The notes under the pieces: generated by a model
Seen by the model: the letters and a program-made list of their open reading frames with translations, nothing else
Database searches by the model: none
What the model was told of the DNA's origin: nothing
Position numbers and translations under genes: made by a program
DNA from: Rhytidiadelphus loreus
Taxonomy: Eukaryota > Streptophyta > Bryopsida > Hypnales > Hylocomiaceae
NCBI GenBank assembly: GCA_947034895.1
Contig: OX344762.1
Coordinates: 51,625,087-51,689,086 of the forward strand
Direction: 5' to 3'
Length of the DNA: 64,000 nt
Part shown: positions 1 to 64,000 of the stretch, in pieces
Position numbering within the stretch: the first letter of the stretch is position 1
How the letters are laid out: every line of letters starts with the position of its first letter

Positions 1-881
1 ATTGAAGAACTTAGCTGAGTTCGCATAGAAAAGACCCTAGCGAGACGGATTTTTTTTTCTTGTTTAGGAATTTTGCAATCTCTAGCTATATGACTGGGTT
101 TACCACAATTATAACAGATTTGTGGTGGTCTTTGAAACGATGTTGGAGTTGGAAATAGCTGTGGTGAGAATGGTCTCGGAAACGGAAAGTAGCCTTGACC
201 TTAGAAACCCCCTCTTCCACAATATGGTCCTCGTCCTCCTCTTCCTCGTTGATGATGCTGATTGTTGCGGAGAGAAGCTTTTGGGTCGAAAGTTGTTGCT
301 AGTGAATCTTAATTGCCTAGTTGTATAGATCAATGCTCCCTCTGATGAGCTTCAGTTAGTAAACTTGACGATACCTGCTCAAAAGTCATGTGAATGTTCA
401 AGTGAGTTAGTGTCTGTATAGTGGATTCATAACTTCCCAGTAGTTCGTTGAAAATGATTTGGATTAGAATTCTATCTAGAGTAGGCTCTTCCATATTGGC
501 GAGTTGATTCTTCAATTCTCAAGCTTTCTTTAGATATTCTTCAACATAGCCTCCTTCTGCCAATTTTAAAGACTGCAATTGACTTGTAAGTGTTAGTATT
601 TGAGATTGGTCCCCGGAGTGATAGGCCATGTGCAATGCTTCCTAAGCAAGTGTCGGGTCTAAATGAACAACAATAGTGTCAACAATGTCGTCATTGACAG
701 ATAATATCAGTGCGGATAGTGCATTAGCTTTGATGGACTCTAATTAAGCGGCAATTACTTGTTTGTTGCCAATATTTGTAGGAAATACTTCTAGTTGGAC
801 TCTCTATTTAGTGATGAGCCACCAATTTTTCCACCTAATAGTTTCTCTCATTTTAAGACTCCACACATAGTAATTTTCCAT
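1..881 (-). pseudogene. Ty1/copia gag remnant, cut by window start
   Basis: Read on the minus strand from an ATG at 881, the sequence resembles a copia Gag polyprotein (the packaging protein of an LTR retrotransposon). It opens with MENYYVWSLKMRE, continues with a helical region containing LTSQLQSLKLAEGGYVEEYL around 540-610, then LNELLGSYESTIQTLTHLN around 400-460. Near 75-125 there is a CCHC zinc knuckle, CYNCGKPSHIARDC. In-frame stops interrupt it near 805, 745, 643 and 524, so it is not functional. The reading continues past base 1, so the pol part, if present, lies outside the window. No LTR is visible. The family call rests on the knuckle and the flanking Gag pattern and is secure. Intactness is excluded by the stops. 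Confidence 0.85.
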
Positions 882-1619
882 CTCGTCTCAATCTAAAATT
901 CTCTTCTTTCTCTCTAGTCTAGTACAACAAAAAAATTCTTCTAATCAAGAGATGCTGTACCATACACATAGTAAATACCGATACCAAAATGTAGTTTACT
1001 ATATGTCTTTGACAAACATTGGATTATTCTAGACACCTGATCCAAGCAATTATATAAGTATAATTACTTGTGGAACAACGACAATATTTAGAGAAACACA
1101 CAAGGACTAGGATTTATGAAGAAGATGAATCTGACGGCACCTTGGCAAGTTTGGAGTTACGGAACTGACGATGGTACATCAAGACCATGTAAGTTAGGAA
1201 ACTTAGTTGGGGCAATGAAGAAATGTCATTGATTTCGTAAAAAGAACTAGGAAACCTTAATGTGTGCAGCTAAGTTGAGCAACCAGTCAGGCTACTGTAC
1301 CAAAAGAACCACAGGAAGAAATGACCACCGCCATATGAAGGCTAAAAGGAAGTAGCACCCCAGGTGGCTCATCCTTGACTAGCTGTCCAATGTATAGATG
1401 GGAATAAGTACAAAATCAAGGCTCGGTGCAATCTAGTGAGTGATCTAGTGTGCGAACTTGTTGATACAGGAATGTGGAAGTATTGGAACAACTTTGCTTG
1501 ACAATACTACGAACTATAACAAAGATCTTTGTGCGGTTTTAGCATGGGTGAAAAGGTCACAGAGATAAAGAGAGAACACAATATCTTCTTACTAATGGAT
1601 CTTATGGGCTTGTGATTGT
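882..1619. other. intergenic, nothing recognised
   Basis: I see no ORF of note, no tandem repeat and no terminal-repeat pair here. The base composition is similar to the diverged repeat array that follows. Confidence 0.5.
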
Positions 1620-2912
1620 AATACGGATATCAACTAGTTGTTGTGCTGAAGACACCTTGCATATGTCATGATTCTAACTAATTGTTTGGATTGTGGCATG
1701 GGTGCAGGTGAGGCACAAACCCTCAGTTGCAAGCTTTTTGTAGATTTGACAAGGAGATGTGGCAAGAAAATAATGAACATGTTGTATAAAACTTTAGATT
1801 TAGGGAGTTTTATTATGGTAGAAGGACTGAAGGATTGCTATAGCTAGTATTATGCATGCGGAACTTTTCTCCAAAGCAATGCAATAATACAAAGATTTGG
1901 TCTGTAGAATGATGCACAAGAAAGTCCAGCAAAGGTGTCAAAAAACTAGGGCCTCATTCTAGAGTTCATTGCTCTGTCCAATCCAGCAAGGAAAGCAGGT
2001 TATGGTAGGTTACTTGAGAATCACCATAAAGTGGATTAATCACATTTATGTAAGCAAGTGTGAAGGCTTGAATAGTGGCTCTAGACAAGTTTTAGTAGAT
2101 GATCAAAATGCTATGGAAGATCAACCATTAAGTTATCCATCCTTCTATCTCATTCATGAAAATACACTTGCTAGACAAGTGAGTGTAATGGATAACCTCA
2201 TGAGATGATTGCATGACGAGTGTCGAAACATGGAGATTGTTTTTTTAAATGACTAGAAGTTGCCTTGACAGGGCGATCTCTCTCTCTCTCAAAGTGTCAA
2301 ATTGACTATATAATGGAAAAAGATGCACCATTGCAAATACATATTGGAAACACATATCCATAAAGTGCAAAGGTCTTATGAATTCTATAGCAACACAATA
2401 TCTTTGCCAAAAGTATTCTAACGTAAAAGCATCTCTACTTAGCCCACTATGGACAATAAATGTCCAATGAATGGTAGTAAGGAGTACTTTGAAATGTATT
2501 CATCCAAAGAAACTCTAGTACATACCATTTATTTGATGGATGTGATATAATTACCACTTGCAATGACTAAGGCCTATAAAAATCTAAAACAAACTAGTCA
2601 ATGGAAGATAGAGGGACAACCACCATGTAGATGATGCCTTGTGTAAAAGATTTCAACTAAATATGTGGAAGATATGCTACATATTCACTAATTGAGCATA
2701 ATTAATAGCTACAAACTCAAGGTGGTGCCTGGGCCAATTGAACTAATTATCAAACCAATGTAATTATAGCTGTTGCTATAAATGGTCGCATGGTTCCAGG
2801 GCATATCATTTATTAAAGCATGCCATTAACGACACAATGCAAGAACTATAATCAAACTGCCCTTAGACATATTCTCAACTTGAGTCACATGGAAATTTGA
2901 AACTTAGCATTG

Positions 2913-2954
2913 GGACTGAGTTGGTAGGACTGAGTTGTTGGGATTGAGTTGTTG
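2913..2954 (+). repeat. 14-bp tandem repeat, 3 copies
   Basis: Three adjoining units close to GGACTGAGTTGTTG differ by one to three bases. It is a short minisatellite inside the second unit of the larger array. Confidence 0.8.
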
Positions 2955-5900
2955 GGAGGTTCAACAACAACTGTAGCAAGTTTTTTCAAATAGAATTCTT
3001 AGACGTTCTACACACACCTTGGGTGGTAGTAGACAAAATATCATTGTAGAGCAAAACACTGTGGCTAATAAGGTTTGACATGAGAGACAATTAGGGCAAT
3101 GGACTTTTTTGTACTTCTTGCTTGATTTCTTGAGTTTGCTTTTGCTTGTGAAAAAGATAACAACTAGTCTTGGTTGTAGACACATGTTGTGCCCACCTTA
3201 ACTAATTTTGTGTTCATTTGATGTGTATGGGCACATGTGAGGCCAAGTCCCTCAAGTTTTAAGTATATGACATAGATTATCAAGCATTTGGTTTGTGGTT
3301 TTTGCAAACTCACAAATTTTGGTTCCATAACTAGGTATAAGAAATGTTGTAAGTTGATGTTTTTTTGATACTTGTGGGAATATACTATATTGCATTCCTA
3401 CCATCCTACTATGACATGACAAAGGCTTGGAATGAAGCTTAGGTCAAATGTTAGATGCAAAAAAATTAGAAACTATGATGTCTATATGATTTAACAAACA
3501 AAGGACTACTTCTTGCTTGAACTTTACTTGGACTATTTAGAAAGTGCCTGTCTTGAAAGGTTATTTGTGACTCTTCTTCTCTCTCTCTCTCAAATCTAGG
3601 TACAGTAAAGCTCACTCAAAACATCGAGACATCATGGATAAAATACGGGTTGTTACCCTGATACGGAGACAAGCAACGTACTACTAGTGTACATAGCGAT
3701 GCATCTGAGGAGAACTAGTGGGGTACATGCCCAATGGCATTCAATCGAGACCCAGACCATGCGGGTATTACGCACATCATCACTTCAAAACAGGCTGTAC
3801 TATAACGGCACTATGCTCAGTAAACAGAAACCCGATCGATCCACGTCAGGCAGTACCGTCCAAGACGGGAACCAACCAAGCAACCAGAGCCACAAGTTGG
3901 CATTGTAGCCATGCAGACCACTGAACATCTGGTATAGCTTGCTCATAGTGAACGCCTAGGGTCGTGTGTTCAAGAACTACATACTTTCACTGTAGCAAAG
4001 CTGGAACATCGGGGTCTGGAGCGCAAGAAACTTCGTGGTCAGGCGAGCGCAGAGCAAATTATCGTAGCACTGCCGGAACATGGATACGGAGATGGTCCCG
4101 CAGGTGCTGCTATCGTGTAAACTATAGAGAGTAAAGGGTTTACGGTATTGAGTACAAGAGCTCAAGCATGAGCAGGCTTGAAACTCTACTGAAAATTAAA
4201 ATTTGCTTGCATCTTGTATGTTTCAATATGTGACTTGGATGACAACGTGTAGTCATGCTGCGGACACCTCGTGTACATTCACTAACACACTCTTGTTTGT
4301 TTGGTGGGTATGGGCACAAGTGAGGCATGGCTACCTCATATTGAAGCATATCTTTCTGCAATCACTTCGCAGATTCGATTATCTAAACTCTGTATATAAT
4401 TGTCATGTTGTAGCATAGTATGCATGTGAAGGATGCAGTCCTACACAAAATTGTGCGAGTGGTAGGAGACTAGGAGTATAATGTGTCTACGCAGTGAGCT
4501 CAGCTTGAGACGTAAAATGAATGAGAGGATATATCTGGGAAAAAAAATTTTAGTCATAAAGATGCCGATGCACACCCTGTGTGATAGCAAGATGCAGTGA
4601 CATGGGTGTCATAACACTGGACAAATTATCGTAATAGAATGGAATTGTCTATACGGGTTTCCCACCCTCCCTCCCGATCAGATCGGAATCAGGGCTGGAT
4701 GATCGGAGAGGTCTTAGTGCAACAGAATCTCTTTGAAATATGTAACAGACAAGACCGATCGAAATTTACGATGATAGGATATTGTCGTGAATGATCCGCG
4801 AATGACAAAGAATAGGAGGAATCTGATCTGTCAAAGAGAGGATCTGATCAGTCCCGATCTAGTGAAGACGATAAGTTCACATCTAGAGCCAGCACTGTGT
4901 GTAGAAAATTGTTTTGTTTCGACACGTAGATATATAAGCGAGAGGCTTTGTATGCTCAAAATGTAGCCACCTAGTGACTGAATCGGGAAGTACAGCGTGA
5001 CAGATTGAGATATGTCGGGGGTTGTAGCAAAGGGATAGGATCAGATAAATTTATACGGAACTTGACTTATAGAATCTACTCAGAAATGAGGTGACAAGAC
5101 AAACATCTTCTCTCTCTCTCTCCTCTCTCTCTCTGGTTTTGTTCCATTCCAGAACAAATTGAATTGTTTTCATCAATGTTAGGATTCTTTGTTCTACATC
5201 CTTTTCATCAATCCAAGCATCGAATGTATCTTAGTGTCTATATTCTAATCATAAATTAGAATTCAATACTCATAGGGACCACCAAGGGATTTGAACCATG
5301 TGTATTCATGTCAAGATATCCCACCCAACTTGCATATTAATTGGCGATGAAAGCTTCTATACCAAACTGAGATTCTCAAATCTACACTAATTCCATGACT
5401 GCCATAATCCACACAATACCACATCCAATATTGCAAGGTTATCTACCTACATTATTACGTGGTGTTAACAGTAACAATTGGACAACGGTCCTAATTGCTA
5501 AGTGGGACCAAAGCAGGAGAGTCTCCACCAATTGCATTGCTTACGAAGGTTATGCTCACAAGTATATTTGGATTGTTGCACTGGACTTCAAAGCTACAGG
5601 ACTAACGGAACTACGCTTCCGATTGAATAATGCTACCCTGCTGCATGGAATGAGACTGGCTTCCATTTTTACTGCTGACCTGCTACATGGAGTAACACTA
5701 GCTAATCCCTAGACGAGTGCAAGTGGAGTACTTCCTAAACACTTTCTCAACGCTAAGAGCTACCATGGAGAATGGCGCAAAATAGGTTCTTGGAAAACAG
5801 AGAAGAATTTACTTATTTGGAACACTTTCACAATGGCTCCAAATTTCATGATTATCTTACTATTTTTTTATGCTACAATTTGGTGACACGGATAACATGG

Positions 5901-6480
5901 AATGTTTTGAAGACACTTCACATACACACGCAAACTAACAAACTTTTTGTCTCTTGACTTGCATGGGCGTAGGTGAGAAGCATTCTTTCCAACTTTGTGG
6001 CAAAATTGGAGAGCAAGTTCACTACTTTCCGAATACTTCTATACCTCAAGTTCTTATACTTGCATGTGCAAATTTCTTAGGCTGCAGATGTGTGTTAATG
6101 ACGTAAATAGCTCTGGATTTTATGCATCTTGAGGATACTCGGTATTCTCAAAAGGAATGGTGGTCCTGATACTAGTTTTCTGGCTGCTATTTCAAATGCT
6201 ACACGGCACCATGGGCGTGGGCTATAGCATATGATGACGGTCTAATGGTTGGTAGTATTATTAGAATAGGAAATCCTCATTGTAGTTTGAGTCGCAAACT
6301 TTCACAAGTTTCATCCACCACTCCTTTCTGTGATACAATCACATGTTATCTGTAGAAACTACCGATTCCTGCAAAAACTCAATGCAACACTTACTATGTA
6401 AACTGCTACACATGTATTTGTTCTGACTTATCGTGGAATTTTTTTGGAATAGTATAAATCTGCCCTATATTGGGGTGTCA

Positions 6481-6481
<1 letters not shown>

Positions 6482-6543
<62 letters not shown>
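6482..6543 (+). repeat. (CT)n microsatellite
   Basis: About 60 bp of nearly pure CT dinucleotide. It is the longest of the CT tracts that recur once per unit in the 1.6-8.6 kb array. Confidence 0.97.
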
Positions 6544-6545
<2 letters not shown>

Positions 6546-8600
6546 GTACATACAGTTAGAATGTCTAAACTGTACTACAATGTGTTCCAATATTTTTTAA
6601 TAAGAACCTGTTGGTCATGAGTTCTTCACGTCTCACTTGACTAGCTGGCATAACAATGCTTTCTTGCCTTTGGTAATTTTCTTGGCTATTATCAAGCCTC
6701 AGTTTTAATCTCAGCGCATGCTGGATCACACAGAGGAGTTGGTCCTTTGGGATTGGGTACCCACCCTCCTCCCTTACCACCTGCCTAGACGATGTACCGT
6801 AAGCAATGAACCTTTGATTTGAGCTGCACTTTCTACACTTAACACAAGTACCTTGAATACAAATCCATGAGTACCGTGCTGTGGCAACAGGGACCACGGA
6901 GGAAACCCACGACCACAATGGTAATCATCCCACAGACAGGGGTTAGTTGCTTAACTGCTCCCGTCAAAACAATGAGTAAGGGACTTACACGTACTTTCAG
7001 TAACGGTTACGTAGTTCCTCCACCATTAAGATTTGCTTCAAGGCTCCTCAGACCGCATGATTCATACCTACATCTTGCAACAAGGTTAGTAGCAGTGGAT
7101 TCGTTTCTCTGGTTCCCTGCTTGTTCGTGTTTTTTCTGCGGTTTGAACTCCGAAGCCAGTCTCTGACGATTTTTTTGGAGGGGTTCAAGAGCACTACATT
7201 TGTACAACGTAGCTATCATCCACCATGACTGATGATACTACCAGCACGGGACAGGTTCTTGTTTCTTTGAAAATATTGAGTTTATATGTTTTTAGCGTAA
7301 TGCTTTGTTTGTTCAATTCGTGCAAAGGATAACAACTGGGGTTTAATTGAAGACACCTTGCGTACATATACTGACAAACTATTTATATGTTGGGATGCAT
7401 GGGCGCAGGTGAAATTATTCCCCCTTGAATTGAGCATCGGAAGCTACTTCTGATACTTCTCCAAACTTCCCTAGGGCCCTGGACATCAACGTACCAGCCA
7501 ATGTTGTTTGTTTCTCTGTGTGAAATCTTTCCATACCTTTACGATCTTTTTTAGCTCAAATGATCTGGCTGTAGTGTATACTAATGACCAGTTGATCGGG
7601 GTTGATTAATATACTGGATTGATATGGATGTTTGGGATTGAACTGTTGAAGCTCATGCTATGTCGCTTAGACGTGGGTCCAGAGTTTACCTTGTAGATCT
7701 CAGGGCCTCTAGCTTTGTCACTTTGTAGCCCGATGTACCTTTACACAGGGGCTGTTGAGCACACTCCGTTGATGAAAGGATTGGTTGTGTCGAAATACTA
7801 TATATCCAGTGGTAGAATAAACTTGCCATTCACTGCACACATCCAATAACCACACAACAATAGTTGCCAATTACCACACGCCAACCGCACACCAACCGCA
7901 CGATGCAACTACCAATTCACTTGGGATGGAAGCATAATTTTGTATCACCGTCCAATGACCGCACACCGTGCGGTCAAGGGGTGCAAGAAATTTTTAATTA
8001 GTTTTCAACTTCATTACCTTTTAATTGCAATAAAATTTGTACGAAGAAATCTTTTTGCATTTCGTTTATTGAAGGTGAATCTAATCATGACATTTAATAA
8101 TCACATCAAATTTCAAAACATATAAATCTCTATATTTATGTGGAAAAGGGTTTGAATTTTGTCCGTGCAGTGATTGGCAAATTTACTATATATATTTTAT
8201 TTATCATCTTGAATTGTTTTGAAAGTACCTTGTAAAGGGATGCTGAGTAACTGTCTTCTCTCTCCATACATTACACCTGGAATGTCTAGATTGTACTACG
8301 GACTATTGTTCCAAAAAAATTTCAACAACGAAACCTAATGGTCGTTTTTTTTTTCACAATTCCCTTAACTACTCTGCATATGACCATGCTTTCTAGCTTT
8401 AATGAATATTATTTTTCATTAACAACCCTTAGGAATGATTTCAACCCACACTGGTTGACTAGGTCGTACTTACTAGCTAGCTCTTTATGGGTTGGGTGCC
8501 CACCCTGCTCCCTTACCACTTGCCTAGCCTAAGCATGCCATGCATTGAATTCTTGTTGTAGTGTTCCCATTATGCACTTGGCATTGGTACAATTGTGAAC

Positions 8601-9269
8601 CACCATATTGGTTCACCTTTAAGATAATTGAAAATATAAAAACTATATGTGAGATTTTAAGTACAAAAGTGTTAGTACATTAGAACAAACTATAACCATT
8701 AGTTAGAAGGCTTTTAGTGCATAGGACAAAAACTAGGTCAAAATGACAACCCAAAAATATTTAAAAGATAAAAAATACAAAAAAGAACTGAAAACAAAGA
8801 TTAGAAGTTGAAAATGGATCTATATATAAATTGAAAATCAACAAAAAAGAAGAAATATGAAAAGCACAAAAGAAGCTATCAAACTTAAAACTACTATGAG
8901 AATACTAACATTGTGTAGAAACACTACTTTAGGGAATAAGTAGTAATTTAATGGATTTTTCAGTAAATTAGTGATGGATGAAGTGATTAGGAGTGTTAGT
9001 TAGTTAAGAAGTTGGGGATATAGTCGAAATTAGGATTAAAAGTTCTCTCTCTCTCTTGTTTTTTTGAATGTTCATGTGTATGTGGGAGAGTGGGTGGAAG
9101 AAGTGTGAAAAATAGTTCAAACATTGGAGCAATGATGCCAAGGGGTTAGATTTAGGGTCATAGGCAATTTGTTGAGTAAGTTCACTTGTTGTTTGAGCAA
9201 AATGGGTGAAAAATAGAGAGTGTTGGAGGCCATCTTCAAGGCTGATTTTTGGATTATGGGTGAATTCCA
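8601..9269. other. AT-rich intergenic DNA, nothing recognised
   Basis: A-rich sequence with a short CT run near 9040. No supported gene or repeat boundary was found. Confidence 0.5.
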
Positions 9270-9368
9270 GGATTTTGGTGTGGATTGGAAAGGATTTTGG
9301 TGTGGATTGGAAAGGATTTTGGTGTGGATTGGAAGGGATTTTGGTGTGGATTAGAAAGGATTTTGGGG
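9270..9368 (+). repeat. 22-bp minisatellite, ~4.4 copies
   Basis: Units begin at 9270, 9292, 9314 and 9336, plus a partial one at 9358. Each is built on GGATTTTGGTGTGGATTGG and they differ by single bases. The ORFs that cross it on either strand (for example the 137-aa one on the minus strand) are read-throughs of the repeat, not genes. Confidence 0.95.
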
Positions 9369-9399
9369 TTGAGAAGGAGAGCCTCGCCTTTGGATAAGG

Positions 9400-10140
9400 A
9401 TATTGGGGGCATGACAACGAATTTGGGTCTGAAATTTAGTGAGCACATGTAGGGCAAAGTCAGGCTCTCAAAGAACCTAATCTTGAGTCATTTGGAGAAA
9501 AACTAAAGCAATGGTGGCCATTTCCATGGAAAGAGGTCTGCTGCCGCTCAAATGTGGAGCGACAACTTTAAGAGAGGATGTTGGAGGCGTCATAATTCAT
9601 GTGAATGTGAATTATGGTGAGCAGATGAAGGACCAAGTTAGGTTTCCAACGAGCTTGGTCTTAGACCATTTGAAAGAAAATTGAGGTGGTGGTGATCATT
9701 TGAGTCCAAAAATGTTGGCGGCTGTTGCAACTTGGAGTAGCTCAAGTAGTTCAAGTTTGGAGGTTGATAGTGGAGCGACCCCAGCGAATTAGGATCTGAA
9801 TTTTGGAAAGGAGATCAAGTTTGAAGTCAGCTCTCCAAAGAGACATAAATCAAAAGATTTGGAGCTTGGATGAGGCGTTGGTAGCCATTCTAGTGAAGCA
9901 TGGTCTACTACCATGGTAGCGGCATTGGAGAGCGACAACTTTGAAGGAGCATATTGGAAGCTCTACAACGAATTTAGAGCTGAATTTTGAAGAGAATGTG
10001 CAAGATCAAGTCAACTTTCGAATGAGTTTAGCATCAAGGTGTTTGGACAAGAATTGAGTCAACAATGGCCATTTTAGTGGCCAATGGTATGCCATGAACT
10101 TGGAGGTTATGTTTTCTTGATGTTCTTGCTCGTTGCACTT
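9400..10140 (+). repeat. degenerate ~185-bp tandem repeat, 4 units
   Basis: Landmark sequences recur at 9412, 9589, 9777 and 9962 (spacings 177, 188 and 185 bp). They are an ACAACGAATTTGGGTCTGAA-like start, a middle with CAAGTYAG, and a following block with TGGCCATT and GAGCGACAACTT. Units are much diverged. The period is close to a nucleosome repeat, as in many satellites. I see no coding signal across it. Confidence 0.65.
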
Positions 10141-11613
10141 GCAATTTTGATTGCAACTTTTATAAACTTAGTGGTTTCCTATGGAATCATGTGAGGAATA
10201 AGACTTATCAAATATGGTAGGGTAGATGTGGAGGTACTAAAACTTGAGGTCTAAAAAACTCATACAATGGGAATTAAGAAGTTGAATGGTTAGGGTGATG
10301 ATGTGTGCTGTAGTTTTTCATTTAGGGCTCAATTCTAGCCTTTAAAGTCTTCAATTGCACTTACAAGCTAGATTTTTGTATAAAAACTTGTCCTACTCTA
10401 TGAAATTGTTTGAAAAAAGAGTTAAAGAATGTTAGAAAGCACTTAGGGTAATAGAAGAGGTGCTGTCACAAAATTATAGGCTTAGATTTCACTCATTTTG
10501 AGTCATAATTGGAGTCTTTTTAGTGTAAATTTGGCCTTGGAGGATACTAGGACTTCCTAAATCATGTTTTAGAGTGTTTTTGTTGCCTTTGGTGTTGTTT
10601 TTGAGGGATTTTGGACTGCTGCCCTCATGGTTTGCATTAAAAATCTTTTAAGATAAAAATAAAATGAAATAAAAATAAAAATAAAACTTAGTGGAGTTCA
10701 TTGCTTGGAGGTGAATTTAGTGTAAAGGTTCTATACACTCCTCTTCCAGCCTAAATTTGTTAATAGTTTTTGCCTCACAGTAAAAATCACTCACAAAATT
10801 GGTATGTTTGCCAAGAGAGAGTGTTGATTCTCACTTGTGGTAGAAGTTAGGTTGTTGCATCTTGCAGGTGCTTAGAGCTTAGAGCATGAAGCTTGGAGCT
10901 TATATGTTTTTATTTTATATTTTTGTGCATTTCAAATGTATACTCACAGTCAGGTAGAAATCATCAATTGAAAGAAAATACAGTGAGCATGGGGTTTCGA
11001 AAGAGGAATCCGCAAGATAGTACAAATGCCTACAAATGTCGAAGTATAACAATGGCAGAGAGCCGAACTTGTGAACACTCTCGAATTTGTGCATTTCAAA
11101 TGCATACTCTCAGAATTTGCATCTTCTGGCGAATTATGTAACGCTTCCGGCAATATCAACTCAAATGCTCGTCCGCTACATTGGAACAAAAAAGTGAGCT
11201 TCTCATGTCATGTCCCCCCCTCTAAATCCCATCAAATAGACAGAGTTCCGGAAGCAAGTCACATGATTACAAATGAGGTTTCAGTTCAGGAAATGGCTTG
11301 CACTCTGAGAAAGAGGCAATCAGTCCGTCACATAGGCCTAAACAGCACATGCAGTAGATGTCAAAACCAGCGGTCGTCCGCCTAGTCCGAAAAACAATGT
11401 TACAATATAAAATCCAACCCTCCAAATGCACAGGACAAAGTAACGAAAAATGGAATCCAAGCAATCAAGATTTATTTCAAGAGAACGGACACCGATTGGT
11501 ATCCATTTGAGCAGTACAGGGGATTGCAAACAGCATGTTTGCTTTCTATAGTACAATGGACAATTGGCTGCGATCCTGCCTGTGCCAATATTTCGACAGA
11601 TTTCCAGGAACAT
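10141..11613. other. intergenic DNA downstream of Lhcb copy 1
   Basis: An A-rich run of AAAATA-type units lies at 10645-10690. A short phrase, GTGCATTTCAAATG, occurs at 10925 and 11089. The last few hundred bases before 11614 probably hold the Lhcb copy 1 3' untranslated region, because that gene is on the minus strand. No other gene is supported. Confidence 0.5.
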
Positions 11614-12526
11614 CTAACTCCCGGGGGTGAAGTTGGTGGCGTACGCCCATGCGTTGTTGGCCACGGGATCGGCCAAGTGGTCGCTCAAGTTCTCGATGGG
11701 ACCCTTACCGGTCACGATCGCCTGGACGAAGAAACCAAACATCGAAAACATAGCCAAGCGACCGTTCTTGATCTCCTTCACCTTCAACTCAGCGAACGCT
11801 TCGGGGTCGTCAGCCAAGCCCAAGGGGTCGAACTGCCCGCCAGGGTAGATGGGGTCAGTCACATCACCCAAAGGGCCTCCAGCTACTCGGTAGCCCTCGA
11901 CGGCGCCCATCAAGATCACCTGGCAAGCCCAGATGGCCAAAATGCTCTGAGCGTGCACCAGACTGGGGTTGCCCAAATAGTCCAAACCCCCGCTCGCGAA
12001 GATCTGGGAACCGGCCTTGAACCAAACCGCCTCGCCGAACTTGACGCCGTTCTTGGCCAACAGCTCGGGAGTCACGCACCCCAAAGCTCCCAACATGGCC
12101 CAGCGACAGTGGATGACCTCCAACTCCCTGTTCGCGGAGAACGTCTCGGGGTCGGAAGAAAGTCCCGCGGTGTCCCAGCCATAGTCTCCTGGGAACTCTC
12201 CCTTCAGGTACGAGGGCGTATCTCCGGAGAAGGGGCCCAACCATTTGGCGCGGTCAGATCCGTACCTGCAAAACATGATCTCTCATCAGCACTTCTCCAA
12301 CCAGTGTCCACGATTGCCCAATTCCTAAAACATCCCCCAACACCAAACAATGAGAAGCAGCAGAAGAATAAATCTTGGCAACCAGCACTCACCATGGGCT
12401 TCCGCCGGCCTTGGCCATGGTGACGCGGGCCTTGCCTGCGCCCACCTGCTTGGAGAGCTCATTGGCAGGCTTGAGCAAAGACTGCCCAGCCAAGGCTGTG
12501 GACGCGCAGGCGGTAGCGGCAGCCAT
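11614..12526 (-). CDS. Lhcb: LHCII chlorophyll a/b-binding protein, copy 1
   Basis: The product binds chlorophyll a/b and xanthophylls in the thylakoid membrane and forms the trimeric antenna of photosystem II. Exon 1 is 12526-12393, the intron is 12392-12266 (GT-AG, 127 bp) and exon 2 is 12265-11614, giving 261 aa. Residues 1 to about 36 are a Ser/Ala-rich plastid transit peptide. The trimerisation motif is W45-Y46-x3-R50. All expected pigment ligands align with pea/spinach LHCII at a constant offset of 29: E94, H97 and R99 in helix B, Q160 and E168 in helix C, E209, N212, R214 and Q226 in helix A, and H241 in helix D. No indel separates it from the family. Odd points are Cys98 in the usual IHARW motif and Ser48 in the usual WYGPDR motif. 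Type 1, 2 or 3 cannot be assigned with confidence. Confidence 0.97.
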
Positions 12527-12609
12527 GACTGCGGGTAGAGTGGCAACAAGACGAAGGAAATAAACAGAGTGGCGGAGACTGAAGGTGAACTGCAGACCGA
12601 GGGGGCGAT

Positions 12610-12705
12610 GGGTTATATGCAAAGGACACCATCGCTGAGCAATCTGGACGAAACAGGAGCGGATGCGATCGCAATTGGCAAGAGCAGATGATTGGGTGGG
12701 GTAGT
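12610..12705 (-). promoter_or_regulatory. Lhcb copy 1 core promoter
   Basis: On the minus strand a TATA box (GCATATAAC, 12620-12612) lies ~86 bp upstream of the ATG. About 55 bp further up is a CCAAT element in the block CTTGCCAATTGCGATCGC, and then ACCCAATCATCTGCTC. The same blocks in the same order precede the other two Lhcb genes, so they are likely the shared light-responsive core. Confidence 0.75.
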
Positions 12706-13477
12706 GCTCTGGCGCTGGATTGGTCAGTCCGTGGATTTCTTGGATGGCTGATTTGGCTTCTGGAAGGATGGACGGATGGACCTTTGAAAGGAGAGACCTT
12801 TTTTTCAACCCGAAGCTGATGGCGAGTTGGTTGGCGAGGGGACGGTGGGGATACCCTGACGGTCACACGCTAAAATATCCCAAATCCAATTCCGAAAGAA
12901 GTGACCAATCCAGTAAGTGACATCCTCTATTCGCCGTATCCTATCCACACTCCCTTGGCAGAGGAAAATCTAGTTACGTCAATAGACTCAGAATCGAGTC
13001 ACCCAAAATGAACCCAATTCAACACTCCACACATCTACCACCGTTGTGTAAATCTATGGATTCGTATTGTGGCTTCTGAAGTTGACGCCGTAACGTCGGA
13101 AAGGTTTTGGGTCCCTCGGAGGCGTGCAGGTTTTGTAATTCGGTGGAACATTCCACCAATTTCTGCGAAAATAGTCGCATTGACACTCTCATTGCCCGAG
13201 TGAGGATTCTCTTGCAGAATAGAGTCACAGAAATCCGCTTAGAATCGATGGTTTCGCAGTAATAGCACTGTTTCTATAGACTCGGACTCACTGGAGACGT
13301 TGTTCGAGATGGCGATGGACTACAGCGTTACCGAATGCTGTCTCGGTTTATCAAGCTTGAGTTCCTTTCGCCTTTTGAGTTCCAAGTTGAGCGTAGTGGG
13401 GCAATCGTTTTCGCTGAGGCCTCTTCCTTGCAAGCCGACTCGCTTAAGCGGAATCTGATGGTAAGGACTCCCACTCA
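12706..13477. other. intergenic, nothing recognised
   Basis: Sequence upstream of the Lhcb copy 1 promoter. I see no ORF, tRNA or transposon end that I can support. Confidence 0.45.
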
Positions 13478-14075
13478 ATACTCGGAAGGTTAAAATTTGC
13501 AGCAATTTCTGGAGTATCGGAATCGACGTAATATGCGCACTCCGCGGTCATGGCTGCAACACAATTTAGGGACATCAGTGTTGAAACATGTGTTGAAGAC
13601 ATTGTAGAGAGTCGCCGAAGCTCTCGTTAGGGTCTAGGTTTTGCCCTCTGGTGGTAGGGTTATGTGATGTTGCGATGTTAACTGATTACTCGGAAGCTTA
13701 GAATTGGCAAGAATTTCTGTAATAGCAGAATGGCCGTGGCGGATACACTCGAGGTCATGCCATTGCTGCATTGCAATTAGTGGACAGTAGCATTGGAATT
13801 TATATATTGTGAGTAGTCGATGAAGCATCTAATAGGGTTTTAAATATTTTCTGACGCTTTCAAGCGGAAATCCGGTGGACTTTAAGTTACGTGATTTTAG
13901 CTGATTACTTGGAAGCTTAGAATAGGTAAAAATCTCTGGAATAGTAGAAGGCCGTGATATACAAACTCAGAGGTCATGCATTGCTGCATTTTATCATTGA
14001 AACAGGATTGTGGATAGGCGACGAAGCATCTGTTAGGGTTTAGTTTTTGCCCTGCATGCATTGGGATTTTGTATG
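13478..14075 (+). repeat. diverged ~210-bp tandem repeat, 3 units
   Basis: Units start near 13482, 13688 and 13907 with CTCGGAAGCTTAGAAT-like sequence. They share GGTCATGCATTGCTGCA-like middles and AGCATCTGTTAGGGTTT-like ends. Spacings are 206 and 219 bp. No coding potential is evident. Confidence 0.65.
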
Positions 14076-14541
14076 ACATGCTGTGGTGAGAATCCGGTTG
14101 TTAGTTCCGTTTCCCTAATTGCTGTTATCCGAAATTCAGTCATAATATTCTTGTGTTCTTGAGGAGTTCACTGTTGGGAATCAATCAACAATGAGCGAAG
14201 AAAAGGAATCCTGATTCTTCATGAGCTCACGCTATGTTTTCAAAGGCAGGTTTGGCTCACAATTATAATTATTTTTTTCCTGTCATCCAGTCCTTAGTCG
14301 GCATGTTTGCATGCGAAAGCGAGTGCATACCTGGACATGGAATAAATTACTTAAAAAATGGTTCAGTTCTTCAGTATTCCATACTTTTTTGTGTTCTAGT
14401 GGAAAGCTTGCCATCTGTATACTATTCTAGATTGTTACGGTAATGATCGTAAAACCATGTTCCGTGAAGATGCAAAAATGCCTGATTTATTAGCATCGGT
14501 TGTACGTGAAAGTGTGAAGACAGGATCAGATCGCAAGCCAG

Positions 14542-15951
14542 AAAGTGAGGACGCTGCTGGATAACGCAAGCAATTTGCTGACGAATCTGCTGAGTGGGGG
14601 GGACATAGGGACCATGCCCATTGCGGAGGGGGCAGTCTCTGACCTCTTTGCACGCCCTCTTTTCTATGCTCTCTACGATTGATTCATTCAAGTAAGTTCT
14701 TCCATTTTCTGTGACTAAGGACCACAATAGATTGCATTGGCCTATAGTTGCACACTTCTTACCTTAAATGCGTCATAAGCTGTCATAAATGCAATGAATT
14801 CTTTTTTTAACTCGTTATCTCACCCTTGTTGCGCGTGGTGTCAATTTAAATTTTAGGCTTGTTATCTTCAGCTTGTTGCTTCAACCTGTGAAATTGAAAG
14901 TGGCCCTGAGGTTTCAACCTGCTCAAGCCAAACCACACGCAGATATTCAGTATGACTAGATGTTCCTTTATTTCCTCAAACTGGGATTAACCCTTTAACA
15001 ACCATGGAGTCACGGGTTAAAAATGTTCATTTTGATTTTGTTATACTATAGAAAGTTCAATTTAAATGGGGACAGAGTTTGTATCATTAGACGTGGTCAA
15101 CAACGTTGCAGTTATTAGCTCAAAAAACTAATTTTTTGGACGAAGAGAATTCTCCTTTTGAATTCCTCGAAAATTCCCCAAAAGAACATGAGACCAAAAA
15201 TGGCTTTTTGGTCTATGAAGGGTGAAGTGTTTAGTGCTTTCTCTCATTGGTGATGGGTGAGCTAGACACAAGAATTCTCATTTTCCGTGGCCCCTGTTGC
15301 TTTGATGTGGTCTGTGTGTGGCGCAATCGTGACTCGTTTCCTCTAGTAAATGCGAGAGCATCCTTTGTATATTCTACGGCATATGAGCTTCTCAAACATC
15401 TTGCACCATCGCTGTATTCTTCTTGATGTACTGCTCGTCATAATATTTTGGCGATGCCACGTACTGCTCGTCATAATATTTTGGTGATGCCATGTACTGC
15501 TCGTGTATGATTCCTCCATACATGAGACTGACATACCCTGTTGCTGTAGTCCTCATGATGAACTTTTGGTCATTAATTGCTAATGCTTTGTGCTGGTTGT
15601 GTTGCAACACGGGCCAGTGTACAAGCTCGCGTTTGGACCCAAAGCATTTGTGGTGGTCTCAGATCCCATTGTCACTCGTCACATTCTCCGTGCTTGTTTT
15701 TTGAAGAGTAGATTCACAGGAGAACCATCGCGATACTAACTTACGTGATATTTGCTCTGTGGAATGCAGCAATAGTGCCTGGGTTCCATGCTGCCTATTT
15801 GGACGCTATGGTTCAGGTTTTCGATAATTGTGTGGAGCAAACGGCAGTTGGAAAGTTTGATAAGCTTTTAGACGCTGCCCAAAAGGAAGGGAAATCGAGT
15901 GTTTTCAACTATGACTTCGGGTCCGTGACTAAAAAGTCTCCAGTGATTGCC
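14542..15951 (+). pseudogene. CYP97B-like cytochrome P450 pseudogene
   Basis: CYP97 P450s hydroxylate carotenoids in plastids. Three exon-like blocks match the N-terminal third of CYP97B. Block 14542-14691 contains [20 protein letters not shown] and ends at a GTAAGT donor. Block 15608-15691 contains [20 protein letters not shown] followed by IVTRHILR. Block 15769-15951 contains [18 protein letters not shown] and later [16 protein letters not shown]. Damage is clear: a TGA at 14680-14682 where the family has Trp, an acceptor AG changed to AA before 15608, no exon for the ~35 residues between blocks 2 and 3, and ~20 residues missing before VFNYDFG. The haem-binding half of the protein is not found. 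Retained introns point to a duplicated genomic fragment, not a retrocopy. Subfamily B rests on the NYDFGSVT motif. Confidence 0.85.
15429..15503 (+). repeat. 33-bp tandem repeat, 2.3 copies
   Basis: Units start at 15429, 15462 and 15495 with TACTGCTCGTCATAATATTT. The repeat lies in the intron between blocks 1 and 2 of the CYP97B-like pseudogene. It is in frame on the minus strand, but no gene there is supported. Confidence 0.9.
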
Positions 15952-16667
15952 GTAAGCTTCTTACGTCCTCTCAACCTGCTTGTGATGCATGGTTTTGGAT
16001 TGGTGCACGTAGGTAGATCATGGTAACCTCGAAATGAATTGTAGTTCAGGTTAGACCGGACAGTGCTTTGAGGATTTCGTCCAGGGCGGAGTGTGACTAG
16101 GCTTCTTTGACCTAGTGCTGTACGACAGGACTATCATCCCTGTATTGCTTTTGACTGAATTACCGCTCTAAACAAAAACCCTGGAATGAAGGTTACAAAA
16201 TGTCTTGGGGCTCTTGCACACAGGAAGGAGTATTTGCGTAGTCTTCAGCTATCTCCATAGTAACATCTAGGCAGTAAATATATGAACTTCATCTAGATTT
16301 ATGACTCCAGTGAAGGCAATGCAAATGGTGTCACCCATTATCGTAGTACCGTAGTGTTGGTTAATAATGTTATGCACCAAATCATTTGGAGAGCTTAGAC
16401 TTGCAAATGAATGCAAAGGATTGGCTCTTTTGAAAGAGATCACGAAACGCAGCTTAATCATCCAACTTGAAATTCTATTTAACTCGGGTTTGATCTCCCG
16501 AGAGTATCATTTTCGAGTTAGTGCTGCTGCTGAAGTATTTTTCTGAAATTAACACAAAACTTCTGGATTACCTGAAATTACTGTATTCCAAATAAACCTC
16601 ATTTGACAAAAAAATGCCATGCATTGTGGACGGACGGGGTGAGACGACGGACGGGGTGAGACGACGG
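15952..16667. other. intergenic; 17-bp duplication at its end
   Basis: Downstream exons of the CYP97B-like pseudogene were looked for and not seen. Two copies of GGACGGGGTGAGACGAC stand side by side at about 16630-16663, directly before the MITE. Confidence 0.5.
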
Positions 16668-16888
16668 CCAGGGTGAATTGACCCCCTCATTGCCCCTCCA
16701 GGGCAAACCCTGGAATTTTTTATTTGCAAGGCTTAATTTTTTTTTTAAAATTCTGAACTCATATTTGCAATTAGAGGCCCCAAATTACTCTAGGGAGATG
16801 CAAGAATTACCAAAAAATTGGCACAACATAGGGGTCTTTTTTTTCAAACCAAAGTTGACCGGGGCAATGAGGGGGTCAATCCTCCCTG
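16668..16888 (+). mobile_element. MITE, CAGGGTGAATTGACC family, copy 1
   Basis: A 221-bp element has imperfect ~28-bp terminal inverted repeats. The left end starts CCAGGGTGAATTGACCCCCT and the right end carries GGGGCAATGAGGGGGTCAAT. A near full-length copy in inverted internal orientation lies at 52930-53146, and an interrupted one at 17634-18209. It has no ORF of its own, so it is non-autonomous. I could not see a clear target-site duplication. Confidence 0.85.
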
Positions 16889-16979
16889 CGCCCAAGTCGC
16901 AGACTAGGATTGTAGCATGCAACGCAACAGTATACTCTAATGCTGGGTACTGTATTAATAGATGTTTAAAGAGTTTGCT

Positions 16980-17160
16980 TATTGGTGTATATACCAATTT
17001 TGAGTGTGAAATTGCATTGAGTGTAAAGAGTTGTGAGATTATAACAAGAGAAATGTAGATATTTTATTTTGAAGATGTTGTCCCTCCCCACAATGTTTGA
17101 GAAATTTGCAGAGAAGAGTTTATTGGGATTGGAGGTGACATGAGCAACTAGAAATTTTAT
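16980..17160 (+). repeat. fragment of the 3' part of the late-window module
   Basis: This stretch, with GATTATAACAAGAGAAATGTA and TTGGGATTGGAGG, matches 62205-62365 in the same orientation and about 55290-55400 in the other. It is an isolated piece of the repeat module that dominates 53-64 kb. Confidence 0.7.
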
Positions 17161-17633
17161 TAGCACACTAAAACATACTTCCAAAAAACTAAAGCTCGTG
17201 AATTTTAGTTGATTTGAGATCTAGGCTTTGAGCAAAGCTTACCAATTTCACTTGATTTGAAATCTAAAAAATTGTACTTATCCATTTGCTTCGAAAATGG
17301 TCCCAATGAAAAAAATTCTATTGAATTTTTCTTCATGTGAGATCAAGGAATATATCATTTACAACATAATGTTTGTCACTATTATTTCCATTTTATACTA
17401 TATTGTTTGTAATTATTTCTATGATTTTTTCTAAGAAATTTCTTTAAAAAATCATATAAAATTAAATTTGATTGTCTATTTTTATAAAAATGAGATTAAA
17501 ATTTGGACCTATATTACTACTGAAAAGCATCAAATTTTTTAAATGTTTATTTTAATGTTGAAATCTTGTGAAGTTTGACCTAGCCCCAACATAAAATATC
17601 CTTCAAGGGTTAACAAGTAAGAAGTGTACAAGG
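17161..17633. other. AT-rich intergenic DNA
   Basis: Nothing recognised. Confidence 0.5.
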
Positions 17634-18209
17634 CTAGGGTGAACGGACCTCCTTGCTCATCCCTAGTTTTACCTCTTGAAAAAAAAACATGACCTTTTTA
17701 TTTGCCACACATGATAAATTTTGAAAATTTTGAATTCATATTTGCAATCAAAAGCCCCTATTTATGGTCCAAAATGACCCTAAACTACCAGGTGATGGTA
17801 GTGAGGTACCCAAATCGAATGGCATGGTTGCAGGTTCGATATTTGGTGGCAACAAGTTATTTACCTAGCGTGAAATCAACCTCTCCTCTTGGCGGAAAAT
17901 CCTTGGAATGTGTTTCCTTAACATGCTTGTTTAAAAAATAAAAAATAAAAAATAAAAACCTAATTAGCCAGAAGGAGACAATGTAGAAAAAATAGATTAA
18001 TCAAACATAGAACAAGGGGTCTTTTTTTATTAACCCTGGGAAAAAAAAGTCGGGGACAACGAGAGGACAAGCAAGGGGTTTCCCCTGCAGTAATTTGGGG
18101 CCTCTGATTGCAAATATGAATTCAGAATTTCAAAAAAAAATTAAGCCTTGCAAATAAAAAATTCCAGGGTTTGCTCTGGAGGGGCAATGAGGGGGTCAGT
18201 TCACCCTGG
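17634..18209 (+). mobile_element. MITE, CAGGGTGAATTGACC family, copy 2, interrupted by a SINE
   Basis: The left end (CTAGGGTGAACGGACC, 17634) and right end (GGGGTCAGTTCACCCTGG, ending 18209) match the termini of the copy at 16668. Homology runs 17634-17775 and again 18090-18209. Between them lies extra DNA including a SINE-like unit. Confidence 0.75.
17788..17958 (+). mobile_element. tRNA-derived SINE-like insertion with A-rich tail
   Basis: An A-box-like TGGTAGTGAGG (17796-17806) and a B-box-like GGTTCGATATT (17833-17843) are spaced as in a polymerase III promoter. The unit ends in an A-rich tail of AAAAAAT repeats (17931-17958). It interrupts the surrounding MITE, which makes it the younger insertion. 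Ends and target duplication are approximate. Confidence 0.6.
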
Positions 18210-19424
18210 CCGCGACTTGGGTGCACCCACTCAGTTGAACAGAATGATGGCGAGAGCGATTCAGCTGGAGATCCAGAATTTTTGGAGCCTCAATTGACTT
18301 TCACCGTTAATCTCTAGCGGCGAAGATTAGCCCGAATTCCAGCTGCTGGTAATCTTCATCAATCACTGCACAGAACCTCCTTGTGTATGACAGATACTCT
18401 TCAATTAGCATGGAAGTGTTCCACATAACTGTTACCAGACAAATATTGAGAATGTAAGGAGTTCAAACTATTGCACACTGCGGAGATCAGTTTCTGTCGA
18501 GACGAGTTTGAAAACAACATACCCAACTGCTCGTTCTGAAAACTGTGAAATCTACGACTCACTGACGATTTGCTGCAGTGGATAGGCAATCCAAAGGATC
18601 CTAGTAAAAGAACGTCGGACAAGTTCATGGAAGTATTCAAGTCAATCTGCAGCTCAAACTTGAGCTTGCCGAGTTTAGGTCAATAGGAATTGCAAAAATG
18701 TAACAGCAAATGCACGAACCAGCATCCGTGACTTTACCCAAAGCCGACAACAACAGTTTTAAATCAAGTGATTGCCCGCACACCAAACCACTAGAGTCCA
18801 AGACAGCAAAGAACAGCGGCAGATACTCGGCAAGAGAATACACCAGATTATGGGATTGGCGTAAGAAGATCCTTGGTACTATTAATTCTAAAGATCTCAA
18901 ACCAGCTACAAATAAGATACTAGAACAGACGAAGAATCACGCTAATCAAATATCGCCCATTCTCCAGGATTAGCGTGGACTCCAACTTCACATAGAAACC
19001 AGGAATTCATCGGTGAATGGGAGATACCATTCCCCATAACACTTGCAATAAGAACATTGAACAGAGAGCAAGGAATACAAACACAGCGAGTCCTACACCA
19101 AATCAATTTCCGTATCCTGTCAAAACTAAAGACCTAAACCACGCAGCGGTATTGACTCATCTCAGGAGGATACATTGCAACTACCACAGATGTATATCAT
19201 TCCACGAACAATTACAAGACAGCGCAAAACCATCCATCAAGAGAGTGACCAAAGATGAAATGAAAGCAATCATGATTTTATTTTAAACCTCAGAGACACC
19301 GTTAAAATGACGGCAACCACAAGGACAAATCAAAGGATTGTCACACCACAAAATCCATTCCTATAATACAATAGGTAAGCACTTCGCGCCTGCCATCGTC
19401 ATTTCGACAGATTCCCTGGCACAT

Positions 19425-20383
19425 CTAGCTGCCGGGGGTGAAGTTGGTGGCGTACGCCCATGCGTTGTTGGCCACGGGGTCGGCCAAGTGGTCGCTCAGG
19501 TTCTCAATAGGGCCCTTGCCAGTCACGATCGCCTGGACGAAGAAGCCGAACACCGAAAACATGGCCAAACGACCGTTCTTGATCTCCTTCACCTTCAACT
19601 CAGCGAACGCTTCGGGGTCGTCAGCCAAGCCCAAGGGGTCGAAACTGCCGCCAGGGTAGATAGGGTCAGTCGCTTCGCCCAAAGGGCCTCCAGCTACTCG
19701 GTAGCCCTCAACGGCGCCCATCAAGATGACCTGAGAAGCCCAGATGGCCAAAATGCTCTGAGCATGCACCAGGCTGGGGTTGCCCAAGTAGTCCAAACCC
19801 CCGCTCGCGAAGATCTGGGAACCGGCCTTGAACCAAACCGCCTCGCCGAACTTGACGCCGTTCTTGGCCAACAGCTCGGGAGTGACGATCCCCAAAGCTC
19901 CCAACATGGCCCAGCGCGCGTGGATGACCTCCAACTCCCTGTTCGCGGCGAACGTCTCGGGGTCGGAAGAAAGTCCTGCGGTGTCCCAGCCATAGTCTCC
20001 AGGGTACTCACCGGTCAGGTAAGAAGGAGTGTTCTCGGAGAAGGGGCCCAACCATTTGTTGCGGTCAGGTCCGTACCTGCAAAACATGACCTCTCATCAG
20101 CACTTCTTCCGCGCGCAGCAACAATATGCAGCCAACCATCGATCAGTGTCCACGATTGCCGAATCCCAGCAACATCCCCCAAACAGTTAAAATTTACAAG
20201 CTCCAGACGAATACAGTTGACCCAATCTTAGCAACCAGCATGCACTCACCAGGGGCTGCCGGAGACCTTGGCCATAGTGACGCGGGCCTTGCCTGCGCCC
20301 ACCTTCTTGGAGAGCTCATTGACAGGCTTGAGCAGCGACTGCCCAGCCAAGGCCGTGGACGCGCAGGCGGTAGCGGCAGCCAT
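19425..20383 (-). CDS. Lhcb: LHCII chlorophyll a/b-binding protein, copy 2
   Basis: This is a photosystem II antenna apoprotein of the thylakoid. Exon 1 is 20383-20250, the intron is 20249-20077 (GT-AG, 173 bp) and exon 2 is 20076-19425, giving 261 aa. The intron position and phase are the same as in the other two copies, splitting the Trp codon of W45. It has a transit peptide, an intact WYGPDR trimerisation motif (45-50) and all chlorophyll ligands in place. Compared with copy 3 it has D49, A89, E179-A180, S189, E200-A201 and S239, and has V where copy 3 has I at residue 35. The 3' flank has an AATAAAATCATG stretch about 150 bp past the stop that may serve polyadenylation and is shared with copy 3. 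It is almost certainly functional. Confidence 0.97.
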
Positions 20384-20480
20384 GACTGCAAGTAGATCTA
20401 GAGTGGCAATAAGAGCTAGGATCGGAGGAAGCTTGCAGAGTGGCGGAGACTGAGGGTGATTGCAAGCCGTGCGGGCGATG

Positions 20481-20580
20481 GCTTATATGCAGAGGACGCC
20501 ATCGCTGAGCAGTCTTCACGAAGAGGCAGATCGACGGCGTGTGCGATCGCAATTGGCAAGAGCAGATGATTGGGTGGGGT
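20481..20580 (-). promoter_or_regulatory. Lhcb copy 2 core promoter
   Basis: The TATA box GCATATAAGC lies at 20490-20481. The CCAATTGCGATCGC block lies near 20556-20542 and ACCCAATCATCTGCTC upstream of it, as in copies 1 and 3. Confidence 0.75.
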
Positions 20581-21080
20581 GACTTGCATTGGATTGGTCA
20601 GTCCGTGGATTTCTTCGATGGCTGATTTGGCTTCGATCTGGGGGGATGGACAGATCGATGGACCTGAAGTTTGAAAGAAGGATCCACCCCTCCATCGAGG
20701 ATCGAGCTGGCAATTAATGGCCGGACTTGTTAGTTTCATTTCGATTCTCTTGACCGTGTCTTGCAGTCTCTTTGCATTGGGGTGCATTACACTGGGAGGT
20801 ATGAGTTAATTTATCGGGTTTCTGTAGATTATATGGAGCAATTCAAGCAGACGGGTTACAGATGCCGTGGTTTTGATTTTGGAAGTGGGAGTTTCACCCT
20901 GCAAGTAACGCACGCTTAAGTGTCGATGGCAGTCGGGCAGCGGGACCGGTATCTCAAAACGAGGAGGAATCAATCATGAACCTGGACCTCCATGAACTTG
21001 GACCATGTTTTCGTGCAGGTTCATGAAACCATGCATTTCATGCCCTGTGCGACGCCAGGCTACTGCCGAAGCCCCTTTCT

Positions 21081-21585
21081 CTGAAGGAATTCCAATGGAT
21101 GGCAGACGCTCAGTTGAAAACTTTGTGATGTGGAAAGAAATGTTTTTTCGTCCAATTTTCTTTTTTTAAGTTGCTTAGTACATTTTCAGTGAATAAATAG
21201 TATTGCTAATTCGTTAATTAGGATATTATTGACTTTTTTAACAAAGTACACATTCAAGCATGAGCTATTGCGCATGGAGATTATCCCTTTCGCTACTGTG
21301 TGAATTGAATCATTGGCTTAAAAAAATGCAAAAGCACTCATTAGAAGTCAAACTACTATACAAGACTTCCCCTTTTCATACAAAATTTCGAGGATGAATA
21401 GTTGCACTTCTATCATGTAGCCTATAGTATAGAAGGATTCTTTGTCATCCATTGGACAAAAAATGGTTGTGGCGTCTTTTAAAGGTTAACCTATGGATCA
21501 CCCTTGCAGTGTATTTTCACCATTTATTGTTTATTAATCTTGAGAGTTGAGATGAAGTTTAGCCTTAAAAATGAAATGTTTTTAA
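21081..21585. other. AT-rich intergenic DNA
   Basis: Homology to arm B ends near 21080. Nothing else was recognised. Confidence 0.5.
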
Positions 21586-22439
21586 TTTGAGTTCGACCAT
21601 TGTTCCTTTGAGGGATAAATTGGATTTTCAAAACCTATGGTCTCAATTTTTGTCATGATTTTTGGAAATTTTCTTTGAAGATAGAAAAATTGATTACCTT
21701 TGTGGGAATGTCATTTTTTTTTCAATTGGTGCCTGGGAACAAAAGTTATGTCCAAATAAGCTCAAAACGGGGGAGACTAAGAAGCAAAAAAACTTCAAAT
21801 TTTTTTATTTTTTTTCTCATATATTATATTTTTGTCTACATGGAAAACCTTGGTCCATTTCATTTGGATAAGTGATGCAAAAGTTGTAGACAATCTTGTT
21901 TTTTAGGCAATCTAAGCATTTTCTTGAAAAAATAACTTGTAGGATTCATTTCTGAAAGCAATTTTTACAATTTTAAAAAAAAAAATGTTCCACGTGGTTT
22001 AGTTTTCTTGCTAGAACAATCTTATCATTTGGATTAGTGCATTTTAATTCCATCTTAGAGATATTAATAATTTAGTTTTTCCTTCTATCTTATATCTACT
22101 TCTACTTATCAATTTTTTTATGAATAAAAATTAAATTTTTTGAAATTTCTTTTCTCTCCTAGACTCTCAACTCAATTTCCCACTATAAAAAATTTAAGCC
22201 ACAAAACTTTGTAGTGCAAAAGATTTAAATTAAGAAGGTTCATAGTCAAATAATCTAATCCCGTAATCTATGCAGTCAGAATTTCTGAAATTTATCCCAC
22301 ACAATTTTATACTACTTAGGTGTAAGATCCTATGATTAGATGTGCTAAAAAAATTCAAATTTTTTTACTCTTTGCAATAGAAATGGCAATTTTGAGTGTT
22401 TTTGCCCTCTCCAAAAGGCATTGGTCCTTTAGGGGTTAA
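21586..22439 (+). mobile_element. TTAACCCC-ended element, copy E1
   Basis: About 850 bp, homologous throughout to 23792-24715 and, inverted, to 27351-28239. The right end reads CATTGGTCCTTTAGGGGTTA. The left end has decayed to CGACCATTGTTCCTTTGAGG. There is no substantial ORF. Terminal inverted repeats of ~20-25 bp and multiple copies indicate a non-autonomous DNA transposon. Confidence 0.75.
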
Positions 22440-23791
22440 GTGAAGTTTCTACTTCAATTGGAACTTTGGGCCAATTTCCATGGTTTGTTGATTTCTTAAT
22501 TTTAGAGTGACACAATAACTTTGGTTTATACCATAATGTTATACATTATAATGTACATGTATGGTGGAAATTTCAGTATATTTTGTATTTGATATGAATT
22601 TTCTTCATTTTTTTTAAAGAAAATTCACAATAATTTCAATTCCCCCCCACAAAAAAAATTGAGAATTTAATGACTTATAGTAGACATACAATTTCATCTT
22701 TGAAAAATAAATATAATTTTTTTCATTCATATGTAGTTGCAAAATGTCAAAAAATAGAGTGAGGCTTAAAATCAATCGTTATATGCTCACCCTAAACTAA
22801 ATGAGTGAGTTTTCAATTACTACCTTCAAACGAAAGGTGAAGCTACATGTGAAAAGCAAAAAGCAAAAGAAGACACATATACAATGACTCCAAAAATTGA
22901 GTCTATATTTTGTTCAGTTTCACTCCACATACCATACTTTGAAAATGAGAGGACGTACAAAATTCAAATGAGCAAATATGAATATTGTAGTATCATGTGT
23001 ACACTACAATCCTACAATACTTTGAAGCAAAAAAGCAATTAAAGGTTTGAAAGGAAATGAATTTCAAAGCTAACCACCTGTATAGACTCAATCGTTTTCA
23101 CCGATTTAAAAAAATTGTCATTGCTTCTTTTTATGAATCACATTGATTTCAATATTTTATTGCATGTTGTTGTCCAACATTTAAGACCCACTCCTACTAG
23201 TATAGCAAATCAAACCATACAAATGTATTGGAAAATTCAAAATCTACAACTTTTGTTTATAAACCAAAGGTGGTTTTATATTGTGGTCCACTAGTTCTTA
23301 GACAAACTCACTGTGCACCCTTGCATATTCTATAAGCATTCTTGTTGATATTTGTAAGAAAAATTTAGCATTGGATTATTAAAAAATTTAAATAACAAAA
23401 TTTTAAATTTACATATTTATAAAGAATACATTAAAAAATTTAATTTTCCAAAATAAAATTATTTTGAATATATAGAATTTTGGAACTTCTTATATAATAA
23501 CCATTTATCCAAAGAATGCTAGTACTTTAAGCATAAAAATGACCCAATTTTAATTTTATATTTGTATTTTTATTCTAAAGCCTACCTAAAGATTTTCTCT
23601 CATAACCACATTCAAAATTTTAAATCATCAAAAATGTTTCTAAAATAGAGAAATATTGACTCATCTAAAAGTATGTATTTTAAAAGAACTAAACTATCCA
23701 AAAATAGAAATAAAAATGTTTGATGAATTCATTTCACATATATTTTCACTTTTAGAAAATTTTAGAATTAGTATTTCCATTTACAACCTAC
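22440..23791. other. AT-rich intergenic DNA
   Basis: Homopolymer-rich AT DNA with no supported gene. Confidence 0.5.
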
Positions 23792-24715
23792 TTACCCCTA
23801 AAGGACCATTGTCCCTTCAAAGGACGAATTGGATTTTGGGCAAGTACCTACAATCTCAATTTTTGTTATGATTTTTTGAAACTTTTTTTGGAGATAGAAA
23901 ACCTAATTATCTTCGTGTGAATATAATTTGTTCAATTGGTGCTTAGGAACAAAAGTTACACCCAAATAAGCTCAAAACAAAAAAGACTAAGTAACAAAAA
24001 AGATTTCAAAAATTTGAATTATTGAATTATTGTATTTTTTTCTTGTAAATTATATTTTTGTGTACATGGAAAGCTTTGATTCATTCACTTGGGTAAGTGA
24101 TGTGAAAGTTATGGACAATCTTGTTTTTCGAGCAATCTAAGCATCTTTTTGAAAAAATAACGTGCAAGGTTTAATTCTGAATGCCATTCTTACAATTTTT
24201 TTAAAAACAAGTTCCACGTGGTTTATTTTTTTGTGCTAAAACAATCTCACCATTTGGATTAGTGCATTTTTATTCCCATCTTAGAAATATTAATAATTCA
24301 GATTTTTCTTTTATCTCATACGTACTTCTACTTAACAATTCTTTTAAGAATAAAAATTAAGTTTTTTTGAAATTTCTTTTGGTCCGTAGACTCTCAACTC
24401 AATTCTCCACTACAAAGATTTAAACCTCAAAACTTTGTAGTGCAAATGATTTAAGTTAAGAAGGTTCAAAGTCAAATGATCTAGTCCCGCAATGTGCAAA
24501 AAAACTTATTTTCTTCACTTTAAACACAAATATCTTGTATTTTTTGCTATCAAAATTTCTAAAATTTATTCCACACATTTTCATACTAGTTAGGTATGAG
24601 ATTCTACAGTTAGATGTGCAAAAAATAAAGTTTCAAGTTTTTTTACTCTTTGCAATCGAAATGGCAATTTTGAGTGTTTTTTGGCAAAAAAATGCTTTGG
24701 TCTTTCAGGGGTTAA
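23792..24715 (+). mobile_element. TTAACCCC-ended element, copy E2
   Basis: A 924-bp copy in the same orientation as E1. The left end is TTACCCCTAAAGGACCATTG and the right end is GGTCTTTCAGGGGTTAA. Internal matches to E1 include GGAACAAAAGTTA and ATAAGCTCAAAAC on the left side and GAAATGGCAATTTTGAGTG on the right. Confidence 0.8.
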
Positions 24716-26469
24716 ATTCTTTGAGGTGATTTGGATTTTAGAGAGTTATGAGGTTGTGAGACAATCCATCGGTCTTTTATTAAAATGCCTAATTTAAACT
24801 AATAAGATTTTTTTAATTTAATTTTTTTTTAAAAAGGATATAATAATCTCTTTTTATATAATTTTTGCAAAGGTCACAATTTATTAAGTTATGATTTAAA
24901 TTTTTTGAAATTCCTCAAAAACAAAGAATAGTAGTGCTTTGTGATACAAAAACTAGTGCACCAATTGTACCATGCAAATGCCCCCAATATCAAATTGTCT
25001 TTCTAAGAAGTTGTTTATGATATACCTATAAAATATAAAAAATAAAAAATATATTTAGGATTTAACTTTTTTTTATTCAATCTCACTTTTTTCCCCTTGA
25101 ATGTTCTCAATTATTTTCTTAAAGAGAACTTTAAAGGATTCAATCAATAAAAAAGAGCCCATGTGGCAAAGATGTGGGCTAATGTGACCAATTTGAGGTT
25201 TATAAGGAGGTTGATTTAGAATTTTAGAGCAATGGTGGTGCTCATTTGAATGTTGAATACATTTTTCTAAGAATTTCATGCAATCTTTATACAATTCATA
25301 CAAATTCTATACAAATTTGTAGTATTTTATTTGACCTATATGATTCTATATGAGGTATACAAGAGTATGAATGTGAATTGATTTATTATACAAAATATAT
25401 ATAGGTATGAATACAACTTGGTGTATTATATAAGGCATATATAAATGTGAATCTAGTTCATATGAATTAAACTATTTTGGTTTTATCATATTCTATATAT
25501 ATCACAAAAGTATTGGCACTTACATGCTTTATATAAAAAAAATGGACATATGTATGCAAAGTACATTTAGTCATTTAGTGTATTTTTATTTTCATTTGAT
25601 TATGGGATCCTTCGTGTCTTGTACTAAATCTAGTTGTAGGTAGAAACCTAATGTTTTCCCCAAGCAAATCCTCTCTATAGCGACTGACACCATAGACTAG
25701 TCACTAGTTGAACTTTCATTGATGATACATGCCTCCCAAAAGATCAATAAAAGATTGATACTCAACCTTGGGCAATGCCCTTCAAAGCTTCATCAATCAA
25801 TTCACACATCATTATCCTTCAATCCTCTTTATTCACTCTTTTAATCACACATTGACAAACAACACTTCCCACTTACACCCTTGAACTCATGTGCATTACT
25901 ACAACATTCACTTAACGACGACACCGTGCAATAAGATGACACCAAAAGTACACCATGTTTGTTTAGAAGCGCAAAATCAGACATTTGGATGTTTAAAGGC
26001 TTAAAATAAAGATGATACTTAGGATAAGGCAAATTAGATGCTTCAATCCAAAAAATCTTACATCATCCAATTTGTTTGATTCCTAGGAGAAATAGAAAAC
26101 CATTAGTTAGTATACAAGTCAATCTTCACAACTTCAAAGATGTTTCAAAACAATTAGAAGAGAATAGAAAAAAAATAGAAAGAATAGAATAATAATAATA
26201 GTGAAGGAGTCAAGACAAAGAGGAAGAATTAGGAAATAAGGTGGAATAAATTAGGTGAAAGTTATGTTTTGTAAAGTTCTATTATTTTAAGTTGTAAGTA
26301 AATAATAAGAAAACTAACAAAATGGAGCTGGAAGGACCATCCAAAGTAATTTTTATTGAAGTAAAAGACAATGGGACCATCTTGTTGATGCCAAGGCATG
26401 GGTGCTAATTTGTTTCTTTTTTGTTTCTTTTTTAAAATTCAATTGCAAAATAGGAAATAGAAGCTTAAG
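24716..26469. other. AT-rich intergenic DNA
   Basis: Several TATA-rich stretches (25330-25550) and no supported gene or element ends. Confidence 0.5.
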
Positions 26470-26622
26470 TTAGACCTTTAAAAATAGTTTTAATCCTGAA
26501 TTTAGTGGTACCGCCACATGAGCAGTGCCAAGGTGGAAAACCACCACGCGGGCGGGGGGCATGGGGTTTGAACCTTGCATCCCTTGGCCAGAGGTGCAAA
26601 GCTCTATCCATTGCACCATATG
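26470..26622 (-). mobile_element. tRNA-derived SINE-like element
   Basis: On the minus strand, 26622-26563 reads like a tRNA. TGGTGCAATGGATAGAG is a good A box with D-loop character, and GGTTCAAACCCC is a good B box about 45 nt later. A GC-rich body with the hairpin GGTGGTTTTCCACC follows. A true tRNA gene is unlikely, since no matching acceptor stem or 3' end is visible, so I call it a SINE. Confidence 0.55.
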
Positions 26623-26692
26623 TAAATGTATATGATTTAAACTTGAACAATAATTATTTATTTCCGTTTCTCAATTTTGATGTCATTTGTTG

Positions 26693-27056
26693 TTTCAACT
26701 CAGTCAACTTTGGAGGTTGTTTTCTCATAGTATAGTACCTTTTTTCAAAAAACATCAAACTAATAAAAATTGGAAATTCAAGTTAAATTTCATCTTCAAC
26801 AATATGTTTGTGATTTTGAGTCTCCAATTGAAAATAAGGGGCAAAATTCAGAGAGAGTGTTTACAAATGTCAAAAGAAATTTCATTCCAAACCCTCTTTG
26901 AATTCTGTTCATAACTTTTAATTGGAGACATGAAATCATAAACGGATTCTTGGAGGTTAAATTTTACTTGATTTCAAAACTTTTATTTGATTGAATTTTT
27001 TTGAAAAAAGGTACTATACTATTAAAAAATAGCCTTCAAAGTCAGCTGAGTTGAAA
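26693..27056. mobile_element. foldback/MITE with ~155-bp inverted arms
   Basis: The left arm starts TTTCAACTCAGTCAACTTTG. The right arm ends with the complement, CAAAGTCAGCTGAGTTGAAA. Pairing continues inward through AGTATAGTACCTTTTTT and GTCTCCAATT. Arms are roughly 75-80% complementary. There is no ORF. Confidence 0.8.
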
Positions 27057-27350
27057 AAAAGACTGAATTGTGAATTACTAAGTTAATAGAAAATATTTCA
27101 ATTGCACATAGAATGTCAACTTGGTGGTTTAAACATTTCCCACATAAAATTTTAGTGATAATAACTTCAATTCAATTTAAGACATTATGAATATTTGGCA
27201 AACAATTTACTAGAAGGTGGTTTGGACACAATTCGTATTCAAGTTTTTTGTAATGTAGAAGATACAATTTGAATATTTGAATACAATCTAAATTAGAATT
27301 TGAAAATTCTTCATCTAGAATTTAAATATTTAAGAACTTAAAATTTGAAT

Positions 27351-28239
27351 TTAACCCCTAAAGAACCAAGGCCATTCTTTTGTCAAAACCTACTCAAAAC
27401 TGCCATTTCTGTTGCATTCAACCAAAAAAAAAAAAACTTTTCTTAGAATCTAACCGCCGTAGAATCTCATACTTTACTAGGCGAGGATCATGTGGTAACA
27501 ATTTCATGGAGTTTGACTGTACAGATTAGAAGATATTAGCATTCAAAATTGAAAAAAGAAAGTTTTTTTTAACACTTGCTTGCAATTTCAGATGACTTTG
27601 AATGCCATTTGTGGAAAAAATTTGCACCATAGACCTAGAATTAAAAACAAAAAACAAAAAACATGATTGATTTTCATTTTAAATTTTTTTATTAAGTAGA
27701 AGTAGGTCTAAGATTGAAAAAGAAACTAAATTGTTAATAGCTCTAAAATGGGATTGAAACACAATAATGTCAACAGTGAGATTGTTCTAAATAGAAAACT
27801 TAAGCTTTTTAAACAATTTTTCCTAAAAAATTGTGAAAATTGCATACAAATTTGCATCCTATAAGTTATTTTTTCAAGAAGATGCTCAAATTGCCCGAAA
27901 ATAAGATTGTTCATAACTTTCACATTACTATTCCAAATGGAATGAATCAAAGCTTCACATGTAGACAAAAATATGATCTTTAAGAAGAAAAATATTAAAA
28001 AATTAATTTCAAATTTTTGTAGATTTCTTTTTCTGCCCAGTGACGTGAAAATTATGTTCAAGATGCCATAACTTTTGCTCATGGGCACCAATTGAAATAA
28101 AATTTATATTCCCAAGAAGCTATTAAGTTTTTCTATTTTATGAGAAAGTTTAAAAAAGTTTCACTAAAAATTGAGATCATACAAACCTAACCGAAATCCA
28201 TTTTGTCCCTCAAGGGGACAATGGTCCTTTAGGTATTAA
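27351..28239 (-). mobile_element. TTAACCCC-ended element, copy E3 (inverted)
   Basis: An 889-bp copy in the orientation opposite to E1 and E2. It begins TTAACCCCTAAAGAACCAAG and ends GGACAATGGTCCTTTAGGTA. Internal matches include AAAACTGCCATTTCTGTTGC on its left side and CATAACTTTTGCTCATGGGC on its right side. Confidence 0.8.
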
Positions 28240-29339
28240 AAACATTAAAATTAAAATTTAGACCCCTAAAGAACAAAGTAGACTTTTTTGACAATATAGC
28301 TAGTATTTTTGGTCATGTATTTAGAAATTGAATTCCCTTTTTTTTCCTTTATATTTTTTACACAACAAATGGTGAAGGGATAGTTTGAAGGATTCACAAT
28401 TTTTATAACTTTTAATTACAACATGATTGAGAAAGCTATTGTATGATGTATAGGTTTTCTAGGTATGTATGCATGTAAGCCAAGTAGATTTGAATGTATT
28501 TATCAAATAAATAGGAATTTAAAATTGATTTTCTAAAATATTAATCTTGTGAAAAGTTTCAAATCATTTATATAGATTAGGGAAGTGAAACTCATGAAGA
28601 ATTTCAATTTGCAATTTAAAGTGGAATTTCTACACTAAAGTAAATTTCAAATTTTTTTATTGAATGCAATTTAAAATATTTTCAAAAAATAAATAAAAGA
28701 TAGGATGTAAATTATTGATGACAACATGTACATTAGTACATTGCAACTATTAGGTTTGGAAATATTTAGTTTCATAACTAGAATTCTTTTAATTGAATGT
28801 TGTAATCAATCTTAATTTCTATCAGCTTATTATTTTTCCCAAGCATGAATATAAAATATTTTTTGTTGCAATTTATAATACAGATTCTCTAACATATTTT
28901 TTTAGCATATGATGGAAAATTGCAAATTGTAGAATTGATATATACCTTCATTTTCGGATAAAATTTTGGAAAAATGAAATCTAATCATTTGGGATGAATG
29001 AAACACTTTAAAAAATAAATCCAAGCATCATAATGTTGCAATTGGTGAAGTTTTTTATTTTACAATTTCAAAAGGGAGTAATAGGTCAAAATAAGTTCAA
29101 GCTAGATCATCTAATTAAATTTGTTGAAAAAATAAACAAAAATGAAGATTTCAACCTTACTTTAAAGACTAATATTTAAAAGCAATTATGGGACTAAACT
29201 TTGATATAATCAAATTATTTGAATCAATGTTGAATTACATTATGAATTTAATTAGAACTTCAATCGAATTCAAAATCTAATTGAAAATAAAATACAATTG
29301 GAACTCTAAATTCATAATTTTTGAAAAATTCTTAAAGAT
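28240..29339. other. AT-rich intergenic DNA
   Basis: A further TTAACCCC-like left end (GACCCCTAAAGAACAAAG) begins at about 28257, just after E3. No gene is supported. Confidence 0.5.
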
Positions 29340-29690
29340 TCCAGAAACAATCCCAAAGCAATCAAAAAGCATTCCAAAAACAATCCAAAAACATTCCAAA
29401 AACATTCCAAAAACAATACAAAAACAATCCAGAAGCATTCTAAAAACAATCCAAAAACAATTCAAAAGCAATCCAAAAGCAATCCAAAAGCATTCCAAAA
29501 ACAATCCAAAAGCATTCCAAAAACAATCCAAAAACAATCCAAAAACAACCCCCAAAACAATCCCCAAAATAACCCCCCAAACAATCCCCAAACAACCCCC
29601 CAAACAATCTCCAAACAACCCCCAAAACAATCCCAAAACAACCCTCAAAACAATCCCAAAACAACCCCAAAACATTCAACAAAAATTTGT
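29340..29690 (+). repeat. 11-bp minisatellite, ~30 copies
   Basis: Units of the form AACAATCCAAA or AGCATTCCAAA follow each other almost without a break, becoming C-richer (ACAATCCCCAA) towards 29690. The plus strand is almost devoid of G. The 145-aa and 132-aa ORFs on its two strands are products of the repeat. Confidence 0.93.
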
Positions 29691-30799
29691 TGATTTGGTC
29701 ATTGAACTATTCAAATGAATTTATTTTTGTTAACCATTGTGTTAGCTTGGGCTCAAATCAACAAAAGAATGTAAAAACGGTCATTACAGTACCCAAATCA
29801 ACAAGTTTTTGATGATTTTCTATTGATTTGGACATAATTTTCTACTAGTGAAGACACACTTTACAATTCCAATATAACCAATTAGACACAAAAACACATG
29901 TACGTCATTCAAGGCAACTTCAACAATCATCTTGCACAAATTACTCATTCCATAGTACATAATAACACATAATTCAAATTCAATTACACTTCTAATAGGC
30001 AACTTAACTCTGCTTTTATATTAAGCACAATAAATCACAAACAAAACAACCAATTCATAAGGCTGGGCTTGCATTGGACACTCTTAATAGTGGGTGAAGA
30101 AACTACCAACTTGGAAGATCCACATGATACCTATTCAAATCTGACTAGAACAAAAATCCTCATCCCTTGTCATCCCAATTGACATGACATCCCAATTGGT
30201 AACTTGACCACCACAACTCAAACTCAAACTCCGATTAGGCAACACTAACATTGAATTAACATGCTAGTTTGCATCCAAATAGCTAACATACTAAATTTAC
30301 ACCTCAAAATTGCCAATTGAACTTCATCAAAATTTAAAAAAAAAAAACACATTCTACAACAAACTTCTTTGAAGCTTTTGCTTTAGATATTTTGTACCTT
30401 TATTAGAATGAATCTATATTGTGCCAAATTCTATAAGATGGTTTAATTTATATTCAATTTTGTCATATTAATCATTTTTACAAATTCTTGCCTTTAAAAT
30501 ATCATCTTGTCTTTTAAACATGTGATTACTATTTGAAATTTTTGAAATATTTTATTTGTGGCAACTTGACATTTGTAAGAAGATGATCATCATTTTGAAA
30601 ATAACATTGAATTGCTTGGGAGTGGACTTTGACATTTAATTTTGTCTTTAGTGATACTTAAGGTTTTCATTGACTTGTTTTTATCCTAAATTTTTCATAA
30701 TGAACATGTCACATTATAGAGCATGAGAAATATTTTTAATTATTATGTAGCTACTTAATTTTGAGTGTAAGTTGTTTACTTTAAAAAATTCTAATTTCT
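29691..30799. other. AT-rich intergenic DNA
   Basis: Nothing recognised apart from repeated CAAATCAACAA words near 29685-29830. Confidence 0.45.
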
Positions 30800-31686
30800 T
30801 CACTTTTTTGAAGTTGGTGTTGAAAAGATGGCATTGATAGTTTCCATATTCTCCTTATCTATTATAACTATAGGCAAACCCTCTTTAAGTATTACATTCT
30901 TTTCAACAAATGGTTTTTTAAAGATAACACTTCAATGGTAAAATTATTATATGCACTTTTGTTTTAAATCTTCCACTAGTCAAACTTAGTAAAGCACTAA
31001 TTTCTATTTTCAATGATTTCGTTAGAAATTTCGACCAATCTTTTTATACAACAAGCTCATTTTCCTTTGACAACAATACCGCATCTAAATTTCATTTTGT
31101 TTAATCATATATATACTAATTTTAGAAACATTGGATGAATCATATTGAAATTTCTTAATCAAAGCTTCATAAACTTCTAATTGCAATTGAACATTTTTCA
31201 AATTTTTCAAATTTTCAAATTTTTCTTTCTTAATATGACTTTTGAATTCAAGGGTTTGTGCAAGTTTGAATTCTCCTTTTTAAGCTTTCCACTTCATTAT
31301 TCAAAATAGCCAATGAAGATTTTTATGTGACTATTGTTAAATCCATTTTTTGGATCTCTATAAACACATTCAAATTTTTTTTGTGATTCATGTAGCTTCT
31401 TTATATTGGCTATACCATCAATAGCCCAATTTTTCAATTTCAAAGTGATGAAATCTTAATGTTGGCATCACTCCTCAAAAGCAAAAAATTTATTTTTTAG
31501 TAATTCTAATTCAACTTTTGTTTCTTTAAACGATTGATATAATCTATTCCAATTTGATTTTAATCCTTTTAGTTCATTCAATAACGATTTATTACAATTC
31601 TCAATATATTTTATTTTATTTTCATGTTCAAAGTTTGAACAAATTTTTTTTGATTGGTCATTCCAATTACCTTCATAATAATTCAT
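30800..31686 (-). pseudogene. decayed Lys/Glu-rich coiled-coil coding remnant
   Basis: On the minus strand a 72-aa ORF starting at 31686 has a coiled-coil pattern (NKSLLNELKGLKSNWNRLYQ). After its stop the reading continues in pieces such as LKNWAIDGIANIKKLHESQK, with many stops. This style of coiled coil is common in copia-type polyproteins between Gag and integrase, but no protease, integrase or reverse transcriptase motif is visible. The assignment is tentative. Confidence 0.3.
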
Positions 31687-32699
31687 TTAAAAAGTATTAA
31701 TTTAGATTTTGTTATGTATCTCAAAACCTAAAAAACACACTAGCATATGGATTCTTTTAAGAGAAAAGGTATAATCAATGTATTGCTATGTGAGCAATAT
31801 CACTTTTCAAATAGTATTATATTTTAAAATCAAATATACCTATTTTGGATTTTATAGTATAATAACACTCTTATTTCCAAGGATAGTAATTTGTTTCTTT
31901 GTCCTTTACCAATGTCATTAGTGGGATGAATGCTATCCTGGTCCTATCTAGCATTCTATATGGTAGTCAAATATTTTCGGCAATGATTTAGGTTTGGACA
32001 AATTAACATGCAAGTGTATGTTCTATCACCTAATCAAAATTTTAAGATAATACTTTAAAAATAATACACGTAATTCTTCAATTACTTCCTTTAATTATTG
32101 TAATGCAGATTTTGCCTATTCGACAAAATCCAGAAACAAAGGATCTAAGGGTCAATTCTCTTAGGAAAGGTCAATAAGTCTAGTGTTTTGTGACTAAGGT
32201 CACTGGTTTTGTATTGTAGATACTTATCTAGGTCGTTTTATGTTTCGTTTTCTACAAGAAACCCAAGAAATGCACCTAATGTCAATTTTTCACAATCCAA
32301 ATACCAATGCTATATTATAGACACAAATGTATGGCGTCACAGTCCTGTCTAGTGTATGGCTCATGTCAATTCTCAAGTCAATTTGTCATGGGTAGGTCCA
32401 TTTGTCTTTTATGCATGCTCTAGCCACTTAATAATAATCTATAAATAAACATATTCAGAATTACACCATTTTTTATTATACTAAATGAATTTTTTTTTCA
32501 ATTCCCTTAATTTAATATATTAATTTTACAATTTATTTTATAACCAAAAGAATTAATATTTTTATCTCAAAATATCCATATTTTAATCACTGGAAATGAA
32601 TAGGTTCTTTCCTGGTTAATTTGTGGTTTTTGTCTTCACACTTTTTCCTTTAGCTTAGCTTCTTCAATGGGCAATTTTCTCTTTCTTTGAATTATTTAT
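31687..32699. other. AT-rich intergenic DNA
   Basis: Nothing recognised. Confidence 0.45.
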
Positions 32700-34500
32700 T
32701 TGGTCAAATAGGCACGCAACCAACACACAACCACGATGCAGTCTAATAGACCTAAGACTGTAACAAGTCTAATTGCAGTGAGCTAGTCGACTTGCCACCA
32801 ACCACTGGCTATTGTCTGTCTACTTGACCTTATCTTATTGGCATGGCAATTAGACTTAAATTGCAAATGCGAAGTAGATCTCAACCACTATAGATTTTAT
32901 CTAAAGGATTTGACATATACAAATTTCATTTCTATCTTGAAGCTATTTCTCATATTTTTAGACTCTAGTTTGCATTTGTCGATTCACTTATACAAACAAT
33001 TTATTATCATCAAATCAACTTGACCATGAATTCCTCGTATTCACAGTACTTGACTCCGTCGAACTAGATTAGCGTATGTATGAAATTGACTTATCCAGGA
33101 TATTTCTTACTTGATGTCAGATCATTCTAATGTAAATCCGTAACTAACTTCTTCCCGACGTATTGCTAATTTCAATCAATCTATGCAATTTAACATTTAA
33201 TCAACTTGTGATCTCAGTCATCCACTTACCAAATTGACAGATAACCTTAACAATTGGGAGTATGCGATTTGTTGTCAACTGATTCCAGCATCCGTATGTT
33301 GTGCCACAATCAAATGTCATGGTTGAGTAGATCACTCAATTGCTTAACCTCGTCGAGTCGACCACCAACCGGTCCACCACAATCCATTTTCGGTCACACA
33401 CAACCAAATTGACTAATGCAATTACTCAACAATGATAATTCCATTACACAATTCCAAGTTGTCAGATTTCAATTTGCCCGTGTTACCTCACAAACGGTGC
33501 AAGTGGATTTACTTCCAGTTGATGATCAACTCATCCCAGCATCACTCTCTCTGCCATTATAAAATTATCACAGACCATTTGACAATATCCAGTGCAAGTC
33601 CGAAGCACTCAAAATCCTCACTTCCCAATTTTTCTCATTCCAAGACGATATAACTTGACTGTCGACTTTCTAAGCAACTGGTCGACTCAACCAAGCTTCA
33701 CGCAATTAGACAAATGAAGTTACTTACAGGCTTAGTTTTATAGACAAGCACCAACGGATTTAATCCAATCAATTAGACAGTAATTCATTCACTTACTTAT
33801 ACACACAAGCAACTTGACCAAATTCCACACATTAATATTCAATACTAAACAAGCCAATTGACTACTTATCGCAACACTCTCAGTCAAATGGTATTCTCAA
33901 TACAACGGGAAATTGCAAAGTGAATCACTCAGGCAATTAGACAAATACTTCAATCACACTCCTGAGCAACAATTAGACATGTACACACAATTAATGCACT
34001 CCGTATTTAGAATTCTGACCACTGCTTCAGGCTCTCAAAGTCGACTTGACCACACAAACACACAAACACATTGGCTGATAGCTTCAACCGTTCTTGTCAC
34101 ACTCCACCACAGACTGAATTCCTCAACCAAATAGACAGCTCACTCACACAGAAGCAATTAGACAATTTTGCAAATTTAATGCTTGAGAATTATACACAAA
34201 GTTTGCAAGAGTACAATGAGTCATATACTTGGTATGAATTGAAAAAAAATCTAATAGATCTTTAGACATATAGTCCCAAAAATTGGAAGATAACTTTTCC
34301 ACAGGGTTGCATCTCCTCAACTTGACCTTTTCTACATCTCATCAATTTGCCCCTTTCCATATCTTAAGCTGATATACCTATTCAACTTTTGTCAATTATC
34401 TACAAGGCTATTGGACTCACTAATGGAAAAACAACAAATTGACAGCCCTTTTTACATTGAAAAATCAAATTGACAATTTTTTTAAAAATTAACTATTACT
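32700..34500 (+). repeat. stretch dense in CAA-Y-T-W-GAC words
   Basis: Words such as CAATTAGACA, CAACTTGACC and AAATTGACT occur about 25 times at irregular 25-90 bp spacing, for example near 33017, 33086, 33230, 33404, 33702, 33776, 33808, 33855, 33934, 33973 and 34158. No full unit can be aligned between them. Many contain TTGACC or TTGACT, the plant W-box core. Read as codons, CAATTAGAC gives Gln-Leu-Asp, so a decayed repeat protein is another explanation. Confidence 0.45.
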
Positions 34501-35316
34501 ACAATTATATTATGGTCAAATTAGTCTAGTCAATTTTGTATATATTGTACTTAAAATGCAAAAATGCCTAACAATTCAATCTTATAAGTCAATTTTTTCC
34601 AATATGCATGAAGAATGAGGTTAAAAATTTATAACAAGATTTATTTTTTTATTTTATTTTTTAGGTCAAATTGTCTAAAGTACATACAATTAGAATCTTA
34701 AATATTGAAGAGCAAGAGTCACAAGGTCTAGTGTTGCCTAGTGTTGTTGATCTTAGTAATCTTCCTCACTTGTCAATCGAGTCATAGTTTCCAAGTTGTT
34801 GCAACAACTACAGCGTATCCTTGTGACCCTTCTAATGCTCAAATTCCTACCATCACAAAGTTGGCTTGTGTACGATTGATGTTCAAGATCCTTGCAAAAG
34901 AAGAAGTACATGAAATTTCTTCCATTCACAACCTCAAACATTCAATTGATGAAGAAGTCTATTGGTTGAGTACCAAACCCTAATCTTTCCTCCCTACTAA
35001 ATACATAGAATCTTGACCTTTAGGAATTTCAAATTAAAAGCCAGTTGACTACAAACCGTAGAAATAGATAATTCTTTTCCACAACCAAATCTCTAATCTA
35101 GCACGTTCAATCGTCTTCTTGTCACTTTTTTTTTAATCATAATCTCATCCTCAATCTTACAACATTCAATTTCTTGTTGAAGTTTTTTTTTTCAATCTTT
35201 CAAAATGAATTCTCACAATCACTTAGAGTTTGGACTGTTAATATCCAACACCAGCATGCAATCAATTGCAAAAATTTACACTAAAAAAACACATGCAAAC
35301 ACTAGAAAGAACCTGC
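34501..35316. other. AT-rich intergenic DNA
   Basis: An 80-aa ORF at 34741-34983 starts with a hydrophobic segment, but I see nothing else to support it as a gene. Confidence 0.4.
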
Positions 35317-35482
35317 GTCAAAGTTGACAGATTTTGTTAAACATCCAATATAGCAATCGTTGTTTTTATGTCAACAATGATGTCCGCAGTAACATCTTCA
35401 TGTTATAGTACGTGGATGTCATTGTTGACATAAGAACAAGGGTTGTTACATGGGATGTCTAACAAAATCCGTCAACTTTGAC
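35317..35482. mobile_element. 166-bp foldback hairpin (MITE or hairpin-RNA-like)
   Basis: The left arm begins GTCAAAGTTGACAGATTTTG and the right arm ends with CAAAATCCGTCAACTTTGAC. The arms (~78 bp each) pair at ~80%, also through ATGTCAACAATGA, and meet at a small AACAT-CTTC-ATGTT loop. The shape also fits a plant-type hairpin RNA precursor. No second copy is present in the window. Confidence 0.8.
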
Positions 35483-37479
35483 ATAAGAATACAAAAGAAA
35501 ACATGGGATCCTTCTAGTGAAAACATTCAAACACAATATACATGCAAATTGCGATCTCTAATTCACAAGAACACGAGATGAGACAACCAAGAAAATTGAT
35601 ATAAATATAAATAAATTAATGTAAAAATCCCAATGAGCATTCTACATAATGCCAAAAAAATTCATTTTCTTAAACCTATTCATACTATTTTCTTGACAAT
35701 CACAACTCTTCCTAAAGGTTATTGTAGCCGTTCAATTTATTTTCATTTATTTTTTAATTTTTTTAATTTTTTTTAATTCTACTGTTATAGTAATATCCCT
35801 ATCCCCTTATAGATTTAATAACCTATTTGAAGTATTATTTTTATTTATGTATGTTTTTTTGATGTATTAAATGTCTTTTATTCCCCTAAAAAACTAAAAT
35901 ATAATTTTTCTAATTTAAATTTTGTACTACATTATCCATATACACAAGTCAAACACAAATTACACACTAATTCATGCCAAGAAAATCCAATCTTTGGATT
36001 CAATGGAGATATAAAGCTTCAAGTTGTCCTAACCATTCATAGCTCCAAGAATAATAAAATGAATTAACCCAAGGTACATGTACACAATAATTTTAAGTTC
36101 CCACAGTCAATTTGTCAACCACCAATACACAACAATCCAATTAGTAGATTTAATTTACATACCACTCAAAAAATCACAACAAACAAATTATTACACAAAA
36201 ATATGTTTAAACATATTATATTCACATGAAGAAGTTCATTGTATAGATAGGCAACAATTTGACTTCCAAAAAACGGGAGGAGGGAGAAAAATTTCAAAAT
36301 TGTCAGACTATGTGCTAAAGAAGAAGACAATTATTCTTTTCAAAAAGTCTACAAGACAAATTTCCACTCTTTAACTTGAATTTCAATTCTAGCTTTGATC
36401 TTCCTTATTTGCTCCTTGTTCGTAACAATGGCCACTTCTAAATAAAAATTTAAGTGCATTTTTCTAATTAAAAAAAATTGAAATGTGGAATTCTTATTTT
36501 CAAGTATAAATTCGAGCTTCTTGCTTAAAATAGTAGTTCATGGTATACAAAAAGACTCAATAATACTAGTAGCCAGGGCCCATACTACCTCTAATCTGTC
36601 AATGCAAACTATTTTTTATGGTGAATTAAGTATTGCCATCCATCCTTGCCATTCAATGATGAATATCATAAGTTGTCAAAATAGTAGATCTAAAATCCAA
36701 TCAATTGTCTAGATTTCATGTTCCATACCCTCAATAGTATTGAAAGTGACTTATATTACAAAAAGTATAGAAATGTTAAAAACAAATAATACAACAAATA
36801 GTATACGTATTTCTTACAATCATCCATTTGAGGAGGTACTTTATCAAGTTGTCCTATGTAATGGTTGGATTTGGTGTTACTAGAATACATATTTTTCTAA
36901 AATTACAAATGTAGAAGTATGTCAAGCGGTTCACCAAGCCAAAATTGCATTGACTTTAGATCAAAACTAGATTTGCATAAATGAGGTCATAGATTTAAAG
37001 AACACAAAAATTTCAAATGATACAAAATGTTCAGAGAACCTTTGTTCAAATCCATTCCAACAAGTTTTACTCAAAATATGATAACATTTTGCTTGTAATC
37101 CAATTTTGAAGGAATTTTGAAATTTCTCTTTCAAAATTTACCAAATACATATTGCTAATAGCACTGGTGAATGTAACCGTACAGATGGAATCTAAAACTC
37201 AAAATCTTCAACATTTATTTTTATATCAAATCCGAAGTATTCTTCCAAATAGTACCGTTTACGATCATTTTTCTCAAATGGTCAATTCTGAATATTGAAC
37301 ACTCTGTACCTCCAGGGGTTAAGTGTGTCCTTCCGTTTAGAACACAATCAGTATTATCCTAATGAGGAAATTTGCAATATTATTCACTGAAAATGTACCA
37401 TACTCCAGCAACTTCCAAAAACAATTAGATGAAAAAACTTCTTGTTACCCATACTGCAATCCATTCGAATTCGTTCGGA
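35483..37479. other. AT-rich intergenic DNA
   Basis: A TTAACCCC-type right end (CTCCAGGGGTTAA) ends at 37322, shortly before the Lhcb duplication arm. No gene is supported. Confidence 0.45.
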
Positions 37480-38035
37480 GGCAGGGGCTTCCGCAGCAGG
37501 CAAGCGTTGGGCAGCTACACATCATGTGCACGGGGCATGAAATGCATGGTCATGAACCTGCATTCAAACATGGTCCAGGTTCATGGAGGGCATTTTCGTG
37601 AACCTGCACGAAAACATGGTCCAGGTTCATGGAGGACCAGGTTCATGGTTGATCAGTTCCCACTGCTTTTGAGATACCGGTCCTGCTGACCGACTGCCAT
37701 GACACTCAGTGTTCGCAGCGCGCGTTACTTGCAGGGTGAAACTCCCACTTCCAAAATCAAAACCACGGCATCTGTAACCCGTCTGCTTGCTCCAATGCAA
37801 TGAGACGATTAATTAACTCATACCTCCCAGTGTAATGCACCCCAATGCAAAGAGACTGCAAGACACGGTCAAGAGAATCGAAATGAAACTAACAAGTCGG
37901 GCCATTGCCAGCTCGATCCTCGATGGAGGGGTGGATCCTTCTTTCAAACTTCAGGTCCATCGATCTGTCCATCCCCCAGATCGAAGTCAAATCAGCCATC
38001 CAAGAAATCCACAGACTGACCAATCCAATGCAAGT

Positions 38036-38136
38036 TACCCGACCCAATCATCTGCTCTTGCCAATTGTGATCGCACACGCCGTCGATCTGCCTCTTCGTC
38101 AAGACTGCTCAGCGATGGCGTCCTCTGCATATAAGC
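38036..38136 (+). promoter_or_regulatory. Lhcb copy 3 core promoter
   Basis: ACCCAATCATCTGCTC and CTTGCCAATT (38042-38066) are followed by the TATA box GCATATAAGC at 38128-38137, ~100 bp before the ATG. Order and spacing match copies 1 and 2. Confidence 0.75.
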
Positions 38137-38233
38137 CATCGCCCGCACGGCTTGCAATCACCCTCAGTCTCCGCCACTCTGCAAGCTTCCTCCGATCCTA
38201 GCTCTTGTTGCCACTCTAGATCTACTTGCAGTC

Positions 38234-39254
38234 ATGGCTGCCGCTACCGCCTGCGCGTCCACGGCCTTGGCTGGGCAGTCGCTGCTCAAGCCTGTCAATG
38301 AGCTCTCCAAGAAGGTGGGCGCAGGCAAGGCCCGCATCACTATGGCCAAGGTCTCCGGCAGCCCCTGGTGAGTGCATGCTGGAGCTAAGATTGGGTCCAC
38401 TGTATTCATCTGGAGCTTGTAATTGTAATTGGGGGATGTTTTGCTGGAATTTGGTTCAAGTTTATTCGATCGTATGCTGCTTGTAATTACTTGTTTCGTG
38501 TTGGGGGATGTTGCTGGAATTGGGCAATCATGGACACTGATGGTTGGCTAGATATTGTTGCTGCGCGCGGAAGAAGTGCTGATGAGAGGTCATAACTTGC
38601 AGGTACGGACCCAACCGCAACAAATGGTTGGGCCCCTTCTCCGAGAACACTCCTTCTTACCTGACCGGAGAGTACCCCGGAGACTATGGCTGGGATACCG
38701 CCGGACTTTCTTCCGACCCCGAGACGTTCGCCCGAAACAGGGAGTTGGAGGTCATCCACGCGCGCTGGGCCATGTTGGGAGCTTTGGGGATCGTGACTCC
38801 CGAGCTGTTGGCCAAGAACGGCGTCAAGTTCGGCGAAGCTGTTTGGTTCAAGGCCGGTTCCCAGATCTTCGCGAGCGGGGGCTTGGACTACTTGGGCAAC
38901 CCCAGCCTGGTGCACGCTCAGAGCATTTTGGCCATCTGGGCTTCTCAGGTGATCTTGATGGGCGCCGTTGAGGGCTACCGAGTAGCCGGAGGCCCTTTGG
39001 GTGATGTGACTGACCCCATCTACCCTGGCGGCCAATTCGACCCCTTGGGGTTGGCTGACGACCCCGACACGTTCGCTGAGTTGAAGGTGAAGGAGATCAA
39101 GAACGGTCGTTTGGCCATGTTTTCGGTGTTCGGCTTCTTCGTCCAGGCGATCGTGACTGGCAAGGGTCCCATCGAGAACCTGGTCGACCACTTGGCCGAC
39201 CCCGTGGCCAACAACGCATGGGCGTACGCCACCAACTTCACCCCCGGCAGCTAG
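38234..39254 (+). CDS. Lhcb: LHCII chlorophyll a/b-binding protein, copy 3
   Basis: This is a photosystem II antenna apoprotein of the thylakoid. Exon 1 is 38234-38367, the intron is 38368-38602 (GT-AG, 235 bp) and exon 2 is 38603-39254, giving 261 aa. The phase and position of the intron are identical to copies 1 and 2. All pigment ligands of the family are present (E94, H97, R99, Q160, E168, E209, N212, R214, Q226, H241) and the trimerisation motif reads WYGPNR. It is closest overall to copy 2, yet residues 178-189 ([12 protein letters not shown]) are those of copy 1, identical over ~33 bp of DNA. This suggests gene conversion. The 3' flank has AAATAAAATCATG about 140 bp past the stop. Confidence 0.97.
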
Positions 39255-40024
39255 ATGTGCCGGGGAATCTGTCGAAATGACGATGGCAGGCGCGAAGTGC
39301 TTACCTATTGTATTATAGGAATGGATTATATGGTGTGGCAATCCTTTGATTTGTCCTTGTGGTTGCCGTCATTTTAACGGTGTTTCTGAGGTTTAAAATA
39401 AAATCATGATTGCTTTCATTTCATCTTTGGTCACTCTCTTGATGGATGATTATTTAAAGAATGATATACATCTGTGCTGGTTGCAATGTATCCACCTCAG
39501 ATAAGTCACTATCTGTGTGGTTTCGGTTTGAGTTTTGACATGATAAGGAAATTGATTTGGTGTAGGACTCGCCATGTGTTGTGTTCGTTGCTCTTTGTTT
39601 AATGTTCTTTTTGCATGATGTTATGGTTTACGGTGTTTTATATTTATTGATGAGTTTCTGGTTTGTATGTGAAGTTTGAGTCCACGGCAATCCTGGAGAA
39701 TGGGCGATACTTGATTAGCGTGCATCTTCGTCTGTTCCAGTATCTTGTTTGTAAGTAGCTGGTTTGAGATCTTTGGAATTAATTGTACTAATGATCAATT
39801 AATTTTTACCAGTCCGGTAAACTGGTGAATTCTCTTGCGGAGTATGAGCTGCTGTGCTTTACTGTGTTGGACTCTAGTGGTTTGGTGTGCGGGCAATCAC
39901 TGGATTTGATACTGTTGTTGTCGGCAATCTTAAGTTTGAGCTGCAGATTGACTTGAATACTTTCACGAATGTGACCGCTCTTGTTCTAGTATCCTTTTGA
40001 TTGCCTATCCACTGCAGCATTGTC

Positions 40025-40605
40025 GTACCTTATCCGAGAAGCTTCTGTGAAGAATGAGGCTCTTTTGGGGGGGTGGAGCATGCAGAATGGAAACTGGAGA
40101 ATGGGTTTACCTACAAAGCTGGATAGGGTACAAAGCTGGAGAGGGTACAGAGCTGGATAGGGTGATTTTGCAGAAAACAAGGAGCAATCAGCAAGACTGA
40201 AGATGTTGCGCTCTTGACATGTGACTACGGACGCAGAAAAATGGTGAAACTAAAGAGTGCAGCAGAGGGGTGGAACTATGGAGCGCAGGATTCAAAATTC
40301 TTCAAGAAATTTTCTTCACGCCAATTTTCATGTTTGGAGGAGAAGAATGGCCATTCTCAATCTTCAGAGAATGAGACTTCCGCAAGCTACGGCAGTCAAT
40401 TTTTCATGTTTGGAGGAGAAGAATGGCCATTCTCAATCTTCAGAGAATGAGACTTCCGCAAGCTACGGCAGTCAATTTTTCATGTTTGGAGGAGAAGAAT
40501 GGCCATTCTCAATCTTCAGAGAATGAGACTTCCGCAAGCTACGGCAGTCAATGAGAGAGTGCCGTGTTAAGATTGAGAATGGGGTGAAGAAGGTGTAGCT
40601 ATCCC
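40025..40605 (+). repeat. extra piece in arm B with two minisatellites
   Basis: This piece is absent from arm A, where flanking sequence is continuous near 18560-18590. It includes 17-bp units ACAAAGCTGGATAGGGT at 40113, 40130 and 40147. It also includes a nearly perfect 76-bp tandem triplication at about 40322-40550, landmarked by CATGTTTGGAGGAGAAGAAT at 40329, 40405 and 40481. Because 76 is not a multiple of three, the overlapping ORFs are not real. Confidence 0.85.
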
Positions 40606-40905
40606 TAGTAAGTGACTCGTAGAGTTCACAGTTATCAGAACGAGTGCTGTTTTGAAACTCATATTGACATGCTGTGACATGGAGACAGTGTGCAATTTTA
40701 AACTCCTTGCATTGTTAATATTTGTTAGGTAACAATTCTATGGAACACTTCGGTCCATGCTAATTGAAGAATTATTGTCATATACAAGAAGGTTTTGTGC
40801 AGTGGTTGATGAGGATTACCAGCAGTTGGAATATTGGGGTTAATCTACGCCGCAACAGATTAACGGTGATAGTGAATAGGCGAATAGGCGCCAAAATTCT
40901 GGAAT

Positions 40906-43351
40906 TCAAGTGCTTCTGATCTCCAATTATAGCCAAGAACTGCTATTACTTAGACCTGAAACCCCACGTACACGCCTGGGAATTGAACTAACCTCTTGAA
41001 ATTTCATCATTTTAATCAATTGGACATTATTGTGAATCAGCCAAGAGGGGCCCATCATTAGACATTAGCAGTTAACTTGGGAAAAGAATGGAGGAAAATT
41101 TGAGAGAGCACCGCAGCTAAGGCGCGTGAAATGCAATGGAAATGCGGGAAGGAGTGAAACAAATAAAACATCACCCGGAAATTCCATAGCAAGCATGAGC
41201 TGGGCCGAGATTTCAACAGAGCACGAGGTGTGATCATAGCCAAGAGCAGAGGCTCGAGAGAGGAAGGAGACTGCGGAAGGTAATCAGGGTCGGGATTCAA
41301 ACCCCGGCCCACAAGATCGTGGTGGGCTAGAGGAAAGAAATCCAGCGCGCAAAACGAAGAGCATCAACATAACGACAATCATCACGAGGATGAGCATGTC
41401 GGGGCAGTGAAGGGGAGATTGCGGCTGAAGACAGAGCTGCATTGACTACAAATCTGGTGCTACAACGAGACAAAAGACAAAAACTAAACAAAAATAGGAA
41501 GCCGAGCACAAGGATCAAAGGACGAGGATAGCAAAGCGACATCACCGGAACAAGAAGGCAACAAACCCTAAAATAGCAGCAGCTACGAAATCACGAGGAT
41601 CCGAGTCACGCGACCGAATTCACTCTAAAAATTTTAGAATTGATGTTTTCTTTGATTTTTTCGTTCTAAACACACTATAAGTTTTGAAATTGAAATATTC
41701 TCTAACTTTCGGATTTTAAAAGTATTATATAAGAGATTTTCTATTTTATTAGTGAAAATTCAATATGACATAATTATCATACTAATGGTTTGCAATTCAA
41801 GAAGATCACCAAAAATTCACTTAAATAACTAAAGATGGATTTTGAATATATTGTAATTACATAAAAATTGGCTTACAATTTGGGCACATCTAATATTATG
41901 GATGAAATATGCATTTATTAATCTTTATACTTTTATTCAGACATTGATACAAAAGTTAATTTTTGAGGATTATTTGTAAAAAATCTTTATAAATCATCAA
42001 ATCTTAAAGTAACGCAAGACCAATACATGAGTTTATTACTAGACAAAAATATTTATTGAAATATAGGCTTTAATATTTTGTTTAAATAAGGACTTATTGG
42101 AATAGTTACATAAAAGTCTTATCCTTGCATTTTCCTTTAGCTATCATTGATGACTTGCCATTACACTTGGGCACTATTGTATTGATTGTTCATATACTTT
42201 CATCAATTAAATCTCTCTCTATATATATAATTTGATAAATAAAAAAACTATCTAAAGACGAAGCTAAAAGGAATCAAGGCAAGAATTTCAAACCTTAACA
42301 AGTTTTAAGATGCAAAAGATACTATTAAACTCATGGAAATTTTTTAACATGACTTTGCGCAAAGTTATTCATTTGTTCAATTTTTTTTACATTTTTGTGT
42401 TAATTGTGAAACTAATGTGCAATATAGATTGAAGAAATTATCATCAACAAATATTCTAAGTTTCGCCTCAAAATTGACTTAATGAATTTTTAAAATAGCA
42501 CTTAAAAAATTATATCAATAATTCAAGAAACTAATAATCTTTATAATGACAATAATTACTACAATAGATTTGAAACTAAGTTTGAAAATTGTAAAAAAAT
42601 ATTATAGTGTAAATAACTAATATTATTCTTCATAGTCAATTTTAGAAGAAATTTTGAATTATTAGTTTCAAATTTTTTTGATAAATACTTTTTAAGTAGG
42701 CAATAGATTTAACTAAATGAATATAATGATATGTAGGATGTAGTTTCCAACCATTAGATGTGTTTTGGCCTGTTGGGAGGGTTGTTTGAGACTAGCTCTC
42801 ATTGTTGGGAACTAACCAATGTTGTTTGGAGATAATCAATTATTTTAAATTTTAAATTTTAAAAATATTTAATATTTTAATTTTTTTTTAAATAAAATTT
42901 TAGTACCTACTGACATAATAGTCTCTTGACCACGTCAATAGGCTGCGTGGTGGAGATCCCAGAATTTGGGAACGCAGGGGAACTTGCAACCCTTAACAAA
43001 AGCTAAATTCATCTAATATATTATTGAAAGTCTATATTAAATTTCTTCCTCCATTTCAAAGCAAGACTTCAAATTCAATAAAGTGCGCAATATTATAAAT
43101 TGTTGCTTATGAAGAAAGATTGACTAAAGAGTGATAGACACTTGCCTATTCTATTTTATGATGATGCAAGCATTGTTTAATTTACTTGTAAGGCTATGCA
43201 AGGCAAAATATGCATCAAACATTTAATTAGAAGACAATTAAGAAATCCAAATTGAACACTTATTTTAAGATGATGCCATAAAAAGAGTATTCTTCTAAAT
43301 TGCACTCTAAAACACATCTTTTACTCTTGAAAATTTGAATTTATTTTAATT
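40906..43351. other. intergenic; GC-richer island at 41050-41580
   Basis: The island contains GGGATTCAAACCCC (B-box-like on the minus strand, near 41291) and a 72-aa minus-strand ORF with a hydrophobic start (41545-41327). Neither is enough to call a gene or a SINE. The rest is AT-rich and holds only A/T tracts. Confidence 0.4.
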
Positions 43352-43572
43352 CTAAACCCCAAAAGTTCTAAGGCCTTTTCTTCATCATAATACCTTCAAA
43401 ATTGCCATTTCTATTGCAAACAATAAAACACTAAATTAATTTTATTTGCTTATTTAATCATAGAATCTAACATTTGACTAGTATAAGCCAATGTGTGAAA
43501 GAAATTTCAAATTTTTTGACTATGCAGATTGCAATATATATTTGTGTAAAGTGAAGAAAATATTTTTATACC
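43352..43572 (-). mobile_element. TTAACCCC-ended element, copy E5 (partial)
   Basis: This matches the right ~220 bp of E2 in inverse orientation, including the end AAACCCCAAAAGTTCTAAGG and AAAATTGCCATTTCTATTGC. It stops at 43572, where a TTAACCTCTAAACGCCGCC sequence begins. That could be the end of another element inserted into it. Confidence 0.65.
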
Positions 43573-44216
43573 TTAACCTCTAAACGCCGCCAGCGCCATT
43601 TTGTGGCGTTTGGATGAGGAATCATGGAATTCGACGACAGATGTTGGAAGTGTTTCATCCATTTTTTGCATGAGTATGTGGTAGGTCCAGTTGTGCAAGA
43701 GTAGAAGTTGTTAGTGCATCGCTACAGCAGTTTTTCGTGAAGAGAAATTGATTACCGCAATAAAAACGGTATGGGATGCTCGTACATGAGGGGCAGGCTA
43801 CATGCCCGTAAACGTTGTAGAGGGGGGCTAAATTTTTTTTGGAAGAGCAGCATTAGTAGCCCGGCATAGAAAATTTTGATGAACAGTTGTCAAACAAAGT
43901 ACCGGGCATGTTGCCAACTCAGCATCCGGGCATGTCCTGCTAAACGGAAAGGTTTGTTGGCAGTTGAGCACTGTTCTCAGCGGAAGTGGCGGTGCAAGGA
44001 AAGCAAAAAAATATAATCTCATAACTAGTGTGGCCGGCGTTTTCCATTTATCCCAAAATCACGTCATTGTAGTGTAAATGCGCATAGCCACAAATGGCGG
44101 CTAGCAATTAGGAAAATACTAAACTTTCCTAAACGCCCAACACTCTGAGGAAACAGACACAGCAGTGGAATTTGCAATGAGCAACATCATTTGCATTGTA
44201 GTGGACAGTAGCAAAA
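43573..44216. other. GC-richer leader before the 283-aa ORF
   Basis: It begins with a terminal-repeat-like TTAACCTCTAAACGCC and a GGCGTTT inverse nearby (CGCCATTTTGTGGCG hairpin at about 43590-43604). No ORF is supported. Confidence 0.4.
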
Positions 44217-45068
44217 ATGCCGAAATGCACTAGAAAGAGAGATTTCAATCACCTTCCTTATCCTCGTGCCTATCCAACTTGGTGTGCCAAGGAGGCAAGA
44301 TTGATAGCAAAACATCTACTCATACAGCAGAGAGCAAAGAATTGGCAAGTGCAATACATGCTATCCATGTTAGATGAAGATTATTTGATGAGTCTACCTA
44401 AACTAGAGAAGGACAAGATTGAAGTGTTTCATTTTGATAGATCGCCAGAGAATTTACGGTGGTTGTGGTGCTCATGGGGATCAAAAGTACTAGGTTGGTG
44501 TACAGACAGGCCGGAGGGTCATGAGCGTGGATTCTCGGAGGATGTTTACAGCGCCCTGAGGAACACAATCTTTCTGTTTCCCAAAGTTGAACATGACGTC
44601 GATAAAGAGATTGAGAATGCGAGCAAGGGCGGCCCAAGTGTGCAGTTCCATAGCCACAGCGGCAGAGGTAATATGCAATCTGGATACACATGCATCGAAA
44701 CAAAGAGCTCCATCGACATGCGGAATCGTGGATCCATTGCTGCGGGAAGACCCCAATGCACTCCTTCGTGGAGCAGGTCCTTCCCAACACGTCGACGGAG
44801 CCATGCAGCTAACAGAGCCTCTTCCAGCGTCGCTGTCGCAAGACATGCTACGGTTAAACAACATGCCGCTGTCGTCGAAGAACATGCCGTTGGAGGAGAT
44901 GTCAGTGCTGCCAGTGGAGAAGATATCGTCGCCGCCGTTGTTGGGGCCGACGCTGCAGGAGATGCTGGGGTCCACGTTGCCGGACATATCGGAGCCGACG
45001 CAGCAGGAGGTGCTGGGGTCGACGTCGCCGGACATGTTGGAGCCGACGGTCAGGGTTGTCTTGTCTGA
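44217..45068 (+). CDS. hypothetical protein, 283 aa, with a second open frame
   Basis: I do not recognise this protein. Residues 1 to ~130 look like a folded domain with many aromatic residues (for example LRWLWCSWGSKVLGWCTDRP). From about residue 175 it becomes Arg- and then Ala/Val/Gly-rich. A second frame, 44587-45093, is also open for 168 aa. Its C-terminus contains a 16-residue repeat encoded by a 48-bp DNA repeat (LGSTLPDISEPT then LGSTSPDMLEPT), which reads more like a natural protein than the Ala-rich frame. A frameshift between the two frames near 44590-44640 would give one continuous protein, so this may be a broken gene. A GCGAC minisatellite array follows 170 bp downstream. Confidence 0.4.
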   Translation: MPKCTRKRDFNHLPYPRAYPTWCAKEARLIAKHLLIQQRAKNWQVQYMLSMLDEDYLMSLPKLEKDKIEVFHFDRSPENLRWLWCSWGSKVLGWCTDRPEGHERGFSEDVYSALRNTIFLFPKVEHDVDKEIENASKGGPSVQFHSHSGRGNMQSGYTCIETKSSIDMRNRGSIAAGRPQCTPSWSRSFPTRRRSHAANRASSSVAVARHATVKQHAAVVEEHAVGGDVSAASGEDIVAAVVGADAAGDAGVHVAGHIGADAAGGAGVDVAGHVGADGQGCLV

Positions 45069-45235
45069 CAGAATTTCGAGTTTTTGTGTCTAATAGACGT
45101 CGCATGTCGCATGTCGAATTGTCGAGTTGTCGAGTAAGGGTGGTTTTTGTTGTCGTGTACGGATTTCGGATTTCAAATTTTTTTACCCCTTGGTAAAACG
45201 GACTGTCCTACGTGGCTGTGATGTGGCGTGCTTCC

Positions 45236-45415
45236 TGAGGGGCGACCGCGGGTAGGGGCGACCACGGGTAGGGGCGACCGCGGGTAGGGGGGCGACCACG
45301 GGTAGGGCGACCTCGGGTCCAAAATCCTGGGCGACTGTGGGTCCGAATCCAGGGCGACCGCGGGTCCGAAGTCCAGGGCGACTGCGGGTCCGAAATCCAG
45401 GGCGACCGCGGGTCC
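45236..45415 (+). repeat. GCGAC-NN-CGGGT minisatellite, array 1
   Basis: About ten units of GGGCGACCGCGGGT and variants, first at ~17-bp spacing and then at ~27 bp with TCCAAATCCA-like spacers. It lies between the 283-aa ORF and the transposase gene. Confidence 0.9.
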
Positions 45416-45939
45416 TACTTCATGGGCTACAAGTCTGGGGCCCCCACAACATTTTTTTTCCAATATTTATTCTTCAACCAACACATTCCACGGCAAATCG
45501 GCAATATATAAGCATTGAATTATATGCTCGGTACGTACCAAAGCAAATGAACATGCATTATGTAATGATATATCATGGGACAATCAATTCATAAGCCTAA
45601 AACATAATAATAATAAAAACCTTGGACAATAATCATATTAATTTAAATGGAACTGCGTACATACATAGGGATGATCTTCACAATTGAGTACCAAGACCAC
45701 TCCTGTTTGAAATTGCACACTTATTTGCAAAAAATACGAATACCTTCATTAATCATCATCGTCAACACCAAAGTACCTTTTACAATCTTCCTGACTTTGT
45801 GAAGCCAAGTGATGGACTACACAAAATTCAAAATCTACCTATTTCATTACAAGCTTTGGCAACAAATCTTCACTACAAGGCATTGATGTTAAATCCTTAT
45901 AGTACTATTTGAAGGCCTCCACATCTATAATGCAACACA
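45416..45939. other. intergenic, downstream of the transposase
   Basis: Nothing recognised; probably 3' flank of the minus-strand transposase gene. Confidence 0.4.
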
Positions 45940-48900
45940 TTACATTGTGAAGGTAGAATCGCTTTCCGCTTCATCTGCATTGGGGTCGGTGTCTTCATGT
46001 GGCCCACTACTGTCACTAGCTCCTGAGACCTCGTTTTCATCATCCTCTCTGCTTGTAGGTTGAAGGATCACCTCACGTTCCACCTCAGAGTTCAAATTTC
46101 GCACTTGCGTTTCTAAACCACCAACAACTTCGGCTAGCACTAATCGCTTTGTCGGCCTCGATGCATCAGTGGTTCCATTGATAATAGGGCCTGTCGGTCG
46201 CTCAAGCACCTGCTGCCCAACATGTTGACGCTCTGCTCTCGTTGCTGCGCTTGATGGCCAAGGATTACGAGTGGAATTTCGTTCTCCAATGACAAATGGA
46301 TGGATCGCATGGTTTTGACGCTTGGGGTTCCGTGTCAGTCTGTCTTGCGTCTTGCGGGTTCGTTTATTTCCTGATTTGGAGTGTTCACGCGATCGCCTGG
46401 ATGATTCTCCAGGGCCTGACATCAACGAGGCCGGAGTAGGTTGTGGAGCTGAGCCATGCACTCCTTCATCAACGATTTGTCGTAGATCATTATGTGTCGG
46501 CGACCTTGTTAGAGGAGTTGGTACTATCCTCGATGTTGTGGCAATGTCTACACTTGCAGGGCGATTGGACCCACGGGTACGGGTCTCGTTGAATACCACT
46601 TGCAATGGCGCATCTGAATCGTACACCCTAGTTTCTGTTGCAGTGTTGTTGGTCGGTGCTAAACTTGGACGAACTGCAGGTACCTCTTCAATATGCGACA
46701 CCTCTTCTTGCCTTTCACCCTGTACATTAACTCGTACACCACTTCGGAGGTTCATTGGCATACTAGGCGGCAGACATGTGGCAATTGGAGACCTGACAAG
46801 CTCCACTTCATCTGCCACTGGAATATCTGCACCGTCATTGTTGTCATCAGGAGTTCTTTCCCTCGTTGGGTCTGCATTGATTACCGGAAATGCATCCCAA
46901 GCCGACACATGAGGGGCTTCGTCTCTGCGGTGGTGCGACGCCTCTGGAGAGCTCAATCCATCATCATCACCCACGAAAGTGTTGTGGTATCGTCCTCGTG
47001 GAGGACTACCTACACGGGGCACCATACCAGCCCACCTATTTCCACGGAGGCGTTCTTCTACTACCACACGTCTCTGTTCTTCTCTCAAATCTCTAAACCT
47101 AACTTCATCTTCGTCCCCCGAAGAATATGGTTCCTCATTCTCTTCATCTGTATCTCCATCTACAAGGTACTTTTCGTAGAATAGTGCTCGATTGTGTCCT
47201 TGTTTTTCACGTTCCAATTTGCTGTTGGTGTAGATATACACCAACATCTCAGCCTTCTTTGTGGCTAGGCGATTACGCACTTTATCGTGTACAAACGAAT
47301 ACATGCTCCAGTTTCTTTCACAAGATGATGCTGAGCATGTCAGAGACAAAACTCTCCTTGCTATTTTTGGAAGAGCGTTCCCACCCACACGATTCCACCA
47401 TTGATGAGGCAACAAGTTACATCGAGTAACATCTGGAGCCTCTTGTAATGGATCAAAGGGACCCGAATTCTCTTCAAATTCCGTCAACTCAGCAATTGCT
47501 TCATCTTCATCCACATTCAATGGTCCGCTCAATTTTCTGATGACTCGATTCAATGCCCGCTTTGCCTCTCCATTGTTATGAAGCTCTTCCACATCTGTCA
47601 AATACGGGTTCAACAATGCCCCTGCATAATGGAGGTCCGTGCGCATCAACTTCCAACGAGCATCAAATTGTTTTAAGAACTGCGTCGCGGTCTGCTCATC
47701 AAGAAAGAATGGAGCCTCCTTTAAAGTGCACACGTGCTGACGAAGGCTACTCATTATTATCCAAGCTTTCGGCATCGCCGGTATTTTGCCATCGAACTGG
47801 CGCAGAGCAAGAATCACTGGAAGAACCATGTGCTGGAAATTACCGCATTCCACCCAAAACACTTCCGAAACTATGTCCTCTCGCGCTTTACGGGCCCGCT
47901 CTCTTGTAATGAGTCCGTTTGTTCTGCTGACCAAACTATTCTCAAATGGCATATACGTCTCGTCCCCCACCACAAATTGAAGCGCTTGTTTGCACTCTAC
48001 CAAACGGTCTATCATGAGAAAATGCACTGCGAAGCGTGTGGCCGCGGGAAGTCTCAATGACTTCTTCGGCGAGTACTTACGGAAGAGACCCAAAGTCAAG
48101 TGGTACTTCTTTATAAACTTCACAATTGCCCTCGCCTTATCCACTAGATCTTTGATCCTTTTTTCCTTTCCCCAGTCTTCCAAAAGTAAGTCCAATATAT
48201 GTGCGGCACATCCTTGCGTATATATGTGGGGATACCTTGCTTGCAACTCGCGCATTGACCCTGTCATTATGGAAGCATTGTCTGTACACAATTGGACAAT
48301 ATTTCCTGGTCCCACCTGCTCTATGTAGGTAGCCATTGTATTCACCGTATACGCCATGTCTTTCCTCTCTCCTGTGGTGTCAACCGATCCCAGGAAGACA
48401 TCACCCGCAGGGCAAACGAGCATCATATTCAACAAGGGACGGTGATTTGTATCTGACCATCCATCTGAACAGATAGTGGCTCCATATTGGGTAATAGAAC
48501 TCTTTGTTCGACTACTGACCATTTTCGTAACAGCCTCCTTCTTCACATCAAGTAGTTTAGTGTGCACCGCATTGTATGATGGCGGGGAATATGGAAATCC
48601 ACATGTCGAAGTTGCTTTCACAACATTCACAAAGGCTAGGTGCCGCACCACATTGAATGCAATGTTAGCCTCATAAAAGAAAGAAGCCCATAGTCTGTCC
48701 AAGTTCTGTCTTTCATTGACCCGGAATGATTCATCCATGCTTTGTTGACGAGAAATCGAGGTTGAGCGCATCCTTCTCACCGTCACAGGAGTAGAATTCG
48801 TTGAATCTGGATTACGAGGCGGTGCATTAGGTGCTTCTGTCCTGTCGCTTGGGTCCACAGACCCTTCCACTTATGCATCCACAGTATACCCTGCAACGGA

Positions 48901-49227
48901 CTCAGCAACAACATCAACCTCAAGATCTACTCCATGCATCTCCTCCAAACTCATTTCTTTTGGTACAATCCCTTCACAGTTTCTGAATAATTCGAGGACT
49001 ACGGATGGAATACGTTTACAACGTTCCACTGTTGATGTACGGGGGTAACCAAAGTGACCAAATGCCCGCTTCCGCACGAAAACTTTGTTCCAACCACAAA
49101 AAATACAAGTCCTCGTATTTGCAGAACGAGCGGGGTTCGTTTCAATAACCAACCAGGGATCCCACTCCTTTGTGGCTCTTCGAGTATCATTTATGTTCGT
49201 CCTCCTCCCCGCTCCTCGGTTTGCCAT
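45940..49227 (-). pseudogene. hAT-type transposase (BED + DUF659 + hAT dimerisation), one nonsense codon
   Basis: hAT transposases cut and paste DNA elements through an RNase H-like core. The reading frame runs from ATG 49227 to TAA 45940 and is broken only by a TAA at 48873-48871. This gives 118 codons, a stop, then 976 codons. The first part holds a BED-like zinc finger (CIFCGWNKVF, then H and C). Numbered from the codon after the stop, the second part has a DUF659 region with D136 (ATICSDGWSD) and D197 (LCTDNAS). The hAT C-terminal dimerisation region is at ~485-552 with E518 in SASSCERNWS. So the catalytic D-D-E residues persist. About 400 further residues, charged and low in complexity, follow. 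No intron is needed elsewhere. Single-stop inactivation suggests a recent death, unless splicing or read-through removes the stop. Confidence 0.88.
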
Positions 49228-49524
49228 ATTGTTTATCTGATATGCGTTATTCCAAACCGAAACGTATATGTACCCAAGTGCTTCGGAAAAAAAAATTATG
49301 ACAAAGCCACCGCTTCGAGTAGTTTTCTAACCACTCAAAGCAAGGTTGTTGCCCTCTGAAGAATATAACATTGCATGAAGCCTCTTGAGAAGATCCAAGC
49401 CATATGTTCATCAACAGAGCAATGGAAATCCAATGTTGTTCCTCTACATTTATAGTACTTTCGGTCTTCCCTCCACATGCTCCAAGGATGGTTTTAGGGC
49501 GCTGCTACCAAACTCTATTACACC

Positions 49525-49865
49525 CGAGGTCGCCCTACCCGACCGCTGGTCCAATTCCAGGCATATGGAGGCGCGCGCCTTTGCAGTAGTCGACTTCGGG
49601 TCACATGGTGCGAACGCGGGTTCCGGCAGGCGACTTCGGGTCCGAAATAGGGTGAACGCGGGTCCAGGGAGGGCGACTTCAGGTCCCGGATGGGCGACTT
49701 CGGGTCTCAGACGGGCGACTTCGGGTCCCACATGGGCGACTTCGGGTCCCGGATGGGCGACTTCGGGTCTCAGATGGGCGACTTCGGGTCCCACATGGGC
49801 GACTTCGGGTTTCATGGGAGACTTCGAGTGCCATGGGCGACCTCGGGGGAAAGAAGGGCGACTTC
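49525..49865 (+). repeat. GCGAC-NN-CGGGT minisatellite, array 2
   Basis: At least ten units of GGGCGACTTCGGGT separated by CTCAGA, CCCACAT or CCCGGAT. The separator cycle (CGGAT, CTCAGA, CCACAT) gives a higher-order period of ~51-54 bp. All ORFs across it on both strands are repeat products. It lies upstream of the transposase start. Confidence 0.92.
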
Positions 49866-49883
49866 ATGTGCATAAAGATTAAC

Positions 49884-50250
49884 TTAACCCCTAAAGGACC
49901 ATTGTCCCCTCAAGGAACAATATGGATTTTGGGCAGGTTCCTATGATCTCAATTTTTAATGAATTTTTTGGAAACTATCTCATAATATACAAGAGCTTAT
50001 TACCTTTATGGGAATATAAATTTTGTTGCAATTGGTACCTGGGATTCCGGGAACAAAAGTTATGGCATCTTTAACATAATTTGTAAGGAACGTCTCAGGG
50101 CAGAAAAAGAAATCTACAATAATTTGAAATTAATTTTTTAATTTTTTTCTTCTTAAAGGTCATATTTTTGTCTACATGTGTAGCTTTGATTCATTCCATT
50201 TCGATTAGTAATGTGAAAGTTATGAACAATATTGTTTGGCAAGCAATCAA
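49884..50250 (+). mobile_element. TTAACCCC-ended element, copy E4 (left part)
   Basis: The left end TTAACCCCTAAAGGACCATT and the following ~360 bp match E1 and E2, including GGAACAAAAGTTATG. Homology is lost near 50250. The nearest right end in matching orientation is at 58257. Confidence 0.75.
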
Positions 50251-51047
50251 AATGAAATGATTCAAAGTTTTTCACATAGATATAAATCATAAGAAATTAA
50301 GAACCAATTTCAATATCAATTTTGTTATTGGAAATGCCTTGTCATTTGTGAAGAATATCATTAATTTTTCGGGGGACCAACTGAATGCTAAGTATTGAAA
50401 ACTACTTATCATACAAAAACATTTGAACCACGTAGTGAGAAGTTCTAAAATTTGGTAGGCTTCGAATTTAATCCTTTAAAAAATGTTGTGCCAAAGGAGA
50501 TACTACAAATTCTATTCATGTTTCCCTTCTAAATATCACTATGATGCCAAAACAAACTATTTCACTCCTTACGGGTTTAGGATTTAGGAATATCTTCAAA
50601 TCTATAGTAAACTTTATTTATTTTCACATCGTAGGAAGATCTTGCAATTGATGTACATGGCAAACTAGAAATTGTATGAAGTTGTTCAAATATAAATAAT
50701 TGTTTGGATGTTCGGTATGAATTTCTTAAAAAGACAATGGTATTATTACATTGTTGGTATTTTGTGTAAATGAAAGCACAAAAGTCTACGTAGAAAACTG
50801 ACCTACAACACATGCAATAAATGTATTTGACATGTGTCTAATCATCAAGAATTAGATCTTCAAAACACATAAAGGCTAATTCATATAGGAATATTTATAT
50901 ATCTTTATTGAAGAAACAAAACATGGACCCCATTGTACAACATGAGGTGGTTCTAAAGGTCAAAGCAACCCTTCCGATACACACAAGTTTAGAAAAACAA
51001 CTACCTATTAGTCTATTATTTACTAGAAGACTACCTCTAGCCCAAAA
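50251..51047. other. AT-rich flank
   Basis: Nothing recognised; it is the 3' side of the minus-strand 525-aa gene. Confidence 0.4.
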
Positions 51048-52625
51048 TCATGCAACATCCATATTGGCCTCCTCTTCCCTTTTCTTCTTCATGACTTCAA
51101 ACTCATGGGCCGCAATTCTATAAGCACTCTTCAAAAGGGGTAGGTCATGGTTCCACATCTTGTTTTTGATCCAAAAATTCTTGAACGTTCTCGCATAACC
51201 AATGTGTGCAGTCCGGAAATCTATGTGCTTCTGAAACTGGTGTTCAAGCTTCTTCAAAGAAACTAACTTCTGCTTCAAGGAAGCTACCTCTGATGTCAGC
51301 ACACAATGCTCTTCATCTACTAATAATGCATCCAAAGCCATTGGAAGGTCAATGGGGCCTACAACCGTGGTTTCTTTTAGGTCATTCAACCTTGACTGCG
51401 CCTCTTCCACAGCTTTCCTTTCAGTATTCAATCGGTTTTCTTCTGCCAAACACTCTTCCATTATTTTGGCCATTCGTTTATCCAAGAACGGGGTGGAATT
51501 TGAGGTAGAGCCTCCATCTTTGCCTTTATTGAATTTCAAATAAAATTGCTCCAGCTCGTCCATTTCCTTTTGTTGAACTGACAAACGAACTTTCCCGCTT
51601 ATGATTAGTGCTTCAAGGGTGTGCTCATCGTTGTCCTGAATGTCACCACCAGTGCGTTCACGCTGCCTTTCACATTCCATTTCTATTTCTACCAGTCTAC
51701 GAAGAATAGCCTTCAACTGGGCTTTATAAGCTTCTTTTCCTTGCCTCCTCGTGTCTTCAAGATATAATACTTCCCTTCCTGCTTCTTGAAGAGGTAGTTC
51801 TTCACATGAATCAAAAATCACCAATGCTTGTTCAGCATCTCGTTGCAACCCGATCTCGCCCTTCTCCTTGTCTTCCTCCATTTCTCGCATGCGTGCATAT
51901 ACATGTTGAAGAACTTCGTCTTCCTCAGGATGACGGAAGTGCATTGGCTCCAACGATCTAAGAGGCGCGACATGCAATACTACTGCCCCTTCTGAGTCTC
52001 CAACAAAAGGTACCACCGCTGCCATATTTTCTTCAAGTATTGGATCTTCATTTGGGGGCATAGGGTCTGCAATGTCTTCTTCATCCGAGTCGGTGGAGGT
52101 GGACGACTGGCCCCAATCGTAGTCTTCATCCGACACTTCTTCTTTGAAATGTTTTTTGGGCCCTAATCCATCCCTCGGATTATTTGATGGATCCGCCCTT
52201 GGAATGTCTTTGGTAGTGGGAACTATGCTATTGGGGGTTTTCTTAATGGTCCTCCAATCCACAGTTCGTCGCAATTGTAGCTCTGCATAGACCATTTGGC
52301 ATATACCCAATGAAACTTGACTCCCCTTCACTGTTGGTTTTTGATATAATGTCCGGTAAACTTCGATGCACCATTGTACAAATGCATCATCTCTGCAGTA
52401 GTGAAGATTAGCATTGTTTTGGCTGATATGGACATCGTGTCGGAAATAAGGGAATAGCTTATCGATATGGCACCACCCTACGTAGGCCTTGCAAGTGTTG
52501 AACGTCCAATCCGATTGCACGTTTTGCCAATTTGGAAATGCCCTTGTTGTTGGGTCCAAAAGGATGGCTACATTCCGACTATGGCGCTCTTCTTTCTTCT
52601 TTGCCTTCTTAAAGGGGGGGACCAT
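51048..52625 (-). CDS. acidic coiled-coil protein of unknown function, 525 aa
   Basis: I recognise no family. The ORF is intronless and opens MVPPFKKAKKKEERHS, a basic and possibly nuclear-targeting start. Residues ~15-140 look like a compact domain rich in W, C and H (for example AYVGWCHIDKLFPYF, HYCRDDAFVQWCIEVY). Residues ~165-240 are acidic and low in complexity. Residues ~240-350 and ~390-480 are heptad-like Glu/Lys/Leu stretches, probably coiled coils. The C-terminus (FWIKNKMWNHDLPLLKSAYR) is again aromatic. It lies between two GCGAC minisatellite arrays and inside a possible 8.4-kb TTAACCCC-ended unit (49884-58257). A transposon-encoded accessory protein is one reading and a captured host gene another. 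The long uninterrupted frame argues that it is, or recently was, translated. Confidence 0.7.
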   Translation of the reverse strand: MVPPFKKAKKKEERHSRNVAILLDPTTRAFPNWQNVQSDWTFNTCKAYVGWCHIDKLFPYFRHDVHISQNNANLHYCRDDAFVQWCIEVYRTLYQKPTVKGSQVSLGICQMVYAELQLRRTVDWRTIKKTPNSIVPTTKDIPRADPSNNPRDGLGPKKHFKEEVSDEDYDWGQSSTSTDSDEEDIADPMPPNEDPILEENMAAVVPFVGDSEGAVVLHVAPLRSLEPMHFRHPEEDEVLQHVYARMREMEEDKEKGEIGLQRDAEQALVIFDSCEELPLQEAGREVLYLEDTRRQGKEAYKAQLKAILRRLVEIEMECERQRERTGGDIQDNDEHTLEALIISGKVRLSVQQKEMDELEQFYLKFNKGKDGGSTSNSTPFLDKRMAKIMEECLAEENRLNTERKAVEEAQSRLNDLKETTVVGPIDLPMALDALLVDEEHCVLTSEVASLKQKLVSLKKLEHQFQKHIDFRTAHIGYARTFKNFWIKNKMWNHDLPLLKSAYRIAAHEFEVMKKKREEEANMDVA

Positions 52626-52799
52626 GGTGAATATAGGATGTGTTGGTATCCTCCAAGTGCTCAGAAAGTATGGTCTTCCACAATCGACGACAACACAAAA
52701 AGTGTCCTAGACACAAGATTCCAGTGCACAAACACGCATCCAGACGCTTGAAAGCATATGGAAGCCGATGCACAGCACTGGAAAAGAAAGTGGCAGCTC

Positions 52800-52912
52800 G
52801 CGTCCGTGGCGACCGCATTTGTACCCGAAGTCGCCCTGGGCGCGTGCGGGATCAGAGTTTAGGGGGGCGAGTGCGTTAAGTGGGGCGACCGCGGGTCCAG
52901 GGAAAGGTAGTA
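52800..52912 (+). repeat. GCGAC-NN-CGGGT minisatellite, array 3
   Basis: Four to five degenerate units in both orientations, for example ACCCGAAGTCGCCC at 52827 and GGCGACCGCGGGTCCAGGG near 52890. The array lies just upstream of the 525-aa gene. Confidence 0.75.
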
Positions 52913-52929
52913 GACTCAGGAAATGCAGA

Positions 52930-53146
52930 GGGAGAATTGACCCCCTCATTGCCCCCGTCAACTTAGATTTTTAAAAAAAGCCCCCTATATTCTGCCAACT
53001 TTTGGGTAATTCTTGCATCTCCTAGAAGTAATTTGGGGCCTCTGATTGCAAATATGATTTCAGAATTCCCCCAAAAATTAAGCAGTGCAAATAATAAATT
53101 CTAGGGCAAGCCCTGGATGGGCAATGAGGGAGTCAATTCACCCTGG
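52930..53146 (-). mobile_element. MITE, CAGGGTGAATTGACC family, copy 3
   Basis: A 217-bp element homologous to 16668-16888 in inverse internal orientation. The ends are GAATTGACCCCCTCATTGCC and TGAGGGAGTCAATTCACCCT. Confidence 0.85.
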
Positions 53147-53552
53147 CCCTCACAAATGGCTCATCTCAAGACTGATCTCCCTTTTTCATGTATTTACTTC
53201 AATGAAAATATTTTTAGATCATTTTTCAGACAAAGAAAAATAAAAGAAGAATCTAACACAAGTGATTTCATTTTTTTTAAGTATTTTTTAATTAATTGTA
53301 AATTTCCAAAGGACTTGTGTCATAGGTCCCTACTTATGCCCCTAGGTCTCCCGTAAAACGTTCACTTGCAACTTCTAAAGAAAAATGGGGAAGTAAAGAG
53401 AATGAATTGGCTTTTACAATTGATAATTTTTTTTTCTCGAATCATTTAATGATTATGGAGGTCAATTTATGAACTACAGTTTGTCCATTTCAAAGCCACT
53501 TATAGAGTCCATTTTGAATGCCCACTCCATTTTAGAGCCTTCTACCTTATAT
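53147..53552 (+). mobile_element. TAAGGTAGGAGGCT-ended MITE, copy X1
   Basis: It matches 61684-62097 in the same orientation over ~400 bp (shared CTCATTTTTCAGACAAAG and GGGTCATAGGTCCCTA-type sequence). The right end is AGAGCCTTCTACCTTA. The left end is missing where it meets the preceding MITE. Confidence 0.65.
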
Positions 53553-54207
53553 TTACTTTCACATCCTCACAAATGGAGAAAGGAAGTACAATTTATGTAT
53601 CAATGAATAGGTGGTAGTAAAATCGTGGGCCACCGCAATTAAAAATATTCCCAACATGTAATGAGTTTAATAGCTTTTTCAAGTGATATTAAGTTTTGGA
53701 AGAGAACATTTTAGTGTGCCAATATAATTTGTAGTTCTTCATTTCAACTCCAATCCCAAATTTATTTTTATAAGCAATACACTCAACCATGAAAAAGTAA
53801 ATTTGGTAGGTTATCATCTCACAACTCTTATCCAATATTGCACCTTCATGAAACGTGCATACTAATACACAAGCTAATTAAACATTCCTATGGTTAGGTT
53901 CTTGTTTCATAAAACTTGCTTCAATGGAAATAACTATAAGTCCATGCTCTTTTCATAAAGGAAAAATACAGTTGGAAAGGCATAGGCACTTAGGGGGTCA
54001 TTAGTAATGCATTCTAATTGTTAAGCTAAACTTATCTTTTGACTCTAAATAGATTATGCAAACACCCCTCTTCTAAAATCAAATTTCATTCGCAAGTACA
54101 TCTTCGTCATTGTCCATAATGACGAACAATTCTAATTAAATAATGATTTAGCACAAGTGAATTCTAAAATACTGTATATCATTACAAATTAGTTACTTTA
54201 AAGTTTC

Positions 54208-54465
54208 AAAAATTCCTGTAAAGACCTCGGTCTAGGCCAGGTGTCGTGCTTCGAAGGTTTGACCAAAGACCTCCTCGACCTCCGCAGTGAGATGTTTTCT
54301 ATCTCACTGCGGAGGTCGAAGAGGTCCTTGACCGAACCCATAAGCCCAAACCAGAACCTCGTACATCATGTACACCGGGTTGGGAATCGAACCGTAGACC
54401 TCCCAGACTCCACTTGAATTCGAAGAAGTCGACCCTTGTCTGAGAATCCCTTCCACTACTTCACC
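54208..54465 (-). ncRNA. putative Pol III hairpin RNA unit, copy H1
   Basis: An A-box-like TGAAGTAGTGG (54463-54453) and a perfect B box GGTTCGATTCC (54393-54383) are followed by a long hairpin (54338-54256, arms ~38 bp, inner stem almost perfect) and a T5 run (54212-54208). A GTACATCATGTAC palindrome sits between B box and hairpin. The inner stem reads CGACCTCCGCAGTGAGAT. No expression evidence is available from sequence. Confidence 0.6.
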
Positions 54466-54600
54466 TGCTCGTTGGTCACATCGGGAATCACCTTCGATGC
54501 ACCACTCCTTGTCCATCCCATCTTTATTCATTTTTTTCTTTGATTCTACGGGGCTTCAAAATACCATTAGCCGCCCAACAAAAATTAGTCTCCCCGTTTT

Positions 54601-54930
54601 GGACCCGAAGTCGCCCCACCCGAAGTCGCCTTACCCGAGGTCGCCCAAGTCCCAGAAAAGAGGGAATTTCAAATGCGTGAGTTTTTCCCTCCTCTCTGGA
54701 CCCGCGGTCGCCCCATCCGCGGTCGCCCCACCCGAAGTCGCCCCACCCGAGGTCGCCCCAGCACCGCAGAAAGAAGTCCCCAATTTCCCCCTTCTCTGGA
54801 CCCGTAGTCGCCCTACCCGCGGTCGCCCTACACGAAGTCGCCCCACTCGAGGTCGCCCCAGCACTGCTGAAGGAAGTCCCCAATTTCCCCCTTCTCTGGA
54901 CCCGCGGTCGCCCCACCCGCGGTCGCCCCT
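54601..54930 (-). repeat. GCGAC-NN-CGGGT minisatellite, array in M1
   Basis: About 13 units, on the plus strand ACCCGAAGTCGCCC and variants. The longer unit ending CTTCTCTGGA recurs every 100 bp (54695, 54795, 54895). Confidence 0.93.
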
Positions 54931-55746
54931 ACATCAGTATTTGAAAGAGTCACTTAGAGAACATTGCTGTCATGGTAGGTGAGATCATAGAATATTTTCT
55001 ACATAGCTTACAATTATATCACATGATCATTTTATTAAATGGTCCCTAACAAGGTTTCAATATCCTCAAGCCCTACAATCATGAACCGAAAACCCTACAA
55101 AGCCCTCGCAAACTAGAACCTATACCCAAACCTAAACCCTTGAATGCCCAACCCATTTTAGGATGTTTTATGAATGTGCTTTAACATCAACAAGAAGCCA
55201 ACATTTTGAATTATAGAATCAATTTCTTTGTACTTCTTCATTTTTCCTCCAATGCCAAAAAACTTTATTTGTGCAAATTATCAAATTGTTGTGGAGGGGG
55301 ATAATACACTTGAAGTAAAAAATGTACATTTCTCTTATTCTCTTGTTATAATCTTACAACAGTTACGCAATGTTGCACTCAAAATTAATGTGCATACTAA
55401 CAAGCAAGTTCTTTATACATTCATACGGTTAGATTCAAAAATAAATAGGAAACTTGCTTCAATGGGAATTACTATAAGTCCATGCTTTTTTTTAATAGGA
55501 CAAATACAAGAGGGAAAGGCTTAGGCACGTAGGGCCTAATTAGTAATGCACTCTAATAGTTAAGTTAAATTTATCTTTTGACTCTAAATGGATTAGGCAA
55601 ACACCCCTCTTGTAAAATCAAATTTCATTCGCAAGTATTTATTCGTCATTGTCCATAATGACGAACAATTCTAATTAAAGAAAGATTTAGCACAATTGAA
55701 TTCTAAAATACTCTATATCATTACAAATTAGTTGCTTTAAAGTTTC

Positions 55747-56003
55747 AAAAAATCCCGTGAAGACCTCGGTATACGCCACATGACATGCTTCGAAGGTTTG
55801 ACCAGGAGCCTCTTCGAACTCCACTATGAGCTGTTTCTTATCTCATAGCGGAGTTCGAAGAGGTCCCTGACCGAACTAAGAAGCCCAAACCAGAACCTCG
55901 TACATCATGTACACCGGGTTGGGAATCGAACCGTAGACCTCCCAGACTCCACTTGAATTCGAAGAAGTCGACCCTTGTGTGAGAATCCCTTCCACTACTT
56001 CAC
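55747..56003 (-). ncRNA. putative Pol III hairpin RNA unit, copy H2
   Basis: A-box-like TGAAGTAGTGG (56002-55992), B box GGTTCGATTCC (55932-55922), long hairpin 55877-55795 and T6 run 55752-55747. The inner stem (CGAACTCCGCTATGAGAT) differs from H1 at several positions, and most changes are matched in both arms. Confidence 0.6.
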
Positions 56004-56140
56004 CTTCCCGTTGGTCACACCAGGAATCACCTTTGATGCACCACTTCTTGTCCATCCCATTTTTATTCTTTTTTTTTCTTTGATTGTACGGGTCTTCAAA
56101 ACAACATGAGCCGCCCAACACAAATTAATCTCCCAGTTTT

Positions 56141-56271
56141 GGACCCAAAGTCGCCCCACGGTCGCCCCACCCGAAGTCGCCCCACCCGAGGTCGCCCCAG
56201 CACCGCTGAAGGAAGTCCCCAATTTCCCCCTTCTCTGGACCCACGGTCGCCCCACCTGCGGTCGCCCCTAC
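56141..56271 (-). repeat. GCGAC-NN-CGGGT minisatellite, array in M2
   Basis: Six units of the same repeat with the variable dinucleotide. Confidence 0.9.
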
Positions 56272-56837
56272 ATCAGTATTTGAAAGAGTTACTTATAGAA
56301 GACTGCTGTCATGGTAGGTGAGATCATAGAATATTTTCTAGATAGCTTACAATTATATCACATGATCATTTTATTAAATGGTCCCTAACAAGGCTTCAAT
56401 ACCCTCAAGCCCTACAATCATGAACTCCAAACCCTACAAAGCCCTCGCAAACTAGAACCATAAACGCAAACCTAAACCCTTGAATGCCCAACGCATTTTA
56501 GGATGTTTTATGAATTTGCTTTAACTTCAACAAGAAATCAACATTTTGAATTATAGAATCAATTTCTTTGTACTTCTTCATTTTTCCTCCAATCCCCACA
56601 AAATTTATTTGTGCAAATTATCAAAATGTTGTGGAGAGGGGTAATACACTTTAAGTTAAACTTATCTTTTGACTGTAAATGGATTAGGCAAACACTGCTC
56701 TTGTAAAATCAAATTTCATTCGCAAGTATTTATTCATCATTGTCCATAATGACGAACAAATCTAATTAAATAATGATTTAGCACAATTGAATTCTAAAAT
56801 ACTCTATATCATTACAAATTAGTTACTTTAAAGTTTC

Positions 56838-57095
56838 AAAAAATCCCGTGAAGACCTCGGTCTAGGCCACGTGACGTGCCTCCATGATTGAGCCAAGGAC
56901 ACTTTCGAGTATAGAACGGAAATGTTTGTCATCTCCGTTCTCTATTCGAAAGTGTCCTTGACCGAACCCGTAAGACCCAACTATAACCTCCTTTATCATG
57001 TACACCGGGTTGGGAATCGAACCATAGACCTCCCAGACTCCACTTGAATTCGAAGAAGTCGACCCTTGTCTGAGAATCCCTTCCACTACTTCACC
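56838..57095 (-). ncRNA. putative Pol III hairpin RNA unit, copy H3
   Basis: A-box-like TGAAGTAGTGG (57093-57083), B box GGTTCGATTCC (57023-57013), long hairpin 56968-56886 and T6 run 56843-56838. The inner stem (CTTTCGAATAGAGAACGGAG on one arm) is unlike H1 and H2, yet pairs along nearly its whole length. Confidence 0.6.
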
Positions 57096-57230
57096 TTCTC
57101 GTTGGTCACATCGGGAATCACCTTTGATGCACCACTCCTTGTCCATCCCATTTTTATTCTTTTTTTTTCTTTGATTGTACGGGTCTTCAAAACACCATGA
57201 GCCGCCCAACACAAATTAATCTCCTAGTTT

Positions 57231-57716
57231 TGGACCCGAAGTCGCCCCACCCAAAGTCGCCCAAGTCCCAGAAAAGAGGGAATTTCAAATGCGTGAGTTT
57301 TTCCGTCCTCTCTGGACCCGCGGTCGCCCCACCCGAGGTCGCCCCAGCACCGCAGAAAGAAGTCCCCAATTTCCCCCTTCTTTGGACCCGTAGTCGCCCT
57401 ACCCGCAGTCGCCCCACCCGAAGTCGCCCCACCCGAGGTCACCCCAGCACCGCAGAAAGAAGTCCCCAATTTCCCCCTTCTTTGGACCCGTAGTCGCCCT
57501 ACCCGCAGTCGCCCCACCCGAAGTCGCCCCACCCGAGGTCGCCCCAGCACCGCAGAAAGAAGTCCCCAATTTCCCCCTTCTTTGGACCCGTAGTCGCCCT
57601 ACCCGCGGTCGCCCCACACGAAGTCGCCCCACCCGAGGTCGCCCCAGCACCGCAGAAAGAAGTCCCCAATCTCCCCCTTCTCTGGACCCGCGGTCGCCCC
57701 ACCCGCGGTCGCCCCT
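57231..57716 (-). repeat. GCGAC-NN-CGGGT minisatellite with 100-bp higher-order repeat, array in M3
   Basis: About 18 units. The landmark TTTGGACCCG (or TCTGGACCCG) recurs at 57381, 57481, 57581 and 57681, exactly 100 bp apart. Each 100-bp block carries four units, with plus-strand dinucleotides in the order TA, CA or CG, AA, AG. Confidence 0.95.
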
Positions 57717-58257
57717 ACATCAGTATTTGAAAGAGTCACTTATAGAAGACTGCTGTCATGGTAGGTGAGATCATAGAATATTTTCTAGATAGCTTACAAT
57801 TATATCACATGATCATTTTATTAAATGGTCCCTAACAAGGCTTCAATATTTTGAAGCCCTACAATCATGAACCGAAAACCCGACAAAGCCCTCGCAAAGT
57901 AGAACCCTAGAATCCAAACCGTAACCCTCAAATGCCCAATGCATTTTAGGATGTTTTATGAATTTGCTTTAAATTGTACAAGAAGTCAACATTATATGTG
58001 CCTACTAACAAGCAAGTTGTTTAAACATTCATACGGTTAGATTAAAAAATAAATAGGAAACTTGCTTCAATCCCAATTACTGTAAGTCCATGCTTTTTTT
58101 TCATAGGAAAAATACAAGAGGGAAAGGCTTAGGCACATAGGGCTTAATAATTAATGCACTCTTATTGTAATGCACTTCAAGATTTTTTCTCAAAGTAGCC
58201 AAAGTGACGGTTTTTAGTGGTTCTGAACCTATAATGGCCTTCGAACTTCAGGGGTTA

Positions 58258-58919
58258 AATTCACATCTAAAGAAACTTTTATTAGTTTTCGATTATGGCT
58301 CAAACATATAGATCTTGCAAGAATATTTTGACCTTGTATTCAAAAGTAATGAACCTGGAAGAAGCCTTCAAGGTACTCTTTGTAAAAATGTTTTGTGAAA
58401 CATTAAAAGGCAAATTCAAAATTTAATTTTTAATTTGTAGACCAAAATGGTTTTGTTGAGAGAAAACGTAATTTCTACATATAAAGGTGAAATTAATTTC
58501 ACCTAAAAATGGTGTATTGCATTTAACCCTTATGTTCCCATTTTTTTTGGCCCATTCAAACCAATTGAGAAATGTCGTTTTTATTGCCAAAAACCTATTA
58601 AGATTACAAGAAAGTCATCCTTTTTTGCCGGATAAACCAATACAAGTGCCGATTGTCAATGCTTTTTAGAAGGAAAATGGGCTCCATTATTCCAAGGCTA
58701 TATATCTTACTGTAGGATATCTTACTGGAACATTGAGCCTATTTAATTCATTCATTGCAGCAAAATACAAACATTGATATGAGAGATTCAATACAACATA
58801 CCATGAAGAATAGATCCACAATATTGCCAATTTGGGGAAAATGGCACTTCATATTAAAATTTGATTACATGTACTAGAAGTACTACTCCAAAATGATACT
58901 ATGGTATTCTTCTATCACA
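58258..58919. other. intergenic, 3' side of kinase gene
   Basis: Nothing recognised. A TTTAACCCTTATG sequence at 58523 weakly resembles the TTAACCCC end. Confidence 0.4.
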
Positions 58920-60560
58920 CTACAACACGGAGTCCCGAAAAACTAATTCTGGAGGCTTCATATTCCAGGGTGGAAGCATGAGTGAAGCTACCACCTCAAA
59001 GCATGTGAGTCTCGTCTGTAAGTCAAGATCCATAAGCGCACGTAACTTCATTGTAAAGAACTTTCCCGACTCAGGGTTTTTGAATAGTTCCCTGTCATAT
59101 TCACCCATATAACCAATTTTCATGTTCCAAATCAATTTACCAATAGAAAACGAATCAGACTTAACCGTATACTTGTGCCTGGCTTGCATCTTGTCAAGGC
59201 TCGTTTCTGAACCCTTTGGCCCAAACACATAGAACAACTCTGGAGCCACCCACCATCTGCCTTTCAACATGTCATCCCTCTCTTTCGTGGTTTTGTATCC
59301 AAAATGTGAGGGAGCTCCCTCTTGTATACGACTGGCAATTCCCCAATCGCAAATCCCAATGTTTATAACATCATCCGAGTACGGTGGATAATGGATTAAT
59401 ATGTTGTTGGGAGACAAATCGTTGTGTAGAACACCTTCATTGTGTACAAGACTTGTCACATAAACAAGGGCCCATGCTAACTTCGCCTTGTGCCTTCGAA
59501 AGAGGCTAATTTGCTTCACCTGCTCTTGTTGAAGTTCTTTCACCAACTTGATTTCATGCCAATCGGCATGTGGCACGACCTTCTCATTCAAGCGAACAAG
59601 TTTGTTCAAATTACCACCATTCCACCACAACGTGTAGGCCTCCATTGTGTTGGCGTGGATAGCCACAAATTTAACAATGGCTGGGTGATTTAAAGGACAC
59701 ACCAAGGCCTCAATGGATCGTTCATATCTCGCATCACGTGTGTTTGTTTGCTTTGACACCTTCCCCGCAAAATGTACATGCTTGGGTATTGTAGACATGC
59801 CATCAATGTATACCTTACGCACCTTTCCATACCCCCCTTGTTGGTCATATCCACTAAGCGGAACCACTTTTGCACTAGAATTGATCCACATGAGAGACGA
59901 TCCACTGTTTTGAGAAAGAGCAGCCGTCAATGCGTCCAACTGCCACCCCATCGCCCTAGATACAGTCTTCAATAGTCTAGACGCCGCTTTCTGCCACCAT
60001 GCCATTTTTGCGTGGAATTCGATGGTCTCCTTATTTTCACACCCAGGGACTATAGGTCGGTGCTCTACAATGATTTTTTTGGTATTGAAAATGATTTCCA
60101 TGAGCACGTTCTCCATCCACTTCTCATAGTTGCCAAAGTACATTTCATCCACGTCAGCATATTTCGGGGATTCTTTGCACTTTTTTAGAATAAAAGTGCT
60201 CAAATCTCTCTTCAACTTAATGATGCCTGATTCTTTATGCCTCAAGTATGTAGACTCTAGAAATTCCACAGTGCGTCCCTCGTACCATTCGAAACACACT
60301 TGCTGTGCAAATATTGAATAATCACGTGGAGGATAAGTTGGGTCCTTATCATGTGCCGTCTTTGACTTCTTCGACTTTGATGATGACTCTCCACCCGTTG
60401 ACTCGTATGAGTCAATAGTCACTTGGAACTCCGCGGGATTGTCAAGGTCGGTGCCCCTTACATATTTCCTTGTAGCATTCTCCCATTCCCGGGGGTCATC
60501 GTGGTTAATATGCCATAGAGACGGACGCATTGTACTACTCCCTTCTCCTGGATTAGACAT
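58920..60560 (-). CDS. protein kinase domain protein, 546 aa, probably transposon-associated
   Basis: An intronless ORF with a complete kinase fold in its second half. The Gly-rich loop is at 240-250 (QQGGYGKVRKV), the ATP-binding Lys at K267 (FAGKVSK), the helix-C Glu at E280 or E284, the catalytic loop H379-N-D381-LSPNN386, the metal-binding D405 in DWG instead of DFG, and the APE motif at 439-441 (VAPEL). All catalytic residues are present, so activity is plausible; substrate and pathway are unknown. HNDLSPNN in place of HRDLKPxN and DWG make it an atypical Ser/Thr-like kinase. Residues 1-220 match nothing I know and include a Ser/Lys-rich linker (55-75). It lies between inverted copies of the repeat module (M3 and M4) and is surrounded only by repeats, so it may be cargo of a mobile element. 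Confidence 0.82.
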   Translation of the reverse strand: MSNPGEGSSTMRPSLWHINHDDPREWENATRKYVRGTDLDNPAEFQVTIDSYESTGGESSSKSKKSKTAHDKDPTYPPRDYSIFAQQVCFEWYEGRTVEFLESTYLRHKESGIIKLKRDLSTFILKKCKESPKYADVDEMYFGNYEKWMENVLMEIIFNTKKIIVEHRPIVPGCENKETIEFHAKMAWWQKAASRLLKTVSRAMGWQLDALTAALSQNSGSSLMWINSSAKVVPLSGYDQQGGYGKVRKVYIDGMSTIPKHVHFAGKVSKQTNTRDARYERSIEALVCPLNHPAIVKFVAIHANTMEAYTLWWNGGNLNKLVRLNEKVVPHADWHEIKLVKELQQEQVKQISLFRRHKAKLAWALVYVTSLVHNEGVLHNDLSPNNILIHYPPYSDDVINIGICDWGIASRIQEGAPSHFGYKTTKERDDMLKGRWWVAPELFYVFGPKGSETSLDKMQARHKYTVKSDSFSIGKLIWNMKIGYMGEYDRELFKNPESGKFFTMKLRALMDLDLQTRLTCFEVVASLMLPPWNMKPPELVFRDSVL

Positions 60561-60719
60561 AGCTCTTCCTTCACAAAGTTACCTACAATCGATGAATAAA
60601 TAGAGTCGTGGAAAAAAAGGGCAACAAGTCCACCCCCCAATCACCGCCTTGGCCCACAAGCTCGCATTCAGCCACTACAAGGTGGATGAAAGCCGTAGCA
60701 CAGGACCAAGACTGGCGAA
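60561..60719. promoter_or_regulatory. kinase 5' flank
   Basis: A short region between the kinase start and a minisatellite array, so any promoter must be here or within the array. No clear TATA box was found. Confidence 0.3.
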
Positions 60720-60734
60720 TGCGGGTGGGGCAAC

Positions 60735-61090
60735 CGCTTAAGTACCCGCGGTCGCCATAGGGGCGCGTGCGGGTGACAGGGCGCGTGCGGGTAAGGGCGA
60801 CCGCGAGTACCAAAGCGGTCCTGAAACCTGAACCCGAGGTCGCCCCCTACACCCGAGGTCGCCCTGGAACTTGGGACTTCCAGCTTTTTTGGTGCTGGGG
60901 CGACCTCGACTGGGGCGACTTCGGGTGGGCGACTTCGGGTGGGGCGACTGCGGGTCCAGAAGTCGTGGAAAATTCACGCATTTGTAATCCTCTTTGGGGG
61001 ATTGGGCGACTTCGGGTGGGGCGACTTCGGGTGGGGCTATGGAGCCGTGGGGCGACTGGGAGACTATTTTGTGTTGGGCGACTTCGGGTA
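60735..61090 (+). repeat. GCGAC-NN-CGGGT minisatellite, array in M4
   Basis: Degenerate units in both orientations up to ~60870 and then plus-orientation units (GGGGCGACTTCGGGTGGG) to 61090. Orientation switches inside the array, unlike in M1-M3. Confidence 0.9.
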
Positions 61091-61186
61091 TTTTGAAGCC
61101 AATAGAATCAAAGAAAAAAAGGAATAAAAATGGGATGGACAAGGAGTGGTGCATCAAAGGTGATTCCCGATGTGACCAACAGGAAG

Positions 61187-61443
61187 GTGAAATAGTGGAA
61201 GGGATTCTCACACAAGGGTCAACTTCTTCGAATTCAAGTGGAGTCTGGGAGGTCTGCGGTTCGATTCCCAACTCTGTGTGCATGATGTAGGAGGTTATAG
61301 TTGGGTCTTACGGGTTCGGTCAAGGGGCACTTTGAATTGCGCACTGAGATGAAAAACATTTCGGTGCGGAATTCAAAGTGGTCCTTGGCCCAATCCTCGA
61401 AGCACATCGCGTGGCCTATACCGAGGTCTTCACGGGATTTTTT
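61187..61443 (+). ncRNA. putative Pol III hairpin RNA unit, copy H4
   Basis: A-box-like TGAAATAGTGG (61188-61198), B box GGTTCGATTCC (61258-61268), long hairpin 61313-61396 and T6 run 61438-61443. The inner stem (ACTTTGAATTCCGCACCGAA on one arm) is different again. Confidence 0.6.
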
Positions 61444-61683
61444 GAAACTTTAAAGTATCTAATTCGTAATGATATAGAGTATTTTAGAATTCAATTGTGC
61501 TAAATCTTTATTTAATTAGAATTGTTCGTCATTAGGGACAATGACGAATAAATACTTGTGAATGAAATTTGATTTTACAATACGGGGTGTTTGCTTAATC
61601 TATGTAGGGTCAAAAGATAAGTTTAACTTAACAATTAGAGTGCATTACTAATGAACCCCTAAGAGCCTATGCCTTTCCAAGTG

Positions 61684-62097
61684 TAAGGTAGGAGGCTCAG
61701 AAATGGTGCACCTAAGGGCTGGTCTGCCTTTTTCGTGTATTTCTTTGGACGGGAATATTTTTAGCTCATTTTTCAGACAAAGAGAAATTGATGAGGAATC
61801 TAACCCAAGTGGTTTCATATTTTTCCAAAGATTTTTGAATTACTTATGAATTTTCAAACGAGTTGGGTCATAGGTCCCTATTTGTGACCCTAGATCTTTC
61901 ATGAATGGTTCACTTGCAATTCTAAATAAAAATGGAGAAAACACAGAGAATGATTGGCTCTTCCAATTAATAATGTTTTCTTCCTTGGTTCATTCAATGA
62001 ATGTATTGGTCAATTTCAGAACTTTAGATGCACCATTCCACAACCATTTATAGGAGCCATTCTTAATGCCCGCACTCTTTCACAGCCTCCTACCTTA
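61684..62097 (+). mobile_element. TAAGGTAGGAGGCT-ended MITE, copy X4
   Basis: 414 bp with short terminal inverted repeats (TAAGGTAGGAGGCT at left, AGCCTCCTACCTTA at right). It splits module M4, whose sequence resumes after it (CATGGACTTGTAGTTATTCC), and is absent at that point from M2 and M3. A related copy is at 53147-53552. Confidence 0.75.
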
Positions 62098-62405
62098 GTT
62101 TTTCTGTTATGAAAAGAGCATGGACTTGTAGTTATTCCCATTGAAGCAAGTTTCCTATTTATTTTTGAATCTAACCGTATGAATGTATAAAGAACTTGCT
62201 TGTTAGTATGCACATTAATTTTGAGTGCAACATTGCGTAACTGTTGTAAGATTATAACAAGAGAAATGTACATTCTTCACTTCGAGTGTATTACCCCTCT
62301 CCACAACAATTTTAAAGTTTGCAGAAAAAAAGTTTCTTGGGATTGGAGGAAAAATGAAGAAGTATACAGAAATTGATTCTATAATTCAAGATGTTGGCTT
62401 CTTGT

Positions 62406-63059
62406 TCAAGTTAACCCCTAAGTGACCCCGAGGACAGGATGGGTCCTCAACCAGTTTCCTAAGTTAAACAAAACCTTACCAAATTACTATATGTAGTAAT
62501 TCATATTTTTGGAAAATTCTTTTTGAAGTTTAGATTTAGCTTCAAAAATCTGATTTTGAAAATGATTGATTATGATTTTTCTATTTAAGATTTTGTGCAT
62601 GGGTGTACACTTGCAATCTTGACTTTTTGTAGTGTTGAGGGCTCTTAGGAATGAGCCTCAAACACACTAAATCTTTGAGAAAATATCACATTACAAATGA
62701 AATTTAAAAAAATGATAAAGTAGATTTTGAGAAGTTATAAATTGATTGGGTTTATGCACCTTAGGCCCTTTAAGCTCATATTTTTTAGGTGACGAACTTT
62801 TTAGATTTCACATTTGAAAAGAGGATTGAAATACTTCAAATCACTTTCACAGATTTAACACCCTCATGATAAAACATTATAATCTTTCAATAAATTAGAG
62901 GTATTGTTGTGTTTTCTTTTCTAATGTGATCTCTAATACGTCTAGTTTGAATTTACACGGTTACAATTCAAAAAGAATGGATAGAACGTATCAAAATGTT
63001 GGATTTTTGTTCAATTTAGAGCAAATTCTAGAAGCTTAGCAAATTCCAGGGTCATTTTG
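62406..63059. other. AT-rich DNA starting with a TTAACCCC-type end
   Basis: TTAACCCCTAAGTGACCCCG at 62411 resembles the left end of the TTAACCCC elements, but the following sequence does not match E1-E3. No gene is supported. Confidence 0.45.
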
Positions 63060-63318
63060 GGGTTCAAGCAAATTCATAAACCATCCTAAAATGCGTTGGG
63101 CATTTGAGGGTTTAGGTTTGCGTTTATGGTTCTAGTTTGCGAGGGCTTTGTAGGGTTTTTGGTTCATCATTGTAGGGCTTGAGGATATTGAAGCCTTGTT
63201 AGGGACCATTTAATAAAATGATCATGTGATATAATTGTAAGCTATCTAGAGATTATTCTATGATCTCACCTACCATGACTGCAGTCTTCTGTAAGTCACT
63301 CTTTCAAATACCAATGTA

Positions 63319-63480
63319 GGGGCGACCTCGGGTGGGGCGACTGCGGGTAGGGCGACTTCGGGTAGGGCGACTGCGGGTCCAGAGAGGAGGGAAGAACTCA
63401 CACATTTTTGCTTCCCTCTTTTCTGGGACTTGGGCGACCGTGGGTAGGGCGACTTCGGGTGGGGCAACTTCGGGTCCAAA
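63319..63480 (+). repeat. GCGAC-NN-CGGGT minisatellite, array in M5
   Basis: Seven units, including GGGGCGACCTCGGGT and GGGCGACTGCGGGT. Confidence 0.92.
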
Positions 63481-63612
63481 CGGGGAGACTATTTCGCGTT
63501 GGGCAGCTGATGGTATTTTGAAGCCCAATAGAATCAAAGAATAAAAAGAATAAAGATGGGATGGACAAGGAGTGGTGCATCAAAGGTGATTCCCGATGTG
63601 ACCAACGGGAAG

Positions 63613-63884
63613 GTGAAGTACTGGAAGGGATTCTCACACAAGGGTCAACTTCTTCGAACTCAAGTGGAGTCTGGGAGGTCTACGGTTCGATTCCCAACTC
63701 CGTGTGCATGATGTAGGAGGTTATGGTTTGGTCTTACGGGTTTGGTCAAGGACCACTTTGAGTTCAGAATGGAAATGAGTCAAATGACAAACATTGTCAT
63801 TTCCGTCCTAAACTCAAAGTGGACCTTGGCCCAATCCTCGAAGCACGTCACGTGGCCTAGACCGAGGTCTTCACGGGATTTTTT
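63613..63884 (+). ncRNA. putative Pol III hairpin RNA unit, copy H5
   Basis: A-box-like TGAAGTACTGG (63614-63624), B box GGTTCGATTCC (63684-63694), long hairpin 63739-63837 and T6 run 63879-63884. The stem is the longest of the five (arms ~42-45 bp), with an inner CTTTGAGTTTAGGACGGAAA on one arm. Confidence 0.6.
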
Positions 63885-64000
63885 GAAACTTTAAAGTAAC
63901 TAATTTGTAATGATATAGAGTATTTTAGAATTCAATTGTGGTAAATCATTATTTAATTAGATTGGTTCGTCATTATGGAGAATGACGAATAAATACTTGT

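Follow-up and report, generated by a model that had tools for sequence, protein, structure and literature searches.

Hairpin-bearing, SINE-like repeats from a moss with covarying stem arms: possible arm-to-arm copying within recombining longer repeats

Results

Five hairpin-bearing units within longer repeats

The locus comprises five related, non-independent units, three on the minus strand (m1-m3) and two on the plus strand (p4 and p5), all of which lie within one window, namely the 64,000-nt stretch of DNA that was analyzed. All five were found at the coordinates proposed in a first-pass annotation of this DNA, and their measured lengths (258, 257, 258, 257, and 272 nt) agree with its estimates of 256-258 nt for four units and ~272 nt for the fifth, p5, whose hairpin carries 15 additional nucleotides toward its apex. 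Similarly, each hairpin begins about 43-45 nt past the B box (~45 nt had been given), and the T run follows about 41-42 nt beyond the hairpin (~43 nt had been given). The units, their hairpins, and their surroundings are as follows.

54208..54465, minus strand: unit m1, 258 nt, with A box, B box, hairpin, and T5
54254..54340, minus strand: hairpin of m1
55747..56003, minus strand: unit m2, 257 nt
55793..55879, minus strand: hairpin of m2
56838..57095, minus strand: unit m3, 258 nt, mosaic
56884..56970, minus strand: hairpin of m3
61187..61443, plus strand: unit p4, 257 nt
61311..61397, plus strand: hairpin of p4
63613..63884, plus strand: unit p5, 272 nt, A box with one mismatch
63737..63838, plus strand: hairpin of p5
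53967..58168, minus strand: tandem array of a longer repeat containing m1-m3, start-to-start distances 1539 and 1091 nt
54603..54929, minus strand: GGCGAC(C/T)NCGGGT array, upstream of m1 in the unit's orientation
58920..60560, minus strand: protein-kinase-like ORF of 546 aa, with the inverted arrays on either side
60866..64000, plus strand: longer repeats in the opposite orientation, containing p4 and p5 at a spacing of 2426-2441 nt, truncated where the window ends

In correction of the first-pass annotation, the ~257-nt unit is not a free-standing element but sits within longer tandem and inverted repeats around the kinase-like ORF. The conserved flanks extend well past the unit on both sides in all five copies, and we therefore rejected a series of independent 257-nt insertions; because the units belong to a longer repeat, they do not represent five separate insertion events. 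Motifs of the GGCGAC(C/T)NCGGGT type are found upstream of m2, m3, p4, and p5 as well. The kinase-like ORF had no relative in IMG/VR, and a search of the same resource with an exact 35-base pattern returned no matches. Among the LHCII relatives listed (120 of 976), most are 83-93% identical and some less so, which points to a green plant or streptophyte alga as the source.

Pol III-type signals in the units

The B box, GGTTCGATTCC, which had been described as perfect, is exact in all five units; when up to one mismatch is allowed, the window holds six matches (five of them exact) vs 0.81 expected. Against the A-box consensus used for scoring, TRGYNNARNGG, four units carry a perfect match, and p5 has a single mismatch.

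54383..54393, minus strand: B box of m1, exact match
54448-54458, minus strand: A-box word of m1, matching TRGYNNARNGG
55922..55932, minus strand: B box of m2, exact match
55987-55997, minus strand: A-box word of m2, matching TRGYNNARNGG
57013..57023, minus strand: B box of m3, exact match
57078-57088, minus strand: A-box word of m3, matching TRGYNNARNGG
61193..61203, plus strand: A-box word of p4, matching TRGYNNARNGG
61258..61268, plus strand: B box of p4, exact match
63619-63629, plus strand: A-box word of p5, TRGYNNARNGG with one mismatch
63684..63694, plus strand: B box of p5, exact match

The proposed A-to-B spacing of 59 nt depends on the word chosen as the A box and becomes 65 nt, start to start, with the consensus A box. 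Every unit ends in a T5-T6 run, and none contains a T4 run before this terminator. Judged by these motifs, Pol III signals in the units are plausible, and the unit resembles a SINE-like cassette made up of a probable internal Pol III promoter, a long hairpin, and a T-run.

Plant tRNA-derived SINEs combine an A box, a B box, the absence of an internal T4, a terminal T-run, and a length of a few hundred nucleotides. The units share the boxes, the lack of an internal T4, the T-run at the end, and the size, but differ in having no recognizable tRNA and in occurring, in the window, only inside longer repeats; moreover, a 40-bp hairpin is not a usual SINE component. ARAGORN predicted no tRNA in the window, where a degenerate one could escape its detection, and no tRNA likeness was seen either at the Rfam cut-off in the window or when p4 and p5 were scanned at a lax threshold. 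Target-site duplications were sought as exact 7-12 nt repeats common to both end regions, and none was found in any of the five units; a 6-mer repeat was seen in m2 and in p5, with its downstream copy falling within the unit.

Stable hairpins with covarying arms

The five hairpins are real: their folding energies lie far beyond those of shuffled sequence (z = -7.6 to -11.7; none of 200 shuffles was as good for any of the five). The first-pass annotation had reported paired change in both arms, and this is borne out by the inner stem, where 14 of 29 base pairs are altered on both sides yet remain paired and 92.4% of cells are paired in register, vs 34-46% when the partners are slid. The slid registers yielded only 2-4 pairs changed on both sides, and 14 or more were reached in none of 500 shuffles. 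Further, the arms of one copy mismatch in 20 of 145 cells, as compared with 47.2 expected under shuffling of the right-arm letters across copies (a value as low occurred in 0 of 20000 shuffles), and the true left-right matching of arms ranks best among all 120 possible. The covariation of the arms is thus genuine.

Over the inner 29 positions, the two arms of a copy mismatch at 3-5, whereas left arms of different copies differ from one another at 4-13 and right arms at 6-18. In an arm tree, the clade uniting a copy's own arms appeared in 396 (m1), 384 (m2), 444 (m3), 134 (p4), and 277 (p5) of 500 bootstraps; the arms of p4 fail to group together, and the support for p5 is low.

The loop-proximal part of the stem is concerted between the arms, unlike the stem base, where position 6 is unpaired and position 9 is U-G in all five copies, and where the arms of one copy differ at 3-4 of the 10 base-proximal positions. 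The outer stem had been called nearly constant, which holds for the left arm (0-2 differences between copies over these 10 positions) but not for the right arm (0-4). The five inner-stem words first quoted do not all come from one arm: those of m2 and m3 are left arms, those of p4 and p5 are reverse-complemented right arms, and that of m1 is the same in both.

Stem divergence and mosaic history

The hairpin was correctly recognized as less conserved than its flanks, since pairwise divergence between copies amounts to 21-46% in the hairpin vs 4-12% in the flanks. At least part of this contrast, however, is a recombination mosaic, as indicated by the sites that group m1 with m2. Such two-versus-three sites make up 11 of 21 in columns 222-351 and 0 of 16 elsewhere (p = 0.0006, with zone limits set after the divergence profile was known, one base pair counted twice, and little drawn from the downstream flank, since six of the seven outside sites grouping p4 with p5 are upstream); that is, all 11 sites uniting m1 and m2 are located in or beside the hairpin. 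Moreover, in the comparison of m2 with m3, 9 of the 30 unpaired positions of the shoulder differ vs about 12 of 357 in the far flank, and m3 is itself a mosaic, with an upstream flank like that of m1 and m2 and a hairpin and shoulder closer to those of p4 and p5. These site patterns show that the hairpin and its unpaired shoulder have a genealogy different from that of the upstream flank.

Between m1 and m2, the hairpin differs at 18 of 85 positions and the flanks at 17 of 251 and 17 of 163; this pair diverges by ~2-15% across the non-hairpin part of the shared block and by ~12-28% just past that block, where the alignment is gappy. Because the excess divergence of the hairpin persists within this pair, mosaic history does not account for all of it.

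Discussion

Arm copying within recombining repeats

Our favored reading, to which we give close to an even chance, is that these are SINE-like repeats with hairpins in which one arm is rewritten from the other at replication, within longer repeats that recombine. The palindrome would fold as a hairpin during replication, and the nascent strand would switch template and copy the opposite arm, such that a change in one arm would be either transferred to the other or erased, mostly in the loop-proximal part. Neighboring repeats would recombine, which would homogenize the flanks while old hairpin cassettes were retained and would make the stems appear hypervariable. The longer repeat carrying the cassette has been duplicated, both in tandem and as inverted copies, around the kinase-like ORF. 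A concerted loop-proximal stem with a base that is not concerted is as expected with copying that begins near the loop.

PMC8794818 (Monttinen and Loytynoja 2022) describes template switching as making and keeping RNA hairpins, with compensatory double stem changes arising through arm-to-arm copying in rRNA and microRNA genes, and terms the evidence for such maintenance circumstantial. The units likewise show double changes that preserve pairing, but differ from those cases in forming a repeat family, in having stems that outpace their flanks, and in having flanks with another genealogy.

We simulated per-position copying along a UPGMA tree built from the flanks. With the flank mutation rate, arm copying never reached 14 or more multi-type pairs at any of five copying rates (0 of 120 runs for each) and was therefore rejected as the sole cause. 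Stems evolving ~3-8 times faster than the flanks fitted in a good share of the runs; an older hairpin genealogy would, as we argue outside the simulations, have the same effect. The two options first put forward, RNA selection and arm-to-arm copying, were the right candidates, but neither alone explains a stem that outpaces its flanks.

Alternative explanations

A possible, though somewhat doubtful, alternative is that the unit acts as a hairpin-RNA gene transcribed by Pol III or Pol II and that RNA selection keeps the pairing; compensatory changes would then maintain a Dicer-type substrate while the stem drifts or is pushed to diversify. Strong pairing in all five hairpins, covarying arms, and the B boxes (5/5), A boxes (4/5), and terminal T5-T6 runs without an internal T4 (5/5) are in line with such a gene, as is a conserved lower left arm followed by ~20-25 variable bp, which matches a small-RNA duplex in size. 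Purifying selection on pairing alone, however, cannot speed the stem beyond its flanks, and the excess of G-U over A-C in the inner stem is insignificant (9:6, p = 0.30; 12:7 after hand-collapsing to events, p = 0.18), which lends no support to RNA-level selection and counts in favor of arm copying. Transitions and transversions among the double changes (8:9) occur in a ratio like that of the flanks (32:27; p = 0.78), which gives no sign of G-U intermediates.

Rfam at curated cut-offs returned no match in the whole window. A lax-threshold scan of the two units p4 and p5 related p5 to the plant miRNA precursor family MIR841 (E 3.3e-05, with 33.3 bits against a cut-off of 200) and its opposite strand to MIR1444 (E 0.006, with 26.3 bits against a cut-off of 80), and gave a best E of 1.1 for p4; these likenesses are far under the cut-offs and involve either strand, a result that long hairpins in general may yield. 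Like plant MIR genes and hairpin-RNA loci, the units form a single stable long hairpin with few mismatches, divided into a lower stem and an inner duplex of 20-25 bp. Conservation in MIR families centers on the duplex, whereas here the inner stem is the part that varies most among paralogues; in addition, the units match no Rfam family at cut-off, the MIR841 likeness of p5 being sub-threshold.

When targets of the inner arms were sought in the window outside the units, none of the 10 arms had a 21-nt match at four or fewer mismatches; at five mismatches, three did, vs one of 10 shuffled controls. Together with the insignificant G-U/A-C test, this leaves the suggested "changeable, small-RNA-sized sequence" without direct support. 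The hairpins may nonetheless be a source of small RNAs. It is improbable, in our estimate, that they form a Pol III-driven hairpin-RNA family in which promoter, lower left arm, loop, and terminator make up a fixed frame, whereas the inner duplex of 20-25 bp is changeable, so that its diversification by arm copying and by cassette exchange between tandem repeats would let the array generate new small-RNA guides.

Also unlikely is a functional DNA structure, such as a cruciform serving the larger repeat as a recognition site for a transposase or replication initiator, with selection acting on shape rather than sequence. The shape is indeed retained despite sequence change, strand asymmetry is absent, as a DNA structure predicts, and a hAT-type transposase ORF at 45940-48870 has, on both sides, GGCGAC motif clusters like those upstream of the units. 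Against this, the hairpin block has no additional copy near that ORF or elsewhere in the window, and a simple search around the ORF found no 8-bp duplications with short inverted ends.

Plain old palindromes, descended from differently mutated ancestors with flanks recently homogenized by conversion and with nothing keeping the arms alike, would suit the mosaic genealogy of hairpin and upstream flank and the regionally uneven divergence of m1 and m2, but we regard them as very improbable and rejected them, because they predict arm differences within a copy at least as large as those between copies, contrary to the lower within-copy mismatch, and because simulations with no copying averaged 0.1-2.5 multi-type pairs (at 1-8 times the flank rate) vs the 14 observed.

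Related elements and significance

Fungal mitochondrial double-hairpin elements resemble the units in having stems that vary while remaining complementary; they are organellar, shorter, and not known to carry Pol III signals. Foldback or MITE DNA transposons differ in that the palindrome here is not an element's terminal inverted repeat with target-site duplication; in each of the five copies, the hairpin is bordered on either side by the same conserved DNA.

If arm copying within recombining repeats were true genome-wide, the family would offer a natural experiment in which long stems stay paired despite sequence change. Many young hairpin copies, with their flanks as a clock, would make RNA-level compensation directly testable against replication template switching, and the family would reveal whether palindromes of this kind give rise to new small-RNA genes.

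One short candidate footprint of arm-to-arm copying, which could be due to chance or selection, was noted in p5: its right arm has gained GTCATT, and GTCATTT is, by eye, the exact reverse complement of AAATGAC on the left side of the same hairpin.

Five hairpin units within longer repeats

The first-pass annotation had reported five units carrying Pol III-like signals and long hairpins, and our analysis recovered all of them, three in minus and two in plus orientation, within the following arrangement:

53967-58168, minus-strand units: longer repeat, in tandem, holding m1, m2 and m3 (spacing 1539 and 1091 nt)
54208-54465, minus strand: unit m1
55747-56003, minus strand: unit m2
56838-57095, minus strand: unit m3
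58920-60560: kinase-like ORF (546 aa; Pfam PF00069) between the inverted hairpin arrays
60866-64000, plus-strand units: longer repeat, inverted relative to the 53967-58168 array, holding p4 and p5 (spacing 2426-2441 nt)
61187-61443, plus strand: unit p4
63613-63884, plus strand: unit p5

The DNA common to the copies extends past the unit ends, with GGCGAC motifs upstream of the units in the same orientation as the unit, and no target-site duplication bounding the 257-nt unit was found. A profile search of the window with the shared 500-nt core returned five full matches and no sixth; the remaining 10 profile rows comprised (i) five reverse strands of the hairpins and (ii) five weak matches (E 0.54-6.6). 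A second short palindrome, such as TTCGTCATTATGGACAATGACGAA, follows the T-run at a distance of ∼82 nt, at 54103-54126 and at the equivalent position of each other copy, and shows few between-copy differences. The kinase-like ORF has 74 listed relatives (27-61% identity), the best of which is 61% identical and lies on a short contig.

Each unit contains an exact B box and ends, past the hairpin, in a T5 or T6 run, as annotated, while the A-box-like word upstream of the B box matches TRGYNNARNGG, which we take to be the A-box consensus, exactly in four units and with one mismatch in p5. This consensus has 11 occurrences in the window when both strands are counted, four of them inside units. An A-box word is thus unlikely to fall by chance within 80 nt of a B box, although the five copies count as a single ancestral observation. 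No T4 run occurs between the A box and the terminal T-run in any of the five units. Although ARAGORN found no tRNA genes in the window, and no Rfam family matched it at cut-off, these sequence signals make Pol III transcription of the units plausible.

Paired change in the hairpin arms

Folding energies of the five hairpins range from -51 to -67 kcal/mol, with z-scores between -7.6 and -11.7, and none of 200 shuffles of each folded as well. With the arms aligned without gaps, the inner 29 pairs of the five copies (145 cells) comprise 125 Watson-Crick, 9 G-U, 6 A-C, and 5 other states. Both sides had changed at 14 of the 29 pairs, a count reached in 0 of 500 shuffles, whereas slid registers gave 2-4. 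Mismatch was lowest between the two arms of one copy (3-5 of 29), compared with 4-13 between left arms and 6-18 between right arms of different copies. A tree of the ten arms grouped same-copy arms in 396 (m1), 384 (m2), 444 (m3), 134 (p4), and 277 (p5) of 500 bootstraps, p4 being the exception, its left and right arms not forming a group in the tree. The fold, covariation, and arm-similarity results thus confirm the central observation of the first-pass annotation, namely that the arms vary but stay self-complementary. The concerted change is confined to the loop-proximal stem; at the stem base, 3-4 of 10 positions per copy are mismatched or wobble, two of these in all five copies.

Divergence and mosaic history of the stem

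The flanks had also been described as far more conserved than the stem. The divergence gap itself holds, copies compared pairwise differing by 21-46% across the hairpin and by 4-12% across the flanks, but the hypervariable appearance probably arises in part from recombination between repeats, through which flanks and hairpins would differ in age. Among sites dividing the copies two against three, m1 and m2 were grouped at 11 of 21 within core columns 222-351 (the hairpin plus the 30-nt unpaired shoulder before it) versus 0 of 16 outside (p = 0.0006, with zone limits set after the divergence profile and one base pair counted twice). Outside this zone, p4 and p5 were grouped at 7 of 16 sites, six of them upstream of the hairpin, the downstream flank being nearly uninformative on differing site histories. 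Further, the m2-m3 comparison shows 9 differences over the 30 shoulder positions, where there is no stem, versus ∼12 over 357 far-flank positions (excluding 28 columns just after the hairpin, with 6 differences). It is this shoulder excess, together with the confinement of m1+m2 sites to the hairpin zone, that points to probable recombination. Some stem excess persists within groups, as between m1 and m2 (hairpin, 18/85; flanks, 17/251 and 17/163).

We simulated arm copying over 29 pairs, using a UPGMA tree built from the flank distances (120 runs per setting). At the flank rate, the mean number of multi-type pairs was 0.1 without copying and 2.5-4.5 with copying, and no run out of 120 reached 14 such pairs at any of the five copying rates. 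Success, defined as at least 14 multi-type pairs and no more than 20 mismatched cells, was obtained in ≤1% of runs at a stem rate of 2x the flank rate, in up to 23% at 3x, and in up to 49-99% at 4-8x. An older hairpin genealogy would equal a faster stem rate in effect.

Origin of arm likeness

We favor template switching, which would keep the arms alike during replication, given the concerted loop end and unconcerted base, an apical insertion in p5 that resembles a copy of the opposite side (one case, read by eye), and the lack of an RNA-selection signal. PMC8794818 describes template switching for RNA hairpins. Selection on RNA pairing is a serious rival, under which one-sided states should be richer in G-U than in A-C and transitions should prevail among double changes. 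However, the G-U:A-C ratio was 9:6 (p = 0.30; 12:7 when hand-collapsed to events, p = 0.18), and double changes comprised 8 transitions and 9 transversions (flanks, 32:27; p = 0.78). The substitution classes therefore lend RNA selection no support, a weak result given that all comparisons of the units rest on five related copies. In a lax Rfam scan, p5 scored 33.3 bits (E 3.3e-05) against the precursor of plant MIR841, whose cut-off is 200 bits, and its opposite strand resembled MIR1444 at E 0.006. We read these resemblances as generic long-hairpin likeness, although they are the sole result tilting toward a miRNA-type locus.

Other features of the window

A 1.55-kb stretch (16665-18212) has inverted terminal repeats of ∼131 bp that are 94% alike, and a related end (52929-53151) adjoins the hairpin array. 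The long ORF at 45940-48870 encodes a hAT-type transposase (DUF659 and hAT dimerisation domains) and is flanked by GGCGAC(C/T)NCGGGT clusters (45241-45401 and 49629-49798) like those upstream of the units. A 525-aa ORF (51048-52625) with seven relatives (up to 51% identity) and no Pfam match is perhaps a mobile-element gene. ORFs of the LHCII chlorophyll a/b-binding type lie at 11614-12276 (220 aa; the one covered by our Pfam check), 19425-20087 (220 aa), and 38628-39254 (208 aa). These three ORFs indicate that the source is a green plant or a streptophyte alga. Two further long palindromes, at 26690-27059 and 35317-35482, have arms ∼75% and ∼80% alike, respectively, and are possible controls for independent arm decay.
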